Assembly (NCBI GenBank): GCA_039555135.1
Contig: CP114179.1
Location: 1,178,001-1,242,000 of the forward strand
Reading direction: 5' to 3'
Origin: Phycisphaeraceae bacterium D3-23
GTDB taxonomy: Bacteria; Planctomycetota; Phycisphaerae; Phycisphaerales; Phycisphaeraceae
Length of the DNA: 64,000 nt
Shown here: positions 1-64,000 of the stretch, piece after piece
How the letters are laid out: the number at the start of each line of letters is the position of its first letter
Position numbering within the stretch: position 1 is the stretch's first letter
Translations under genes and position numbers: made by a program
Notes under the pieces: generated by a model
What the model was told of the DNA's origin: nothing
Seen by the model: only the letters and a program-made list of their open reading frames with translations
Databases searched by the model: none

Positions 1-17
1 GCGCATGGGTGCGTCCA

Positions 18-168
18 GTAGGACAGGCATTCCTGCCTGTCACAGGCCGAAGGCCTGATCGGGATCAAAGGTGAGTTGTTTCGGCTTCGCCGAATGGCAG
101 ACAGGAATGTCCGCCCCACTCAAGGCATTTGGGCTGCGCCCAATGACAGGCAGGAATGCCTGTCCTAC
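18..168. repeat. Inverted-repeat pair (dispersed REP-like element)
   Basis: A 24-base sequence at 18-41 is repeated exactly in reverse complement at 145-168. Each arm is itself nearly palindromic around the GCATTCCTGC core. A diverged partial copy (gacaggaatgtcc) lies at about 100-112. The pair sits just 3' of the acyl carrier protein gene. It may act as a transcript-end structure or be a non-autonomous mobile repeat. Nothing else is seen in the first 175 bases. Confidence 0.8.
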
Positions 169-175
169 CTGTGGC

Positions 176-562
176 TTAGCCCAGCTTGCTCTTCACGAAC
201 TTGCAGACCATATCGACGGTGAACACATCGCCGAGCTTCTCGACCTGCGGGTCGGCGGCGAAGGCGTCGAGGTCGGCGTGGGGCATCTTCTCGCGCAGCG
301 CGGCGAGGCCGGCGTCGGTCACTTTGCCGTCCTCGACGATGCCATCATCCGACAGCACGGACTGGTCGAACATCTCGGTCTCGCCGATCTTGATATCGAA
401 CTGCTTTTCGAGGCGGAAGCTGATATCGAGGTAGTCGATGGACTCGGCCCCGAGGTCTTCGCCCAGGCGGGCCTCGGGGGTCACCTCGTCGTCGTCGACG
501 CCGAGCGCCTCTTCGAGGACTTCCTGGATCTTCTCAAAGATTTCTTCATCAGACATCGACAT
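176..562 (-). CDS. Elongated acyl carrier protein
   Basis: This 128-residue protein carries acyl chains on a phosphopantetheine arm in fatty-acid-type synthesis in the cytoplasm. The ACP core is seen in residues 1-65, with the probable prosthetic-group serine in GAESIDYLDISF, where the usual DSL is ESI. A second half with FTVDMVCKFVKSKLG closes the helical bundle after an insertion of about 35 acidic residues (SVLSDDGIVEDGKVTDAG). Ordinary ACPs have about 78 residues, so this is a specialised form. The ATG at 562 (or 556) begins the conserved part; the longer reading frame to 673 adds unconserved sequence. It lies next to a FabZ-like gene on the same strand, suggesting a dedicated acyl pathway. 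Confidence 0.85.
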   Translation of the reverse strand: MSMSDEEIFEKIQEVLEEALGVDDDEVTPEARLGEDLGAESIDYLDISFRLEKQFDIKIGETEMFDQSVLSDDGIVEDGKVTDAGLAALREKMPHADLDAFAADPQVEKLGDVFTVDMVCKFVKSKLG

Positions 563-687
563 CGTCGGCGTTCCTGTCGTGGGGGCGTGTTTCGGGTCAG
601 GTCCCATCGCCGCAATGCGGGAATGGAGGCATATGTTAGCGGTTTTACGGGGGATCGTGGGGAGCCCGGCCATGCCTTGGCCGGACT

Positions 688-1077
688 TTAGGCGGGGTCG
701 GCGATCGGTGCGAGGGAGAATCGGCCGGTGACAGCGGCGCGGCCTTCGACGCTGCCCGTGCCCTGGAAGTCGTAGCGGTGGCCGTCGCGTTTTCGGAGCT
801 TGATGTCGATCGCCAGCGTCTCGCCGGGCCGGACCATCCCGCTGTAGCGGACGTTCCGCACCTCGGCCACGACCAGCGGGCGCGGCGGCGGGTCGTCCGC
901 GCCGGCGGCGAAGTGACGCGCGGCCTGCACCAGCGCCTCCAACATCATCACCCCCGGCAGGATCGGGAAGCCCGGGAAGTGGTCCCCCAGATACTCCTCG
1001 GCCGCGCTGACGTTCTTCACCGCCGAGAGCGTCTCGGCGTCCCGCGATACCACTTTGTCGATCAGGTCAAACTTCAC
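688..1077 (-). CDS. 3-hydroxyacyl-ACP dehydratase, FabZ/FabA-like hotdog protein
   Basis: The product removes water from 3-hydroxyacyl-ACP to give the trans-2-enoyl form in fatty-acid elongation. The hotdog motif YLGDHFPGFPILPGVMMLEA contains the catalytic His (DHFPGFP) and, one helix later, the acidic residue (MLEALVQ). Length is 129 residues from the GTG at 1077 (VKFDLIDKV), slightly short of the 140-150 usual for FabZ. An in-frame ATG at 1122 would add 15 residues, so the start is not certain. It lies 125 bases upstream of the ACP gene on the same strand, a likely operon. It may serve a special lipid rather than housekeeping synthesis; that is inferred from the unusual ACP. Confidence 0.85.
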   Translation of the reverse strand: MKFDLIDKVVSRDAETLSAVKNVSAAEEYLGDHFPGFPILPGVMMLEALVQAARHFAAGADDPPPRPLVVAEVRNVRYSGMVRPGETLAIDIKLRKRDGHRYDFQGTGSVEGRAAVTGRFSLAPIADPA

Positions 1078-1265
1078 GGGCGGAGTGTATCGGTCCTGTT
1101 GCAAGGAGGCAACGACGGCCATGCGGAACACATGGGCGGCCGGGGTCGGTCCGCCGCTCCCGGAACGGCGGCGGCGGCTGGCGACTCGTTCTGGGCGGGG
1201 CGCTGCGATCCACCCAGCCCACCGAGCGATGCGCACCACCCACCCGATCGGCCTACGATCCGCCC

Positions 1266-1895
1266 ATGCTCGCGACGAACTACAACCCGGACCCCAACCC
1301 GGTCTCGGCCACGTCGTTGTTCGTGCTGACCGTCTGCGTCGTCGCGGCGTTCGGCCTGTCTCGCCAAGGAAACGCGAACACGCGCGAACGCCAGGCCTGG
1401 GCGGCCAGCGCCGCGCTCTTCTCGACCGCCTTCGGCTATCTGATGCTCATCCTCATGCGGTACCCGGACACCGGCATGCTGGCCGGGGCCTGCACCGCCA
1501 TCGCGTTTGGATTCGGGTATGCCATCAGCGCATTCCGAGGCCCTTCACGCCCCGCCGCGTGGCTCGCTTACCTCGCATCGCTTGCGTCGCTGTTCCTCAT
1601 CACCACGTTCTTCTTCGGCGGGCTCAGCACCGTGTTGTACGAGTACGCCAGCAATCGTGATGAACTCACGAACATCACCACGCTGACCGCGCTGTGCATC
1701 GTGATGCTGTCCTGGCTGGTCTTCGGCTTCATCCTGATGCGCCGCCGACGCCTCGCCGCCTACAACGCCCTGCACCTTGACGCCGGGCGGTGCCCCACTT
1801 GCACCTACGATCTGCGCGGCAGCGTCGGCCAGGCCAGCTGCCCCGAGTGCGGCGCGCGCATCCCGTGGGACCGCGTCACGTTGCCGGTTGCGTAG
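1266..1895 (+). CDS. Membrane protein with C-terminal zinc ribbon
   Basis: This 209-residue protein has about five hydrophobic segments (near residues 16-32, 46-64, 72-90, 98-120 and 137-158). They are followed by a cytoplasmic tail with two CxxC pairs, CPTCTYDLRG and CPECGARIPW. This tail (CPxCxYDLRGS...CPECG) recurs at the ends of many planctomycete membrane proteins and probably binds zinc. Their function is unknown. The gene is transcribed away from the FabZ-like gene and ends 10 bases before the convergent CYTH gene. No enzymatic motif is visible. Confidence 0.8.
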   Translation: MLATNYNPDPNPVSATSLFVLTVCVVAAFGLSRQGNANTRERQAWAASAALFSTAFGYLMLILMRYPDTGMLAGACTAIAFGFGYAISAFRGPSRPAAWLAYLASLASLFLITTFFFGGLSTVLYEYASNRDELTNITTLTALCIVMLSWLVFGFILMRRRRLAAYNALHLDAGRCPTCTYDLRGSVGQASCPECGARIPWDRVTLPVA

Positions 1896-1905
1896 CAGTG
1901 CCGAA

Positions 1906-2490
1906 TCAATCGCCGCTTGCGAAACGCACCACAGTGCTCTCGATCTGATGCTCGCGCAGATGATGCTTGAGCAGCCCGATGTAGCTCGTCTCGATCAATG
2001 GGGTATCGGCCAGCCCGATTTTTTCGCGGACGGCGAAGACCTGCGATTCGCTGGGGCCTTCGATCTCGACGAAGTGGCCCAGGAGCGGCAGCTCGTCGAG
2101 CTCGACCAGGCAGCCGTCGAGCTTGTAGCGGGTCCGGCGTTTCTCGAACGTCAGCACGCTGCGGTAGCCCAGTGCGTTGAGCAGTTTGCTGGCCGTCGCC
2201 GCGTCGGTGACATGGACCTCGGTCTCTTCGCGGGACTTGAGTTTGCCCGGCGAGCGCGGGCCTTTGTGGGCGAGGATATTGACGGCGCGTTCGTCGGGCG
2301 TGCCCGGGCTGGTGACTTCGACGCGAAGGCGCAAGGCCTGGTCACTGCGTTTGAGATCGCCCTCCTCGATATCGAAGTAGGTGTTCGTCTCCGCGAGTTC
2401 GGCGCCGAATGCTGCGCCCAAGCGTTCCAGCATCTGCACCAGCGCAGCGCGGTCGGGCAGTCGCATCTTGGCTTCGATCTCGACGGGCAT
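1906..2490 (-). CDS. CYTH domain protein (class IV adenylate cyclase / triphosphatase family)
   Basis: The 194-residue product is a single CYTH domain, a triphosphate-binding tunnel fold. The N-terminal ExExK signature is present as EIEAK just after the start Met. Further charged strands follow, such as LRLRVE, KSREETEV and RRTRYKLDGCLVELDEL. Family members hydrolyse inorganic or thiamine triphosphate or make cAMP, and the sequence does not decide between these. The ATG at 2490 is chosen because it places EIEAK at the usual position; upstream sequence in the same frame is not conserved. The gene is divergent from the WYL regulator, sharing about 160 bases of upstream region. Confidence 0.85.
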   Translation of the reverse strand: MPVEIEAKMRLPDRAALVQMLERLGAAFGAELAETNTYFDIEEGDLKRSDQALRLRVEVTSPGTPDERAVNILAHKGPRSPGKLKSREETEVHVTDAATASKLLNALGYRSVLTFEKRRTRYKLDGCLVELDELPLLGHFVEIEGPSESQVFAVREKIGLADTPLIETSYIGLLKHHLREHQIESTVVRFASGD

Positions 2491-2654
2491 GGCGTGTTCT
2501 CGATACACGGATAGAGGGGGGACGCAGGTTTGTTCCGCCGCCACCCCACGGGCGGCGGCGGAACGGCGGGCACACCCTCGCTGAAAAACAATCGCGTGGC
2601 AAGCCGGTAGAATCCGGTCCACAGGTTTCGAGTATCGCGTGGGAGGAAAACGCT

Positions 2655-3617
2655 ATGGCCAGTGAACGTGTGTACCGGCTGCTCCGGCTGATCACGCTGT
2701 TGCAGTCGCGGACGCCTTGGTCGGCCACGGACCTCGCGCGGGAGATGGGCGTATCGCGGCGGACGGTCTTCCGCGACCTCAACGCGCTCCAGGCGGCGGG
2801 CGTGCCTTGCCATCATGTCGAGGGCCAGGGGTATCGGCTGGGCAAGAGCGCGCAGCTCCCGCCGATGTCGCTCAACGCGGCCGAGGTGCTCGGGCTGATG
2901 CAGCTCATCAAGCAGGCCGGCGCCCAGCGCAGCCGACCGATGCACGCCGCGGCGCTGTCGGCGATGTACAAGCTCATCTCGACCGCGCCCGAGTCGCTGC
3001 GCAGCACCTGCGCCGAGATGATCGCCAACGTCAGCATCCGCCCCGACGCCGAGATCGACGGCGAGGCCGAGTCGGCGCACTACCAGACCCTGCACCGCGC
3101 GATCGCCGAGCAGCGCGCCTGCAAGCTACGCTACACCTCGCCCGTCGAGGACGGCGCGATGGAGATGGTGTTCCACCCCTACGCGCTGCACCACGCCAAC
3201 CGCGCTTGGTACCTGCTGGGCCACAGCCCGATGCACGACGAGGTCCGGGTCCTCAAGCTCGTCCGCATCGAGAAACTCGAACTGCTGAAGAAGACATTCA
3301 CGCGGCCGCGCGGCTTTTCAGTCGCGCAGAAACTCGGCCATGCCTGGCGTCTGATCCCCGAAGGCAAGGTCCACAAGATCGAATTGCGTTTTTCGCCACG
3401 CGTCGCGACCAACGTCGCCGAGGTCCGCTGGCACCACAGCCAGTCGCACGAGATCGGCAAAGACGGAGCGTGCGTGATGCGATTCGAGGTCGATGGGCTT
3501 AACGAGATCGCATGGTGGGTCTGCGGGTACGCGGACCAGGTCAAGGTCGTGAAGCCGAAGAAGCTGGCGAAGATTGTGGCGGAGATGCACCGAAGCGCGG
3601 CGGAGCAGTACGGTTAG
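2655..3617 (+). CDS. HTH-WYL transcriptional regulator, YafY/DeoR-like
   Basis: This 320-residue regulator has an N-terminal winged helix (residues 1-60; SATDLAREMGVSRRTVFRDL is the recognition part). The central-to-C-terminal region is a WYL domain (about 150-235; FHPYALHHANRAWYLLG), and a C-terminal WCX extension follows. WYL domains sense ligands, often nucleotides or nucleic-acid ends, and members control DNA repair or defence genes. The start is the ATG at 2655 preceded by a GGGAGG ribosome site at 2641. Its target is not evident. The divergent CYTH gene, which also handles triphosphates, is a possible one; that is inference. Confidence 0.9.
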   Translation: MASERVYRLLRLITLLQSRTPWSATDLAREMGVSRRTVFRDLNALQAAGVPCHHVEGQGYRLGKSAQLPPMSLNAAEVLGLMQLIKQAGAQRSRPMHAAALSAMYKLISTAPESLRSTCAEMIANVSIRPDAEIDGEAESAHYQTLHRAIAEQRACKLRYTSPVEDGAMEMVFHPYALHHANRAWYLLGHSPMHDEVRVLKLVRIEKLELLKKTFTRPRGFSVAQKLGHAWRLIPEGKVHKIELRFSPRVATNVAEVRWHHSQSHEIGKDGACVMRFEVDGLNEIAWWVCGYADQVKVVKPKKLAKIVAEMHRSAAEQYG

Positions 3618-3702
3618 CCGTGCAAAGAGATTGCGTGTGTCTACAGCTGGAACCGATGCCCGGCCTGGTTGCTTAGGCAACCAGGCCAAAAGGGTGAATT
3701 CA

Positions 3703-4602
3703 CTACAACCGTTTAGTCGATGCAGACTGTTCGTTGATCGCGCCCGGGATTTCATCCGCGAGATTGATCGCGCGGAGCCCGGCCCGGCCGTGCTTTGAGG
3801 CCCACCGGTCGGCGGCGCGGCCGTGGAGGTGCGCGGCGAGGTGCGCGGCGTCGAAAGCAGACATACCCTGCGCGAGCAGCGCGGCGGTGAGCCCCGTCAG
3901 GACATCGCCCGACCCGGCGGTGGCGAGCGCGGGGTTGCCGGTAGTGTTGCGGACGCAGCGGTGGCCGTCGGTGATGACGGTGTGCTGGCCTTTGAGGAGG
4001 ACAACTGCGTTGAGCGCTTGCGCGAGCGCGGCCGCGGCGTCCGGGCGCTGCGCGGGGTCGGTCGGGTCGAACGTGATGCCAAGCGGCTGGGCGAGTCGGC
4101 GAAACTCACCGGGGTGCGGGGTGAGGACTCGGGCGACGGCTTTCTTCCCAGATTCGCTCCCATGAAAAGCCGCATCACGATCACTCAGCGCTGCTGCAAG
4201 CACGTTGAGCCCATCCGCATCGAGCACGACAGCGCGCGGCCCCGCGAGCAGGCGCATCACCAGCGCCCGCTGCCAGTCGCCCCGGCCCAGGCCGGGACCA
4301 ACCGCGAGCACGGCCTTCTTCCCCGGGTCGGCCGCGTCGATCGCCTCAGATGCCGCGTCGGCGTCGCCCGACAGCAACACCCCCGTCGCGCCGGGCTCGA
4401 TCGTCAGAACGTGCGGCACAATTTCCGGGGGTGACGCGATCTTTACCAGCCCCGCCCCGCAGCGAAACGCCGCACGGGCGCATAGCGCCGGGGCCCCGAG
4501 CATCGTCGTACACCCGCCGACGACGATCACCGTGCCGAACGTGCCCTTGTGCCCGGCGTCGGGGCGTGCGGGGGGAGGCGGTATGTCGTGGACTTGTTGC
4601 AT
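3703..4602 (-). CDS. nnrD: ADP-dependent NAD(P)H-hydrate dehydratase
   Basis: The product repairs damaged hydrated NADH/NADPH using ADP. It is a ribokinase-fold protein of 299 residues. It shows the family motifs GTVIVVGG near the N-terminus, GAGLVKIASP, VGPGLGRG, LTPHPGEFRRL and the phosphate-binding NPALATAGSGDVLTGL. Only the C-terminal dehydratase half of the bifunctional YjeF/NnrD protein is present, so the epimerase must be elsewhere. The ATG at 4602 is preferred; the in-frame GTG at 4614 lies inside a dispersed repeat. Substrate specificity is assigned from family knowledge. Confidence 0.9.
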   Translation of the reverse strand: MQQVHDIPPPPARPDAGHKGTFGTVIVVGGCTTMLGAPALCARAAFRCGAGLVKIASPPEIVPHVLTIEPGATGVLLSGDADAASEAIDAADPGKKAVLAVGPGLGRGDWQRALVMRLLAGPRAVVLDADGLNVLAAALSDRDAAFHGSESGKKAVARVLTPHPGEFRRLAQPLGITFDPTDPAQRPDAAAALAQALNAVVLLKGQHTVITDGHRCVRNTTGNPALATAGSGDVLTGLTAALLAQGMSAFDAAHLAAHLHGRAADRWASKHGRAGLRAINLADEIPGAINEQSASTKRL

Positions 4603-4608
4603 ATTGAA

Positions 4609-4996
4609 AACCACGAAGACGCGAAGAACACGAAGCTAAGCCACAAAGGACAACCCTATGACGAATCATCTTCCGCATCTTGCCATTGATCGGGATTGAT
4701 TCCAAAACTTACCAACGCACTTTGTTTCGCTTCTGCGATTGTCTCAAACCATGCGTCGGCGGTAAAGAACCCCTCGGGACTCATGACAAGGTGATAACCG
4801 TTCTTGAAATCGCCTTGAATCTCTAACTCGACCGTACACCGGGTCGGCTCCTGATTACTCTTGGGGCCGGGGCGCACACTCCAGGCATTGTGATACCCAT
4901 ACACATCAATGGTCGTCGAGGCTCGGTTTTTCATCATCAGAAACTCTTCGCCTAGGACCCATTTGCTTCCTTCGTACCCTTCGTGCCTTCGTGGTT
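4609..4996. repeat. Imperfect inverted repeats bracketing a small gene
   Basis: The sequence at 4609-4635 (aaccacgaag then cgaag units) returns in reverse complement at 4970-4996, ending cttcgtggtt. The arms match over roughly 20 of 27 positions. Each is built of short CACGAAG/CTTCGTG units. One arm abuts the larB stop codon and the other reaches the nnrD start. The enclosed 330 bases hold one AT-richer gene. This layout suggests a small mobile cassette. Similar cacgaag-type repeats are, as I recall, scattered in planctomycete and other large bacterial genomes. Confidence 0.7.
4656..4937 (-). CDS. Hypothetical protein, 93 residues, in a repeat-bracketed cassette
   Basis: I do not recognise this family. 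The protein is soluble and acidic at the C-terminus (QWQDAEDDSS). It contains a predicted beta region (TRCTVELEIQGDFKNGYHLVM) followed by a helix (WFETIAEAKQSALVSFG). The DNA is clearly richer in A and T than nnrD and larB on either side, and both ends are marked by inverted repeats, so recent acquisition is likely. The start is the ATG at 4937 with a weak gaagag upstream. It resembles in size immunity, antitoxin or small adaptor proteins, but no partner toxin gene is present. Confidence 0.6.
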   Translation of the reverse strand: MMKNRASTTIDVYGYHNAWSVRPGPKSNQEPTRCTVELEIQGDFKNGYHLVMSPEGFFTADAWFETIAEAKQSALVSFGINPDQWQDAEDDSS

Positions 4997-5778
4997 CAAC
5001 TACTCCCTAGCTTGTTGATCCGGCACGCCGCGTACGCCGCGCCAAAGCCGTTGTCGATGTTCACGACCGTCACGCCCGAGGCACACGAGTTGAGCATGCC
5101 CAGCAGTGCCGCGACACCGCCAAAGCTCGCGCCGTAGCCCACGCTCGTGGGCACCGCGATCACGGGCGAATCGACCAGCCCCCCGACTACGCTCGGCAGT
5201 GCGCCCTCCATCCCCGCGATCACGATCACGACGTGCCCCGCCCGGACTTCATCCGCCCGGTGCAGCACGCGGTGGATCCCCGCGACGCCGACGTCGTTGA
5301 TCGGTGCAACCGGGTGGCCCAGCGCCCGGCATGTCATCGCCGCCTCCTCGGCGACGGGCAGGTCGCTGGTCCCAGCCGTGACGATCGGGATCGCCACCCG
5401 CCCCCGGACGTTTTCTTTTGGGGGGTCACCGAGGATCGCCGTACCGCCGAGTTGGCCGCGCTCAATGGGGGTGTCAGACAACGCCTGTTCAACATGGTCG
5501 AGTTGCTCGGTGTTGGCCCGCGTGATGAGCACGCACGGCGAACGCTCCAGCAGCACCCCGGCGATCGACGCGACCTGCTGCGGCGTCTTGCCCGCCGCGA
5601 AGATCACCTCGGCCGCACCGCAGCGCTGGGCCCGGTGGTGGTCCACCGTCGCAAACCCCAGCGGCTGGGCCTGGAGTTCTCGCAGACGACGCGCCGCATC
5701 ATCGACACCGATCGCGCCGTCGCGCACTGCGGCAAGCAGCGCGTCTATATGGCCAAGTTTTTCAGGATCGCTCATCAC
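4996..5778 (-). CDS. larB: LarB, nickel-pincer cofactor carboxylase/hydrolase
   Basis: LarB carboxylates and cleaves nicotinic acid adenine dinucleotide, the first step to the nickel-pincer nucleotide of lactate racemase and relatives. The 260-residue protein has an N-terminal helical region. It ends in a PurE-like domain (NDVGVAGIHRVL, VIVIAGMEGALPSVVGGL, VIAVPTSVGYGASFGG, NIDNGFGAAYAA), the arrangement and length usual for LarB. No larC, larE or larA is visible here, so the rest of the pathway must lie elsewhere. The gene could alternatively be read as a purE homologue, but the N-terminal part and the GMEGALPSV motif favour LarB. Confidence 0.9.
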   Translation of the reverse strand: MMSDPEKLGHIDALLAAVRDGAIGVDDAARRLRELQAQPLGFATVDHHRAQRCGAAEVIFAAGKTPQQVASIAGVLLERSPCVLITRANTEQLDHVEQALSDTPIERGQLGGTAILGDPPKENVRGRVAIPIVTAGTSDLPVAEEAAMTCRALGHPVAPINDVGVAGIHRVLHRADEVRAGHVVIVIAGMEGALPSVVGGLVDSPVIAVPTSVGYGASFGGVAALLGMLNSCASGVTVVNIDNGFGAAYAACRINKLGSS

Positions 5779-5970
5779 CCGATGGTACGCGATGCGACTT
5801 TTTTCGTCCCGCGCATACGTGAGTGACAGGGGCTGTCACCGTGACACGCGATACTCCCGCATCGCCTTCACCCCCGCCGGCTTCCGGGGCGGCGGGGGTG
5901 GCAGGAGATGCGGATGGGCAGCCCAACGCGTGATAGGCGGAGCGGTAACGACCGGCAGGCGGTCGATCGA

Positions 5971-6324
5971 CTACGCGGGTTCTTCGGCCGCATAGCTCCA
6001 GCCACACTGGGCGCAGGTGTCGATCTCCTCGGGCATCGGCTCGCCGCAGTTCAGGCAGGTGTCCTCATCCATCGGCTTGGGGTTGTCCAGCGACCAGCGG
6101 ATCTGTTCACGGATCGACGCGATCAGCTCGAACGCGCGATCGGCGTCCTCCGCCGGGACCTGCACCTTGATGCTCCCCACCGCGTTACTCAGCAGCGGGT
6201 CGGCCCAGACGATGTTGCGGTTGTGGAGGTAGACGGGGATGCCCTCCTCCTCCAAACGGATCTGGGCGAGGTCCGCGTGCAGCGGGTTGTCGTACCGCTC
6301 GATCGTCACATAGCCCTCACCCAT
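5971..6324 (-). CDS. DUF2007-type protein with zinc ribbon tail
   Basis: The 117-residue protein begins with a DUF2007 (putative signal-transducing) domain: an AEIRLEEEGI-like helix (ADLAQIRLEEEGIPVYL), a central strand (GSIKVQVPAEDADRAFELI) and a following linker. It ends with a two-knuckle ribbon, CLNCGEPMPEEIDTCAQCGW, that probably binds zinc. DUF2007 proteins resemble the regulatory PII/ACT shape but have no assigned ligand. It lies 27 bases downstream of the first transglutaminase gene on the same strand and may be cotranscribed with it. The 190 bases between this gene and larB hold no other gene. Confidence 0.8.
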   Translation of the reverse strand: MGEGYVTIERYDNPLHADLAQIRLEEEGIPVYLHNRNIVWADPLLSNAVGSIKVQVPAEDADRAFELIASIREQIRWSLDNPKPMDEDTCLNCGEPMPEEIDTCAQCGWSYAAEEPA

Positions 6325-6351
6325 CGAGCGCTCCTCTCTCGGCGTGCGGCG

Positions 6352-7887
6352 CTACTCGTCCCAGTCCATCTCGACCACCTTGACCTCCAGCCCGCGCATC
6401 AGCGGGAGCATGGCGACCAGGTCGTTGGTGAAGTCGTCGTCGGCCTGGGCGCTGGTGGAGAGCGCGATGTGGGTGGCGTCGAAGCCGTCGACTTGGCCGG
6501 GGAACGCGGCGTCGAGATCGACCCAGACACCCTGGCCCTCGCCGGTCTCGATCCAGGCCTGGGTCCACATGTGGTAGCCGAAGATGTCGCGTTGCTGGAT
6601 GAATTGGTCGGCGTAGACGATGCCGGTGACGGTCCGGCTGGGGATGCCCGCGCCGCGGAGCATGGCGGCGAGCAGGCAGCCGTGCTCGGTGCAGTCGCCC
6701 TCGCCGGTGCGTGCGACCTCGCTCGCGGTGGCGAAGCCGACGGAGAGGTTTTTGGCGTCAATGAAATCGCGGACAAAGTCACGGCAGATCAACGCGGCCT
6801 GCAGATCGTCTAGACCTGCCTCGTCGGCGTCGGCCTGCTGGACCAGCGTCGCGACCGCCTCGTCGGCGTGGTCGAGCGCGTTCGTCGCCGCGGTATAGCG
6901 CGCCATATCATCCCCCAGCCCCGGGCCCGGCGTCTGGTGGCCCAGGTCGATCGTGATCCGCATCGTGTCTTCGTCGACCCACTCCACCGTCTGGAACCCG
7001 GCGGTCGGGACCTGGTCGCGATCGAGCTCGTTGAGCCCTTCACCGCTGATCTCGTACACCGCCCGGCTCAGACGGCGCGGGTTCTCGATCTTGCGGTCCG
7101 GATGGATCAGCGTACTGGCCATCACCTCGGGCGCATCAAACTCCGCGAGCGCGAGGGCGCGGTCGGCTAGCAGGATCTCGATATCCATACCCGGCATCAG
7201 CGGGACCGACTGCCGCACGGGTTGGCCGCGCTCGTCGATCCACTGCTCCATCTCAAGCCCCGGCATCATGTCCGTCTCGACCGTCCAGCGCGTCGCGGGC
7301 ACGGTTCGGCCGAACACCTCGACCTCGCCGTCCTCCTGCCGGGTCATCGTGCTCGTCACCGGGTTGGTGCCCGAGCTCAGGTCGAGCGTCGTCAGCTCGA
7401 TCACCTCGTCGCCCCGCGCAATCGCCGCCTCGGACATCGCCATCAGCCCGCCGGGCGTCAGCCATGCTTCGTCCGACGCGTCGATCTCCTGGGTGTTCGA
7501 CCGGTCGCCGCTGGTCGTCGTCAGCTCCCACGCGTCGTCGCCGAACACCAGCCGCTTCTCGGTCGGGATGCCTGCCATGAGCAGCCGGCTGGTCGCCTCG
7601 ATCGGCCGGTGGTCGGCGGTCTCGGTGAAGGTCGAGCCCTGCTCGATCACGAGCGCCTGCGCGCCCCGCGCGATCGTCATCCGCATGTCCGTCGTCGTGA
7701 CGATCCGGCCCGCGTCGTCCATCGCCATGCTCGTGTGCAGGTAGCCGACCTTCTCGCCGTTCATCCGCATCACCGACCACGACTCGTAGGGCTCAAACGC
7801 CGCGGCGTCGTCGCCCTGCGCCTGAGCCAAGAGCGTCGGCAACACAAACAACAGACATGCAAACCATAAAACGAGTAATCGGGGCAT
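6352..7887 (-). CDS. Secreted transglutaminase-like protein (copy A)
   Basis: This 511-residue protein has an N-terminal signal peptide (MPRLLVLWFACLLFVLPTLLAQA) and a C-terminal transglutaminase/cysteine-protease core. The triad is visible as GEGDCTEHGCLLAAMLR (Cys), FGYHMWTQAWIE (His) and WVDLDAAFPG (Asp). The middle 300 residues form beta-rich unrecognised domains. Such enzymes make or cut amide bonds at the cell surface; the substrate is unknown. The start is fixed by a GGAGGT ribosome site six bases before the ATG at 7887; a longer frame to 7914 lacks one. It is the downstream member of a tandem pair with copy B. Confidence 0.88.
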   Translation of the reverse strand: MPRLLVLWFACLLFVLPTLLAQAQGDDAAAFEPYESWSVMRMNGEKVGYLHTSMAMDDAGRIVTTTDMRMTIARGAQALVIEQGSTFTETADHRPIEATSRLLMAGIPTEKRLVFGDDAWELTTTSGDRSNTQEIDASDEAWLTPGGLMAMSEAAIARGDEVIELTTLDLSSGTNPVTSTMTRQEDGEVEVFGRTVPATRWTVETDMMPGLEMEQWIDERGQPVRQSVPLMPGMDIEILLADRALALAEFDAPEVMASTLIHPDRKIENPRRLSRAVYEISGEGLNELDRDQVPTAGFQTVEWVDEDTMRITIDLGHQTPGPGLGDDMARYTAATNALDHADEAVATLVQQADADEAGLDDLQAALICRDFVRDFIDAKNLSVGFATASEVARTGEGDCTEHGCLLAAMLRGAGIPSRTVTGIVYADQFIQQRDIFGYHMWTQAWIETGEGQGVWVDLDAAFPGQVDGFDATHIALSTSAQADDDFTNDLVAMLPLMRGLEVKVVEMDWDE

Positions 7888-7936
7888 CGCGCCACCTCCA
7901 TGCAGCCGACGCATCGGTCGGCGGTTGTCGAACAGC

Positions 7937-9502
7937 CTACCGCTCGATCTCGACTACGCCGATCTCGAGCCCGTCCATCATCGGGACCATCTGGATCATC
8001 TCGGCCCCCGCGTTGGCATCGTCCATCGCGCTGGTGCCCAGCGTGATGTGCGTCGCGGTGTACCGGTACATCGCCGAGTCGAGGTCGACCCAGCGTCCGC
8101 CCTGTTCGCTTTCGTCTTCGATCCACGCCTGGGTCCACATGTGGTAGACGAACACATCGGACTGCCCCGCAAACTCGGTGTCGGCATAGGCCAGCCCCGT
8201 CACGCACCGGCTGGGGATGCCCTGGGCCCGCAGGATCGCGGCGAGCAGGACCGAACACTCGGTGCAGTCGCCGCTGCGGGTGCGCGCGACCTCGCTCGCG
8301 GTGGCGTCGCCCGTCGCGAGGTTGATGCCGGTCATATAGCGTGTCACAAACCGCCGGGCCGAGCGCGCATAACGCAGGTCGTCGACCGCGCCGCCGACGC
8401 GCTCGCGCACCCGCTGGGCCAGCTTCTGCACCTCCTCGTCGGAGTGGTCGATCATGATCGACGTCTCCATATACGACGCATCCGTGCCGGGCGTATCTTG
8501 CTCGGCCAAGGGGTTTTCTTCGGTCATATCGACGGTCAGCCGAATCGTGCCGTCCTCCAGGCGCTCGGCCCGCTGGTGCATCGTCGTCGGCGGGAGCAGG
8601 TCCTCGGGCGCGTGCTCGCTGAACTTCAGGTCGAACACCGCGCGGCGGACACGGGTCGGCCGCTCGATCGGCTGGTCGGGCCGGACCGTCGACATCTGCG
8701 CCATCTCGGGCGGGTCGAACTCAAGCGTCGCCACCGATGCGTCGCGCAGGAACGACGCCATCTCCAGCCCGCTGAACGTCACGCGCTGCTGCTGCATCAC
8801 GCCCGCATCATCGTAGAGCTCATACAGGTCGATCCCCGGCAGCACCGAGTAGTTCACCTTCCAACGCGTCACATCGACCGACGCCCCCGAAGGCAACTCG
8901 ACCAGCTCCGTGTCTTCGCGCGTGTAGGACAGGACGATCGGCCGGGCCCCGAACTCGGGGTCCCACGTCGCCAGGTCGAACGCATCTTCCCCAGCCGCGG
9001 CCTTCTCTTTCCAGAGCAGCTCGACCCCGGTCGGTGTCAGCCAGTCGCCCTCCACTGCGGGCAGCGTGCGCGCGGAGGTTCGGCCCGCCTGCTCGCTGAC
9101 CAGTTCCACGCCGTCGGCGGTGAACGTGTACGTCTGGCGGACCACCTCGGTCCCGGCCGAGCTCTCGCTGGTGACCGAGATCGGCTCGAGCTCGGCGGTC
9201 TCGAGCCAGACGGTCTTGTTGTCGCTAACCATCAGCTCCCCGCCGTGCGTCTCGACCCGGCGGGATTCGTAGCCGGTCTCGATCGTGCCGTCGTCGTGGA
9301 TGGTGAGCCACTCGTGCGTGTACCCGCTGGGCTGGCCGTCGACGGTGTCGAGGTACCACTGGTCGTAGGCGAGGTCGGCGACCTGCTGCGCCAGGGCGGG
9401 TGGCGCCGCGGGCTGCGCCGCGAACACGGGCAGCGGCGACGCGGCGAGGACGATGGCCAGCAGGGACAGGCAGGCACGGCGAAGCATCTGGATAGTTGTC
9501 AT
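7937..9502 (-). CDS. Secreted transglutaminase-like protein (copy B)
   Basis: This 521-residue paralogue of copy A has the same plan. A signal peptide (MTTIQMLRRACLSLLAIVLAASPLPVFA) is followed by a long beta-rich middle and a transglutaminase core with RSGDCTECSVLLAAILR (Cys), FVYHMWTQAWIE (His) and WVDLDSAMYRY (Asp). The shared VARTxxGDCTE, GIPSRxVTGxxYAD and YHMWTQAWIE blocks show a tandem duplication. The ATG at 9502 is chosen because it opens the signal peptide. Copy A begins 49 bases downstream of the stop, so the two and the following DUF2007 gene may form one operon. The extracellular substrate is unknown. Confidence 0.88.
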   Translation of the reverse strand: MTTIQMLRRACLSLLAIVLAASPLPVFAAQPAAPPALAQQVADLAYDQWYLDTVDGQPSGYTHEWLTIHDDGTIETGYESRRVETHGGELMVSDNKTVWLETAELEPISVTSESSAGTEVVRQTYTFTADGVELVSEQAGRTSARTLPAVEGDWLTPTGVELLWKEKAAAGEDAFDLATWDPEFGARPIVLSYTREDTELVELPSGASVDVTRWKVNYSVLPGIDLYELYDDAGVMQQQRVTFSGLEMASFLRDASVATLEFDPPEMAQMSTVRPDQPIERPTRVRRAVFDLKFSEHAPEDLLPPTTMHQRAERLEDGTIRLTVDMTEENPLAEQDTPGTDASYMETSIMIDHSDEEVQKLAQRVRERVGGAVDDLRYARSARRFVTRYMTGINLATGDATASEVARTRSGDCTECSVLLAAILRAQGIPSRCVTGLAYADTEFAGQSDVFVYHMWTQAWIEDESEQGGRWVDLDSAMYRYTATHITLGTSAMDDANAGAEMIQMVPMMDGLEIGVVEIER

Positions 9503-9569
9503 AGGCGTCTTTACGTTGGGATCGGTCGGCAAGGTCGCGCGGTGCATCACATCGATCGAGGCCGTCATG

Positions 9570-10487
9570 CTACTCCGCAGTGTCTTCTACGGCATCCGCG
9601 GCATCGCCCTCCGCTTCGGCGTCCATGAGTGTTTGCGCCTCCTCGGCCGTGACCGCCTGGGCCGACATCGCCACGCCATCGTACTCCGCGCTCATCCGCA
9701 CGATCGAGCCGTCGGCCAGGACATACATCTGCATCATTTGCATCTCGGGCTCGCCGGTGTCGGCGGGCTGGCCATCGACCTCGCTGGTCATCGTCAGCAT
9801 GAAGACGTGCGCCTCGTGCTCGGCCTCGCCAATCTCAACGACTTCGGTCCCGATGTCCTCGGCGGTGAAGACCTGCACAAAGGTCATCTCCCGCCCGGTC
9901 ACGTCGTCGGTCATTCGGACGACGAACTGCTCGTGGCCTTCACGGATGTGGTAGGCGAATGCCATCGGCAGCCAGGCCGTGGGGATCGTGTCGGCCACCG
10001 GCTGGTAGTCACTCACCTCTTCGCTGGCTTCCGCAGGCCCTCCGGGCTGGCCATCAAACGAAGAGCTGTTTGTCACACGGACCTTCTCGCCTTCGCGCAC
10101 AGCCGTCTGTGCGTTGTGGAAATCCGAGGACGTCATCGTATTGCCGGACTCGACGAACTCACCCTCGGTGGTGAACACCTGATACTGCGTGCTGGTCATC
10201 TCGCCGTCATTCATCTGGTTGATCATGGTGAAGCGGATGAGATCGTCATCAACCGCCGTGCTCCAGTGCATCACGCCGGTGCCCTGCCCGGGCAGCTCCA
10301 TCCACAGATAAAAGTCAGACTCGATGCCTCCAACACCTGCGGGCCCGAGCAGGTCGGCCAGGGCCGTCGGGGTGGCCGCGACGGCCTCGTCTACGGCTGC
10401 CGCGTCCTGCGCCACCGCCAAGGGGCCGGCCGCGAGGCCGAGGGTGAGCGAGAGGGCCAGAGCGGTACGGGTAGCGAGGTGTTTCAT
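9570..10487 (-). CDS. Secreted protein of unknown function
   Basis: I do not recognise this family. The 305-residue protein has a clear signal peptide (TRTALALSLTLGLAAGPLAVAQ). Its beta-rich body has repeated methionine-rich strands (FTMINQMNDGEMTSTQYQVF, EAHVFMLTMTSEV, PEMQMMQMYVLADGSIVRM). The end is a strongly acidic alanine-rich tail (EAEGDAADAVEDTAE). The general plan resembles the beta-rich middle part of the adjoining transglutaminase-like proteins, and it sits directly upstream of them on the same strand (67 bases). It is therefore probably a partner in the same cell-surface process. No catalytic motif is visible. Confidence 0.7.
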   Translation of the reverse strand: MKHLATRTALALSLTLGLAAGPLAVAQDAAAVDEAVAATPTALADLLGPAGVGGIESDFYLWMELPGQGTGVMHWSTAVDDDLIRFTMINQMNDGEMTSTQYQVFTTEGEFVESGNTMTSSDFHNAQTAVREGEKVRVTNSSSFDGQPGGPAEASEEVSDYQPVADTIPTAWLPMAFAYHIREGHEQFVVRMTDDVTGREMTFVQVFTAEDIGTEVVEIGEAEHEAHVFMLTMTSEVDGQPADTGEPEMQMMQMYVLADGSIVRMSAEYDGVAMSAQAVTAEEAQTLMDAEAEGDAADAVEDTAE

Positions 10488-10529
10488 ACGGCTATTGTAG
10501 CGTAGCCGGCCGTGCGCCCGGCCTCCGAA

Positions 10530-12017
10530 TCATGTGGATTCGGCGATCGTCCTTCGCAACTCCGCAAGTTTTTCGGGCGGGTAGAACGCGAAGCACCAGT
10601 CGCGCCGGTTGACGATGGCCGCGTTGGCGACGCCCTGGCGGGCGCGGTGCACGGCGGTGTCGGCGTCGGCGATCAGCCGGGGGTGCTGCTTTGCGAAGGC
10701 CTGGTTGATCGCGCGGAGTTCGCGGCGCGCGGCACGCCGGGCGGGCTTGAGGTGGTCGCCTGTCGTGCCGGACACGATGTGTCGTTTGGCGTCGAGCATG
10801 CCGGCGTCGAGCGCGTCGGAATCCGCAAGGTAGCGGTCGATGTTGTGCGGCAGGTGGTGGCGGAACCACACCGCGTGGTCGAGCTGCGCTTGCGACGCGA
10901 CGGGCGCATCGGTGTCGAGGTAGATGTCGGCCGAGACGACGGTGAGCGGGGCGAGCGTAGTGGGATGGGCGTCTCGCCCGTCGAAGCCTTCCACGGACGA
11001 GACGGCCGTGCCACTGCCCCATTGCCGCCACCAGTGCTCAGTAACTTGTTCGTAGACGCCCCCGCCCGTCCCGTGGATGAAGAGGTCGCACAGCGCCGAG
11101 CGCATGAACGCGGTGAGGGTAAGGGCTTTGGGCGCGAGCGGATAGTTCGAAGTGCCGTCGCTGTGCTGCACGCGCTCGATCGGCGTGCCGTCTTCGCGGG
11201 TGAGCATCGGCGTGTGGTCGGCGAGGTCCGCGAACACCCGGCCGCGCCCCGACGCATCCACCACCCACAACGGCAGCTCGACCCGGTCACGCTCCACCAG
11301 CAGCGGCGCGACGCCGGCCTCGGGGACGCGGGCGACCGCTTCGTTGTAGGCCGACACACAGCGTTCGGCGTCTTGCAACATACGGCCGACCAGGGCTTCA
11401 AAGCAGGCCAGCCGGGCGAGCTGCGACGTGCGCAGCACAAAGAAGTCGCTACACATCGGCCGCATCCACGCGAGCTGCATCGCCGTGATGCTGTCGGCGA
11501 GGGAAAACGCGGAAGCCTGATCCATCTGAGAAGCCGCATCTCGCAACACGGAGAGATCGACCAGCGTTTCGCCTTCGATGGTTTGCTCGAAGTCTGCCAC
11601 CGCGCCCCCCACCGCCCCGGGCTCGAGCGGCGGGCGCTGCCCCGTGCCCAGCGCGAGGTCTTCGCTGCCCAGCCGCAGCGTCTCCACGGTGAGCGCATCG
11701 CCTTGCCGCACGGGCACGTCGATCGCCAGCGCGGCGTTGTTGATGTGATCGACGACAAGATGCACCTGCTGCGCGCCGAGTCGTTCGCACGCGGACGACA
11801 TCGCGAGGTCTTTGGCGAGGATGCCCGGGTGCCAGAACCACGCCTGGTGCCCGGTCGCGATGACGGGCCGGGCGGGGTCGAAGGGCGTGTCGTGCAGGCC
11901 CAGCGTGTCGAGGATCGCCGCGAGTTCGTGGCGCTCCTCGCGCGGCCCCGCCTGCGCCAAGCGCCAGTCGCGCAGCGGCGGCTCGGCCGTGACTCGGGTT
12001 GCAGACGCATCCGCCAT
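10530..12017 (-). CDS. BshC-like protein (tentative)
   Basis: The roughly 495-residue protein has an N-terminal block PVIATGHQAWFWHPGILAKD. This resembles the TGQQ-type motif of BshC, the putative cysteine-adding enzyme of bacillithiol synthesis. A second block, ERLGAQQVHLVVDHIN, fits the BshC Rossmann-like core. The C-terminal third is helical and basic (KPARRAARRELRAINQAFAK). Overall similarity is weak, no bshA or bshB neighbour is present, and the next gene upstream is a glycosyltransferase. I therefore hold the name loosely. The ATG at 12017 follows the upstream stop codon by 20 bases; the ATG at 12062 would overlap it. Confidence 0.5.
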   Translation of the reverse strand: MADASATRVTAEPPLRDWRLAQAGPREERHELAAILDTLGLHDTPFDPARPVIATGHQAWFWHPGILAKDLAMSSACERLGAQQVHLVVDHINNAALAIDVPVRQGDALTVETLRLGSEDLALGTGQRPPLEPGAVGGAVADFEQTIEGETLVDLSVLRDAASQMDQASAFSLADSITAMQLAWMRPMCSDFFVLRTSQLARLACFEALVGRMLQDAERCVSAYNEAVARVPEAGVAPLLVERDRVELPLWVVDASGRGRVFADLADHTPMLTREDGTPIERVQHSDGTSNYPLAPKALTLTAFMRSALCDLFIHGTGGGVYEQVTEHWWRQWGSGTAVSSVEGFDGRDAHPTTLAPLTVVSADIYLDTDAPVASQAQLDHAVWFRHHLPHNIDRYLADSDALDAGMLDAKRHIVSGTTGDHLKPARRAARRELRAINQAFAKQHPRLIADADTAVHRARQGVANAAIVNRRDWCFAFYPPEKLAELRRTIAEST

Positions 12018-12037
12018 AGCGCGTGGCACGGTAGCGT

Positions 12038-12799
12038 TTAGATCGCGGCGCCGCACTCGCACGGCGGATGCATGAGGTCGCCCACGCTGACCTTCGCCAG
12101 CCCGGGGTACTTCGCAAGCTCGCGCTCGAACACTTCGCGGTAGTGCGCCAGCCGGTGGCTCGCATCATCCAACGGCCCGCCGAACGAGCGGTTGGGGTCG
12201 TTGTAGATCAGCCGCACCGGCACCTCGCGCACGCGCAGGTCATGCGCCGCGAACTGGACCCACTGCTGCAAAGGGATCGCGTAGCCGTCTTCGGTCAGGT
12301 CGAGCTTCTCCATCGCGCCGACGCGGTAGGCCTTGTACCCACAGAACGCATCCGTGATCGAGAAGCCCAGCCCGGCATTGACCCAGTGTGTGATCGTCTG
12401 GTTGATCTTCCGCCGGTCGATCGGCGGCGGGTCGCCACATGTCTCGCGGCAGATGTACCGGCTGCCCGAAACAATGTCCGCGTCCCCCTCCTCGATCGCT
12501 TTGAAGAACGTCGGCAGCGCCTCGGGCTCGTGCTGCTCGTCGCAGTCCATCGTGACGACCCAATCGTAGCCGTACATCTGCGCCCACTTGAACGCGATGC
12601 GCAGCGCGGTGCCGTAGCCGCGGTTGGTCTTGTTGCGGATGACATCGGCCTGCTGCATCGCGAGCAGCATGGGCGTGTAGTCGGTCGAGCCGTCGTCGAC
12701 GACCAGCACATTGTCCGCGTGGTCCGTGATCCGCTCGATCACGCGGGCGACGTACTTCTGCTCGTTGTAGACCGGCACGGCGACGAGGTTCTTGGGCAT
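12038..12799 (-). CDS. Family 2 glycosyltransferase
   Basis: The 253-residue protein is a GT-A fold transferase of the dolichol-phosphate-mannose-synthase-like group. Motifs in order are VPVYNEQKYV at the nucleotide-binding strand, VVDDGSTD, the metal-binding VVTMDCDEQHEPEALP, and GSRYICRETCGDPPPIDRRK. The last contains a basic patch in place of the usual membrane anchor. No membrane segment follows, so it is a soluble enzyme transferring a sugar to lipid or polysaccharide. The ATG at 12799 is chosen because the conserved MPKNLVAVPVYNE starts there. Donor and acceptor cannot be told. It is followed closely by the BshC-like gene. Confidence 0.85.
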   Translation of the reverse strand: MPKNLVAVPVYNEQKYVARVIERITDHADNVLVVDDGSTDYTPMLLAMQQADVIRNKTNRGYGTALRIAFKWAQMYGYDWVVTMDCDEQHEPEALPTFFKAIEEGDADIVSGSRYICRETCGDPPPIDRRKINQTITHWVNAGLGFSITDAFCGYKAYRVGAMEKLDLTEDGYAIPLQQWVQFAAHDLRVREVPVRLIYNDPNRSFGGPLDDASHRLAHYREVFERELAKYPGLAKVSVGDLMHPPCECGAAI

Positions 12800-12903
12800 A
12801 GTTGAATGTCCGTAGGTGATGTTCAAGGTGAGATGCGAGCAAACAACTGTAGGCGGCGAGTCGAGCGGCGACAACAGGCGAGATGCCGCACGCGGCGTTT
12901 GCC

Positions 12904-12985
12904 GAAACCGCCGCGTCACACGCGGGGTCGGGCCCCAAACGCTGTATCACGCGGGTTGCCCCGGGCGTGGCCCGGCGGTTTCGTC
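12904..12985. repeat. Dispersed bracketed repeat, copy 1
   Basis: The element begins gaaaccgccgcgtcacacgc and ends with ggcgtggcccggcggtttc plus gtc, so the termini form an imperfect inverted pair. The same two ends, with different filling, occur at 17430-17516. It lies between the glycosyltransferase and rsmA genes and fills most of the 185-base gap. No coding capacity is seen. Confidence 0.75.
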
Positions 12986-13895
12986 ACCGGCCCCTGGCCA
13001 GCTCGCACAACTGGTCCAGCGTCAACACCTCCGGCCGCATCGTGGGCTCAACGCCCTGGGGCAGTGGACTATTCCGGCCAAGGATCGCACCCAACTGCTT
13101 TCGGCGCTTGCTGAACAGCGTGTGTAGCAGCTTGGAAAACACATGCGGATCGTCGCACACCGGCGTCGGCCGACGGTGCAGCGCGACCACGGCCGAGTCG
13201 ATCGAGGGCGGCGGATAAAAACACCCGGGCTTGAGCACGCCGACGCGGGAGACCTCGAAGATCGCCTGGAGCAGGATGCCCAGCGGGCCATACGCCTTGG
13301 TGCCCGGGGATGCGAGCAGGCGGTCGGCGACCTCCTTCTGGATCATCACGACCGCCGCCGACATCGCCGGGTGGTCCAGCGCGAGGTTGGCGAGCAGCGG
13401 CGAAGCGATGTGGTACGGCAGGTTGGCGATCAGTTTGAACGAGCCGATGTTGGACGACCCGCGACCGTCAGGGAGCGGGGCTTGCTCCAAACCCGCTTGG
13501 GATGAGCCCCGCTCCCGCACGGTCGCGGCTCGTTGGGTCGCGGCTCGTTGCTGCTCCAGCAGCGCGACCACCGCCGGGTTGATCGCGTGCTTCCCCTCCA
13601 GCGCATCACCGAGGTGCAGCGCGATCCGGTCGCCCAGGCGCTCACGCAGGATCGGCTCCATGTCCCGGTCGATCTCCACGGCCACGACCCGCGCCCCCGC
13701 GTCCACCAGCCGCTCGGTCAACGCCCCCGTGCCCGGCCCAACCTCCAGCACCACATCACCCGCCGACAGCGCCGCCGCGCCCATGATCTTGGCCATGTGG
13801 TTGCCATCATGCAGGAAGTTCTGCCCCAGCCGTTTCTTGGGGTGCAGCCCGTGGTCGGCCAGGAGCCGCTTGATGTCGGAGATGGTCTGGGCCAT
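12984..13895 (-). CDS. rsmA: 16S rRNA dimethyladenosine transferase RsmA/KsgA
   Basis: RsmA dimethylates two adjacent adenines near the 3' end of 16S rRNA during small-subunit maturation. The 303-residue protein shows KKRLGQNFLHD at the N-terminus, the SAM site VLEVGPGTGALTERL, the acidic VVAVEID, the catalytic NLPYH motif, and the C-terminal domain (LLHTLFSKRRKQL). Family length is about 270. The excess is explained by an insertion of about 35 residues (around RAATVRERGSS and PLPDGRGSS) just before the NLPYH strand, encoded by a palindromic repeat. The start is the ATG at 13895; the frame runs on upstream only as a shadow of the opposite gene. Confidence 0.93.
   Translation of the reverse strand: MAQTISDIKRLLADHGLHPKKRLGQNFLHDGNHMAKIMGAAALSAGDVVLEVGPGTGALTERLVDAGARVVAVEIDRDMEPILRERLGDRIALHLGDALEGKHAINPAVVALLEQQRAATQRAATVRERGSSQAGLEQAPLPDGRGSSNIGSFKLIANLPYHIASPLLANLALDHPAMSAAVVMIQKEVADRLLASPGTKAYGPLGILLQAIFEVSRVGVLKPGCFYPPPSIDSAVVALHRRPTPVCDDPHVFSKLLHTLFSKRRKQLGAILGRNSPLPQGVEPTMRPEVLTLDQLCELARGR
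13459..13550. repeat. Palindromic element inserted in rsmA, with 15-base tandem copy
   Basis: Arms at 13459-13480 (ending gggagcgggg) and 13507-13528 (starting ccccgctccc) are reverse complements at about 20 of 22 positions, with a loop of 26 bases. Immediately after the right arm, ggtcgcggctcgttg is present twice in tandem (13521-13535 and 13536-13550). The whole unit keeps the rsmA frame open and adds a peptide containing LPDGRGSS. It looks like a REP-type mobile palindrome that landed in a tolerant surface loop. Confidence 0.8.
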
Positions 13896-13970
13896 GCGCA
13901 GCGTTATAGCTTGTCTTCGGCCCATCGGTATGATGGCGGCGCATCGATCGCAACACGCCGGAGGCAAGCC

Positions 13971-14879
13971 ATGAACATCCCCACCTTCTGGGCGCACGCG
14001 GCGGTCGACGCCCAGGGCGACCCGACGGACCTGCGTAGCGGCTACCTCGGCGTGGGCTGGTCCAACACCAGCGAAGAAGACGCCCGCCGCTGCGCGCTCG
14101 AACGCGCCCGACGGATCGCCAAGCGCATCGAGCACGGCGAATTCGACCACCCCGAGCTCCACGAACAGTACTACACCGACCGGCCGCTGCGCGAGCAGAT
14201 CGTTGACACACTTGACGTCGACGGCGAGCAGGCCGCAGCCATCACGCAGAACATCTACGGCGCGTACGTGCTCAATGCGAGCCGGGCGATGTTTATCGAT
14301 ATCGATCGTCCCGAGCCCGCGCCGCGCCCCAGGCGACCTCGCCCCCAGCCGCAGGGGTTCTTCGCCAGGCTGTTCGGCAAGCCCGCGCCGGCCCCACCGC
14401 CCGCCCCGCCGACGACGCCCCAGGCCGACCCGGTCGACAAGATCCGTGAGCAGGTCGAGAAGCACCCCGGCATGGGGATGAAGGTCTACCGCACCCCGGC
14501 CGGGTACCGCGGGCTCGTCACCAGCCAGCCCTACGACCCCGACGCCGACGACGCCCATGCGCTGATGCAGGCCTTCGCCGCGGACCGGCTCTACACGACG
14601 ATGTGCAAGGCCCAGCACTGCTTCCGCGCCCGGCTTACCCCCAAGCCCTGGCGCATCGGCATGGACAACCCGCCCAAGACGTTCCCCTTCCTTGACGCCC
14701 ATCAACGCAGCGCGTTCGAAGCCTGGAAACAGCACTACGACCAACGCATCACCGGCTACGCGGCTTGCGAACCGCTCTCGCACGAGCCCTGGGGCAATAC
14801 CAAGGTCCACGAAGACATCGCGCCGATCCTCGCCTGGCACGACCAGCTCGCGTGCGGGCTCGGGCTGCCGCTGGCGTGA
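13971..14879 (+). CDS. Conserved hypothetical protein with proline-rich linker
   Basis: I do not recognise this 302-residue soluble protein. Residues 1-110 form an alpha/beta region rich in Arg and Glu (SEEDARRCALERARRIAKRIEHGEF). Residues 110-150 are a proline/alanine linker (PAPRPRRPRPQPQGFFARLFG, then PAPPPAPPTTPQA). The rest is a second folded domain (KPWRIGMDNPPKTFPFLDAH). The start at 13971 has a GGAGGCAA ribosome site 11 bases upstream. It is divergent from rsmA, and the next gene starts six bases after its stop, so the two are likely cotranscribed. No signal peptide or catalytic motif is evident. Confidence 0.75.
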   Translation: MNIPTFWAHAAVDAQGDPTDLRSGYLGVGWSNTSEEDARRCALERARRIAKRIEHGEFDHPELHEQYYTDRPLREQIVDTLDVDGEQAAAITQNIYGAYVLNASRAMFIDIDRPEPAPRPRRPRPQPQGFFARLFGKPAPAPPPAPPTTPQADPVDKIREQVEKHPGMGMKVYRTPAGYRGLVTSQPYDPDADDAHALMQAFAADRLYTTMCKAQHCFRARLTPKPWRIGMDNPPKTFPFLDAHQRSAFEAWKQHYDQRITGYAACEPLSHEPWGNTKVHEDIAPILAWHDQLACGLGLPLA

Positions 14880-14884
14880 CCGCG

Positions 14885-15466
14885 ATGCGCATCACCACCA
14901 AGTTACTGCTGATGCCTGTCCTGCTCGCCGTCGCCTGCGTGATGGCGGGCGTCTACGGCATGGGGCACGACCAACTCTCTTACGCGGTCTCGCCCGAGTA
15001 TTTCCACCACCTCAAGTTCGACCAGTTCAGGATCGACCCGGCACGACACAACCGAATCGGTGCGGCGATGGTCGGCTGGTCCGCGACGTGGTGGATGGGC
15101 CTGCTCGTCGGCCCGCCGCTGATCCTGATCGGGCTCCTGATCCCCGACCCGTGGGCCTATGCCGTCGCGACAGCCAAGTCATTCCTCGTCGCGATCATCA
15201 CGGCGGCGGCCGTAGGCCTGTTCGGGCTGGCCCTCGCGATCCCGATCAGCGTGCGCGACCGGCTGCCGCACTTCGATTTCCCAAACGGTGTCGAGCATCC
15301 CGAGGCGTTTCTCGAAGTCGGTGTACTCCACACCGCCAGCTACCTCGGCGGACTGATTGGTCTTTTCGCTGCCCTGATCTATCTAATCCATCAATGCGTC
15401 CAGGCACGCCGGAAACCGCCCGGGGAGTTGGCGGCAACACCAAGCCCTGCCATGACCAACCGCTAG
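14885..15466 (+). CDS. Membrane protein, paralogue of the one at 29098-29619
   Basis: The 193-residue protein has four hydrophobic segments (about 8-26, 62-82, 98-118 and 150-172). After the first comes a conserved extracytoplasmic stretch, YAVSPEYFHHLKFDQF, and then the second membrane segment with WSATWWMGLLVG. The gene at 29098-29619 has the same plan (VAVEYFSIHHP then WGVGASWWFGALGG), so the two are homologous. The family is not named here and no function can be given. The start is the ATG at 14885, six bases after the previous stop. Confidence 0.75.
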   Translation: MRITTKLLLMPVLLAVACVMAGVYGMGHDQLSYAVSPEYFHHLKFDQFRIDPARHNRIGAAMVGWSATWWMGLLVGPPLILIGLLIPDPWAYAVATAKSFLVAIITAAAVGLFGLALAIPISVRDRLPHFDFPNGVEHPEAFLEVGVLHTASYLGGLIGLFAALIYLIHQCVQARRKPPGELAATPSPAMTNR

Positions 15467-15475
15467 AATGCCCCC

Positions 15476-17431
15476 ATGCCTATCCGCCAGCTGCCTACGC
15501 TCGTCATCAACCAAATCGCCGCGGGCGAGGTGATCGAGCGGCCGGCGAGCGTGGTCAAGGAACTGGTCGAGAACGCGTTGGATGCCGGGGCCACCCACAT
15601 CGACATCGCCATCGAGGAAGGCGGCGCGAAACTCATCCGCATCAGCGATGACGGCATCGGCATCCCCGAGGACGAGCTGACCTTGGCCGTCGCCCCGCAC
15701 GCGACGAGCAAGATCACCAGTGCCGACGAGCTCGAAGCGATCGGAACACTCGGGTTCCGCGGCGAGGCGCTGGCGTCCATCGCGTCCGTCTCCCGCCTGC
15801 GCATCACCTCCCGCCCCAAGAACCACGACGGCAGCATCGAAGAGGCCGCCGGCGTGCTCGAAGTCGACGGCGGCGAAGTCACGGGCCCCTTCCCCGGCGC
15901 GTCCAGGCCCGGCACGGTGATCGAAGTCAAGGATCTATTTTTCAACACCCCCGCCCGCCGCAAGTTCATGCGCTCACCCGGCAGCGAGTTTGGCCACATC
16001 AACGACGCCGTCCAGAAGATCGCGATGGTCAACGCCGACTGCGGCTTCACCCTCACCCACAACGGCCGCAAAGTCCAGGACCTCCCGCGCAGCCAGACCC
16101 GCAAGGACCGCTGCGTGTCGCTCATGGGCAAGGACATCCAGGAGGCGCTGCTGGAGTTCGAGCGTGTGGATGATCCGAACCGCGGCAGCGCGAAGGTCTG
16201 GGGCCTGGCGGGGATGCCGTCGCTGGGCCGGGCGACGACGAAGTTCCAGCACGTCTGCGTGAACGGCCGCCCCGTCAAGGACCGAAACCTCCAGCACGCG
16301 ATCAAAGAGGCCTACCGCGGGCTCATGCCGCCGGATCGCTTCCCGCAGCTCGTTGCGTTCATCGACCTCGACCCGTCGCAGGTCGATGTCAACGTCCACC
16401 CGCAAAAATCCGAGGTGCGATTTAGAAACCCGTCGCACCTGCACGGGCTCGTGCTGACCGCGCTGCGGCAGTGTCTGCTGGGGGCCGACCTCACGCCTAG
16501 TGTGGGATTTAGGAGTTCGGGGTTAGGAGTTGGGGAAGGGCACGAAGCAGGAACCGCAACGCTCAGCCCCGCCTCCACCGCAGTCTCCGACCCCCAACGC
16601 CCAAGCCCCGAATCCCAAATCCAAACCACAAGCGACTTCGTCGACTACTTCCGCAAGATGGACCCGACGCAGAAGGGGTTTGTGTATTCCGAAGTCAAAC
16701 GCCAGCTCAAGGAAGAAACGCCCGAACAGGTCACAGCAGAAGACGATGCGCTTGAAGAGACGCTGCTAAGCCGGCAAGCGGCCGCCGCCCCCAACTCCCA
16801 ACCCCAAACTCCCAGCCCCACCACCATCCTCCAGGTCCACGACAGCTACGTCGTCACGCAGGATGCGCACGGCCTGGTCATCATCGACCAGCACGCCCTG
16901 CACGAGCGCGTCATGTTCGAGAAGCTCCGCGCCCGCATCCTCGATGATCGAGAAACGCTCGAAAGCCAACGGCTCCTCGTTCCCGATGTCGTCCGCGCCG
17001 ACGCCGCGCGGCAGGCGGCGCTGGAGGACCTGCAGCCGCTGCTGCACCGTTTGGGGATCGAGGCGTCCCCCATCGGCCCGGCCGAGGTCGCGGTGCATGC
17101 GTTCCCTTCCCTCCTGTTCTCGCGCAACGTCAGGGTCGCCCCCTTCATGGAGGAACTGCTCGACAAGGCGGATAGCGGCGCGTTCGACAAGATCGAGCTG
17201 GGCGACGGCACCGATGCGCAGCTCCCCGAGGAGCAGGCGCTGCACGAGGTGCTCGACATGATGAGCTGCAAGGCCGCGATCAAGGCCGGCGACAAGATGA
17301 GCGAGCAGGAACTCGCATCGCTCTTAGAGCAACGCGACGCGATCGAGCGGTCCAGCAACTGCCCCCACGGCCGACCGACCACGCTGCGGCTGACGCTGAA
17401 GGATTTGGAACGGCAGTTTGGGCGTACGTAA
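15476..17431 (+). CDS. mutL: DNA mismatch repair protein MutL
   Basis: MutL couples MutS mismatch recognition to strand cutting. The N-terminal GHKL ATPase domain (1-330) shows NQIAAGEVIERPASVVKELV, DDGIGI, HATSKI and GFRGEALASI. The C-terminal domain (from about 440) carries the endonuclease motif DQHALHERVMFE, the CKAAIKAGDK element and a final CPHGRPT. It is therefore a nicking MutL of the kind found where MutH is absent. The 651-residue length is normal. The linker (about 335-440) contains runs encoded by repeat-like DNA. It follows the membrane-protein gene by nine bases. No mutS is present in the window. Confidence 0.96.
   Translation: MPIRQLPTLVINQIAAGEVIERPASVVKELVENALDAGATHIDIAIEEGGAKLIRISDDGIGIPEDELTLAVAPHATSKITSADELEAIGTLGFRGEALASIASVSRLRITSRPKNHDGSIEEAAGVLEVDGGEVTGPFPGASRPGTVIEVKDLFFNTPARRKFMRSPGSEFGHINDAVQKIAMVNADCGFTLTHNGRKVQDLPRSQTRKDRCVSLMGKDIQEALLEFERVDDPNRGSAKVWGLAGMPSLGRATTKFQHVCVNGRPVKDRNLQHAIKEAYRGLMPPDRFPQLVAFIDLDPSQVDVNVHPQKSEVRFRNPSHLHGLVLTALRQCLLGADLTPSVGFRSSGLGVGEGHEAGTATLSPASTAVSDPQRPSPESQIQTTSDFVDYFRKMDPTQKGFVYSEVKRQLKEETPEQVTAEDDALEETLLSRQAAAAPNSQPQTPSPTTILQVHDSYVVTQDAHGLVIIDQHALHERVMFEKLRARILDDRETLESQRLLVPDVVRADAARQAALEDLQPLLHRLGIEASPIGPAEVAVHAFPSLLFSRNVRVAPFMEELLDKADSGAFDKIELGDGTDAQLPEEQALHEVLDMMSCKAAIKAGDKMSEQELASLLEQRDAIERSSNCPHGRPTTLRLTLKDLERQFGRT
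16500..16830. repeat. Repeat-derived stretches in the mutL linker
   Basis: The DNA at about 16505-16535 (ggatttaggagttcggggtt and onward) and at 16794-16822 (cccaactcccaaccccaaac and onward) are imperfect reverse complements. A further ccccgaatcccaaatccaaa stretch lies at 16609-16628. These purine/pyrimidine-biased runs encode low-complexity peptide (SSGLGVGEG, PNSQPQTPSPT) between the ATPase and nuclease domains, where length variation is tolerated. Confidence 0.6.
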
Positions 17432-17516
17432 CCGCCGCGTCACACGCGGGGGCGGATCGGTGGTAAACGCCACTCTTGCAAGACATCGCCCCCGGGCGTG
17501 GCCCGGCGGTTTCGTC
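17430..17516. repeat. Dispersed bracketed repeat, copy 2
   Basis: This copy begins aaccgccgcgtcacacgcgg directly at the mutL stop codon and ends cgtggcccggcggtttcgtc. The ends match copy 1 at 12904-12985, while the middle differs. The position right behind a stop codon suggests use as a transcript end or simply insertion into permissive sequence. Confidence 0.75.
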
Positions 17517-17552
17517 GGCCTGCGGTGACGTGGCGGATATGGGGCTCCACCC

Positions 17553-17580
17553 TTGACGCCCCCCTTGTCCGCCCTATAAT
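17553..17580 (+). promoter_or_regulatory. Sigma-70-type promoter of fusA
   Basis: TTGACG at 17553-17558 and TATAAT at 17575-17580 are separated by 16 bases, a near-consensus vegetative promoter. Transcription should start near 17587, leaving a leader of about 220 bases before the fusA ATG at 17809. The leader is GC-rich and can fold (for example gcccgccggagcgggc around 17663-17679), but I recognise no known riboswitch or ribosomal-protein operator in it. Confidence 0.75.
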
Positions 17581-17808
17581 GCTCGATTCTCCCGACCACG
17601 GGGCCGGGCGCGATCGCCCTACCCTTGTCGGCCGGGTCCGACCGATAGAAGTACCCCCTGATCAGGCCCGCCGGAGCGGGCCCGTTGGCTCCCCCGCCCT
17701 GTTTTGCAGCGCACCGGCCAACGGACTGACGTTTGTAGCGACCATAGCAGCGACAAGACGATTCCACGACCCCGGCCGATGCCGGACACCCCTTGCCAAG
17801 GACCGACG

Positions 17809-19956
17809 ATGTCCACCACGACCACCAACACCGCCAAAATGACCCGCATGCAGAAGACCCGCAACTTCGGGATCTGCGCCCACATCGACGCGGGCAAGAC
17901 CACGACCACTGAGCGTGTCCTGTTCTACACCGGCAAGGCCTACAAGATCGGCGAGGTCCACGAGGGCACCGCCACTATGGACCACATGCAGGACGAGCAG
18001 GAGCGGGGCATCACGATCACCTCCGCCGCCACCACCTGCCCGTGGACCCGCGACGGCGTCGAGTACACCTGTAACCTCATCGACACGCCCGGCCACGTCG
18101 ACTTCACCATGGAAGTCGAACGCTCCATGCGCGTCCTCGACGGCGCGGTCGTCGTCTTCGACGGTAAGGAAGGCGTCGAAGCCCAGTCCGAAACCGTCTG
18201 GCGTCAGGCCCAGCGCTACAAAGTCCCGCGCATCTGCTTCATCAACAAGATGGACAAGATGGGCGCCGACTTCGACTTCGCCTTCCAGACCCTTCACGAC
18301 CGTCTCGCGGCCCCGGCCGTGGCGGTGCAGTACCCCATCGGCAAGGCCGACTCCTTCGAGGGCATCATCGACCTCGTGGTGATGAAGGCCTACTACTTCT
18401 CCAAAGAAGATATGGGCTCGACGATCACGGAAGACGAGATCCCCGCCGATTACGTCGATAAGGCCAACGAGCTTCGCGAGAAGCTGGTCGAGGCCGCCGC
18501 CGAGCTCGACGACGCGCTGACCGAGAAGTACCTCGAAGAGGGCACGCTCAGCGTCGAAGAGATCAAGTTTGCGCTGCGCAAGGGCACGATCGCCCGCACG
18601 ATCCACCCGACCTTCGCGGGCTCGGCCCTGCAGAACATCGGCGTGCAGAAGCTGCTCGACGGCATCGTCGACTACCTGCCCAATCCAACCGAAGTCCCCG
18701 ACACCGAGGGCACCGACCCCGACGACGCGGACAAGCGACTGACCCGTGCCCATAACGAAGACGCGTCGATGTCCGCGCTTGTGTTCAAGGTCGTCAACGA
18801 CCAGCACGGCGACCTGACTTACGTCCGCATCTACTCGGGCAAGCTCGAAAAAGGCACCCGCGTGCTCAACTCGAACAACGGCAAGCGCGAGATCGTCAGC
18901 CGGATCTTCGAGATGCACGCCAACGACCGCAAGGCGCGCGACGAAGCGCTCGCCGGCGAGATCGTCGCCGTGGTCGGGCTGAAGAACAGCAACACGGGCG
19001 AGACGCTGTGCGCCCAGGACGACCCGATCGTGCTGGACCGCATGGACTTCCCCGAGCCGGTGATCTCGATGTCGATCGAGCCGGCCTCGGGCGGCGATAA
19101 GGAAAAGCTGGCCAACGCGCTGGGCACGATCCGCCGCGAAGACCCGTCGTTCCAGACGCACTACGACGAAGAGACCGGCGAGAGCATCATCGCGGGCATG
19201 GGCGAGCTGCACCTGGACATCATCAAGACCCGCCTGACGCGGGACATGAAGATCGCCGTCAACGTCGGCCAGCCCCGCGTGGCGTACAAGGAAGCCATCA
19301 CCGGCACGGCCGTCGACACCGGCATCCACAAGAAGCAGTCCGGCGGCCGCGGCCAGTTCGGTAACTGTACGATCGAGGTGTCCCCGATCACCGAAGAAGA
19401 AGCGATCGAGCAGGACCTCAAGTACATCGACGGCGTCGCGTTCGAAGACGGCATCGTCGGCGGCGCGATCCCGCGCGAGTTCATCCCCTCGGTCGGTGCC
19501 GGCGCCCGGGCGACCGCCAAGACCGGCGTGCTCGCGGGCTACCCGCTCCAGGGCGTCAAGGTCAAGGTCATCGACGGCAAGTACCACGACGTCGACTCAT
19601 CGCAGATCGCCTTCGAGATGGCCGGCACCCTGGCGTTCAAGGCCGCGACCCGCAAGGCCGGGCTCGTCCTGCAAGAGCCGATCATGAAGGTCATCGTCAC
19701 CACGCCCGACGAGTTCTTCGGCAACGTGACGGGCGACCTCAACCGCCGGCGTGCCCTGATCGTCGGCGACGAAGAGCGCGGCAACACCCGCGTGATCACG
19801 GCCGAGGCCCCGCTGTCGGAGATGTTCGGCTACTCGAACTCGCTGCGTGGCATGAGCCAGGGCCGGGCCTCCTTCGCCATGGAGCCGCTGGACTACCGCG
19901 AGGTGCCCGCCGGCATCGCCAAGGAAATCCTCGAAAAACAGGGCGAAGGCAAGTAA
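17809..19956 (+). CDS. fusA: Translation elongation factor G
   Basis: EF-G moves tRNAs and mRNA through the ribosome using GTP. The 715-residue protein has G1 [12 protein letters not shown], switch [14 protein letters not shown] and G4 [11 protein letters not shown]. Domains II-V follow, ending with [20 protein letters not shown]. Length is near the family norm of 690-710, with a ten-residue N-terminal extension ([10 protein letters not shown]). The ATG at 17809 is the first start that keeps this; the open frame upstream overlaps the leader. It is monocistronic: a strong promoter lies upstream and a terminator 24 bases after the stop. Some planctomycetes carry several EF-G copies, so this need not be the only one. 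Confidence 0.96.
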
Positions 19957-19980
19957 TCTCTGTCCCCCACGACCGACTCA

Positions 19981-20009
19981 GCCCACGGCAGCCCGCCGTG
20001 GGCTTTTTT
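19981..20009 (+). terminator. Rho-independent terminator of fusA
   Basis: A stem GCCCACGG / CCGTGGGC with a short loop is followed by six thymines, starting 24 bases after the fusA stop codon. Confidence 0.9.
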
Positions 20010-20111
20010 CATGCCCGCAATCCTTGCCCGGGCTGGCCCGACGCCTTATCCTAATATGCAAGCCGACCGGGGCACCGCCCCACCACCCCAAACCCCAATC
20101 GGGAACCCACC

Positions 20112-21467
20112 ATGCCGACGCGCTTTTTATTGTCCGGGCTCCTCGCGACGGCGCTGTGCGCTTCACCCCTGCCGGCCGACGCACAGGCGACCGACCTGCC
20201 CACCGCGCGGCCGATGGTTGCGAACTCGGCGGTGACCAGCGAGGGCTTCGAAGACCTCAGCTATGGCAAGACATTCTTCCTCGAAGTCCCGATGGTCGAT
20301 GCGCCCCCGCTGATGAACCCAGAGGAAGGCGGCGGCATCGGCTCGAACATCACGGCCGAGAGCATCATCAACAACGTCCGCTACGCCGGCGCGCACCCGG
20401 ACATCCAGCACGTCGTCTTCATGATGCGCACGGGCGGGGGCAAGGTGTTCCACGCCGAGGCGATGAAGGACATCATCGAAGAGTACCACCGCACGACCGA
20501 GTTCCACATCATCATCGACGACGCGATCTCTGCGGGGACATGGACCGTCTTTAGCTGCGACACCATCTTCATGATCGACGGCGGAACGGTCGGCGGGGCC
20601 GTGATGTATATCACCTTCCCCGACGGCAGCGTGCAGGAATCGCCCGAGATCCCCGCCGTCGCCGCACGCATGTCCAAGCTCGCCGAGCGTAACGGCCACC
20701 CCGGCGTGCTGGCCCCGGCGATGATGCACCTGCCCGCCGAGCTCCACTACTGGGAAGAAGACGGCGAGGTCGTCCTCTCAGGCAGCGCGCCCAGCTCGCG
20801 TTCCTCCGTCCAGAACCACCGCATGATCGACTCTGAAAACGACGTCCTCACCCTCACCTCGCAGGACGCATTCATGATCGGGCTCGCCGAGCGCATCGAA
20901 GAGTTCGACGCGTCCCTCGTCGGCGGACACATCGGCCTGGACAACTGGACCCGCGCCAACCGCTTTGGCCAGGTCACGCACGAGATCGGCGACCTCTACA
21001 ACGGCACGCGCCCGCTTCAGGATCAGTTTGAGCGGCGTAAGTCCTTACTCCCCTACGTCCGCAACACGCGGGAAAACCGGGAAAACCCACAGCGGGCACC
21101 CCTTCTTGAGCAGCACCAGATCTTCGAGAAGCTCATCGAGGCCTACTCCAAAATCAACGAGGCACTCAACAACCTGCCCTCGGTCCACCCCGAACGACAC
21201 ATCTACCTCACCGGCGAGGGCGAGCGGACCATCCTCGCAGACCCCGAGCAGTGGCAGGCCGATGTCGATGCTTCGAAAGCGTATTGCCGCGACCTCACCA
21301 GCGGGATGCGCGACCTGCGTACCGCCTTTAGGATGATGGAAGAGGACGACGACAACCTCAACGGCATCCAGGACGCGATCAACCTCATCATCGGCCGCAT
21401 CGACGGCATCGCCCAGCAGGGCAACGCCGCCTACTGGATCGAACACGCCGACGACATCATCGACTAA
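20112..21467 (+). CDS. Secreted ClpP/NfeD-fold protease-like protein (copy 1)
   Basis: This 451-residue protein has a signal peptide (MPTRFLLSGLLATALCASPLPADA). It is followed by a domain resembling the ClpP/crotonase fold of NfeD and SppA peptidases. Strand HPDIQHVVFMMRTGGGKV precedes the nucleophile region DDAISAGTWTVFSCDTIFMI, where the Ser of ISAG aligns with the catalytic Ser, and then GGTVGGAVMY. The C-terminal half is largely helical and unrecognised (QHQIFEKLIEAYSKINEALN). It may be a periplasmic peptidase or a catalytically silent relative. A paralogue follows immediately at 21564-22949. Function is inferred from the fold only. Confidence 0.7.
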   Translation: MPTRFLLSGLLATALCASPLPADAQATDLPTARPMVANSAVTSEGFEDLSYGKTFFLEVPMVDAPPLMNPEEGGGIGSNITAESIINNVRYAGAHPDIQHVVFMMRTGGGKVFHAEAMKDIIEEYHRTTEFHIIIDDAISAGTWTVFSCDTIFMIDGGTVGGAVMYITFPDGSVQESPEIPAVAARMSKLAERNGHPGVLAPAMMHLPAELHYWEEDGEVVLSGSAPSSRSSVQNHRMIDSENDVLTLTSQDAFMIGLAERIEEFDASLVGGHIGLDNWTRANRFGQVTHEIGDLYNGTRPLQDQFERRKSLLPYVRNTRENRENPQRAPLLEQHQIFEKLIEAYSKINEALNNLPSVHPERHIYLTGEGERTILADPEQWQADVDASKAYCRDLTSGMRDLRTAFRMMEEDDDNLNGIQDAINLIIGRIDGIAQQGNAAYWIEHADDIID

Positions 21468-21563
21468 GCACACGCCCGCCTGGTAGACATCATCGGCCTG
21501 AAGCCGACCGCTCCCCACCGACCCCAACCGCGCGGCGAAGCCCCCCGCGCAAGGAACCTTCCC

Positions 21564-22949
21564 ATGAAGACCACCCTCCCGATCGCCGCCGCCGCCATCG
21601 CCGCCTCGGCCCTGCTCGTGCCGCCCGCGCTCAACGCCTCGCCGGGTGTCGCGCCCACCGACGCGGCCGCGAAGGCAGCGTCCCAAGCCAAGCCCGCCGA
21701 GGCCTTAGGCGGCAAGGTCACCAGTGCCGGCTTCGAAGAGCTGGCCTACGACGCGACCTTCTACGTCGAGATCCCGATGGTCGGCACGATCGGCCCCGAG
21801 GTCTCGCCCGACGCCGTCAAGAGCGCGCTACGCATGGCCGCCGAGGACCCGAATATCCAACATGTCGTCTACATGATCGACAGCGACGCTCGCGAGGGTC
21901 GGCTGCTCGATAAGGAAATCGTCGGCATCTACCAGGACCAGCTCGAAGTCCACGGCATCCTCGACCAGGCCACCTTCCTCGCCGCCTTCCCAGTGTTCTT
22001 CTGCGACTCGCTCTTCATCGTCGAAGGCGGACACGTCGGCGGGCTCCCGCTGCACCGCTACGTCCCCCAGGGCAGCGACGAGGTCACCGCCAAAATGGTT
22101 GGCATCTTTACCAACCAGCTCGCCTCCGCCGCCGAGCAGCACGGCCACAACCCTGACATCGTCCGCGCGATGATCGACCAGACCAAGTCCCTCCACTACT
22201 GGCGCGATCAAGGCGTTACCCACGTCTCCAACACCCCGCCCGACAGCTCCGCCACCGTCGATGATTACGAACACATCACCTCGCACATCAGCGGCGAGAC
22301 CATCACCCTCGACTACGACCAGGCCGTCCAGCTTGAGCTCTGCCTGCCCATCGAGGAATTCGACTCCGTGTGGGTCGGCGACCAGATCGGCGTCGACAAC
22401 TGGCACCCCGCCAACCGGTATGGGCTCATCTCCAACCAGATCGGCCGCATCAACGAAGCCATCGCGCCCATCCGCGACGAGCTCGACGCCTTTGACCGAC
22501 AACTCCCCAACATCCAAGTCACCCGCGAGAACCGCAACGACCCCAACGTCCGCCGGCTCCTGGAGGCCAAACGCAACCTCGAACGCGGCGTCACCGCCAT
22601 CGAACAGATGACCGAGGCCCTCAACGGGCTCTACCTCATTCATCCCGAACGCCACCCCTACTTCCCCGGCAAGAACAGCGAAACCATCCTCGCCGACCCC
22701 GACCAGTGGCAGCAGGACGCCAACATGGCCCAGCAGCACATCTCCCGTGCCGAGTCCGGGCTCTCTACCCTCCGCAACATCTTCGACCTGCTCGAAGCCG
22801 ACCCCGCCCAGCTGGATGACGTCGTCGACGCCTTGGAAAGCGTCGAAGAACACCTCAACGGCATCCGCCAGCACGGCAACGTCCACTACTGGGAAAACAT
22901 CTACGTCGAGCCCCTCCCCCCCGACGAGTACCTCGTCACCTACGGCTAA
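21564..22949 (+). CDS. Secreted ClpP/NfeD-fold paralogue (copy 2, nucleophile lost)
   Basis: This 461-residue protein shares the plan of copy 1: a signal peptide (LPIAAAAIAASALLVPPALNA), a VTSAGFEELAYDATFYVEIP block, the DPNIQHVVYMID strand, and the C-terminal helical half (LNGLYLIHPERHPYF against LNNLPSVHPERHIYL). At the nucleophile position it reads DQATFLAAFPVFFCDSLFIV where copy 1 has DDAISAGTWTVFSCDTIFMI. The candidate Ser is therefore Phe and catalysis by the NfeD mechanism is unlikely. The two genes are 96 bases apart on the same strand and were made by tandem duplication. A heteromer or regulatory role is possible. Confidence 0.7.
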   Translation: MKTTLPIAAAAIAASALLVPPALNASPGVAPTDAAAKAASQAKPAEALGGKVTSAGFEELAYDATFYVEIPMVGTIGPEVSPDAVKSALRMAAEDPNIQHVVYMIDSDAREGRLLDKEIVGIYQDQLEVHGILDQATFLAAFPVFFCDSLFIVEGGHVGGLPLHRYVPQGSDEVTAKMVGIFTNQLASAAEQHGHNPDIVRAMIDQTKSLHYWRDQGVTHVSNTPPDSSATVDDYEHITSHISGETITLDYDQAVQLELCLPIEEFDSVWVGDQIGVDNWHPANRYGLISNQIGRINEAIAPIRDELDAFDRQLPNIQVTRENRNDPNVRRLLEAKRNLERGVTAIEQMTEALNGLYLIHPERHPYFPGKNSETILADPDQWQQDANMAQQHISRAESGLSTLRNIFDLLEADPAQLDDVVDALESVEEHLNGIRQHGNVHYWENIYVEPLPPDEYLVTYG

Positions 22950-23031
22950 GCCTCCACACCATTCGCCCGAAGCCCACGGATTCCACCCGTGGGAGATACG
23001 AAGCAGTACCACGAATCCTGGCACCCCAAAC

Positions 23032-23058
23032 ACCCGCCAACACCCGGCGGGTTTTTCT
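23032..23058 (+). terminator. Rho-independent terminator after the ClpP-fold pair
   Basis: The stem CCCGCC (23033-23038) / GGCGGG (23046-23051) is followed by five thymines. A second small hairpin, cccacgga..cccgtggg, lies at 22973-22993. Both are between the second secreted paralogue and the ABC-F gene. Confidence 0.7.
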
Positions 23059-23106
23059 TGCGCCCACCGACAAATCAGCGATCGCGTCTGTTACCCTACC
23101 CGGCTC

Positions 23107-25143
23107 ATGGCACTGCTCTCCGTCGCCAATCTCGTGTTCTCCTTCGGCGACCGCCACCTGCTCGACGGCGTCAACCTCACCGTCTCTGCCGGCGAGCACG
23201 TCGGGTTCGTCGGACGCAACGGCTGCGGCAAATCCACGCTGCTCAAGCTCGTCGCCGGGATCGAGACCCACAAGCCCGACTCGGGCCAGATCCAGCTCGC
23301 GCGGGGCTCGACCGCGGGCTACCTCCAGCAGGACCACCACTTCGACCCCGACAAGACGCTGCGCGAAGAGGCCGGTGCCGCGTTTGCCGAGCTCGCCGAG
23401 CTGCACCGCAAGCTCGACGAGACCGCCCACGCGATGAGCGAGGCGGAGGGCGATGAGATGGAGAAGCTGCTCAAGAAGTACGAGCGGCTTGAGCATCAGA
23501 TGCAGGCCGCCGGGGGCTACGCCGTCGATCACAAGGTCGATAACACGCTGCACGGCCTCGGGCTGGGCGACGATGTGTTCAAGGTCAAATGCGGCGACCT
23601 CTCGGGCGGACAGAAGGGCCGGCTCGCGCTGGCGAAGCTGCTGCTGAGCGAGCCCGACATCCTGCTGCTCGATGAGCCCACCAACCACCTGGATATCGCC
23701 GGCCGGGAATGGCTCGAAGAGTTTTTGCGGTCGTACACGGGCGGTGTTGTCTTGATCAGCCACGACCGCTGGCTGCTCGACCGCGTGGTGAGCAAGATCT
23801 ACGAGCTCGAAGCCGGGCAGATGGTCGAGTACCCGGGCAACTACGAGAAGTTTCGGACGCTCCGGGCCGAGCGGATCGAGGACCAGCGCCGCGCTTTTGA
23901 GAAGCAGCAGACGAAGATCAAGAGCGAGCAGTCCTTCATCGACCGCTACCGCGCGGGTCAGCGCTCCAAGCAGGCGCAGGGCAGGGAGAAGCGGCTCGAA
24001 CGCTACATCCGCGACGAGTCGCTCGAGCCGCCCGCCGAGCTGGACACCATGAAGCTCTCGCTCGAGCCCAAGGTGCGCAGCGGCGACCGCGTCGTCGTCG
24101 CGGAGGACTTGGCGGTCGCATACGACACACGCACGCTTTTCGAGGGGTTCGACATCTCGATCAAGCGCGGCGAGCGCATCGGCGTCATCGGCCCCAACGG
24201 CGCGGGCAAGTCCACACTCATCCGCTGCCTCCTGGGCGAGCAGGACCCCACCGCCGGCCAGAGCAAGCTCGGCGCGCAGGTCGATGTCGGCTGGTACCGC
24301 CAGACCCACGAGCACCTGGACATGGGCCAGTCCATCGTCGAGTACCTCCGCAAGTTCGTCCCCAGCAGCACCGAACAGGAGGCCCGCGACCTCGCCGGCG
24401 CGTTCCTGTTCACCGGCAACGAATCAGAAAAACCGCTCGCCTCGCTCTCGGGCGGCGAGCGCTCCCGCGCGGTCCTGGCCGGGCTTATGACGTGTGGCCA
24501 CAACATGCTCGTCCTCGACGAGCCCACCAACCACCTCGACATCCCCAGCGCCGAACGACTGGAGGAAGCGCTGCGTCGCTACAACGCCGCGCAGAAAAAA
24601 TTCACCACCACTTCTTCCGGCGGCGGCGGCGAAGGCACGCTCATCCTTATCACCCACGACCGCATGCTCTTAGAGCACCTCGTCGATCAACTCATCATCT
24701 TCGACGGCGAGGGCAATGTGCAGCACTTCCTGGGCACCTACAGCGAATACATCGAACAGGCGAACGCTGCGGATGTGCTCGTCGATGCCGATAAAGTAAG
24801 CAATGGCGGCAAGCCCAAGCGCCAAGACGCCAAGAAGGAAGCTAAGAGCGCCAAGCCGGGCAAGCAGAAAACACAGGCCAAAGGCAACGCCAACAAGCAG
24901 GCAAACGCGGGCAGGCCGAAGAACAAGAAAAAGAAGAAAAACAACGCCTTCGGCGGGCTCACGCTCGAACAGCTCGAATCCAAAATCGAGGCCTTGGAAA
25001 CCAAAATCGCCGGGGTCGAGCAGCAGCTGGCCGACCCCGAGACCTACCGCGACCACGAGAAATTTGGCGAGCTTCAGGCCAACCACGACAAGCTCAAGGC
25101 CGATCTCGACCCCCTCGAAAACGAATGGGCCTCGCGCGGGTAG
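23107..25143 (+). CDS. ABC-F family ATPase, Uup-like
   Basis: This cytosolic protein of 678 residues has two ATP-binding domains in tandem and no membrane part, typical of ABC-F factors that act on ribosomes or DNA. Domain 1 has GRNGCGKST, LSGGQKGRLALAKLL and LLLDEPTNHLD. Domain 2 has GPNGAGKST, LSGGERSRAVLAGL and LVLDEPTNHLD. A charged interdomain linker and, after a lysine-rich stretch (about 590-620), a C-terminal coiled coil (LEQLESKIEALETKIAGVEQ) match Uup. Domain 2 carries an odd insert (KKFTTTSSGGGGEG) between Walker B and the H-loop. The start is the ATG at 23107. Confidence 0.9.
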   Translation: MALLSVANLVFSFGDRHLLDGVNLTVSAGEHVGFVGRNGCGKSTLLKLVAGIETHKPDSGQIQLARGSTAGYLQQDHHFDPDKTLREEAGAAFAELAELHRKLDETAHAMSEAEGDEMEKLLKKYERLEHQMQAAGGYAVDHKVDNTLHGLGLGDDVFKVKCGDLSGGQKGRLALAKLLLSEPDILLLDEPTNHLDIAGREWLEEFLRSYTGGVVLISHDRWLLDRVVSKIYELEAGQMVEYPGNYEKFRTLRAERIEDQRRAFEKQQTKIKSEQSFIDRYRAGQRSKQAQGREKRLERYIRDESLEPPAELDTMKLSLEPKVRSGDRVVVAEDLAVAYDTRTLFEGFDISIKRGERIGVIGPNGAGKSTLIRCLLGEQDPTAGQSKLGAQVDVGWYRQTHEHLDMGQSIVEYLRKFVPSSTEQEARDLAGAFLFTGNESEKPLASLSGGERSRAVLAGLMTCGHNMLVLDEPTNHLDIPSAERLEEALRRYNAAQKKFTTTSSGGGGEGTLILITHDRMLLEHLVDQLIIFDGEGNVQHFLGTYSEYIEQANAADVLVDADKVSNGGKPKRQDAKKEAKSAKPGKQKTQAKGNANKQANAGRPKNKKKKKNNAFGGLTLEQLESKIEALETKIAGVEQQLADPETYRDHEKFGELQANHDKLKADLDPLENEWASRG

Positions 25144-25149
25144 TCTTAT

Positions 25150-25335
25150 CTATAACTCTCGCTCGGGCTTGCGCGTCAGTTTCCAACGCCGCCGCTGCCA
25201 CGCGCGGATGCGTCGGCCGCAACCTGGACATCGGCGTCGTTTCTGCTCAATCGCGGCGTCGATCGTATCGCCGCAATGCAAGCAACGGTCGCAAGGCAGG
25301 CCATCTGTCTTATCTACAAAGAGCCAGGTGAACAC
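25150..25335 (-). CDS. Possible small zinc-ribbon protein
   Basis: This 61-residue frame contains two CxxC pairs, CDRCLHCGD and CPGCGRR, in a very basic background (QKRRR, WQRRRWKLTRK). It occupies the otherwise empty gap between the ABC-F gene and the HEAT-repeat gene. The metal-knuckle spacing of about 20 residues is normal for a ribbon. No clear ribosome site was seen and its 5' end overlaps nothing conserved, so it could also be chance. Confidence 0.35.
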   Translation of the reverse strand: MFTWLFVDKTDGLPCDRCLHCGDTIDAAIEQKRRRCPGCGRRIRAWQRRRWKLTRKPEREL

Positions 25336-25358
25336 CAGTTCGAGGAGGTCGAACGCCC

Positions 25359-26177
25359 CTACCCCCCCGCGACTTCATGGCCGGTGGGTTGTTGGGGCTG
25401 GGCTTCGTCGCGGTCGCGCCAGAAGCGGACGGTGTCGGTCCAGCCGCGCGGCTTCTGGTACGGGGCGAACGTATAGACCTGCTGGTTCGCAAACACACTG
25501 CCGCCTTGGGCCTGGGACCAGTCCGCCCAGTCGCGCGGGTCGTGCCCCGCGTCGTGGCCGGTCAAGGTGACCAGTGACTTCTTCGCAGCGGCGATCACCG
25601 CGTAGTTGCGGTCCTCGAGTGCCCGGCTGAGCGCACCAAACACCGCCATCTCCGGGTACTGCCCCAGCGCATCGCAGGCCGCTTGGCGCACGTCGCTGTC
25701 GGGCTCGATCTCGTCGCTGGTCAGCGCCATCAACGCCTCGGCCGCGGGCGGGTGGTGGATCATCCGCAGGCCGTTGGCGGCGTTCCACCGGACCTGGGCG
25801 TTGTCGTCGCCGAGCATGACGACCAGCAGGTTCGCGTCTTCGACGCTGCCGTGCAGCCCGAGCGCCTGTGCGCACGCCGCGCGGACCGACGGGTCGGGGT
25901 CGTTATAGAACAGGCGGTAGGACCGGACGTACTCGTCCTCCCCGCCGAAGGGCGCGGCGCTGAGCCAGTTCATGCCTTCGCGCCGGTTGTCCGCATCGTC
26001 GCGGTCGAACATCATGCCCACCGCCTCCGACGGCGTCGGCGGCTGGGGGAAGACCGACGCGATCGCCGACCCCGGGTCCAGTTTGCCGTTGGTACAGCCC
26101 GTCGTCCCCACCAGCACTCCGGCGGCCAACGCGAGGCCAGAAGTGATCGCAGGGGCGAACAGTGCGATAGGATTCAT
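25359..26177 (-). CDS. Secreted HEAT-repeat protein, probable lipoprotein
   Basis: The roughly 272-residue protein has an N-terminal export signal (NPIALFAPAITSGLALAAGVLVG) ending at a Cys (TTGC) that may be lipidated, though the lipobox is imperfect. The body is made of HEAT-like helical repeats (DPDPSVRAACAQALGLHG, DDNAQVRWNAANGLRMIH, DSDVRQAACDALGQYPEM, DRNYAVIAAAKKSLVTLTG). The C-terminal tail is Pro/Gln-rich. HEAT repeats act as protein-binding scaffolds. The ATG at 26177 is preferred, with another at 26192. The protein binds an unknown partner in the periplasm. Confidence 0.75.
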   Translation of the reverse strand: MNPIALFAPAITSGLALAAGVLVGTTGCTNGKLDPGSAIASVFPQPPTPSEAVGMMFDRDDADNRREGMNWLSAAPFGGEDEYVRSYRLFYNDPDPSVRAACAQALGLHGSVEDANLLVVMLGDDNAQVRWNAANGLRMIHHPPAAEALMALTSDEIEPDSDVRQAACDALGQYPEMAVFGALSRALEDRNYAVIAAAKKSLVTLTGHDAGHDPRDWADWSQAQGGSVFANQQVYTFAPYQKPRGWTDTVRFWRDRDEAQPQQPTGHEVAGG

Positions 26178-26366
26178 TCGATGAGGTGCCATAGTGCTCG
26201 ATTTTATCGGTAGGGCTCCCGCCGTGTGCGGGCTGCACCCCTACGCGTCCCATCGGCCTGCCCCCCGCCCGGGCGTGAAGAATCGGCCCGCACCCCGCCA
26301 CCCAAACCTGTACCGCCCGACTTGCAGCCCCCGCGATCCTCATTACAATATGCGGCCCGGAACGAC

Positions 26367-26441
26367 GGCCCCTTCGTCTAGTCTGGTCTAGGACACTAGG
26401 TTTTCATCCTAGTAACACGGGTTCAAATCCCGTAGGGGTCA
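26367..26441 (+). tRNA. tRNA-Glu (anticodon TTC)
   Basis: The acceptor stem GGCCCCT (26367-26373) pairs with AGGGGTC (26434-26440). The anticodon stem CTAGG/CCTAG encloses the loop TTTTCAT with anticodon TTC, and the T arm is CGGGTTCAAATCCCG. The discriminator base is A and no CCA is encoded. The D loop is slightly longer than usual. Its 3' half overlaps the 3' end of the integrase gene on the other strand. Confidence 0.93.
26404..26441. other. Probable island attachment site (tRNA-Glu 3' half)
   Basis: The bases from the tRNA anticodon loop to its 3' end also encode the last dozen codons (TPTGFEPVLLG and stop) of the tyrosine recombinase on the minus strand. The 3' half of a tRNA next to an integrase gene is the classic location of an att core. 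A matching direct repeat, the other island end, was not seen in the window, so the far junction should lie beyond 64 kb or be decayed. Confidence 0.65.
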
Positions 26442-27702
26442 TAAGACGCCTCTCGCACTCACCTGCGTTGAGGCGTTTTTTCTTGAAATCCCCTGCATTT
26501 GAAGGGTTTTCGTCCTCTTGGCCTTGTTGACCGCTCTGTCCGTTTCGGGCCGTTTCCTGCAGCTTCTGCGTCGGATTCTGCGTCGCCTCGGATGTGCTGT
26601 TTTCCCCAGTGGCGCGTGCGAAATGCTCGTCTGTCAGCTGCAGGTAGTGCGTCGCCGCAATCGCCGCCGAGTTGCCGATCCATTTGCAGACCACATGGAT
26701 GGGGTACTGCTCCGCCAACTCGGTCTCCCGGGTGCTCCGCAGGTTCTGGAAGGTCTTGGGCCAGGGCTCCAGCCCGGCCCTGTGGATAATCCGGTGCATA
26801 TGCGTCCGCAGGTTGGTGCTTGATGAGCGGCAGGATGTCACCACATACTCCTCGCCCTCCCCCGCCTCCTCGAACGCCTCGAGCAGCAGCGGCCTAAGCT
26901 CGGGAAACAACGGGATCATCCGGCTGGCCCCGCCCTCATGGTGCTCGGTCTTCGGACTCGGTACCCGGATCCGGTTGTGCTCCCAGTTCACATCTTCCCA
27001 CTTGACCGCGATCACTTCCGAGGGGCATCGGAGGCCGCCGAATCGGGCCAGTGCAAAGATCAGACGCCATTGGATATCGGGGCAGGCCTCAAGCACCTTC
27101 TCCGACATCTCACGCGTGACAAAGAAGAAGCGGTCGTGATTGGCTCGGACCGAAGACACCATTCCAGCAAATGGATTCTTGTCGATCTGTCCACGCTTCA
27201 GAGCATCGTTGAAAAACTGCTTCGTTCGCCCGATGATCCGACGAGCCGTGTTGTCGGATAGCCCCCTACCGATCAGGTACTGTCTGAAGTCTTCTGCGTC
27301 CCCTGCGGAGATATCCCGCATCTGCCTACTCTCGTCAAAGTGTTCAAGCAGGTACCGCTTCGCCTGCTTTAGATTCGTCCGCGTTCCGGTTTTGATGTCC
27401 TTGCGGCCATCAATGTACGCATCAATGTAACTGCCTAAAGCATCGTAGGCCTTTGGCTTGACCAGCCCGACAGCGGCCAGCTTCTCGTACATCACCTTGT
27501 CGAGCTGCTTCAACCAAAGCGATGTCTCCTGGGACAAAGGAGCCCCGGTGATACTCGCACTGAGAAGCTCATTGACTTTGACCTTGACCGACTCAGAATG
27601 CCTGAGTGACACTTTGCCAAGCCGTAGTGTCTTGCGCTTGCCAGCCGCGTCCGTGAACTGGATACGCCGCCTGCCATTGGGATCGTTTGCAATGCTCGCC
27701 AT
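26404..27702 (-). CDS. Tyrosine recombinase (integrase), intact
   Basis: This 432-residue phage-type integrase has an N-terminal arm-binding region (about 1-70) and a core-binding SAM-like domain (about 90-180; LKQAKRYLLEHFDES). The catalytic domain follows (about 190-370). Seen there are the first Arg in ARFGGLRCPSE, the second Arg block LRSTRETEL, GNSAAIAATHYLQL with the nucleophile Tyr, and a divergent box II His position. The C-terminal 60 residues are polar and low in complexity, and the last dozen are encoded by tRNA-Glu DNA. The enzyme should integrate and excise the element to its right in this view. A close relative, broken, follows upstream. Confidence 0.9.
   Translation of the reverse strand: MASIANDPNGRRRIQFTDAAGKRKTLRLGKVSLRHSESVKVKVNELLSASITGAPLSQETSLWLKQLDKVMYEKLAAVGLVKPKAYDALGSYIDAYIDGRKDIKTGTRTNLKQAKRYLLEHFDESRQMRDISAGDAEDFRQYLIGRGLSDNTARRIIGRTKQFFNDALKRGQIDKNPFAGMVSSVRANHDRFFFVTREMSEKVLEACPDIQWRLIFALARFGGLRCPSEVIAVKWEDVNWEHNRIRVPSPKTEHHEGGASRMIPLFPELRPLLLEAFEEAGEGEEYVVTSCRSSSTNLRTHMHRIIHRAGLEPWPKTFQNLRSTRETELAEQYPIHVVCKWIGNSAAIAATHYLQLTDEHFARATGENSTSEATQNPTQKLQETARNGQSGQQGQEDENPSNAGDFKKKRLNAGECERRLMTPTGFEPVLLG
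26446..26482 (+). terminator. Rho-independent terminator of tRNA-Glu
   Basis: The stem ACGCCTC (26446-26452) / GAGGCGT (26470-26476) is followed by six thymines, directly behind the tRNA. It lies inside the 3' coding part of the integrase on the opposite strand. Confidence 0.8.
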
Positions 27703-27715
27703 GCCGTGTTCCTTT

Positions 27716-28738
27716 CTAAGACGCCAGAGTCACCAAGTGGCCCCGCGATTGTTGTGTCGCTACTTCGATTTCGGTCCAGTATGGCCCATCACTTACGGCT
27801 TCTTGCAACTCGCAAGGAGCCGTTTTTTCTTGCAAGTTCTCGCAGTCAGCAGCACTTACAACCGCGCTGTGATTTTCGGTGCGGATAGCTTTCGGACCGT
27901 TTCCAGTCGTTTCGTGCAACTGCTGCGCCGCATTTTGCGCCGCCTGTGCCATGTGGTCCTCGGTCACCTGCAGGTAGTGCTTAGCGGCCACCGCAACACT
28001 GTTCCCGATCCACTTCGACGCCACGTGGGCGGGGTACTGGTCGGCAAGCTCGGTCTCGCGTGTGCTCCGGAGGTTCTGCCACAGCTTCGGCCACGGCTCT
28101 AAGCTGGCTCGTCCTATGATCCGCAACAGCTGGGTCCGCAGATTCGCGGTGGAGTCGCGTTTGGTCGGTAAGTAGTAGACCTGGCCGGGCTCGGCCAGCT
28201 CGAATGACTCACGCAAGAAGGGCAGAAGCTCGGGGAAGATTGGCACGACGCGCGTACCTTGCCCGTCGTGGTGCTCGGTCTTGGGGCTGGTTACGGTAAA
28301 ACGATTCTTGTCCCAGTCGATGTCCGCCCAGCGCAGTCGTGTCGTCTCCGAAGGGACACGGAGACCGCCATACCGGGCCAATGCAAACAGCAGCCGCCAT
28401 TCGGCGTTCGGGCACGCGTCGATCACCGATGCGGCATCCTCTCGCGTGACATAGTGGTAGCGGTCCGGGTTCGACTTCACGATCGCAGGAAGATCACTGA
28501 ACGGGTTGTCCGGGATGAGGCGTGACCGGACTGCGGCGGTGAAGAACTGCTTCGCGACGCCGCAGCTCTTGCGGATCGTATTCTCGGCCAACTCGCGTTC
28601 GAGGAGTGCGAGACGCTACGCATCAGCGTCACCGGGGGAAACATCTCGCTGGGGCTTGTCCTCGCCGAAGAGATCGACCAGGTTTCGACGGACGCGCATG
28701 TAGACCGTTCGCGTACTCGGATGCATAGGATCCGGCAT
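27716..28738 (-). pseudogene. Second tyrosine recombinase, truncated and interrupted by a stop
   Basis: The catalytic domain is complete (ALARYGGLRVPSE, LRSTRETEL, GNSVAVAAKHYLQV) and is plainly related to the neighbouring integrase. Upstream, the reading frame continues through PSTRTVYMRVRRNLVDLFGE and VSPGDADA, typical core-binding sequence. It then meets TAG at 28618-28616, where relatives would be expected to have Trp (TGG), before RLALLERELAENTIRKSC. A TGA precedes 28738, so the N-terminal 80-90 residues are missing. Two independent lesions mean no functional enzyme. A TTG-started remnant of 291 residues could still be made. Confidence 0.85.
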
Positions 28739-28789
28739 TCAAGGGAATGGGCGTAAACTAACAATATGGCAAGCTGAAGTAGGCATTGA

Positions 28790-28811
28790 CTGCGTCGGAT
28801 TCTGCGTCGCC
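28790..28811. repeat. 22-base copy of integrase 3'-coding sequence
   Basis: A 22-base sequence here is identical to 26566-26587, which encodes the TQNPTQ segment of the intact integrase. It lies just upstream of the broken second integrase and seems to be the leftover 3' end of a further, lost integrase gene. Confidence 0.65.
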
Positions 28812-29097
28812 CCGTTCAAAGCTTGTCATTTTCTGCAGGATCAATGCCCCTGTTCGGACCCCGGCCTGGTTCGCGAGTATCGATGCTTTATCACTTCAAC
28901 TCGAGCAATGCCGCGGCTTCGTTGATAGCCCTGAGGTGGACCAAGGACGGGGGCAAGACCAAAGAGGTAAGTCTTGATTCATGCCAGCCAACCTTAGTCT
29001 GCCGGTATGACTTAGCGGTTGACTGCCCATTCCCTGATACAGACGCTTCGTGCTGTAGGGGCAGGTGAAAATGGGGATGCCCCGCGTTGCTGGGGCG
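28812..29097. other. Gap without recognisable gene
   Basis: This stretch follows the integrase remnant. I see only short overlapping frames with no family likeness and no tRNA or clear hairpin. It is probably decayed integrase-associated DNA. Confidence 0.5.
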
Positions 29098-29619
29098 TCA
29101 CGACTTGGATTCTGACTCGACAAAGAGCCGCTTTGACCGCCATGTCATAATGCCGACTGCCACGACCGCCACCGCGCCTAACACATACTCCGTCTGATGC
29201 GCCAGTGCTACCGCCATCAGCCGACGGTCGTGCTCAAAACTTGCCCCTCGGCTGTCATCCGGGATCAACCCTGCAAAAACGTACACCCCGACCACGATCG
29301 TGATCATGATCACCCACAAAACGACGCACGCGACCACCACCCACCGCAAGATGCACCCGGGTGCCAGTGGTACTTGGCGGCGGTGATTGATGAACCCCAG
29401 GGCCGCGCCGCCAAGCGCCCCGAACCACCACGACGCCCCGACCCCCCAGATGATCGCCAGCACTATCGGATTTTTCGTGTTCACTACTTGCGGATGATGG
29501 ATGGAGAAGTACTCCACAGCCACGTTGGCCGTCACTAGATCGAGCGCCACCCCTAACACGCAGGACAACAACATCGTCCCGACGACGATCTTCAGAAATC
29601 GGGCGATACCAATGCTCAT
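29098..29619 (-). CDS. Membrane protein, paralogue of the one at 14885-15466
   Basis: The 173-residue protein has four hydrophobic segments (about 8-28, 50-75, 88-112 and 140-160). The conserved VAVEYFSIHHPQVVN stretch after segment 1 and WGVGASWWFGALGGAAL in segment 2 align with the gene at 14885-15466. It lies on the island side of the integrase genes while its relative is in the core region. It may thus have been captured with the island or be a common family in the genome. The function is unknown. It ends in a short polar tail (SESKS). Confidence 0.7.
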   Translation of the reverse strand: MSIGIARFLKIVVGTMLLSCVLGVALDLVTANVAVEYFSIHHPQVVNTKNPIVLAIIWGVGASWWFGALGGAALGFINHRRQVPLAPGCILRWVVVACVVLWVIMITIVVGVYVFAGLIPDDSRGASFEHDRRLMAVALAHQTEYVLGAVAVVAVGIMTWRSKRLFVESESKS

Positions 29620-29711
29620 GGTCTTCTTCGGTGGAGCAGGTAGCCCCGCCTAGATTCCGGCAGGTCGGGTGCCAAGTCTGCCGTGATGAAACACCCACCC
29701 GCGTCCTCGCG

Positions 29712-30494
29712 CTACCTTCGGCGACGGCATGCGGTACACAGCAAGATGGCGGCAAACCCCGCAAGTGTCCCGGGCTCGGGAACACTGAGATCGGGAGGCG
29801 TTCCGTTGCCCCAGTTGCTGAGGACTAGATCTAGGTCTCCCCGCCCCACCTCACCATCACCCGACAGGTCACCTAATGACCAGGCGTCTGCGCCCACCGC
29901 TTCGCCCCAGTTCGCAAGTAGGACGTCGAGGTCGGCTGCGCCGACGTAGCCGTCGCCCGTGATGTCGCCGGCGAGCTGCGCGGCGAGGAGGCTCACGGCC
30001 CCGCTGATGAAGTCGCCGTCGATGAATCCGTTGCCGCCGATGGAGTACTTGCTTTCGTTGGGGGTCAGGTCCAGCGCGGCCGGGGCGTCGGGGGAGAAGG
30101 GTTGTTGCAGGACGAGGGTGACATCCACACCGTCGTCGTGGAAACTGCCGTCGAGGGAGACCTCGATCTGGGAGGTCTCGATAGTGACGACGAGGTCTTC
30201 CAGGCCGTGGGCGGTGTGCGGGACATCGAGCGCAGTGAAGACGCCGACGCCGTTCTCAAAATCGCCAGGGGTGTAGGTCCAGGTGAACTCGCCGGTCATC
30301 TGGCCGCCGCGGTCGGTGAAGACGTTGTCGAGCTCGAACGTGAGCACGTCGGCGTTGGCTATCGCAGAGGCTATGGCGCTCGAGGTAGCCAAGGCAGTGA
30401 CGAACAATAGAGACGCCTTTGTCTGCAACATCAGCTTCAGTTGCCAGATCCGTCGCAGGGTAAAACCAGTTTCCCGGCTTGTGGAAAATTGCAT
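29712..30494 (-). CDS. PEP-CTERM secreted protein with dockerin-like repeats
   Basis: The 260-residue exported protein has a signal peptide (about 25-48; ASLLFVTALATSSAIASAIA) and a beta-sandwich body. It then has two calcium-loop repeats of dockerin type, GDGYVGAADLDVLLANWG and GDGEVGRGDLDLVLSNWG. At the end are VPEPGT, a hydrophobic segment and CRRRR, the PEP-CTERM sorting signal recognised by exosortase. The ATG at 30494 is supported by an AAGGAG site six bases before it, giving a longer than usual signal region. The family is typical of planctomycetes. It may be a surface structural or adhesive protein. Confidence 0.88.
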   Translation of the reverse strand: MQFSTSRETGFTLRRIWQLKLMLQTKASLLFVTALATSSAIASAIANADVLTFELDNVFTDRGGQMTGEFTWTYTPGDFENGVGVFTALDVPHTAHGLEDLVVTIETSQIEVSLDGSFHDDGVDVTLVLQQPFSPDAPAALDLTPNESKYSIGGNGFIDGDFISGAVSLLAAQLAGDITGDGYVGAADLDVLLANWGEAVGADAWSLGDLSGDGEVGRGDLDLVLSNWGNGTPPDLSVPEPGTLAGFAAILLCTACRRRR

Positions 30495-30562
30495 ATGGAA
30501 CTCCTTTGTATGCCATCAAAAGGCCCAGCCTCAGTACCAAATCGGACTGAAGCCCATGCTAC

Positions 30563-31171
30563 CTATTCAACAGCCTCGTATCCTTCAGGCAGTGGTGACT
30601 CCTCACGTGCCCGGTCGAACCCGCGTTCGACGAACTGGCTCACGCCCTGGTGTGCGTGCTGGCGGATGAGCAAGACGACCTGCGGGTCGTCCGAAGTCTC
30701 GATGACGACCAGGCCGCCCGGTACATCCTCGATCTGGATCTTGATCTTGTCGGCGTGGCGGTGGATCTCTTGGAACAATGGGTCCCACCGTCTGACGGGC
30801 ATGCCCGCCTCCAGCCGTGCCGCCATCTGTCGGACGTGCAAACGAATCATTGCCGCGATTTCGGGGTCACTGCTGGTGGTGACTGAGCGGATGCCGCCGG
30901 GGATGTCCTCGACGGTCCGTTCGATATCGGTGTGGTTGGCTAGCAGTTCGTGGAAGACGTCGCGCGCCTGCCCCATGCCGTTGGGTCCCGGCTGTGCCGC
31001 GTCGTCGGGGTCCATGCCCGCGAAGGCCTCGGGCAGGACAGCTGGCTGTTCGGATGAGCCCGCGTTGGAATCGGCCGAGCCCGGCGCGTGCGGCGCTTCA
31101 TTGGGCTGTTGTGTCTGGCTACAGGCAGCTAACACGCCAAGCAGCGTGAGAGTCGTGAGCGTTCGGAACAT
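30563..31171 (-). CDS. Lipoprotein with an internal duplication
   Basis: The 202-residue protein starts with a lipoprotein signal, TLTLLGVLAAC, followed by a disordered spacer. Two related segments follow: VEDIPGGIRSVTTSSDPEIA with a helix to about residue 128, and IEDVPGGLVVIETSDDPQVV near the end. I know no function for the family. It ends the ArsR-YeeE-YeeE gene row (31 bases after the last YeeE gene), which suggests a part in handling sulfur compounds or metals outside the membrane. That is inferred from position only. Confidence 0.75.
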   Translation of the reverse strand: MFRTLTTLTLLGVLAACSQTQQPNEAPHAPGSADSNAGSSEQPAVLPEAFAGMDPDDAAQPGPNGMGQARDVFHELLANHTDIERTVEDIPGGIRSVTTSSDPEIAAMIRLHVRQMAARLEAGMPVRRWDPLFQEIHRHADKIKIQIEDVPGGLVVIETSDDPQVVLLIRQHAHQGVSQFVERGFDRAREESPLPEGYEAVE

Positions 31172-31202
31172 CGTACTTCTCCGTGAGGGTTAGGGATTTG
31201 CG

Positions 31203-31772
31203 TTATCCAGTAGTTGCGGATTCGCTGCGCCGGCGGAATATCAAGACCATCACCGCCGTGCCCAGCAGCAACGCGGCGACAAAGACCCATACGCTGAGGC
31301 CGGTGAGGTCGGCGAAGCTGACCTTGCCCAGTGATCCGATCGGTTGCACGACACGGCTGATCCAGGGGGAGGCCTCTGCAAAGATTGCCGCGCCGACCAA
31401 CATGCCCAGGACGCCGGGCACCGCGTCTTTCGCGCCGTCGCCGATCGCCGCGACCCCCGTGCCCGGGCAGTAGCCCAGCACCGCCATCCCGACGCCGAAG
31501 ATCAGCCCGCCAGCGAGGTTGGCGACGACATGTGCCGCCTTGATGTGCAGCGTATCGATCATCCCAAGCTGCAGCATGCCGTAGATGCCCACGGCTCCGA
31601 CAGCCACCGCGGTGAGCATGACCTTCAGGACGGTGAAGTCGCGGAGTAGGAACTGGCCCACGATGGTTTCGTAGCGCGTGACTTTGCCCTTCTGGAGGAG
31701 GAACCCAAAGACTAGGCCGGTCAGCCCGCCGAGAAGTAGTGTCGTCCAATCAGCAAACATGGGGTTGTACAT
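31203..31772 (-). CDS. YeeE/YedE family transporter, half 2
   Basis: The 189-residue membrane protein has about five hydrophobic segments and the family motif VLGYCPGTGVAAIGDG with a conserved Cys. YeeE (TsuA) imports thiosulfate through a chain of cysteines. In this short form two genes make up the equivalent of one long protein. The partner is the preceding gene at 31829-32386, which carries the other Cys motif. It probably transports a sulfur species and lies under ArsR-type control. Confidence 0.88.
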   Translation of the reverse strand: MYNPMFADWTTLLLGGLTGLVFGFLLQKGKVTRYETIVGQFLLRDFTVLKVMLTAVAVGAVGIYGMLQLGMIDTLHIKAAHVVANLAGGLIFGVGMAVLGYCPGTGVAAIGDGAKDAVPGVLGMLVGAAIFAEASPWISRVVQPIGSLGKVSFADLTGLSVWVFVAALLLGTAVMVLIFRRRSESATTG

Positions 31773-31828
31773 GGTGGGGCCTCGAAACTGTGTATGGGGA
31801 CAGAGTTGTGAGTATTGGTCGGGCGTGG

Positions 31829-32386
31829 TTACGAACTACGCCGTCGTCGGAAAATGAGGAGGGCCGTGGCGATACCCCCTGCGAACATCGCGCCCAGGAA
31901 TAGGTAGGAGGACACGGCGAGTTGGAGCCCGCCGGAGATGCCGTGGCCGGAGGTGCAGCCGCCGGCCATGCGGGCCCCGAAGAGCAACAGGACCCCGCCG
32001 AGGAACGCCCCAGCGTAGCGGCGGGTGCGCGACGGGCCGAACCGTGCGGCCCAGGTCGGGGGCACCGCCTGGGGAGCTGCGACACGGCCCAGCTTCCGCG
32101 CCAAAAACGCCCCAACAACCAGCATGACCACGAGCGCAAACTGCCACTCGAACACAGGATTCACCTTGTTCGCCGACGAGACGAGGTACTTGGCGAAGTA
32201 GGCGTTCGATTCCACATGCTCCTGCGCGACGACGCCCTCGACCGCTCCGGCCGCGCGGACCATCGTCGTCGAGGTGCCCAGTGCCTTGTCCATGAACCCG
32301 AAGGTCACCCAGGACAACACCCCGATCCCGACGCCGACGACGTAGGGGGACCAGCTCGGCTTGGTGAGTTGACAGCTCCATTTCAT
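31829..32386 (-). CDS. YeeE/YedE family transporter, half 1
   Basis: The 185-residue membrane protein carries the GARMAGGCTSGHGISGG motif with the Cys that passes sulfur substrates in YeeE proteins. It has four to five membrane segments ending in FRRRRSS. It is translated 58 bases after the ArsR-type regulator and 57 bases before the second half. Split YeeE pairs controlled by BigR/SoxR-like ArsR proteins are common in bacteria that detoxify or import sulfide, thiosulfate or polysulfide. The exact substrate is inferred. Confidence 0.88.
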   Translation of the reverse strand: MKWSCQLTKPSWSPYVVGVGIGVLSWVTFGFMDKALGTSTTMVRAAGAVEGVVAQEHVESNAYFAKYLVSSANKVNPVFEWQFALVVMLVVGAFLARKLGRVAAPQAVPPTWAARFGPSRTRRYAGAFLGGVLLLFGARMAGGCTSGHGISGGLQLAVSSYLFLGAMFAGGIATALLIFRRRRSS

Positions 32387-32412
32387 GGCGGGCTCCTTTA
32401 TGTGTGTTTATC

Positions 32413-32430
32413 TAGATTGTTTGATATCTA
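32413..32430. promoter_or_regulatory. Candidate operator between arsR-type gene and yeeE pair
   Basis: TAGAT-N8-ATCTA is an inverted repeat in an AT-rich patch containing TTGATAT, just upstream of the first YeeE start. The same TTGATAT core appears in the patch upstream of the regulator gene, so both are plausible binding sites of the encoded ArsR-type repressor. Confidence 0.45.
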
Positions 32431-32443
32431 TGGGCAAAAAACA

Positions 32444-32752
32444 TCAGCCGAACCGCCCCTCGACACAGGCCATCAGGTCCGCGAGGTGCGGCTCGGCCAC
32501 GCTGTAATAAGTGCGTCGGCCGTCCCGCTGGGACTCCAGCAACCCGCACCGCTGCATCAGCCGGAGGTGCGTCGAGGCGGCATGGGGGACGATCTCACAG
32601 GCCTCGGCCAACTCCCCCACCGTGTAGTCGCCCCGCAATAGAAGCTGGATCATGCGGAGCCGGTGCGGGTGGGCCACCACCTTCAGGCACGCCGCCGCCT
32701 CTTCAAGTGCGGTCATGTCCAGGAGGGCGGGCTGTCGTGTGCGTCGTGCCAT
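32444..32752 (-). CDS. ArsR-family transcriptional repressor
   Basis: The 102-residue protein is a winged-helix dimer. KVVAHPHRLRMIQLLLRGDYTVGEL leads to the recognition helix region (CEIVPHAASTHLRLMQRCGLL), then the wing (SQRDGRRTYYSV). Two cysteines (Cys23 in AAACLKV and the one in LAEACEIV), with further ones near the end, could form a redox switch as in BigR/SqrR rather than the metal CxC of ArsR. It heads the row with the two YeeE genes and lipoprotein, and probably represses them until a sulfur or oxidant signal appears. Confidence 0.85.
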   Translation of the reverse strand: MARRTRQPALLDMTALEEAAACLKVVAHPHRLRMIQLLLRGDYTVGELAEACEIVPHAASTHLRLMQRCGLLESQRDGRRTYYSVAEPHLADLMACVEGRFG

Positions 32753-32768
32753 GCCCTCATAATATCTT

Positions 32769-32787
32769 ATTGTCTTGATATGTCAAT
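32769..32787. promoter_or_regulatory. Candidate operator upstream of the ArsR-type gene
   Basis: ATTG-N11-CAAT with a nested TTGA-TATG-TCAA palindrome (32775-32786) lies 17 bases upstream of the regulator start. It shares TTGATAT with the site at 32413-32430, as expected for autoregulation. Confidence 0.45.
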
Positions 32788-33162
32788 AGATGGAGGTCAC
32801 ATTTCTAAACGCCGCTCACCCAACGATGCCGCGGCGAGAGCATGAGGCCACCCGCAACAACAAGATCAACATCGAACTGGGAGCCGAACCGACCGGTAAC
32901 AGTTAGCAGCACTTGATGAGGGCGTCGGGATTCAGACTCCTCCGGAGATCGGTCGGGGTGGGGGCAGGTCTTCGTACGATGCCGTTTCTCGCCAATCAGA
33001 TCGGCGCAACGCTCACCGTGAGGCCCGCTGCAGGCGGCCGCAGCATGGCGCCTGGGTGTACCAGAACCGAGCGGATCGGGACGACGCCTCGGCAAACCAG
33101 ACGCCGAATCCGACCAGGGGCTTCGGAATCACCGGTACGCCGCACATTGACGCCAAGTCCGG
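32788..33162. other. Gap without recognisable gene
   Basis: About 375 bases lie between the ArsR-type gene and the thioredoxin-like gene. Several short frames exist on both strands but none resembles a known family. It may hold decayed sequence from island assembly. Confidence 0.5.
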
Positions 33163-33399
33163 TTATCCCATAAGCAGAGACTTGATCGCATCGACATCGA
33201 GAACCTTTCCCGTGGCTCTAACCTGTCCATCGACCACGAGCGCCGGAGTCATCATGACACCCAGTTTGGTGATCTCCATGACGTCCGTGACCTTCTCGAT
33301 CTCGTAGTCCAGGCCAAGTTGTTCGGCGGCGGCTCTGGTGTTAACGGTTAGTTTCTGGCACTTGGGGCAGCCCGAGCCGAGGATTTGTATCTTTTTCAT
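33163..33399 (-). CDS. Small thioredoxin-like redox protein
   Basis: The 78-residue protein is of the MTH895/TM0996 type, glutaredoxin-sized with the motif GSGCPKCQKL. The cis-Pro region reads VMMTPALVVDG. Such proteins often accompany ArsP-type permeases and metal genes and may deliver electrons or bind soft metals. The ATG at 33399 is chosen by the MKKIQILGSGC start; the open frame further upstream is a shadow. It follows the permease gene by 23 bases and is likely cotranscribed. Confidence 0.9.
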   Translation of the reverse strand: MKKIQILGSGCPKCQKLTVNTRAAAEQLGLDYEIEKVTDVMEITKLGVMMTPALVVDGQVRATGKVLDVDAIKSLLMG

Positions 33400-33422
33400 G
33401 TTGCTGTCTCCGTACGGGGTGA

Positions 33423-34823
33423 TTAGAAGAAGGTGCCGTAGCACCAACCCGTCAGCGTGCTCATCACGACGACCAGCGAAACAAACACGAGCGTTTTCTG
33501 CGTGCCCAAGACGGAACGGATCACGAGCATGTTCGGCAGGCTCAGTGCGGGCCCGGATAGCAGCAGAGCCAAAGCCGGGCCTTTGCCCATGCCGTTGTCG
33601 ATCAGGCCTTGGAGAATGGGCACTTCCGTCAACGTGGCGAAGTACATGAATGCACCGGCGATCGTGGCGAACAGGTTTGCTTGCAACGAGTTTCCGCCGA
33701 CCAGCGAGGCAATCCAATCACCGGGGATCATGCCTTCTTCACCCGGCCGGCCGAGCAGGAACCCGGCGATCAGGACGCCGAAAAAAAGCAGCGGGGTTAT
33801 CTGAATCGTGAAGCCCCAGGTCTGATCGAACCACTCGTTGGCTTCATCGGAGCGATCGCCGACCGACAGCACAATCGACAGGCCGACAGTGGCCACGGCG
33901 AACGGGATCATCGCGGCGTACGGCAGGCCGTGTTCATAGCCGGGCAGGACGGCCCCGAACGTCGGGACGATCCAGAATGCACTGATCGCCCATGCAGCCA
34001 GCGTCGTCGCGGCCACCAGCGCCATTTTCCACCATCGCACGCCGAACCAAACCACCAGGAGTACGGCAAGCATCGCCGCAAAGATCGACGTGATGAACCA
34101 CTTGCTCGACCAGATCATGTACCACAGTCCCGCATCATCCTGTGGCTTACCCCAGTTGGCGAACACGAGGATACCGACCATCGTGGCGAAGTAGAGCCCG
34201 GTCCGCCAGAGCGGCCGGGCTTCGTCTTCGACCTCAAACGCAGTGGCGTTGGTCGCCCGCAATGCTTCTTCCTTGTGAAAGATCAAGTGCATCGCCAGCC
34301 CGATGACGACGCTGAAACCGATCGCTCCGATCGCACGGGCAGTCGCGATTTCGGGGCCGAGCACCGCGGCGGTTAGCACGATGGCCAGCACGTTGATCGC
34401 AGGCCCAGAATACAGGAATGCCACGGCCGGCCCGAGCCCCGCGCCCATCCGCCAGATGCCGGCGAATAGCGGAAGCACCGTACACGAGCAGACCGCAAGG
34501 ATCGTCCCGCTCACCGAGGCCACGCCGTAGGCCACCGGCTTGGATGCCGTAGGGCCGAGGTACTTCATCACCGCGTTTTGGCCAACAAAGACGGCAATCG
34601 CCCCGGCGATGAAGAATGCCGGGACCAGGCACAGCAGCACGTGTTCCTGGGCGTACCACTGCGTCAGTGCCAACGCTTCAACGATTGAACGATCAAAACG
34701 CGACCAACCCAACGGCAGGGCAAAGAACGCGATGAAAACCGACAACCCTCCGAACAACGCTTTCCAGTTTCTGAAGAGGGCAGAAGGTTTTCGTACGACT
34801 GTGGCGGCGGGTTCTTCGTTCAT
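33423..34823 (-). CDS. ArsP/DUF318-type permease
   Basis: The 466-residue inner-membrane protein has about ten membrane segments. It shows the family Cys motif AVCSCTVLPLFAGIWRMGAG, SGPAINVLAI and the second-half echo SGPALSLPNMLVI. ArsP members export organoarsenicals or related metal compounds. The accompanying small thioredoxin-like gene is usual for this group. The substrate is not decided by the sequence. The first 20 residues are cytoplasmic. Confidence 0.88.
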   Translation of the reverse strand: MNEEPAATVVRKPSALFRNWKALFGGLSVFIAFFALPLGWSRFDRSIVEALALTQWYAQEHVLLCLVPAFFIAGAIAVFVGQNAVMKYLGPTASKPVAYGVASVSGTILAVCSCTVLPLFAGIWRMGAGLGPAVAFLYSGPAINVLAIVLTAAVLGPEIATARAIGAIGFSVVIGLAMHLIFHKEEALRATNATAFEVEDEARPLWRTGLYFATMVGILVFANWGKPQDDAGLWYMIWSSKWFITSIFAAMLAVLLVVWFGVRWWKMALVAATTLAAWAISAFWIVPTFGAVLPGYEHGLPYAAMIPFAVATVGLSIVLSVGDRSDEANEWFDQTWGFTIQITPLLFFGVLIAGFLLGRPGEEGMIPGDWIASLVGGNSLQANLFATIAGAFMYFATLTEVPILQGLIDNGMGKGPALALLLSGPALSLPNMLVIRSVLGTQKTLVFVSLVVVMSTLTGWCYGTFF

Positions 34824-35282
34824 GACGATTCCCTTGCGTACTGCGGGTTCGCTTGCTCACGGTGGCACACACCGTGTCGAGCGAAGTGGAGACGCTAGAC
34901 TCAATCATATCCGCCGCAAGCTCTAGGTCGCGTCCTCGCTCTTAGACCAACTCCACAACGATAACGCTATAACGCGCAACCCGCACTCAGGGGCGAAGCA
35001 TTCGGCCCCCGATGTAGACGAATGTACAACCTCCGTCCTCGGCGATGGACAGGGTCGTCGGTGGCTCGCCTCACCGGCCGGCGACTTCCTGATAGCGAAG
35101 CGAGATCGGGTGGTCCTCGCGGCGTATCCGTTCCACCGGCTGCGGCGCTTGGAGTAGGCCGAATTCAGAGTCGATCGCCTCGTGGTGTCGATTGCCCGGG
35201 AGTATTGAGCGTTCTCGAATGAACTAGGGTATCTTCTTTCGGGTTTCTAAATCCCCGCAGATACCTAAAGAAAGATCTCAAC
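34824..35282. other. Intergenic region between divergent permease and nuclease genes
   Basis: About 460 bases without a convincing gene. Next to the nuclease gene an inverted repeat GGTATCT (35228-35234) / AGATACC (35259-35265) can form a hairpin ending near the AAAGAAAG ribosome site, so it could affect translation. It should contain promoters for both divergent genes, but I see no consensus one. Confidence 0.45.
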
Positions 35283-36683
35283 ATGCGTTTGCAATTCCTC
35301 GGCGCAAACAGGCAGGTGACGGGCTCGCGGTACCTGCTGGAAGCTAACGGCTTGCGTGTGATGATCGACTGCGGGATGTTTCAAGAACGGGCCTTCCTCG
35401 CCCGCAACTGGGAGGACTGCCCTGTCCCACCTGAAAGCATCGACTGCCTGCTCCTGACGCATGCCCATCTCGATCATGTCGGCTTGATCCCCCGTCTTGT
35501 CCAGCAGGGGTTTAGGGGGCCGATCATCACGGTTGAGCCCACCGTTGATTTGGCCGAGATCATCATGCTGGATGCTGGCAAGATTCAGGAAGAAGACGCC
35601 GCATACAAGAAACGCCGACACAAGAAAGAGGGTCGGCGTGGCAAGTATCCAGAGGTCCCCCTATATACGGCAGAAGACGCGGAGAAAGCGGTGCCGCTGT
35701 TTCGAGGTGTACGGTATGGAGAGCGAGTCGAGTTGTCACCTCAATTCACCGCCATCTTCCAAGAAGCCGGGCACATCCTGGGGGCGGCGAGTATTGAACT
35801 GCAAGTCAACGAAAACGGCCAATCCCGAACCATCGTTTTCTCCGGGGACGTGGGGCAGTGGAGTAAGCCACTGATCACCGACCCCGTGCAAGCTCCGCAG
35901 GCGGATTACGTCGTCCTCGAATCAACTTACGGCGATCGGAACCACCCTTCCGAAGAAGAGGTCGACAAAGACCTTGAGCGAATCGTGCGCGAGACCGCCA
36001 GGCGGGGAGGTAACGTCGTCATCCCGACGTTTGCGATGGAACGCGCACAAGAGTTGATGTATCACCTGAGTACACTGGTCCATCAGAATCGGATCCCAGA
36101 ACTCAAGATATTCTTGGACAGCCCGATGGCCATCGACGTGACCGATGTCTTCAAAAGGTATCGGCACTACTTCGATGAGGCGACGCGGCAGCTGTTTGAG
36201 CAAGGCACTCCACCGCTACACTTCCCAGGCCTGCACATGACGCGTAAGGTTGAAGACTCCATGGCGATCAACTATGAACGCATGCCCTGCATCATCTTGG
36301 CGTCGTCGGGCATGTGTACCGGGGGCCGTATCAAACACCACCTCCGCCAAAACATCGCGCGAGAAGAATCCACGATCGTCTTCGTGGGCTATCAAGCCAA
36401 TGGGACACTGGGCAGGCAGATCCTCAATGGCGACCGGGAGGTCCGGATCCATGGCCGCCTCTGGCCGGTCCGTGCGCGCATTGAGCAGATTAGTGGGCTG
36501 AGCGCTCATGGGGACAAAGATGACCTACTTCGCTGGTTAGGCGGGATTGGCAAGACCCCGAGCATGATCTTTTTGACGCATGGAGAAGAGAAATCTTCCC
36601 TCGCCTTAGCCCAGGCCATTGAAGACCGCTACGGCTGGCGTACGTCTGTGCCAAACTACAAGGAAGTGATCGAGTTGACATGA
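35283..36683 (+). CDS. Beta-CASP metallo-beta-lactamase-fold RNase
   Basis: This 466-residue hydrolase belongs to the CPSF73-like bacterial group (RNA exo- or endonuclease). The zinc motif HAHLDHVG is at about residues 60-67. Further ligands are in EAGHILGAAS and FSGDVG, and the beta-CASP domain has PTFAMERAQEL and SPMAIDVTDVF. The RNA-gripping ASSGMCTGGRIKHH and final ISGLSAHGD carry the last ligands. Members are often found with universal stress and Hsp20 genes in low-oxygen gene sets. It may process or degrade RNA during dormancy, as inferred from the neighbourhood. It is convergent with the P1B ATPase gene. Confidence 0.92.
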   Translation: MRLQFLGANRQVTGSRYLLEANGLRVMIDCGMFQERAFLARNWEDCPVPPESIDCLLLTHAHLDHVGLIPRLVQQGFRGPIITVEPTVDLAEIIMLDAGKIQEEDAAYKKRRHKKEGRRGKYPEVPLYTAEDAEKAVPLFRGVRYGERVELSPQFTAIFQEAGHILGAASIELQVNENGQSRTIVFSGDVGQWSKPLITDPVQAPQADYVVLESTYGDRNHPSEEEVDKDLERIVRETARRGGNVVIPTFAMERAQELMYHLSTLVHQNRIPELKIFLDSPMAIDVTDVFKRYRHYFDEATRQLFEQGTPPLHFPGLHMTRKVEDSMAINYERMPCIILASSGMCTGGRIKHHLRQNIAREESTIVFVGYQANGTLGRQILNGDREVRIHGRLWPVRARIEQISGLSAHGDKDDLLRWLGGIGKTPSMIFLTHGEEKSSLALAQAIEDRYGWRTSVPNYKEVIELT

Positions 36684-36749
36684 CTCGTGCCGAATTCGAT
36701 GTTTCATCTTGATTCTCATGTTTCGCGATACATGATCCCAGGGACACAG

Positions 36750-36788
36750 CCATGGCAATCAAGGTCATCGGCGGATTGATTGCCATGG
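36750..36788. promoter_or_regulatory. Perfect 13-base inverted repeat between convergent genes
   Basis: CCATGGCAATCAA (36750-36762) and TTGATTGCCATGG (36776-36788) are perfect reverse complements with a 13-base loop. The position between two converging genes favours a bidirectional transcript end, though no thymine run follows. A protein-binding site is the alternative. Confidence 0.65.
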
Positions 36789-36826
36789 TACGGAGTTGGG
36801 AAATACCGAGCGATAGTCTTATGATC

Positions 36827-38707
36827 CTAGTAATCAGTGAGCGCCTGCCGGGGCATGGCGGTGCGTAGGGCGTTGAGGACGGCGAAGATGTCGATGCCTT
36901 CTTGGAGGATCGCACCGGTGACGGGCGGGAGGTAGCCGGCTGCGGCGAAGCCCATGCCGACGATGCTGAGGGACATGCCGATGAGCACGCTCTGGAGGGC
37001 GATGCGGCGCATGCGTCGGCCGATGTGCATGAGCTGGTCGATCTTGCGGAGGGACGAGTCCATGATGACAGCGCCAGCGGCCTCGGTGGTGACATCGCTC
37101 TGGGTGCCCATAGCGATGCCGACTGTGGCAGCGAGGAGTGCCGGGGCGTCGTTGATGCCGTCGCCGACGAAGGCGGTAGGGTTCTTGGCGGTCTCAGCGC
37201 GGACAATGGCGACCTTCTGTTCGGGGCTCTGGCCGCCGAAGACCTCGGTGATGCCCACGGCGTCGGCAAGGTACTGGACCTCGGAGGCGCGGTCGCCGGA
37301 GACGAGCATGACCTTGTTGACCTTGTGGCGGGGGCCGAGGTGATCGATAAAGGACTTGCCCTCTTTACGCGGCGCATCGCGAAATCGGTAGACGGCGGCG
37401 AACTTTTCATCGATGAGGACGACACACTCGAGCCCGCCCTGGACCTCGGGGATGAGGGGGAGCATCTCGGCGTGGTCCTGGGCGATGTGCTTGCGGCTGG
37501 TGACTTCGACGAGTCTGCCCTGGACGCGGCCAGTCAACCCCTGGCCGGGCGGCTCTGTCATCTCGGTGGCTTGGTGGACGGGGAGCTTGTGTGCTTCGCC
37601 GGCGGCGACGACGGCCTGGGCGAGTGGGTGCTTGGAGTATCGTTCGAGGGAGGCGACCAAGGCGAGGATCTCGTCTGCATCGGTGCCGGGGTGGATGTGT
37701 TGGTCAGTGAGCGCGGGCTTGCCGTAGGTGAGAGTGCCGGTCTTGTCGAAGATCATCGTGGTGCAGGTGTCGATCTTCTCGAGGACGACGGGGTCGCGGA
37801 TGATGATGGCTTGCTTGGCGGCGAGGGAGACGGAGCTGATGATGGAGACGGGGATCGCGATGAGCAGCGGGCAAGGTGTCGCGACGACGAGGACGGCGAG
37901 GAAGCGGACCGCGTCGCCGCTGATACCCCATGCAAGCAACGCGATAAGCAAAGCAAAGGGGGTGTACCACGCACCGAGGGAGTCGCCCATGCGGCGGAGT
38001 TTGGGGCGCTGCTGCTGTGAAGCACGCATGACTTCCATGATTCGGGCGTAGCGGGAGTCGATGGCCTTGCGGTCGGCGCGGATTGTGAGTGCGGTCTGGC
38101 CGTTGATCGCGCCGGAGAGAACAGAGACGCCGGGCGTCTTGGACATGGCGTAGGGTTCGCCGGTGAGATAGGACTCGTCCATCGTGCCGTGGCCTTCGAG
38201 GACGGTGCCATCGACGGGGCAGGTCTCGTGGGGGAGGACGACGAGCGTGTCGCCGATATTGAGCGTGTCGATAGGGACTTCTTCGAGGGACTGGTCGGGG
38301 TGTTGGCGGTGTGCGGTGGAGGGCATGCGGCCGGCGAGGGCCTTGAGGACGGAGGATGCGTTTTGCACGGCGTAGACCTCGAGCGCCTCGCCGCCGGAGA
38401 GCATGAGGACGACGAGCGTGCCGGCGAGGTACTCGTCCAGGAGGACGGAGGTGACGATGGAGATGCCCGCGAGCAGGTCGGCACCGAACTCGCGCTTGAC
38501 GAGGTTGAGAGACAGGTCCCATAGCAGAGGTGTGCCCCCGAGGCCAAGGGCGACGAACAGCGGCCAGTTACGGCCGGAGGCATCGGCAAGCCAGAGGACT
38601 AGGTAGACAAGGATCGCGAGGACCGCGAGTAATGCGATGGCGATGTGCTTGCGGCTGACAACAGTGGTTTGCGACGTCAGGTTCGTGGCGGGCTGATGGA
38701 GCATCAT
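36827..38707 (-). CDS. P1B-type heavy-metal ATPase with TPCP motif
   Basis: The 626-residue ATP-driven metal exporter has no N-terminal metal-binding domain. Seen are the actuator loop TGEP, the transmembrane metal motif [15 protein letters not shown] (TPC rather than the CPC of copper or zinc pumps), the phosphorylation site DKTGTLT, the KHPLA nucleotide His-Pro motif and the hinge [13 protein letters not shown]-type pumps have been linked to nickel, iron or cobalt, but the substrate here is uncertain. It is convergent with the beta-CASP nuclease gene and divergent from the YbaK gene. The island setting suggests metal-stress defence. Confidence 0.9.
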
Positions 38708-38949
38708 GCAATGATCGCAGATCGCGGGGTCTGGTCAACGGTGTCGATGTGGCACTCAAGGCATGACGGTCTGACCACACCAACAGCCAGATCGCGAAGG
38801 GACCGTGAACAGTCGCAATACACCAAAGGTCTACGGATTTCCCTGACATCACGACCGGCCGATTCCTGATTGAACCCTATCCGAGATCCGTCATACTCAG
38901 CAGCCCGAATGAAGTGATGCCTACTGGGGCTAGAGATAGGAGACCTGCG

Positions 38950-39459
38950 ATGACCGCTAGCGACACAAGACTTACCCGTTTTCTCGATCGTCAAGGCGTT
39001 TCCTACTACCGTCGACCACACCAACGCGACTATCGGGCGAAGCAGACCGCTCGGCACTGCGAGACTCCGCCCCAGCAGTTTGCGAAAACAGTCGTGCTTA
39101 ATGCGGATGGCAGCCAGCTGATCGCGGTGTTGCCTGCCAACGAGTATCTCGACCTCGACCTGATGAGGCAGCAGCTGGGAGTCCGCTCGCTGGAACTCTT
39201 GCCCGAGCACTCAATAATGTCTCTGTTCCCGGATTGCGAGATCGGCGCGGAACCGCCGTTCGGCAATCTGTATGGCATCCCGGTCTACGTTTCTCCACAC
39301 CTGGCTGAGACCTCGTCCATCGTCTTCAATGCCGGGACGCATGATGAAGCGGTCGAGATCGCCTTCACTGCCTTTCACCGTTTAGTACACCCCATCGTTA
39401 TCCCCATGACCACGGATGATGCGGAACGCGGTGAATCAAGCCAGATTCCAAGTGGGTAG
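38950..39459 (+). CDS. YbaK/ProX-type aminoacyl-tRNA deacylase
   Basis: The 169-residue protein belongs to the YbaK/EbsC family that clears wrongly charged tRNA or binds tRNA. Visible are the substrate strand FAKTVVLNADGSQLIAVLPA, a YbaK-like GAEPPFGNLYGIPVYV, and NAGTHDEAVEIAF. The ATG at 38950 has an AGGAG site seven bases upstream (38938-38942); a GTG at 38914 extends it without likeness. It is often met beside Hsp20 and USP genes in stress islands. Which tRNA it edits cannot be told. Confidence 0.85.
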   Translation: MTASDTRLTRFLDRQGVSYYRRPHQRDYRAKQTARHCETPPQQFAKTVVLNADGSQLIAVLPANEYLDLDLMRQQLGVRSLELLPEHSIMSLFPDCEIGAEPPFGNLYGIPVYVSPHLAETSSIVFNAGTHDEAVEIAFTAFHRLVHPIVIPMTTDDAERGESSQIPSG

Positions 39460-39555
39460 TGATACCGCGAACAGATGCTCTGAACTCCCCAACGACTATG
39501 CCGCTGCAGTTGTCACTGAGCAACAACAACTAACCACACTTGAAAGGACCCAATC

Positions 39556-40008
39556 ATGCTGCCAACACTCGTTCGATCTCGTGGTAATGGGCACACCCCC
39601 TTCGGTCCACTCACACACACCGCAGAAGACCTGTTCTCTGACTTTGCAGACTGGTGGCGTGGTAACGGACAGTCAGGCGACGGCATCACGGCAAGCTACC
39701 CGGCCGATCTCCGCGCGGATGGCGACAAGATCGTTGTTGACGCGGAGGTTCCTGGATTCAGCAAGGACGAGGTGACTGCAAACCTCGCCGACGGGACGCT
39801 CCACATCGTCGCCGAGCACAAAGAGGAAAAGAAGAAGGACGGGCGCCACTACCTGCATGAGCGGCACTATCGACGCGTCGAGCGTTCCATCTCTCTGCCT
39901 GATGAAGTCGATCCCGACTCGATCGACGCCCACCTGAAAGATGGAGTCCTGCATGTCGAGATGAAGAGAACGCACAGTAAATCGGTGTGCCCCATCAAGG
40001 TGCATTAG
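39556..40008 (+). CDS. Small heat-shock protein, Hsp20/alpha-crystallin
   Basis: The 150-residue holdase chaperone prevents aggregation without ATP. The alpha-crystallin domain spans about 45-140 (YPADLRADGDKIVVDAEVPGFSK through ERSISLPDEVDPDSIDAHLKDGVLHVEMKR), ending in the signature GVLHVEMKR. The N-terminal arm contains the sequence AEDLFSDFADWWRG. The start at 39556 follows AAAGGA. It lies between the YbaK and universal stress genes. Hsp20 plus USP is a hallmark of low-oxygen dormancy gene sets. A long hairpin follows the stop. Confidence 0.93.
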   Translation: MLPTLVRSRGNGHTPFGPLTHTAEDLFSDFADWWRGNGQSGDGITASYPADLRADGDKIVVDAEVPGFSKDEVTANLADGTLHIVAEHKEEKKKDGRHYLHERHYRRVERSISLPDEVDPDSIDAHLKDGVLHVEMKRTHSKSVCPIKVH

Positions 40009-40012
40009 TAGC

Positions 40013-40104
40013 GGGAAGCATGAACCAAGGAGGGAGGGCCGCGGAGCGACGCACTACGGGCCTGGCCTATGCGTTTCCATGGCCCTCCCCTCCTTCTGCT
40101 TCCC
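40013..40104. terminator. Long hairpin downstream of the Hsp20 gene
   Basis: GGGAAGCA (40013-40020) and AAGGAGGGAGGGCC (40027-40040) are matched in reverse complement by 40081-40104, with a 40-base loop. The structure begins five bases after the Hsp20 stop and is followed by a short A run, not T. It probably ends or stabilises the transcript. Confidence 0.65.
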
Positions 40105-40207
40105 AAAAGACCGTATTTCGAATACCAACCCCCCATCCGACGCTGATTAATCATTACCCAAAGTTACGAGCATATACACACTGCGGCCAGAATAGAGGAT
40201 AGAAACC

Positions 40208-40675
40208 ATGCGAAAGATCCTAGTCCCCATCGATTTCTCTTCCGTGACAGCTCGGTCTCTTCAAGTCGCGCAGGAACTGGCGAAGACGTTGTTTGCGAAA
40301 ATCATCCTGCTTGCCGTCAATGACACGTCGCTTGACCACGACCCCGGCGAGCGCATCCCTGCGACTTCCGAGCTCGATGAGGCACGCGAGAAACTGGAAG
40401 AGGCCGGCTGTGATGTCATCGCGATCCATCAAGTCGGCGACGTGATCCCGGACGTTATCTTTCAGGTAGCCAAGGAGTTCCAGGTCGCCTTCATCGTGAT
40501 GGGGTCCCATGGGCACGGCATGGTCCACGAAGTGTTGTTAGGCAGCGTCTCCGCCTCGGTGTTGCGTAAAGCGCAATGCCCGGTCATGGTCGTTCCAACC
40601 CCCAAGCCGGACGAAGACGAGGGTTCAACTGTACTCGGGCTTGAGAACTGGCAAGAGATTCGACAACTGCCATAG
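40208..40675 (+). CDS. Universal stress protein (UspA family)
   Basis: The 155-residue single USP domain starts MRKILVPIDFSS and has the ATP-binding GSHGHGMVHEVLLGSVSASVL (G-x2-G-x9-G[S/T] type) followed by CPVMVVP. It may bind ATP and signal energy state. A second USP gene begins at 63900. The palindrome TGATTAATCA lies 55 bases upstream (40144-40153). It lies between the Hsp20 gene and the degenerate hydrolase gene and is presumably induced with Hsp20. Confidence 0.93.
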   Translation: MRKILVPIDFSSVTARSLQVAQELAKTLFAKIILLAVNDTSLDHDPGERIPATSELDEAREKLEEAGCDVIAIHQVGDVIPDVIFQVAKEFQVAFIVMGSHGHGMVHEVLLGSVSASVLRKAQCPVMVVPTPKPDEDEGSTVLGLENWQEIRQLP

Positions 40676-40743
40676 CTCAGCCGCTCGAAGAATCCATCCT
40701 TCAACTCCGCGCAGGAAACGATTCCGCCAGCAAAGGCACAACG

Positions 40744-41574
40744 ATGATTTCGGCAGCCCCGCCCCACTTGACTGAAGTCCCAGCCCTAGCCGCCGGAAAA
40801 GCTGCTCCTGTACTGGTGCTGATCTTGTCCGCACGGGGCTCGCTGCCGCAGCAGACCCTAGACTGGATCCCATACTGGGTGTCCAAGAAACCCCAGCACT
40901 CGACGCGGTCCAGCCAGATCGAGCTGCCGAGCACGAGTCATCCCACGGACGATATCGAGAAGTTTGTCTTGGACGTAGTGATCGAGGCGAGACAGTGTTA
41001 CGACACCCCGATCCAGATCGTGCTCGTCGGCCATGACCAGATGGGCTCCGCCGCGGTGCGATTGGCATCAAGGTACCCCGACCTCGTATCGTCAGTTGTC
41101 GCATTCGGGGCACGGGTTGCAGACATCAGTGAGGGCTCAGGCGGGTTTGCTGTGCCAGTCTTTCTTGTTGCCGGGAGCAATGATCACGAGACGGCCGAGG
41201 ACAATCGCCAGGCCCTATCGGTCTATCCTGAATCCATCCATTACGAAGTGGTCTGGGGGGCGTCCAGAGCGTTCTCAGAACTCGCTTCAGCGATACGCCT
41301 GTCGTTCCTCCTAAGAGATTGGTGCAAACAAAAACGCGGACAGAACCTCATCTTGCCCGGCAACATGGGGAAGCGCTTCGCAACAGATCACGAATTCGAG
41401 TCACAGATACAAACAAGACTGCCGCACCGCATGAGGCAGAGAAGGTTCACGGTTTCAGAAGCCGAATCTCGCAAGAAGGCCGACCACAAGGCCGGCCGTT
41501 CAAGCTCGGTTCGTCGCCAATGGCACCCCACTACCCGATCGGCAGACGTGCTGAAAGAACCCGTGCCGTCATGA
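40744..41574 (+). CDS. Degenerate dienelactone-hydrolase-like protein
   Basis: Residues 1-200 follow the alpha/beta hydrolase plan of the DLH partner commonly fused to stress phosphoribosyltransferases. The nucleophile elbow reads LVGHDQMGSAAVRLASRYPD where relatives have a GASTG-like Ser motif. The acid loop (LVAGSNDHETAEDNRQAL) is kept. The catalytic His region (GATHLF in relatives) reads GASRAFSEL. Ser to Asp and His to Arg changes suggest loss of esterase activity. The last 75 residues are basic, disordered and unlike the family, perhaps read-through of former intergenic DNA. The separate PRT gene is at 63186. Confidence 0.6.
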   Translation: MISAAPPHLTEVPALAAGKAAPVLVLILSARGSLPQQTLDWIPYWVSKKPQHSTRSSQIELPSTSHPTDDIEKFVLDVVIEARQCYDTPIQIVLVGHDQMGSAAVRLASRYPDLVSSVVAFGARVADISEGSGGFAVPVFLVAGSNDHETAEDNRQALSVYPESIHYEVVWGASRAFSELASAIRLSFLLRDWCKQKRGQNLILPGNMGKRFATDHEFESQIQTRLPHRMRQRRFTVSEAESRKKADHKAGRSSSVRRQWHPTTRSADVLKEPVPS

Positions 41575-41621
41575 TGCACTGCGAATGCCAACAGCCCATA
41601 CCGACCCTAGGAGCAACAGCA

Positions 41622-42194
41622 ATGAACCGAATCGCAATGAATCTACTCGCCTGCCTGCTCCTGCTCATGTCACCTGGTTGCAGAAGTACCGATGCCCCTA
41701 CCGAAGGGCACCAGGCAGAAGTCACGGAAGTACTTGAGCCGTTTGAATGCGGGACAATCACGCGTCTGCACACCTACCAAGGCGTCTTCCTGGCCAGCCA
41801 GCCCTCACCTGAAGACCTGGAACAGGCAAAGGCGGGCGGTGTTGTCACAGTCGTTAGTCTCAGGCATGCCTCGGAACACCCCGATTTCGACGAGAAGCAC
41901 TTCGTCGAGGGTCTAGGACTGCGCTACATCAACATCCCATGGAATGGAGCAGACGAGTTGACAGACGCGGTCTTCGATCGCGCCAGGGACGTCCTTAGAA
42001 ACGAACACCGACCAGTTCTCATGCATTGCTCATCGGCGAATCGGGTCGGCGCGGTATGGCTGCCGTGGCGCGTCCTGGATGGCTGCATAGAGTTTGAGGA
42101 GGCGCTAGCCGAAGCCAAGATCATTGGGCTGAGGAGTCCGGCCTACGAAGAAGCTGCGCGAGCGTACATTGAGCGAATCAGACGATCGCATTGA
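41622..42194 (+). CDS. Phosphatase-like lipoprotein (DSP/BLH type)
   Basis: The 190-residue protein has a lipoprotein signal ending LLLLMSPGC. Its domain is related to dual-specificity phosphatases and the beta-lactamase-hydrolase-like group. The P-loop is VLMHCSSANRVGAVWL, the HC-x4-R form used in that group, preceded by the likely acid region NIPWNGADELT. It would act in the periplasm on an unknown substrate. The start at 41622 has AGGAG eight bases upstream; the open frame from 41319 is not conserved. Neighbours are stress genes. Confidence 0.83.
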   Translation: MNRIAMNLLACLLLLMSPGCRSTDAPTEGHQAEVTEVLEPFECGTITRLHTYQGVFLASQPSPEDLEQAKAGGVVTVVSLRHASEHPDFDEKHFVEGLGLRYINIPWNGADELTDAVFDRARDVLRNEHRPVLMHCSSANRVGAVWLPWRVLDGCIEFEEALAEAKIIGLRSPAYEEAARAYIERIRRSH

Positions 42195-42271
42195 AACGAG
42201 CACTCCAATGGCCTAAGATCAAGAGTCGCCATGAGGGCAATATCCTCGTATTCTAGATAAGAAAACATGTC

Positions 42272-42424
42272 ATGGTAAGTGAACAAGAACCACATTCGGC
42301 ATTGGACTTCGAAGACTCAGACGAGGTTGATCCGACGCCGGGCTGGATCCCGTTTGTGTGCCTGATTGCGATTGTTCCAATACTCCTGATGCTCATTCTT
42401 GTTGCTGGATACTTCTTCTTGTAG
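42272..42424 (+). CDS. Small single-span membrane protein, 50 residues
   Basis: The frame encodes MVSEQEPHSALDFEDSDEVD, then a PTPGW turn and one strong membrane helix (IPFVCLIAIVPILLMLILVA), ending GYFFL. An acidic head followed by a Pro-Trp and a single helix is a convincing membrane micropeptide. It could modulate a nearby transporter or sensor. It fills the gap between the phosphatase-like and ferritin-like genes; the local DNA is AT-rich. Only a weak ribosome site (AAGA) precedes it. Confidence 0.55.
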   Translation: MVSEQEPHSALDFEDSDEVDPTPGWIPFVCLIAIVPILLMLILVAGYFFL

Positions 42425-42576
42425 GAGGGACTATTGATTATGCGGCGAGATTGAAACATAGAAGTCAAGATCCCGCTATCTCACGAGACACCTGGGCTGG
42501 CAACCCCTTGAGAAAATGCCACCACGGATGAGCGAGATCAGAAACACACTCATCGTCGCTAAGAAAGAACTCCCAA

Positions 42577-43038
42577 ATGACGAACGAACAACGCCAGACG
42601 CTGCTTGATCTACTCGCCACCGCCTACAACATGGAGCTAGAGACCGTCTGCAACTACCTGTCACAGTCGATCAACCTTGATGGCTTCCGAGCCAAACACA
42701 TCAAGGACGCTTTAGCGATGGACATCCAGGAAGAGTTGGGGCATGCAACGCTGCTGGCCAAGCGGATCAAAGTGCTGGAAGGAACTGTGCCGGGGAGCCA
42801 ATCGCTGAAGATGACCCAGGACGCGATGCAGCCCAATGGGAATGCGCTGGATGTCGTCGCAGTGATCGAGGGGGTCATCGCGGCAGAAGAAGGTGCCGTC
42901 GAGCATTACCAGAAGATTATTGATGCGGCGGGCGGGATCGACCCGGTGACCGAAGACCTTGCGATCACGATCAAGGGTGATGAAGAAGAACATCGTCGGC
43001 TATTCAAGGGGTTTCTCGCTGAAGCAGAGGCGGGCTGA
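42577..43038 (+). CDS. Ferritin-like protein
   Basis: The 153-residue four-helix protein has carboxylate-bridged metal ligands visible as ELETVCNYL (first Glu), IQEELGHATLLAKRI (ExxH), AAEEGAVEHYQKII (Glu then ExxH-like) and KGDEEEHRRLF. It is similar to bacterioferritin or Dps-like diiron proteins that oxidise and store iron, which also limits Fenton damage. Haem-ligand Met is not obvious. It may be induced with the stress set. The ABC efflux genes follow 90 bases later. Confidence 0.85.
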   Translation: MTNEQRQTLLDLLATAYNMELETVCNYLSQSINLDGFRAKHIKDALAMDIQEELGHATLLAKRIKVLEGTVPGSQSLKMTQDAMQPNGNALDVVAVIEGVIAAEEGAVEHYQKIIDAAGGIDPVTEDLAITIKGDEEEHRRLFKGFLAEAEAG

Positions 43039-43128
43039 TGACCGAGGATGACGTTCATCTTAGCCGGTGTAGTTGATGGCGATACAATCGGCAGGACGCC
43101 GCGCCAAACTCACACAGGGTGATGGACG

Positions 43129-43886
<758 letters not shown>

Positions 43887-43890
<4 letters not shown>

Positions 43891-46250
43891 AGGCGCTGCA
43901 CCTTAAGCTCCTGCGTGATGTTGCGCACCTGCGTGGCCAGGCGGCGGCGATCGGGTTGGTCATGGCCTGCGGGGTCGCGACGTTTGTCATGTCGTTGAGT
44001 CTGCTCGACTCGCTGACAGGCACACTGGACGCCTACTACGAGCAGAACCGATTCGCCGATGCCTTTGCACACATGGAGCGTGCCCCACTCTCACTGGCCG
44101 ACCGCGTCGCGGAGACCCCGGGCGTCGCGCATGTCCAGCCGCGTGTCGCCGAGCGGGTGACGCTGGATATGCCTGACATGATCGAGCCCGCCTCGGGGCA
44201 GATCGTCTCGCTACCCGACGACCCGGACGCAGGGCTGAACCGGCTCTATCTCCGGGCGGGTCGATTCCCCGAAGGCAAACGCTCGCTCGAGGTGCTGGTC
44301 AGCCAGGGCTTCGCCCATGCCCACGGGCTCAACCCTGGCGACACGATCCCCGCGGTGATGAACGGCCGGCTCGAGCACCTCCGTGTCGTGGGCATCGCGC
44401 TCTCGCCCGAATACATCTACCTCATCAGCCCGGGAAGCATGTTCCCCGACAAGGCCCGGTTCGGGGTGTTCTGGATGGCGCGTGACGAGATGGAGGCGGC
44501 CTTCGATATGGAGGGCGCGTTCAACGACGTGCTGCTCTCGCTGACCCCGGGAGCGTCGGAGCCCGACGTGCTGGCACGCGTCGATGAGCTGACCGAGCCC
44601 TACGGCGGGCTAGGGGCGTACACACGAGACGACCAGGTATCCCATCAGTTTGTCGACAACGAGATCTCGGAGCTACGCGGCATGACGCTGATCGTCCCGG
44701 TGATCTTCCTCGGGGTCGCGGCGTTCCTACTAAACATCGTGCTGGCAAGGATGATCGCGACGCAGCGCGAGCAGATCGCCGCACTCAAGGCCTTGGGTTA
44801 CTCGCAGGCCGAGATCGGGCGTCACTACCTGGGTTTCGTTCTGATCATCAGCGGCCTGGCCGTCGTCGTCGGGTCTGCCGCCGGCGCGTGGATGGGCCAT
44901 GGGCTGACGGCACTCTACATCGAGTTCTTCGACTTCCCGTCATTCCAATACACACTGCACCCACGTGTGATCATGCTGGGTGCATCGGTCAGCGTCGCTT
45001 CCGCGACGATCGGGATCGCCCACGCCCTACGTGCGGCGATGCGCCTGCCACCCGCCGAGGCGATGCGGCCTCAGGCCCCGATGTCGTTCCGCCCGACGGT
45101 CCTCGAACGCCTGGGCCTGCACCGCGTGGTCCCTGTCGCGGTCCGCATGGTCCTGCGGCAACTCGAGCGCCGCCCCATGAAGACCGCGTTCTCCGTCCTA
45201 GGTATCGCCTTGGCCGCCGCCGTCCTTGTTGTCGGCTCGTTCACCCAGGATGCCATCGACTACATCTACGACTTCCAGTTCAACCGCGTCCAGCAGTACG
45301 ACATGGATGTGGTCTTCGCCGGTCAGACCGACGAAGATGTGGTCGCCTCAACGCGCCACCTCCCCGGGGTCTTGGCGGTCGAGCCCTACCGGCCGGTCGC
45401 AGTACGCATCCGTCACCGTCAGGTCGATCGGCGCATCGGCCTTATCGGCCTGTCGCGCTCCGACGGGCTGTACCAACTCATGGACATGAGCGGGGAGCCC
45501 GTCACGCTGCCCGAGCACGGGATTGTCCTCTCCAGCGTCCTCGCAGACGTCCTCGGCGTCCACGTAGGGGACAGGGTCTGTGTCGAGGCGCTCGAAGGAC
45601 GTCGGCCTGAGTTTGATGTCGAGGTCACCGGTGTCATCGATGACTTCGCCGGACTCACCGCCTATATCGACTTGGGCGAGATGAACCGTCTTATGCGCGA
45701 ACCCGGGACGGTCGGCGGGGTGTATCTCACCGTCGACGAAGCAGAGCTCGACACGGTCTATCGCAATCTCCAAGATGCGCCAAGCGTTGTCGCCGTCAAC
45801 ACGAAGGCCGCCACCGCACAGAACTTCAAAGAGACCCTCGCCAAGAACATGGGGCTGATGCAGCCGTTCCTCATCGGGTTCGCGGTCATCATCGCCTTCG
45901 GTGTTGTCTATAACAGCGCCCGGATCTCGCTATCGGAGCGCAGCCGTGACCTCGCGACACTTCGGGTTCTTGGCTTCACCCGGCGTGAAGTCTCGGCGAT
46001 CCAGCTCGGAGAGTTGGCGATCATCACCGGGCTGGCCATCCCCGCCGGGCTCGGGCTGGGCTACCTCCTGGCATGGTTCACCGCCACCGCGACGGCGAGC
46101 GAACTCGTCCGCATCCCATTTATTATCAGGACCAGCACTTTTGTCTTCGCCGCGTTGATCGTTGCGGCAGCTTCACTGGTCTCCGGCCTTGTCGTCCGCC
46201 GGCACCTGGACCGGCTCGATATGGTCTCCGTCCTCAAGTCACGGGAATAG
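43887..46250 (+). CDS. ABC transporter permease with two FtsX domains
   Basis: The 787-residue inner-membrane protein has an N-terminal membrane helix ([19 protein letters not shown]), a periplasmic domain and three helices (about 265-385). A second helix ([17 protein letters not shown] region), a second periplasmic domain and three C-terminal helices follow, each set being an FtsX domain ([20 protein letters not shown] is the coupling helix). This duplicated layout belongs to lipoprotein or lipid-extracting exporters. Substrate unknown. It is coupled to the ATPase and followed eight bases later by the adaptor. Confidence 0.9.
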
Positions 46251-46257
46251 TGCACCT

Positions 46258-47463
46258 ATGCCAAAGCCTATCAAATGGACCTTGATTGTTGTGATCGCGC
46301 TTGCTGTGCTGGCGGGAGTGGCCTTCGTTCTACGCCCGCAGCCGGTTCCCGTCGAGGTCGCTGTCGTTACAGTGGCCCCGATGCGGGTGTCGGTCGACGA
46401 AGAAGGAAAGACACGAATCCGAGAACGGTACACCGTCTCCAGCCCGCTCGCGGGCCGGCTTCAGCGGATTAGGCTCGATGCTGGCGACGCGGTCGAGGCG
46501 AATCAGACCCGTTTAGTCGTGATTGATCCGACCGACCCGGCGCTGCTCGACCCACGCGCAATGGCAGAGACCGAGGCCCGCGTCCGCGCGGCAGAGGCGG
46601 TGGTCGGCCGGGCCGAGGCCGAGTTGGAACGTGCCCGTGTCGCACTCGCGTTCGCCACCGACGAACACACCCGGGTCCAGGCGATGTTCGAGTCCGGGGC
46701 CGCCAACGCACACGACCTTGAACAAGAAGCAACGCGCGAACGCACGGCCGCTCAGGAACATCGTGCCGCCGAGTTCGGTAAGGAGATTGCCCAGTACGAG
46801 CTCGAAGTGGCACGCAGCGCGCTCCAGTATGCTCAGTCTGGCGAAGGGTTCGAGGGGCTCACCCAGATGTCCATCTACTCCCCGATCGACGGCGCGGTGC
46901 TGCGTGTTTTCCAGCAGAGTATGGCTGTCGTCGCAGCCGGCGAGCCGCTAATCGAGGTCGGAGACCCGCGCGATCTCGAATTGGTGATCGATGTACTCTC
47001 CACCGACGCGGTCAACATTCACCCCGGCCAGCACGTCCTGATCGAGCACTGGGGCGGCGATCATACGCTTGAAGCCGTCGTGCGCATCGTCGAACCCTCA
47101 GCCTTCACCAAGGTCTCCTCGCTTGGGATCGAAGAGCAACGTGTCAACGTCATTGCCGACTTCGTCACACCAGCAGACCAGCGCAACACCCTGGGTGACG
47201 GTTTCAGAATCGAGGCGGGCATCGTTATCTGGACGACTGATCAAGCCCTCCAGATCCACACAAGCGCCACATTCCGAGATGGCGGAGAGTGGGCGGTCTT
47301 TGTGATTCAGAACGGCCGGGCAACACTTCGCCAAATCGAAATCGGGCGGCGCAATGGCGAGACGACACAAGTCATCTCGGGCCTGGCCGAAGGCGATCGC
47401 GTCGTCCGCCATCCCAGCGATTCAATTACCGAAGGGGTCCGTGTAGTAGAACGGGATCGCTAG
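46258..47463 (+). CDS. Periplasmic adaptor (HlyD/RND-type membrane fusion protein)
   Basis: This 401-residue adaptor is anchored by an N-terminal helix (IKWTLIVVIALAVLAGVAFV). A lipoyl-like half-motif (RYTVSSPLAGRLQRIRLDAGDAVE) opens a coiled-coil hairpin of about residues 100-180, and the second half (SIYSPIDGAVLRVFQQ) closes the lipoyl domain. Beta-barrel and membrane-proximal domains follow. It bridges the ATPase-permease pair to an outer channel, not present here. The stop TAG overlaps the stop of the convergent cation ATPase gene by four bases. Confidence 0.92.
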   Translation: MPKPIKWTLIVVIALAVLAGVAFVLRPQPVPVEVAVVTVAPMRVSVDEEGKTRIRERYTVSSPLAGRLQRIRLDAGDAVEANQTRLVVIDPTDPALLDPRAMAETEARVRAAEAVVGRAEAELERARVALAFATDEHTRVQAMFESGAANAHDLEQEATRERTAAQEHRAAEFGKEIAQYELEVARSALQYAQSGEGFEGLTQMSIYSPIDGAVLRVFQQSMAVVAAGEPLIEVGDPRDLELVIDVLSTDAVNIHPGQHVLIEHWGGDHTLEAVVRIVEPSAFTKVSSLGIEEQRVNVIADFVTPADQRNTLGDGFRIEAGIVIWTTDQALQIHTSATFRDGGEWAVFVIQNGRATLRQIEIGRRNGETTQVISGLAEGDRVVRHPSDSITEGVRVVERDR

Positions 47464-50210
47464 GCATCTTGTGCGATCCTGTTAAGACCCCGCCTCAGCT
47501 GCTTGTGGATTTCGACAGCGCAAAGTACGGTAGTCGCCAACAGCGCCAGCACGGCCCACTGATGCAAAGGAACCGGTTGCGTGTGCAGTAATGCCTGCAT
47601 GGGCGGCCAATACATCGCGAGCAGGTGGATCAGGAACGCAGTCAACACACCCGCCATCAGCACCGGGCTTGCCCACGGCGGGCTCGCGAATGCGGACCGT
47701 GTCTCAGACCGGCAGTTTGCGATGTGTACGTTCTCAAACAAAACCCACAGCAGCAGCACGGCGTTCTGAGCTTGCTCCAGCGGCCAGCCCATATGCAACA
47801 TCCATGCGAATGCACCAAACCCAACACTCCCCATTGTTGCTGCCGACACAACAACGCGGTGAATCATCAGCCGGTTGAAGATCGGTTCTTGGGAAGGACG
47901 CGGTGCCCTGCGGAGGATGCCGGGTTCGCCAGGCTCGAATGCCAACGCGACATCCTGGATCCCGTTGGTCACTAGGTTCAACCAGAGCAGCTGGACCGGC
48001 AGCAGAGGAAGGGGCATCCCGAACAGTACGGACATGACAACTAGAACCATCTCGGCAACACCGGTCGAGACCAGGAGCTGTATGACCTTTCGGATGTTGT
48101 CGTACACCACACGGCCTTCTTCGATACCGGCGACGATGGTGGTGAAGTTGTCGTCGCTGATGATCAGGTCCGCGGCCTGGCGTGCGATATCGGTGCCCCG
48201 GAGCCCCATGGCCACGCCGATATTCGCCTGACGGAGTGCCGGCGCATCGTTCACCCCGTCCCCTGTAACCGCAACAAAATGCCCCAGGCGCTGAGCGGAT
48301 TCCACAATCCGGAGCTTGTGGTGCGGCGTGACCCTGGCAAAGATCGATGCCGTGCCTACCAGCCTGTCCAGTTCATCGTCCCCGGCCGCTTCGACGTCTG
48401 CGCCGAGTACGACACCATGATGAGTATCGCCATTACACATCCCCAAGCTACGACCAATCGCCGCAGCGGTCTCGGGGTGATCCCCGGTGACCATGCACAC
48501 CCTAATCCCTGTTTCTGTGCAGGACCTGATCGCATCCTGAACACCGGGCCGGAGCGGGTCAATCATCCCCACGAAACCGAGCAGCTCAAGATTCTGGGGG
48601 AGTTGACCATCGCTGGCGGTAGACATATTCACCGATGGATGGTGTGCGATCGCAAGGACCCTAAGCCCTTGCCGGGCCATTTCGGCCGTCGTCTCGTTCT
48701 GCCGCGCATGTTCTTGCGGTGACAACGCGCAGGCCCGCAAGATGACCTCTGGCGCTCCCTTCACAAACACCTGCACCGCATGCTCACCGCGATCTCCCAA
48801 TTCAGAGGCACGATGAAACGAGGCCGAGAACTGGCGTTCCGGCTCAAACGGGATCGACGTGACTTGGGGCTGTCGGTCAAGCAACGCTTCGCGAGCGATG
48901 CCCAGCTTCAGTGACATCGACAGCAGGGCAACATCAGTGGGGTCGCCGCGCCATGTCCATTCATCATGCGTTCTGCGGAGTTCACCCTCATTGCATAGCG
49001 CCGCACCTGCCACGAGGGTGTAAAGGCCGGGATGTTTACCCAAGTCGACGGGTGTATTGCCAAAGGTAACTTGCCCATTAGGAGCAAAGCCGACGCCGTC
49101 TACAGAATAGGCAGAGCCATCGGCCTGGCGAATCTCGCTGACCGACATCTCGTTGCATGTCAGGGTCCCGGTCTTGTCTGTAGCGATGTAGGTACAGCTG
49201 CCCAATCCTTCCACCGATCCGAGGCGGCGGACAATGACCCCCTTCCGGGCCATTCGGGTCGTGGCGATCGACAAGGCTACCGTGATACAGACCGGCAGCC
49301 CCTCCGGGATCACACTGACCACAAGGGCCACGGCAAAGATCGCCATCGTGGGAACATCCCGGCCCTGCGCCAGCACGCCCAAGACCGCGATGAGGATCGC
49401 GGCCAGCAAGACCAAAACGCCCAAACGCTGAGTGAACCGACGCAGGCGAGACAGTAGTGGAGGAACACCTCCCTCGATCTGGACAACATCACTTGCCAAC
49501 TGACCGATGCTTGTCGAAGACCCCGTCGCGACAACGATACCTTGAGCCCGGCCCAACGTCACGGCCGTTCCTGCCCAAGCCATATTCTCTTGGTCTGAGG
49601 TCGGTGTATCGGCTTTTCCAAACCACGCAGTGTTCTTGCCGACCGACATCGACTCGCCGGTCAAGAGCGATTCATCGATCTCAAGCCCGCGCGCCTCGAC
49701 AAGCCGGAGGTCCGCCGGGACCCGATCGCCCGATTCCATTAGAACGATGTCGCCCGGGACCAGTTCTTGACAATCTATGTTTCGGACCTCGCCCCCCCGC
49801 GATACAGCGGTTGTCATCCGGAGTAGTTTCTGCAGAGCACGAGAACTGTGCTCGGCCTTCTGCTCTTGGATCGCGCCGATGATCGCATTCAAGACCAGGA
49901 CACCAGCGATAAACCCGGCATCTGAATGATGCCCGATCCAGAGGGACAGCAACGACGCCACGGCGAGGATATAGACCATCGGGCTCATGAACTGCCGGGC
50001 AACAATCTGCCATAATCGCACCGCAGGGGCAGTAGGCAATGCGTTGAGCCCATAACTTTCCTGCCGCCGATTCGCCTCGCGGTCCGAAAGCCCCGCCCGA
50101 TCTGTATCCAACTGCTGCAAGACGCATTCGACACTCAGCGCACACCAAGCGCCGGATTCGTCTTGTCTCGCTTTACTGGAAGTCGTACTTGGGCAAGCGA
50201 TATCATCCAT
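47460..50210 (-). CDS. P2-type cation-transporting ATPase
   Basis: The 916-residue pump has a cation-ATPase N-terminal region and the actuator TGES. M4 carries VIPEGLPVCITVALSIATTR, the phosphorylation site is DKTGTLT, and the hinge is GDGVNDAPAL. M6 reads LLWLNLVTNGIQDVALAFEP. It resembles calcium or related P2A pumps and mycobacterial CtpF. In M6 the Asp used for calcium in SERCA (NLVTD) is Asn, so the ion may differ. Its start overlaps the formate dehydrogenase gene end by eight bases, placing it last in the PEP synthase-Fdh operon. Confidence 0.92.
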   Translation of the reverse strand: MDDIACPSTTSSKARQDESGAWCALSVECVLQQLDTDRAGLSDREANRRQESYGLNALPTAPAVRLWQIVARQFMSPMVYILAVASLLSLWIGHHSDAGFIAGVLVLNAIIGAIQEQKAEHSSRALQKLLRMTTAVSRGGEVRNIDCQELVPGDIVLMESGDRVPADLRLVEARGLEIDESLLTGESMSVGKNTAWFGKADTPTSDQENMAWAGTAVTLGRAQGIVVATGSSTSIGQLASDVVQIEGGVPPLLSRLRRFTQRLGVLVLLAAILIAVLGVLAQGRDVPTMAIFAVALVVSVIPEGLPVCITVALSIATTRMARKGVIVRRLGSVEGLGSCTYIATDKTGTLTCNEMSVSEIRQADGSAYSVDGVGFAPNGQVTFGNTPVDLGKHPGLYTLVAGAALCNEGELRRTHDEWTWRGDPTDVALLSMSLKLGIAREALLDRQPQVTSIPFEPERQFSASFHRASELGDRGEHAVQVFVKGAPEVILRACALSPQEHARQNETTAEMARQGLRVLAIAHHPSVNMSTASDGQLPQNLELLGFVGMIDPLRPGVQDAIRSCTETGIRVCMVTGDHPETAAAIGRSLGMCNGDTHHGVVLGADVEAAGDDELDRLVGTASIFARVTPHHKLRIVESAQRLGHFVAVTGDGVNDAPALRQANIGVAMGLRGTDIARQAADLIISDDNFTTIVAGIEEGRVVYDNIRKVIQLLVSTGVAEMVLVVMSVLFGMPLPLLPVQLLWLNLVTNGIQDVALAFEPGEPGILRRAPRPSQEPIFNRLMIHRVVVSAATMGSVGFGAFAWMLHMGWPLEQAQNAVLLLWVLFENVHIANCRSETRSAFASPPWASPVLMAGVLTAFLIHLLAMYWPPMQALLHTQPVPLHQWAVLALLATTVLCAVEIHKQLRRGLNRIAQDA

Positions 50211-52935
50211 CAGAGCGCACCAGGAATCCAGAATCTTTGGTCGCTACCCCTACAGGGACTAAGGAAACGGCCGTGGCTTTGTAAGCGGGGCAGTTCGATT
50301 CCGGGTCCCGCCAAGGCCCGACGAGACGATTCGTGTGCACCGCAGCGTCATGGAACGACATGAAAACTGTACCGCCTGCGACCTGGCCCGACAGGTGTAC
50401 TTTCACACGGGTCTCCCCCCATCGGCTCGCAACCCGGACGTCATCCCCTTCATGTAAACCAATCGCGTCCGCATCTTGAGGGTGGATGTCAATCCGATCT
50501 GTCGCTGTCAGCTGGATGTTGTCCGTGCGGCGTGTCATCGTCCCGGTGTTGTAATGCTGCAGGACTCGCCCGGTAATCAATGTGAATGGATAGTCATCGC
50601 CAGGCGGCTCCGGGTTCTTCCGATGCTCAACACATGCCAGCTTCCCCTTGCCTCGCAAGAAGCCAGCATGATGCATGGTTGCCGTGCCGGGATGATCGGC
50701 CTCGGGGCAAGGCCATTGAATCCCATCACCCGTCAACCGGGAGAAACTCATACCGCCAAAGAGTGCCGGGGCAGTTGCGGCGATCTCATCCATGATCTCG
50801 CTTGAGGACTCGTGGGACCAGTCTTCTCCCATCTCTCGCGCAACTTCAAGCACGACGCGCCAGTCCGGCCACGCCTCGCCGGGTGGCTGACAGGCCGGGC
50901 GAACACGCTGGACCCGGCGTTCACCATTGGTGTAGGTTCCATCGGACTCCAAACAACCGGCAACGGGGAGGACCAGATGGGCCAGCTTCGCGGTTTCGCA
51001 CAGGAAGAGGTCTTGGACCACTAGGAGGTCGAGCTGCTTCAGCGCATCTACCGCGTGGTTCTGATTCGGCTCGCTGTGCGCAAGGTCTTCGCCCATCACC
51101 CACATACCACGCAACTGCCCGGCGGCGGCCGCATCGAGCATCTCGGGGATCGTGAGCCCTTGCTGAAAAGGAGGAGTTACCCCCCAGAGATTCTGAAGGC
51201 GACGCCGGACTTCCTCGTCTTCCAATGACTGATAGCCGGTGACGAGCGCGGGCATGCAGCCCATATCCGCCGCCCCCTGGACGTTGTTTTGCCCGCGGAG
51301 CGGTAGCATGCCGGCCCCCTCGATCCCGATAGAGCCGGTCAGCATCCCCAGATTGCATAACGCTCGGATGGAGTCGGTTCCCTGCTCCTGCTCCGATAGA
51401 CCCAGGCCATGGACGAACAAGACGGGGCCGCAAGATCCGAGCAGATCCGCAGCCGATTCCACCAACGATCGCTCGACACCCGAAGCCTCGGAAAGGAAAT
51501 CCATCGACCGACCCAGCAGAAAGCGAGCCAGTTCTTCGTATCCCTCACAGCGTTCGTCGAGGTACTTGTGGGCGATGGCATCGGCGCTGATCAGCCTCAG
51601 TGCGATCGCGTTCAGGAGTTCAACGTTCGCCGCCGGCCGCAATGCCAGGTGGACCTGCGCGTACTCGGCCAACTCAATGCTTCTGGGGTCAATGACGATC
51701 AGGGGCGTGCCCGAGCGCACGGCCTGCTTGATGCGTGCCCCGATCACAGGATGCGCCTCGGTAGGATTAGCCCCTACGACAACGATACAGTTAGCCCGTT
51801 CAATATCAGCATACGATGCGCTGGCTGCCCCAGCCCCGGTCGCCTGCCGCAGGCCTAACGCGGTAGAGGCATGACACACCCTTGCGCAGCAGTCGATGTT
51901 GTTCGTGCCAATCACGGCCCGCGCCATCTTCTGCATAAGGTATGCCGACTCGTTTGTCGACCTAGACGAGGCGATCAAGCCGATCGAGTCGGGGCCGGAC
52001 CCGCGACGCAACTCGCCGATGCGTCGGGCCAACCACGCAATCGCATCACGCCAGCTCACCGCCTCCAGCCGGCCGTCGCGCCGCAGGAGAGGTGTTTTCA
52101 GACGATCCGGGTGATGCTGCCAGGCGTGCGCAAACCGCCCCTTGGCACACAAGTGCCCGGCGTTAACTGCGGCATCCTCGATGCCCGTGATGCCCGCGAC
52201 ACGCCCGCCCTGAGCAGTCACAGCCACGCGGCAGCCGACCCCGCAGTAGCCGCAGACCGTGTCGGTTTCGGAGCCACCGCTCGTCGGGCCCGGATGGTCG
52301 ACATCGGTCAAGGCACCAGTCGGGCAGTGATCGACACAAGCCCCGCAGGCGACACATGGGCTCTCCGAGAAGCGGTCGCTGCCACCGACCAAGAGGTGGA
52401 CGTCGCCGCCCCGCCCGCCGATGCCGAAGACGCTCTGCCCCTGAATATCGTCGCAGGCATTCACGCAAAGCCGGCAGGTGATGCATTTCGATCGGTCCAG
52501 CCGGAGATACGTGTGGCTGTCGTCGATAGCTTCCTCACCGGAGGCGTCGCCCTGTGCTGACTCGGGGATCTGGACCCGGTAGCGCTGCATCAGCGCCTGC
52601 AATCGCGACCCTTGGAATGCAAGAGTACTTGTGTCGCATGAAGGATCGAGTTCGCTCACGATGAGGCCAAGGACTTGGCGACGCAGCGCCTCGATCTCCT
52701 CGGTCTTCGTCTGGACCACCATCCCGGGCTTCGCCTGGGTGTGACAAGCGGCTACAGGGCGTGCGGCACCCTGGACCTGTACCAGGCATAGCCGACACCC
52801 GCCCTCCGGGGCGAGCTGATCGTCGTGGCACAGGGTCGGGATATCGACGCCTGCACAGCGCGCCAGGTCGAGAAGGGTCTTCCCTTCTGGGCAAGTGACG
52901 GTCTTGCCATCAACAGTAAGCTGCGCTCCAGCCAT
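50203..52935 (-). CDS. Formate dehydrogenase catalytic subunit, NAD-dependent type
   Basis: The 910-residue molybdo- or tungstoenzyme oxidises formate to CO2 or runs in reverse. The N-terminal [2Fe-2S] domain (CHDDQLAPEGGCRLC) comes first. A His/Cys cluster region and two [4Fe-4S] knots (CITCRLCVNAC, CVACGACVDHC) follow, then the fourth cluster knot (CGYCGVGC). The active-site segment DCCARVCHASTALGL uses Cys, not selenocysteine. The C-terminal molybdopterin dinucleotide domain has ITGRVLQHYNTGTMTRR. The ATG at 52935 follows the diaphorase gene stop by seven bases. With that subunit it would be a cytosolic NAD-linked enzyme. No membrane part or FdhD is visible. Confidence 0.92.
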   Translation of the reverse strand: MAGAQLTVDGKTVTCPEGKTLLDLARCAGVDIPTLCHDDQLAPEGGCRLCLVQVQGAARPVAACHTQAKPGMVVQTKTEEIEALRRQVLGLIVSELDPSCDTSTLAFQGSRLQALMQRYRVQIPESAQGDASGEEAIDDSHTYLRLDRSKCITCRLCVNACDDIQGQSVFGIGGRGGDVHLLVGGSDRFSESPCVACGACVDHCPTGALTDVDHPGPTSGGSETDTVCGYCGVGCRVAVTAQGGRVAGITGIEDAAVNAGHLCAKGRFAHAWQHHPDRLKTPLLRRDGRLEAVSWRDAIAWLARRIGELRRGSGPDSIGLIASSRSTNESAYLMQKMARAVIGTNNIDCCARVCHASTALGLRQATGAGAASASYADIERANCIVVVGANPTEAHPVIGARIKQAVRSGTPLIVIDPRSIELAEYAQVHLALRPAANVELLNAIALRLISADAIAHKYLDERCEGYEELARFLLGRSMDFLSEASGVERSLVESAADLLGSCGPVLFVHGLGLSEQEQGTDSIRALCNLGMLTGSIGIEGAGMLPLRGQNNVQGAADMGCMPALVTGYQSLEDEEVRRRLQNLWGVTPPFQQGLTIPEMLDAAAAGQLRGMWVMGEDLAHSEPNQNHAVDALKQLDLLVVQDLFLCETAKLAHLVLPVAGCLESDGTYTNGERRVQRVRPACQPPGEAWPDWRVVLEVAREMGEDWSHESSSEIMDEIAATAPALFGGMSFSRLTGDGIQWPCPEADHPGTATMHHAGFLRGKGKLACVEHRKNPEPPGDDYPFTLITGRVLQHYNTGTMTRRTDNIQLTATDRIDIHPQDADAIGLHEGDDVRVASRWGETRVKVHLSGQVAGGTVFMSFHDAAVHTNRLVGPWRDPESNCPAYKATAVSLVPVGVATKDSGFLVRSDG

Positions 52936-52942
52936 CAGCGCC

Positions 52943-54559
52943 TCATTTCTGCTCGCAAAGAATCTGGTCACCAAACAGTTCCAACAGATCCCGGAGCGGC
53001 CCGGGGGTCTCGTGCCCAAAGGGGCAGAGCGAAGCCGCGGCGACTACGCCGAGTGTCGCCTCAATCTCGTCACGCCGATACGCCCCGGCCTGCACCATCT
53101 CCATCAGTCGCTTAGACCCCGCCCTGCAGGGCACACACTTCCCGCAGGACTCGTCCGCCATGAACTGGATGAGGTTCTCGAACAGGGCACGGCAGTCGGT
53201 GTCTTCGAGGATTGCCACGACACCCCCATGGCCCAGCGAGATACTTCGGCGGCGCATCTCGTCATAGCAGATCGGTACATCCCAGCGATCGGGCGTCAGC
53301 AACGTCCCCATCGGTCCCCCCAACAGGACAGCCAGAACCTGTTTCGCCCCGGCCCCACTCCCGGCCTCTTCGATGACCTGGGCCAAGGGAGTCCCGAACT
53401 CCACCTCGACCATGCCCGGCCTGGAGAAACCACTATTCAGGCAGATCACTTTGTTGCCGCTGGACTCCTGAGTCCCCAAGGCCCGGTAGGCCTCGGCCCC
53501 GTGCTGGATGATCCACGGGATATTGACCAGCGTTTCCACGTTGTTCACGATGGTCGGCCGGCCCCACAGGCCAGACTCCGCGGGATATGGGGGGCGTAGC
53601 CGTACCTCGCCACGCTCGCCCTCGATCGCGTTGATCAACGCAGTTTCCTCGCCGCAGACATACCCACCTTGGCCCCGCATCACCGTGACGTTGAACTCCA
53701 AGTCATGGCCCAGGATCCCACGCCCGAGCAGCCGGGCCCGACGCGCCTCTTCCACCGCCTCGCACATAACTTCGTAGGCCCGGGGGTACTCCCACCGCAC
53801 AAAAACCACGCCCTGCTCGGCCCCGACGGCATACCCACACAACGCCATCCCTTCCAGGATCGCGTGGGGGTCGTGCTCCATCAGGACACGGTCAACGTAC
53901 GAGCCGGGGTCTCCTTCATCCCCGTTCGCGATGACATATCGAACATCGGATGGCGTCTTTGCGCACACCTTCCACTTCGCACCGGTGGGATAACCCGCCC
54001 CTCCACGGCCCCGCTCTCCTGATGCCTCGACCTCGGCAAGCACCTGTACCTGGCTTCGGTGCGAAACGGCATCTTCAAGCGCCTGATACACGCCCGCGGC
54101 ACGCGCATCCGAAAGAGACTGCGCCGGCCCACCCGTCAGGCGCTGGGTGACAATCGGTTGGCGTGTCGTAGACCGAATCTCGGGCAGGGAGTCTCCGATC
54201 GGCCGCCTATCGAGCGTGACGATGTTGCCATCGGGCTGCATCGCCGCCGGAGAACGATCGCAGTAGCCCAGGCAGTACACGTTCTGACAGTTGCTGGATG
54301 ACGTGTCCAGCGCACTAGCTCCGGCCAGACGGCAACTCATCCCGTTACAGACCAAAGTCGAGGCCGGGTCCACACGCAAGGCCGCATAGAAATCGCCGAT
54401 CCCTCGCAGACGTGCCTCTGGTATCCCCAGACGGGGCGACAACTGCCGATACGCCCGGGCGTCCAAGCATCCTCCCGAGGCGACATGCTGGCCCAAGACA
54501 GGTAACGCCAGATTGCTGCCGTCAGCTCGAAGACAATTGCCGGAAGGTGGGCCCTTCAT
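52943..54559 (-). CDS. Formate dehydrogenase diaphorase subunit (NuoE-NuoF fusion)
   Basis: The 538-residue subunit hands electrons from the catalytic subunit to NAD. Residues about 60-130 contain a thioredoxin-fold [2Fe-2S] site (VCNGMSCR then NVYCLGYCDRSP). From about 160 comes the NuoF-like part with FMN/NADH loop GRGGAGYPTGAKW, NGDEGDPG and the [4Fe-4S] motif ESCGKCVPCRAG near the C-terminus. The fused NuoE domain replaces a separate gamma subunit. The start overlaps the PEP synthase stop by four bases, so coupled translation is likely. Confidence 0.92.
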   Translation of the reverse strand: MKGPPSGNCLRADGSNLALPVLGQHVASGGCLDARAYRQLSPRLGIPEARLRGIGDFYAALRVDPASTLVCNGMSCRLAGASALDTSSSNCQNVYCLGYCDRSPAAMQPDGNIVTLDRRPIGDSLPEIRSTTRQPIVTQRLTGGPAQSLSDARAAGVYQALEDAVSHRSQVQVLAEVEASGERGRGGAGYPTGAKWKVCAKTPSDVRYVIANGDEGDPGSYVDRVLMEHDPHAILEGMALCGYAVGAEQGVVFVRWEYPRAYEVMCEAVEEARRARLLGRGILGHDLEFNVTVMRGQGGYVCGEETALINAIEGERGEVRLRPPYPAESGLWGRPTIVNNVETLVNIPWIIQHGAEAYRALGTQESSGNKVICLNSGFSRPGMVEVEFGTPLAQVIEEAGSGAGAKQVLAVLLGGPMGTLLTPDRWDVPICYDEMRRRSISLGHGGVVAILEDTDCRALFENLIQFMADESCGKCVPCRAGSKRLMEMVQAGAYRRDEIEATLGVVAAASLCPFGHETPGPLRDLLELFGDQILCEQK

Positions 54560-56952
54560 ACCGTCACCTTGCGCTCGGCTTCAGCCTGCGCCACGGCCTC
54601 ACGTACCGCCAACACACTGTCCGGGTTCACCGAGATCGAATCGATCCCCGCTTCGACAAGGAACCGGGCGAACTCGGGGTGGTCACTCGGGGCCTGACCG
54701 CACAAACCCACAGGGACGCCGTGTTCGTGCGCTGTGTCAATCAGCTGCCGAATAGACCGGCGGACGGCCGCATGTCGATCATCAAACAGGTACGTCAACT
54801 CCTCGGAGTCTCTGTCGATCCCCAGCGTCAGCTGTGTCAGGTCGTTAGACCCGATCGAGAAGCCATCGAACAGCTCTGCAAACTCATCGGCCAAGACAAT
54901 GTTCGACGGGATTTCAGCCATCACATATACCTGGAACCCACCGTCGCCTCGCCGCAGCCCGTGGTGCTCCAACTCCTCCAGGACGCGTTGCCCTTCTTCC
55001 GGGGTCCGGCAGAACGGCACCATCGCGATGATGTTGTTCAGCCCCATACGTTTGCGTGCCATCAGGAGTGCACGACATTCGAGTGCGAACCCTTCCCGGT
55101 AACCCTCGCTGTAGTACCGGCTGGCTCCGCGCCAGCCCAACATCGGGTTAGATTCCGACGGCTCGAACTGCCGCCCGCCAATCAGGTTGGCGTACTCGTT
55201 AGTCTTAAAGTCACTAAGACGGACGATGACCGGCTGTGGATAGCGGGAGGCGGCGATCGACGCGATCCCCATCGCCAGCTTCTCGACGAAGTAGGACTCC
55301 CGTGATTCATAAGCTTCTGTTGCGCGGTCGATCAGGTAGCGTGCTTCCACCGATTCCACTTCGTCGTAGTGGATGAGAGCCATCGGGTGAACCCGGATCG
55401 TGTCGTTGATAATGAACTCCATCCGTGCCAGACCGATCCCGTCCACGGGCAGGTTCCACCAGCGGAATGCGGCCTCGGGGCTGGCGATGTTCAGCATCAC
55501 CTTGGTCTGTGTCGCTGGCGCGTCGCTCCAATCCTGTTCCTCCACGGAATGGGCCACGCTCCCCCGATACACATAGCCGGCATCTCCCTGTGTACAGTCG
55601 ATCGTCACCTCCGCCCCGTCGGGGACCTGCCGTGTTGCACTCCCCGCGCCGACGACGGCGGGCAGCCCCAGTTCTCGGCACACGATCGCCGCGTGGCTCG
55701 TCCGCCCGCCTCGATCGGTCACGATGCCTGCGGCACGACGCATCAACGGCACCCAGTCCGGATCGGTCTGGTCAGTGACCAGAATGTCGCCCGGCTTGAA
55801 GAGGTCCGACTGAGAGACCGAATGGATCAGGGTTACAGGCCCCACCGCAACCGCAGTACCGATCGCCTGCCCGGTGACCAGTGGACGGCTCTTCTCCTGC
55901 ATCCGGTAGACCTTCATCGAGGTGCCGCGGCGCTGCGACTGGACCGTCTCCGGACGGGCCTGCACGATGTAGAATTCGCCTGTGAGCCCGTCCTTCGCCC
56001 ACTCGATATCCATCGGGCGTCCATACTCCACCTCAATGAGGCACGCCTGCCGCGCCAGGGTGATGACCTCATGCTCTTCGAGACACCACTGGCCGCGTTG
56101 CTTCTCGTCATTGTCGATCGCCTGTGTCCCGCCATCGCTGCCATAGACCAGCCGTTGCGTCTTGCTGCCAAGCGTTCGGCTGATGACCGGATGAAACGTA
56201 TGGTCATCCAGCATGGGCTTGAACAGCCGCCACTGGTCGCCCGTCACAGACCCCTTGACCAACGATTCGCCAAGCCCCCACGTCCCTTCGATCAGCACGG
56301 CGTCTGGGAAACCCGTCTCACAGTCGAGCGTGAACATCACGCCGGCACAAGCCAGGTCGCTCCGAACCATCAGTTGAACGCCAGCAGATAAAGCGACATC
56401 CATGTCTCGAAATCCATGGCGGTGACGATAAGCAATCGCACGGTCCGTAAAGAGCGAAACAAAACAGTCCTGAATCGCGCGCAAAACCGCGGGCAACCCC
56501 ACGACATTGAGGAAGGATTCCTGCTGCCCCGCGAAGCTTGCCTCCGGCAGATCTTCGGCTGTCGCGCTGCTCCGGACGGCCACACCGGGGGCCTCGGCTT
56601 GGGCCTCCGAGGACAACTTTGTATACGCACGGCCAATCGCCTCCGCGAAATCCGGAGGCAGTATGGCGCCCCGAAGCATGCCCCGGATCGCCTCGCCGAC
56701 CTGGCTCAGGTTCCCCAGGTCCTCGTCGAGCTGGTCTAGTTGGGCGTGCATTCCATCTGGGAGATCATTCGCTTCCAGGAAGGCCCGATAGGCCGATGCC
56801 GTGGTTGCGAATCCATGGGGAACCTGGATGCCCAGCGGCCGCATCCTACCGTACATCTGGCCCAGCGAGGCGTTTTTCCCGCCGACAGCCGCGATCTCAC
56901 CCAGACTGATCTCGTCAAACCACCTTAGATACGGGTCTGCCTTAGTGTTCAT
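54556..56952 (-). CDS. ppsA: Phosphoenolpyruvate synthase
   Basis: The 798-residue enzyme converts pyruvate and ATP to PEP, AMP and phosphate, the entry to gluconeogenesis. The N-terminal ATP-grasp domain begins GEIAAVGGKNASLGQMYGRM and includes GVAVRSSATAEDLPEASFAGQ. The central swivelling His is in GGRTSHAAIVCRELGLPAVVG. The C-terminal PEP domain has GSNDLTQLTLGIDRDSE and the catalytic Cys loop GLCGQAPSDHPE. It leads the operon with formate dehydrogenase and the cation pump. PEP synthase is often induced in anaerobic survival. The 193 bases upstream are shared with the divergent sensor kinase. Confidence 0.95.
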   Translation of the reverse strand: MNTKADPYLRWFDEISLGEIAAVGGKNASLGQMYGRMRPLGIQVPHGFATTASAYRAFLEANDLPDGMHAQLDQLDEDLGNLSQVGEAIRGMLRGAILPPDFAEAIGRAYTKLSSEAQAEAPGVAVRSSATAEDLPEASFAGQQESFLNVVGLPAVLRAIQDCFVSLFTDRAIAYRHRHGFRDMDVALSAGVQLMVRSDLACAGVMFTLDCETGFPDAVLIEGTWGLGESLVKGSVTGDQWRLFKPMLDDHTFHPVISRTLGSKTQRLVYGSDGGTQAIDNDEKQRGQWCLEEHEVITLARQACLIEVEYGRPMDIEWAKDGLTGEFYIVQARPETVQSQRRGTSMKVYRMQEKSRPLVTGQAIGTAVAVGPVTLIHSVSQSDLFKPGDILVTDQTDPDWVPLMRRAAGIVTDRGGRTSHAAIVCRELGLPAVVGAGSATRQVPDGAEVTIDCTQGDAGYVYRGSVAHSVEEQDWSDAPATQTKVMLNIASPEAAFRWWNLPVDGIGLARMEFIINDTIRVHPMALIHYDEVESVEARYLIDRATEAYESRESYFVEKLAMGIASIAASRYPQPVIVRLSDFKTNEYANLIGGRQFEPSESNPMLGWRGASRYYSEGYREGFALECRALLMARKRMGLNNIIAMVPFCRTPEEGQRVLEELEHHGLRRGDGGFQVYVMAEIPSNIVLADEFAELFDGFSIGSNDLTQLTLGIDRDSEELTYLFDDRHAAVRRSIRQLIDTAHEHGVPVGLCGQAPSDHPEFARFLVEAGIDSISVNPDSVLAVREAVAQAEAERKVTV

Positions 56953-56993
56953 CTCGGGCCCCTGTCAGGATGCGTAGTGTCCACCGAATACTC

Positions 56994-57043
56994 GCAGGAT
57001 CCCTGACCGACGCCATCGGGAGAAACCTGATTCCGGATCCTGC
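56994..57043. promoter_or_regulatory. Inverted repeat in the pps / kinase divergent region
   Basis: GCAGGATCC (56994-57002) and GGATCCTGC (57035-57043) are perfect reverse complements 32 bases apart, between the divergent pps and histidine kinase genes. They are placed to bind a regulator, such as the NarL-type protein encoded nearby, or to form a hairpin in the pps leader. Confidence 0.5.
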
Positions 57044-57098
57044 AGGCCCATGCAGCGCCAAGTTTGAAACCCAATCCCGAAATCCTGATGGGCTTGGG

Positions 57099-57104
57099 TA
57101 TAAT
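57099..57104 (+). promoter_or_regulatory. TATAAT -10 element upstream of the sensor kinase
   Basis: A perfect TATAAT lies 41 bases before the ATG at 57145. No good -35 box is 16-18 bases upstream, so an activator or an extended -10 (preceding tgg) may be used. It supports the 57145 start, since the earlier TTG at 57064 would lie upstream of the transcript start. Confidence 0.5.
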
Positions 57105-57144
57105 CCAAGGCCCTCTCGCCGTGCCTTGTGGATATAAACCGACG

Positions 57145-58566
57145 ATGACCCCCGACCAGGCCATCCCGCAGAGTTCTGCTCAGCTAGCGCAAGGCGTTGC
57201 CGCCCCGCTCTGGACCCGTGAGCTTGCGTCAGGCCGGTTCCTTTTCTTTAACGATGCGTACCGGTCGCTCTGGCAACACCCCCCCGAATCATGGGCCGGT
57301 GGATATACCGACTGGCTTGCAACGATCCACGCACACGACCGAGACCTTGTCCTTGAAACCTATCAACGCGTGGCGGAGTTGGGCAACTACGAACTGGAGT
57401 ACCACATCCTTCTCCCCGACGAATCGATCCGTGTCGTCAAGGAGTGCGGGGGCTTGCTGGATGGCAATAAAAGCATGATTGCAGGGGCAACACTTGGCGT
57501 CTCTCGCCCTGAATCTGCTAGCTGTCACCAGTGGGATCAGAAGCCGTTTTTTCTGGCGATGATGGAAGCCGTGGCGGATGCGGTCGTCGTGATCAATCAC
57601 AGCGGTAGAATCATCCAAACCAATAAAGGAGCCTTGGACGTATTCGGATACTCCGAAGACGAACTGCTCGGGCACAACGTCAAGCTGCTCATGCCCGAGC
57701 CGGACCAGAGCCGGCACGACCAGTACATCAAGCGGTACCTCCACACGGGCAAGGCCAAGATCATCGGCACCGGGCGTACCACCTACGCGGTACGGAAGGA
57801 CGGGGAGGTGTTCCCCATCGAGTTGTCGATCGCGGAGATCGATCACCTCCAGTGCTTTGTCGGCGTCATCCACGATATCTCGAAACGCCGAGCGTTAGAA
57901 AAACGGCAAGCAGACGCGAAACATCAGGAAAGACAAGCCATCGCACAGGAAATCCATGATGGCTTGGGTGGTCAGCTGACCGGTGTGGAGCTGCTGACGA
58001 AAGCGCTCGCGAAGCGTCTGGCATCGAAAGACTCTTCTGCAACGCACGAACTGAAAGTGATCTCGACCCATCTCCAGGAAGCGCACCGCCAGCTCCGACA
58101 GATCTCCCGGGGGATCATGCCCGTTGAGGGGTCGCCACAAGGGCTAGAGGGCGCTCTCCAGAAGTTTGCCCAAAACTCATCAAGAATTTCTCCGGCCTCA
58201 GTGGTGTTGCGCTGCGACCCACAGTTGCCGATCACCGATTCAACGATGGCGAACACGCTGTTCCGGATCGCCCAGGAGGCGACGACGAATGCCATCAAGC
58301 ATGCTTCAGCTAAGCACATCTTGATCCAGCTCTGTAGCGGCCCCGACACCCTGACGCTTGTGGTCGAAGACGACGGCGTCGGGATTCAGGAAAAACCCGA
58401 TGGACATGACGGCCTGGGCCTGCACACTATGAAGCAGCGGGCAGGCCTGATCGGAGCGAATCTGATCCTCGGCAGGCGTGAGGGGGGAGGCACTACCGTG
58501 AAGTGCCTCGTCTATCTACCGAGCAATGATGATGGAACCCAAAGAGAGAGCAGAAAAAACGGATAA
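57145..58566 (+). CDS. PAS-PAS histidine kinase, FixL-like haem oxygen sensor
   Basis: The 473-residue soluble kinase has two PAS domains (about 20-120 and 135-255), a HisKA_3 helix pair with phospho-acceptor in AQEIHDGLGGQLTGVELL and a HATPase domain (FRIAQEATTNAIKHASA, VVEDDGVGI, GLGLHTMKQRAGLIGA). In PAS 2, MPEPDQSRHDQYIKRYLHTG followed by IIGTGR matches FixL. His191 corresponds to the haem ligand and Arg211 to the oxygen-contacting Arg, 20 residues apart as in FixL. It is therefore probably a haem oxygen sensor. It overlaps the first response regulator gene and is divergent from the pps-fdh operon. Confidence 0.85.
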   Translation: MTPDQAIPQSSAQLAQGVAAPLWTRELASGRFLFFNDAYRSLWQHPPESWAGGYTDWLATIHAHDRDLVLETYQRVAELGNYELEYHILLPDESIRVVKECGGLLDGNKSMIAGATLGVSRPESASCHQWDQKPFFLAMMEAVADAVVVINHSGRIIQTNKGALDVFGYSEDELLGHNVKLLMPEPDQSRHDQYIKRYLHTGKAKIIGTGRTTYAVRKDGEVFPIELSIAEIDHLQCFVGVIHDISKRRALEKRQADAKHQERQAIAQEIHDGLGGQLTGVELLTKALAKRLASKDSSATHELKVISTHLQEAHRQLRQISRGIMPVEGSPQGLEGALQKFAQNSSRISPASVVLRCDPQLPITDSTMANTLFRIAQEATTNAIKHASAKHILIQLCSGPDTLTLVVEDDGVGIQEKPDGHDGLGLHTMKQRAGLIGANLILGRREGGGTTVKCLVYLPSNDDGTQRESRKNG

Positions 58567-58981
58567 ACGACGCGTCCTGCTGGTCGAAGACCATCCAATC
58601 GTCCGGCAGGGGCTGCGGCAAATCATCGAGCTGGAAGACGACCTCGAAGTCTGCGGCGAGGAAGCAACGACCCATGACGCAATCCGTGCAATCGAAGCGC
58701 TCCATCCCGACCTCGTGCTTTTAGATCTGGCCCTACGGGGGAGCAGTGGGACCGATGTGTTGAAGTACATCCAGGAGCACTGGATCAGTGTCCGCACCGT
58801 CGTCATCTCAAGCAACCCGCCTGAGATTTGGGCAGAAGAAGTCATCCGGCATGGAGCGCTCGGATATATCAGCAAGGACGAGGCGGTAGATCATGTGATC
58901 CACGCGATACGTTCGGCTCTCTCAGGCAACATCTATACGCCAGACCAGAAGCCGGCAGATTCCGGGCACTGGTTCGGATAA
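58526..58981 (+). CDS. Stand-alone receiver-domain response regulator
   Basis: The 151-residue protein is a lone receiver domain: acidic pocket VLLVEDHPIV, phosphorylated Asp in DLVLLDLALRG, conserved Ser in VVISSN (Thr position) and Lys in GYISKDE. There is no DNA-binding part, only a short polar tail. It overlaps the kinase 3' end by 41 bases, so it is its natural partner. Such proteins act as phosphate sinks, relays or protein-protein regulators, and it may tune phosphate flow to the NarL-type regulator that follows. Confidence 0.88.
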   Translation: MMMEPKERAEKTDKRRVLLVEDHPIVRQGLRQIIELEDDLEVCGEEATTHDAIRAIEALHPDLVLLDLALRGSSGTDVLKYIQEHWISVRTVVISSNPPEIWAEEVIRHGALGYISKDEAVDHVIHAIRSALSGNIYTPDQKPADSGHWFG

Positions 58982-59014
58982 CCGACCTCGCCGCATCCAA
59001 GGGAACGCGACAGC

Positions 59015-59713
59015 ATGGCACGCGCACGCGCAAGAAAGCCAGGACAGTCCGACGCACCGCCAGAGTTGCGGGTCTTTCTGGTAGATGACCACCCCGTCAT
59101 CTGCTTGGGGATCACCCAGCTGCTGAACGAACAGCCGGGCATGCGCGTCTGTGGCCAGGCCAATGACACCGCGACCGCACGGAGAGAGATACTCAAGCAA
59201 AAACCTGATGTCGCCGTCATCGACATCGCGCTGGGTGAAGGCAACGGCCTAGAACTCCTGAAGGAACTCCAGGCACAGGGCTCAAAGACCGCCGTGCTCA
59301 TCGTCTCGTCTTTCGACGAGACGGTCTACGCCCAGCGCTGCCTCGCGGCGGGTGCTTCGGGCTATCTCAACAAGGCCAACGCGCCCGACCAGATCGTCGA
59401 TGCGATCACCCAGGTCGCAGCTGGCGGCATAGCTCTCAGCCAAGCGATGGCTCAGCGCGCCCTAAAACAATCCGCCCGCGGGCAGCGCAAGACCACCAAC
59501 AATATCTCGCCGATCGATTCGCTCACAGACCGCGAGTTGCAGGTGCTTGAACTTCTGGGCAATGGCCATACATCGCAAGAGATCGCTGACAAGCTGTTTG
59601 TGAGCCCCAAGACCGTCGAGACACACAGAACCCACCTCAAAGAGAAACTCGGGGTTGCCAGTGTCCCGGAACTGGTCAGCTATGCGGCCAAGTGGGTCGT
59701 CCATCAGGCCTAG
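59015..59713 (+). CDS. NarL/FixJ-type response regulator
   Basis: The 232-residue regulator has a receiver domain (about 20-140; FLVDDHPVIC, Asp in DVAVIDIALG, Ser pair in VLIVSSFDE, Lys in GYLNKANAPD). A LuxR-type helix-turn-helix follows (about 168-230; LTDRELQVLELLGNGHTSQE, SPKTVETHRTHLKEKL). It should bind DNA when phosphorylated by the upstream haem-type kinase and control the island's stress genes. A basic start (MARARARKPG) precedes the receiver. It lies 33 bases after the first regulator and just upstream of the RNR gene. Confidence 0.92.
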   Translation: MARARARKPGQSDAPPELRVFLVDDHPVICLGITQLLNEQPGMRVCGQANDTATARREILKQKPDVAVIDIALGEGNGLELLKELQAQGSKTAVLIVSSFDETVYAQRCLAAGASGYLNKANAPDQIVDAITQVAAGGIALSQAMAQRALKQSARGQRKTTNNISPIDSLTDRELQVLELLGNGHTSQEIADKLFVSPKTVETHRTHLKEKLGVASVPELVSYAAKWVVHQA

Positions 59714-59741
59714 ATCCCGTGAGTTGGTAGCACAAGGACAT

Positions 59742-61466
59742 ATGATGCAGGCGGCAGAAAACAACACGCCGACCCTCACCGCCGATGCGATCGCCGATCA
59801 GATTCTGAAGGCACGCATACTTCGCAAAACGAGTACGGGGCTGGAATCCCCCGACGAGATGTACCGGCGAGTAGCACACCATGTCGCGGGTGCCGAAAAC
59901 AACTACGCATCCGCTTCCGAGGCAGAGTGTGTGGAAGAACGGTTCCTGCACCTGATGAGTACAAACGCGTTTCTGCCCAACTCCCCCACCCTCCGTAACG
60001 CCGGGACGGAGGAAGGTGCTCTAGGGGCCTGTTATGTGCTCCCGGTCGGCAGCCAGCCCCACCAACTCGACGACACGATCGCATTGGCAAAAGACATTTA
60101 CCACGCCGGGGCGGGCACCGGGTTCTCGTTCTCGGGAATCAGAGATCCGCAAGGCCAAGGCCCATATGACGCAGTCGGCGCGGTTGCACAGAAGATTGAT
60201 GATGCCGCGAAAGAGGAAGACCAGGCATCGCCACGGCCGGTTGCAAACATGGGCACGCTCCGCATCGACCACCCCGAGATCAGGTCATTCATCGCCATCA
60301 AGCAGAAGGCCGGTGCCTTGTCTCATTTTAACTTATCCGTGGGCGTCACCGATGCGTTTATGAGCGCCGCGTTGGCAGGCAGAAAGATCCCGCTTCGCTA
60401 TGACGACAGCGATGCGACCGTCGGTGAGGTCTCGGCACACCGGCTCCTGGACGAGATTGCTCAGACCGCCTGGCTTACGGGCGAGCCCGGCATGCTTTTT
60501 CTCGACGCGATTCAACGCGCCAATCCACTGCCGGGCCTGGGGGACATCGTAGCGACCAACCCCTGTGGAGAGGTCCCCCTTTACCCCTTCGAGGCCTGCA
60601 ATCTCGGCTCGATCAACCTGGCCGCGTGCCTGCAAGACGCCGGACAAGGTCAATATATTATCGATTGGAACCGCCTCGCGGAGATCACCGCGGACAGTGT
60701 CCGGTTCCTGGATGATGTGATCGATGTGACGCGGTGGGTTGATCCCCGTGTGGAAGAGGTCGCTCTACGTGGGCGGAAGATCGGCCTCGGGGTGATGGGG
60801 TTCGCGGATATGCTGCTCCGGCTGCGTGTCCCCTACAGCTCACGAATGGCGACGACGATCGCCGACGAGGTGATGAGTTTCATCCGTGAACACGCACGTG
60901 CCGAATCGATGAAACTCGCCAGCGAGCGAGGCGTGTTCCCGGCCTGGGGGATGAGTGTGTTCGCAGCCGACAACACCCCCATGCGGCATGCGGCATGCAC
61001 CGCGATTGCTCCCACCGGAACCATCAGCAGAATCGCCGGTGTTTCTCCGGGGATCGAGCCGATCGGCTCGATGGCCAGCGCATACCCACATTTCCTGGGG
61101 CATGGCCCCATCACAACAGTCAACCCGACGCTGATACGTCTGTCACAGGATTTACATTTCGATCTTGATGCAACGCTGCACTACTACGCCGAGAACCATT
61201 CGCTCAGGCAGGCCCCATCGTTGTCTGAAGAACTCCAACACCTGCTCATGACTGCGACCGAGATTACACCCGAGCAGCACATCGGTATCCAATGCGCCTT
61301 CCAGAAGCACACGGACAGTGCCGTATCGAAGACAATCGCACTGAACCCGAAAACATGCGCAAGGCAGGTAGAAGCAGCCTTCCAACTGGCCTGGCGGGTC
61401 GGCCTCAAGGGCATCACGCTCTACCGAATGGGAAGCCGACCTGACCAGCCGATCATCGCGGCCTAG
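59742..61466 (+). CDS. Adenosylcobalamin-dependent (class II) ribonucleotide reductase
   Basis: This 574-residue enzyme makes deoxyribonucleotides without oxygen. Motifs: TLRNAG and GACYVLPV (first redox Cys), NLSVGVTDAFM, the radical-site NPCGEVPLYPFEACNLGSIN, and a second phosphate loop PTGTISRIAGVSPGIEP. The end, GITLYRMGSRPDQPIIAA, stops where related enzymes usually add a C-terminal Cys pair for re-reduction, so the tail is missing. ATG 59742 has AAGGA upstream. No ATP-cone domain is present. It parallels mycobacterial nrdZ, a DosR-regulon gene. Confidence 0.9.
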   Translation: MMQAAENNTPTLTADAIADQILKARILRKTSTGLESPDEMYRRVAHHVAGAENNYASASEAECVEERFLHLMSTNAFLPNSPTLRNAGTEEGALGACYVLPVGSQPHQLDDTIALAKDIYHAGAGTGFSFSGIRDPQGQGPYDAVGAVAQKIDDAAKEEDQASPRPVANMGTLRIDHPEIRSFIAIKQKAGALSHFNLSVGVTDAFMSAALAGRKIPLRYDDSDATVGEVSAHRLLDEIAQTAWLTGEPGMLFLDAIQRANPLPGLGDIVATNPCGEVPLYPFEACNLGSINLAACLQDAGQGQYIIDWNRLAEITADSVRFLDDVIDVTRWVDPRVEEVALRGRKIGLGVMGFADMLLRLRVPYSSRMATTIADEVMSFIREHARAESMKLASERGVFPAWGMSVFAADNTPMRHAACTAIAPTGTISRIAGVSPGIEPIGSMASAYPHFLGHGPITTVNPTLIRLSQDLHFDLDATLHYYAENHSLRQAPSLSEELQHLLMTATEITPEQHIGIQCAFQKHTDSAVSKTIALNPKTCARQVEAAFQLAWRVGLKGITLYRMGSRPDQPIIAA

Positions 61467-61522
61467 TGCTGGCGATCCATATCGGGAGTTACCCGAGACA
61501 AGACACTCTACTCGGTTTGCCG

Positions 61523-62533
61523 ATGAAGGCCATGCAACTACAACAGGTCTCCGCGATCACAGATGGCAGCCGGCCGCTGGTTCCTGTTGAGGTTCCCATG
61601 CCACCTTTGCCGAACGACAGTCTTCTCCTGCGCGTCTTGGCTTGTGGGGTCTGCCATACCGAACTCGACATTATCGAGGGCCGAACGCCTCCACCGAAGC
61701 TACCCGTCATCCCGGGGCATGAAGTAGTCGGATCGGTCGAAGAAATAGGCAAGAATACCGCCGGCTACACGATTGGCGATCAGGTCGGCGTCGGGTGGAT
61801 CTTCCGCTCCAGCGGCGGTGCCCACGAGAACCTGAGCCCAGAGTTTTGCGCCACAGGCCGGGATGCAGACGGCGGCTACGCCGAGTACATGAGCGTGCCC
61901 GCAGCGTATGTTGTACCGATTCCCGCCTCTCTCACGGCAACAGAAGCCGCTCCGCTGCTGTGCGCCGGAGCGATTGGCTACCGAGCACTACAACTATGCA
62001 ATCTAGATGATGGAGATCGGCTTGGTCTCATGGGGTTTGGTGCCTCCGGCCGTCTGACACTTCAAGCCGCTAGATACCTGTACCCGCATTCCGAAGTCGA
62101 TGTATTCGCGCGTGACGAGGCGGATCAGGAAGATGCCATCGGTATGGGAGCCACCTGGGCAGGTGGCGTAGATGAACGTCCCCCATCACCATGCCAGACG
62201 ATTATCGATACGACACCCGCCTGGACGCCTGTGCTCCATGCACTTAAACACCTCGCGCCTGGAGGGCGCTTAGTCATCAATGCCATACGGAAAGAGGATG
62301 GCGACCGGGCATTCCTGGGCGGGCTCGATTACACGGAACACCTCTGGATGGAGAAAGAGGTCAAGACCGTGGCGAACATCACGCATCACGACATCTCCCA
62401 GTTCATTCCCATCGCAGCGGCAGCCGACATCCGGCCCTCGGTCGAAGTCCTGCCACTGAAGCGGGCCAACGATGCACTCTGCCATCTCAAACGAGGTGGC
62501 AACAGGAACGCATTTGTGCTTCTCCCCGCATAG
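61523..62533 (+). CDS. Zinc-type alcohol dehydrogenase without structural zinc site
   Basis: The 336-residue MDR-family dehydrogenase resembles class III-like bacterial Adh proteins. Catalytic zinc ligands are present: CGVCHTELD (Cys), GHEVVG (His) and ALLC-like LLCAGAIGY (Cys). The nucleotide fold is LGLMGFGASGRLTLQAARYL. The lobe that normally holds four structural-zinc cysteines reads WIFRSSGGAHENLSPEFCATG, leaving a single Cys. It may reduce aldehydes or oxidise alcohols when respiration stops. The ATG at 61523 fits the family; a GTG at 61466 overlaps the RNR stop. Confidence 0.88.
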   Translation: MKAMQLQQVSAITDGSRPLVPVEVPMPPLPNDSLLLRVLACGVCHTELDIIEGRTPPPKLPVIPGHEVVGSVEEIGKNTAGYTIGDQVGVGWIFRSSGGAHENLSPEFCATGRDADGGYAEYMSVPAAYVVPIPASLTATEAAPLLCAGAIGYRALQLCNLDDGDRLGLMGFGASGRLTLQAARYLYPHSEVDVFARDEADQEDAIGMGATWAGGVDERPPSPCQTIIDTTPAWTPVLHALKHLAPGGRLVINAIRKEDGDRAFLGGLDYTEHLWMEKEVKTVANITHHDISQFIPIAAAADIRPSVEVLPLKRANDALCHLKRGGNRNAFVLLPA

Positions 62534-62799
62534 CAGGACGTCGTGCGAGCACACGTCGGCACCCCGAGCAGAGAACTGCAACTGGCCGAAACATAACTCA
62601 CCTACGAGCTATCACTTGCCAGCGTTTCTGCGAAGCGGATCGATAAGGAAAATCCGGACCTCTTGACCATCAGATTTCCTGATTGGCAGTTCCTCATTTC
62701 TCAACCATAGTGCAGTTATGGCGATGCTGACACCAATACGACAGCAGAATGGCATGAGTAGTTGCCTGGGGGAATACAAGACAGAAACTGGTGTGTGAA

Positions 62800-63189
62800 A
62801 TGCATATAGCGATCGAAAACCTTGACATGAGCGAGAGCGTCGTCACGCTGCACCTCAACGGAAGTTTGACGCGTGAGGATTATCAGCGGCTCACCCCGGA
62901 GGTCCTTCACCTGGTTGAGGGGCGAGGCAGCCTCCGCCTCCTGGTCTTCATCGACGGCCTTGATGATATGGCCCCCGCCTCAACCTGGCATCGGCTCATC
63001 CTCAGACTCTGGGACAACTCCGACATCGAACGTGTCGGCATCGTGACTGGCAAGGGCTGTGAACGAGCTTCTGACTGGCTGCGAAATGTATTCGGGCATA
63101 CCGAGTTCCAAGCCTTTAGCCCACAAGACACCGAAAAGGCCCAGGGGTGGGTCCTTGATTCCTTGCCCGAAAGAGAGCAGTTGCCATGA
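62800..63189 (+). CDS. STAS/SpoIIAA-like protein
   Basis: The 129-residue protein is of the SpoIIAA-like DUF3478 type. It shows HLNGSLTREDYQRLTPEVLHLVEG, a strand RLLVFIDGLDD, and WDNSDIERVGIVTGKG leading to DWLRNVF and FSPQDTEKAQGWV. These domains bind small lipophilic or nucleotide ligands and often sit among stress genes. It has no phosphorylatable DS motif as in SpoIIAA proper. Its stop overlaps the next start by four bases (ATGA). A GTG at 62791 is an alternative start. The 265 bases upstream hold no gene. Confidence 0.82.
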   Translation: MHIAIENLDMSESVVTLHLNGSLTREDYQRLTPEVLHLVEGRGSLRLLVFIDGLDDMAPASTWHRLILRLWDNSDIERVGIVTGKGCERASDWLRNVFGHTEFQAFSPQDTEKAQGWVLDSLPEREQLP

Positions 63190-63875
63190 CAAGATCAATG
63201 ATCCCGTTCCGGAATCGGTCTGCAGCTGGAAAACTCCTAGGCGAAGCGCTGCACCCTTTACGCGACTTGGAAGATGTGGTCGTCCTAGCACTCCCCAGAG
63301 GAGGGGTGCCGGTTGCTTATGAAGTCGCGTCCGCATTGTCTGCCCCGCTGGATGTAATCGTCGTCCGAAAGGTCAGGCATCCCGACCAGCATCAACGCGC
63401 CCTCGGTGCGTTGGCAGGACGCGGCGAAGGTGTCTTCGAGCATCGGGAAGAGCAGGCAGACCCCGTGAGCAAACAGGCTTTCGATGCCGGTCGGCTTAAG
63501 GAAATGGAAGAACTCGAACGCCTCGTTACCTCATATCAATCGAAACGCGGGCGCGTATCACTCGAAGAGAAACTCGTCATCATCGTTGACGATGGCATTG
63601 CCACGGGTGCAACTATGCTCGCCGCGCTACGTGCAGTTCGTCGCGAAGGCCCCAGAGGTGTCGTCGTTGCCGTCCCGGTCGCTGCGGGCGAATCCCTGGA
63701 CATCATTGATGCCTGTGCAGACCAAGTCACGTGTTTGCACCGCCCGAAACACTTCGTCGCGGTAAGCCAGTTCTATATCGACTACTCGCAGATTCCTGAC
63801 GTTGAAGTCCGACGGCTACTGGACAGTGCACGTCGATCTTATCACGCCGCTCATCATCAGCCATCTTCGTCATGA
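63186..63875 (+). CDS. Phosphoribosyltransferase-family stress protein
   Basis: The 229-residue protein has the type I PRT fold: VLALPRGGVPVAYEVASALS, the insert region with VRKVRHPDQHQ, and the PRPP loop KLVIIVDDGIATGATMLAAL. It resembles the PRT domain of DosR-regulon Rv0571c and bacterial stress-island homologues, where it is fused to a dienelactone hydrolase-like domain. Here the DLH-like gene is separate (40744-41574). The nucleotide substrate is unknown; it may act on a purine or pyrimidine base or in regulation. It is translationally coupled to the STAS gene and followed by a USP gene. Confidence 0.88.
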   Translation: MTRSMIPFRNRSAAGKLLGEALHPLRDLEDVVVLALPRGGVPVAYEVASALSAPLDVIVVRKVRHPDQHQRALGALAGRGEGVFEHREEQADPVSKQAFDAGRLKEMEELERLVTSYQSKRGRVSLEEKLVIIVDDGIATGATMLAALRAVRREGPRGVVVAVPVAAGESLDIIDACADQVTCLHRPKHFVAVSQFYIDYSQIPDVEVRRLLDSARRSYHAAHHQPSSS

Positions 63876-63899
63876 TCATCCATAGAAGGGAGCAGGACT

Positions 63900-64000
63900 A
63901 TGAAACGGATTCTTTTACCCATCGACTTCTCCGAGGCGACCGAACCCGCCGTCGCATTTGTACAAGAGCTCGCAGGACAAACCGGGGCACAAGTCTACGT
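63900..64000 (+). CDS. Universal stress protein, start only (runs off window)
   Basis: The frame begins MKRILLPIDFSEATEPAVAF and continues VQELAGQTGAQVYV to the window edge, the exact start of a UspA domain. It resembles the protein at 40208 (MRKILVPIDFSSVTARSLQV) and lies 24 bases after the PRT gene, with AGGG/AGCAGG ribosome-site sequence upstream. The island therefore continues to the right. Confidence 0.88.
   Translation, partial: MKRILLPIDFSEATEPAVAFVQELAGQTGAQVY

Follow-up and report, generated by a model that had tools for sequence, protein, structure and literature searches.

A predicted haem-PAS sensor kinase of FixL type within a probable low-oxygen survival island in a planctomycete

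In the 64,000-nucleotide stretch of DNA from Phycisphaeraceae bacterium D3-23 that was analysed here (the window), a sensor histidine kinase carries a PAS domain with the FixL pair of haem-binding and oxygen-sensing residues, and its gene adjoins genes for stress proteins and anaerobic metabolism. That this domain is a haem-based oxygen sensor is in our view a well-founded prediction, made for a member of a large and ordinary PAS cluster. The fuller explanation, in which an oxygen-responsive haem-PAS kinase would switch on an island of low-oxygen survival genes, we hold as a whole with moderate confidence. Judged by titles and abstract openings, none of the listed papers on FixL, oxygen sensing or low oxygen in Planctomycetes concerns such a system.

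According to this explanation the second PAS domain (PAS2) would bind haem b via His191, and Arg211 would hold the bound O2; both ligands are suggested by the residues present. With oxygen bound the kinase would be held off, a polarity that we borrow from FixL because of the homology. As oxygen falls, the NarL-type transmitter would autophosphorylate at His271 and pass its phosphate to the adjacent NarL-type regulator, and a single-domain receiver encoded between the two would compete for this phosphate or drain it. The putative regulon would comprise Hsp20, universal stress proteins (Usp), a P-type ATPase, an alcohol dehydrogenase, PEP synthase, formate dehydrogenase, a formate transporter and a class II ribonucleotide reductase. 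In such a programme the chaperone and Usp would serve persistence, the alcohol dehydrogenase and formate enzymes redox balance, and PEP synthase carbon flow, with a ribonucleotide reductase that is independent of oxygen.

The kinase gene (57145..58566, + strand) is an intact open reading frame from an ATG at 57145 to the stop at 58566, encoding 473 amino acids (500 from an alternative in-frame TTG start at 57064). Pfam models recognize in its product PAS_3 (residues 33-106), PAS (137-245), HisKA_3 (262-326) and HATPase_c (370-455), with no match to a GAF domain at E 0.001. The FixL-like PAS2, at about residues 136-253 (57550..57903, + strand), is supported by sequence, alignment, an AlphaFold model and fold matches. 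The predicted phospho-accepting residue of the HisKA_3 domain is His271 in the motif EIHDG (57955..57957, + strand), a role that we presume from what is generally known of this family.

An initial annotation of this DNA had claimed that PAS2 holds a histidine and an arginine 20 residues apart, as FixL does. This is true: His191 (57715..57717, + strand) and Arg211 (57775..57777, + strand) both fall in RHDQYIKRYLHTGKAKIIGTGR, at a spacing of exactly 20, and align without gaps with BjFixL His200 and Arg220, which we take to be the proximal haem ligand and the distal, oxygen-sensing residue (the BjFixL residue numbers and roles are assumed here and below). A phmmer search of the PDB placed FixL first (8js5_A, E 1.1e-25; heme domain 1dp6_A, E 1.2e-22), with no gap across the His-Arg stretch. 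Tyr194, Arg197, Ile206, Leu227 and Ile229 also coincide with BjFixL Tyr203, Arg206, Ile215, Leu236 and Ile238, the last three being the distal pocket hydrophobics of BjFixL. Other pocket positions differ, Ile218, Asp212 and His214 of BjFixL being replaced by Thr209, Lys203 and Lys205, and Arg197 is itself changed in the related kinases of genomes G392, G426 and G394. For Sinorhizobium FixL, the consulted part of PMC10765370 describes a salt bridge between R200 and a haem propionate and assigns I209 to the distal pocket; these two residues correspond to Arg197 and Ile206 of the window kinase if, as we infer, the two FixL numberings are offset by six.

The pair is well conserved among the related domains collected. 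In a 21-sequence PAS alignment, the histidine and arginine are among 14 invariant columns; both occur in 22 of 35 PAS stretches found in the collected loci outside the window. Every stretch that is 38% or more identical to the PAS domain of the window has the pair, and the other 13, at 37.4% or less, do not have both. The two residues occur together in 43 of the 46 rows of the PAS tree set, the pair being broken in L015 (Lys, Arg), Pandoraea (His, Gly) and L119 (His, Ile). Because similarity to the window domain was the criterion by which all these sets were assembled, they overstate conservation in the family at large. The pair is also kept in all five kinases found with the order kinase, receiver, regulator or pieces of it (the window, G392, G394, G426 and G427). 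The sections of Xing et al. 2023 that were available report this histidine in more than 9,700 sequences, or 60% of the FixL/DosP cluster (cluster 3), with 40% lacking it (PMC10468136). The His-Arg pair thus marks membership of the cluster and implies no rarity.

Compared with rhizobial FixL (Bradyrhizobium, Sinorhizobium), the window kinase is alike in its PAS domain with the histidine ligand, the distal arginine and three distal hydrophobics, in a tandem PAS region (residues 17-255 align with BjFixL 23-265) and, presumably, in a low-oxygen role. On the other hand, FixL has a HisKA transmitter and FixJ as its partner, whereas the window kinase has HisKA_3 and a regulator scoring best with MctR and NarL. 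Its score with the FixL family model NF041777 (sens_FixL_Rhizob) is 128.1 bits against a cut-off of 850, and the PAS tree groups the FixL rows in a supported clade from which the window domain is excluded, with a bootstrap that had not fully converged. Judged by transmitter, regulator and model score, the kinase is on sequence grounds not FixL proper, and since the histidine is also common in its cluster, the original claim is less special than it was stated to be.

A comparison of the predicted structure with the FixL PAS domain, suggested as a check in the initial annotation, bore out the likeness of fold. The AlphaFold model of PAS2, built on a four-sequence alignment, has a pLDDT of 79 and a pTM of 0.69, and within the core its confidence is lowest (pLDDT block means 65-77) around the helix on the haem side and the strand after it. 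Among the best 50 of 1112 Foldseek rows, ranks 1-18 are FixL and ranks 19-25 comprise five DosP and two FixL entries, and VIA-align gives Z 16.0-17.7 for the FixL rows; the predicted fold is FixL-like, with FixL its best PDB match. His191 (model residue 67) lies in a predicted helix, 63-77, in keeping with the helix F-alpha position of the histidine in the FixL/DosP cluster. A model of the full-length kinase from one sequence (pLDDT 40) was set aside. The haem PAS domain of E. coli DosP belongs to the same published cluster and shares the histidine position and the arginine spacing; it differs in its output, a phosphodiesterase rather than a kinase, and in its distal methionine (presumably Met95), at whose column the window domain has Thr209. 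A DosP-type methionine ligand is therefore not expected, and a FixL-like five-coordinate state is.

The same model alignment gave Z 15.9 for 3mfx, a PAS structure not listed as haem-bound, so that the fold alone is no proof of haem. PAS2 might accordingly have the FixL fold without haem, as a dimerization domain or a PAS domain for another ligand, with sensing left to PAS1 or to partner proteins. The 40% of the published cluster without the histidine would fit this alternative, as would the lack of a match to the ferrochelatase family PF00762 in the near-complete genome of the organism (8 of 14 control genomes were matched). However, PAS2 has the histidine, the arginine and all three distal hydrophobics, and the kinases of this module keep the pair across genera although they do not keep the N-terminal PAS domain (the G392 protein shows none, and that of G394 has too few residues for one). 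The genome also has two genes for haem-copper oxidase subunit I, which implies haem despite the missing PF00762 match. We consider a haem-free PAS2 unlikely. As an observation in its own right, a genome with haem-copper oxidases and no PF00762 match may use an alternative route to haem.

Another reading accepts the haem and changes the signal: PAS2 would respond to CO, to NO or to a change in the redox state of its iron, and the arginine would only tune the site. FixL structures with NO and with CO bound exist (by their PDB titles), the replacement of Ile218 by Thr209 alters the distal side, and in M. tuberculosis NO and CO, as well as hypoxia, elicit a response of the DosR regulon in the account given in part of PMC4428469. 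Yet the retention of the arginine with the histidine in nearly all of the tree rows is consistent with a role in holding bound O2, and the neighbouring genes fit low oxygen. This reading seems to us quite improbable, and we retain oxygen as the predicted ligand.

The kinase gene is followed by those for the single-domain receiver and the regulator. The former (58526..58981, + strand; Pfam) overlaps the kinase gene by 41 bp and ends in HWFG; the latter (59015..59713, + strand) is a NarL/LuxR-type response regulator with receiver and GerE domains, by domain and family models. Its best models are MctR (139.6 bits) and NarL (128.6 bits), neither at cut-off, and its FixJ score is 76.4 against 255; we pair it with the kinase by adjacency. 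The window receiver and the short receivers of G392, G394, G426 and G427 have the phosphorylation residues and all end in Trp-Phe-Gly (58526-58981 of the window, L075:8564-9019(-), L125, L126 and L127), preceded by His in four of them and by Asp in one (HWFG, DWFG). The tail is not a feature of every short receiver, as those encoded close to such kinases in G396 (41.8% identity) and G430 (27.9%) are without it. That it serves for docking is a guess on our part; a literature search for WFG found no paper with that term.

Divergently from the kinase gene is encoded PEP synthase (PpsA; 54556..56952, - strand; TIGR01418, 1057 bits, above cut-off), and on the same strand follow a NuoF-like flavoprotein (52943..54559; TIGR01959, 370.3, below the cut-off of 558.65), a formate dehydrogenase alpha subunit (50203..53019; TIGR01591, 735.2 bits against a cut-off of 666.25) and a P-type cation ATPase (47460..50210; general P-type model above cut-off), which is of the Ca type by its best match (TIGR01522, 589.4, below 798.3). 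Because of its NuoF-like neighbour, the formate dehydrogenase is probably NAD-linked. Farther left, all on the + strand, lie Hsp20/alpha-crystallin (39556..40008), a Usp (40208..40675) and a ferritin-like protein of the Dps or bacterioferritin type (42577..43038). On the other side, also on the + strand, the regulator gene is followed by those for a class II (adenosylcobalamin-dependent) ribonucleotide reductase (59655..61466; TIGR02504, 470.5 bits, cut-off 399.95), whose listed TTG start overlaps the regulator gene, a later start being likely, a Zn-type alcohol dehydrogenase family protein (61466..62533; ADH_N above cut-off, TIGR02822 at 231.7 below its cut-off of 283.5), a SpoIIAA-like protein (62791..63189; Pfam) and a phosphoribosyltransferase-domain protein (63186..63875; Pfam). 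Beyond the right end of the window come a second Usp, a formate/nitrite transporter and ion transporters. By eye, an unlisted reading at about 41620-42250 contains HCSSANRVG, resembling the active-site loop of protein tyrosine phosphatases.

The G+C content of the window is 0.57-0.65 from 26 kb onward, against 0.64-0.68 before, and two tyrosine recombinases of the phage integrase family (26404..28591, - strand) stand at the left end of the lower-G+C stretch, which together fit a genomic island. The recombinase genes at 26404-28591 likely mark the island boundary. The block is probably a mobile low-oxygen survival island, and it may help the cell to survive the loss of oxygen. A separate echo of the region comes from another phylum: in a Polyangia MAG (L006:1961-10348) a FixL-type PAS kinase lies about 4 kb from an ABC-FtsX-HlyD trio that is 66, 36 and 41% identical to the trio at 43129-47463 of the window.

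The initial annotation had further placed the sensor in a planctomycete island with adjoining anaerobic genes. The host part stands, since PSD1, a family typical of planctomycetes, has 12 matches in the genome of the organism and none in the 14 control genomes; so does the link to anaerobic and stress genes, which recurs, though only in some relatives. Within the genus, elsewhere in the family and in one distant family, kinases with both residues adjoin Hsp20, Usp, alcohol dehydrogenase, P-type ATPase or PEP synthase. For example, 9.3 kb of G392 (same genus) holds an ATPase (37% identity), alcohol dehydrogenase (59%), Usp, receiver, kinase (45%), regulator and Hsp20 (52%), with a D-2-hydroxyacid dehydrogenase past Hsp20. 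In G426 (same family, other genus), an 11.7 kb block runs from a PEP synthase cut by the contig end through Usp, alcohol dehydrogenase, a second Usp-like gene and Hsp20 to the kinase, receiver, regulator and a formate transporter; a second contig has most of a PEP synthase, again at a contig end, and an ATPase of 58% identity. Two short contigs of G394 (same genus, 70% complete) carry ATPase pieces, Usp, regulator, Hsp20, kinase and receiver, and in the distant family (f72) stretches of 23-29 kb in G381, G205 and G121, which are close kin and not three independent cases, hold PEP synthase, ATPase, alcohol dehydrogenase, regulator, kinase and Hsp20.

Counted over the 12 genomes searched, with the window included, an alcohol dehydrogenase of at least 56% identity occurs in seven and lies in the kinase cluster in six of these (that of G333 is on a separate contig), a PEP synthase of at least 49% occurs in six and is at the cluster in five (in G426 by the contig end; that of G373 is some 3 Mb from the kinase), and an ATPase of at least 55% occurs in five, four of these ATPases lying in the cluster and the fifth, that of G426, next to the partial PEP synthase. 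At these identities there is one alcohol dehydrogenase and one PEP synthase per genome. Two congeners, G342 (98% complete) and G393 (89%), have no counterpart of the island: their kinases match only weakly, at 29% and 23% identity, neither genome gave an ATPase or PEP synthase match at E 1e-50, and no alcohol dehydrogenase exceeded 34%.

Nor is the island universal among the other relatives. In G427 the kinase, receiver and regulator are accompanied by a PEP-synthase-like neighbour at 30% identity and, about 15 kb away, by an ATPase at 41%; Hsp20, Usp and alcohol dehydrogenase are unmatched in the 20 kb searched. The stretches searched in G220, G058 and G377 show the kinase-regulator pair and no such metabolic gene (G058 has Usp matches about 9 kb from the pair; the G377 pair is at a contig end). 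Hsp20 is the sole clear island match close to the pair in G333, G373 and G069, and in G257 Hsp20 and a PAS kinase are all that was seen. In G274, G003 and G107 there is the pair only, and the PAS domains are without the histidine.

Several observations were made beside this survey. By eye, from first residues, HypF, HypC and HypD-like hydrogenase maturation genes lie near the G427 module (L125:13049-17952(+)), and the G381 kinase relative at L038:9066-10934(-) appears to have an N-terminal receiver-like domain before two PAS domains. The conjugative plasmid pPV15 of Pandoraea vervacti (L071) encodes a PAS kinase with the same transmitter type by alignment, three Usp, an alcohol dehydrogenase and a response regulator; its PAS domain keeps the histidine and has Gly for Arg, and we rejected it as the same module and take it as an analogue. 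A Sphingobium plasmid match was likewise rejected: by eye it is a FixL-like kinase whose transmitter differs, and copper genes lie next to it. Viral contigs gave 147 pattern matches and no relative.

No operator common to the island was recognized. DevR, OsdR, FixK, FNR and CRP patterns gave nothing in the island promoters of the window; a relaxed DevR pattern has two places in the window (27531 and 53380), both intragenic, the OsdR pattern has none, and a FixK-like match at 57353 falls within the kinase gene. The commonest dyad in 12 island promoters, CAGT-N4-ACTG (three promoters; equalled in 5 of 200 shuffles), was rejected, as two of the three promoters share one site, which leaves two island places against 17 in the genome. 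That the kinase senses oxygen without controlling genes that merely co-travel on one mobile element, as the integrases, the lower G+C, the lack of a shared operator and the pairs without an island would allow, we regard as very unlikely, because the same small set surrounds the kinase in genus, family and distant family in differing orders, which hitch-hiking alone would not predict.

Comparable gene sets are known under other sensors. The kinases of DosRS/DevRS (Mycobacterium) and OsdKR (Streptomyces) are defined by a haem GAF domain, of which no match was found in the window kinase, and no DevR/OsdR-type box was found in the window island promoters; both systems are nonetheless alike in pairing a HisKA_3 kinase with a NarL-type regulator and in their linked Usp and heat-shock genes (Usp and Hsp20 are linked in the window, G392 and G426, and not in all relatives). 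In the portions of the sources used, the class II ribonucleotide reductase NrdZ is in the DosR regulon of M. tuberculosis (PMC4428469), and predicted OsdR targets include Usp, alcohol dehydrogenase and pyruvate phosphate dikinase (PMC5069765). The lxa locus of Burkholderia cenocepacia is described, in excerpts of PMC6127331, PMC9733578 and PMC9104464, as some 50 genes that are physically clustered and whose levels increase when oxygen is low; it is similar in its Usp, alpha-crystallin and metabolic genes and differs in that the regulator suggested for it is of CRP/FNR type and lies outside the block. NmpRSTU of Myxococcus xanthus has a haem-dependent kinase whose pathway, by the part of PMC11841059 consulted, controls a Usp gene and oxygen-use genes; there, unlike here, the sensor is a protoglobin and the regulator NtrC-type. 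In Bradyrhizobium, microoxia induces Usp, Hsp20, AdhP and PEP synthase genes or proteins, with FixLJ-FixK2 as a main control, in the extract of PMC6515984 used; AdhP, Hsp20 and some Usp carry a plus sign there, in a column whose heading lies outside that extract and which we read as marking FixK2 targets, whereas PEP synthase carries none. By analogy, the window island reads as comparable to the DosR, OsdKR and lxa systems, but with a FixL-type sensor.

Overall, the recurring, probably mobile island and the receiver tail conserved in the closest relatives probably make the sensor more interesting. We tentatively raise the possibility, doubtful as it still appears, of a DosR-like dormancy or low-oxygen programme in Planctomycetes: a self-contained mobile island with a FixL-type haem PAS on a NarL-type kinase, in which docking of the Trp-Phe-Gly end of the receiver to kinase or regulator would set the threshold. 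If this were true, a single widespread low-oxygen gene set would accept either a haem PAS or a haem GAF domain as its front end. The main explanation, if right, would place gene kinds known from the low-oxygen responses of Actinobacteria and Proteobacteria under a different haem sensor, making the evolution of such responses testable by sensor swaps. It would also provide a single testable switch for low-oxygen survival in Planctomycetes.
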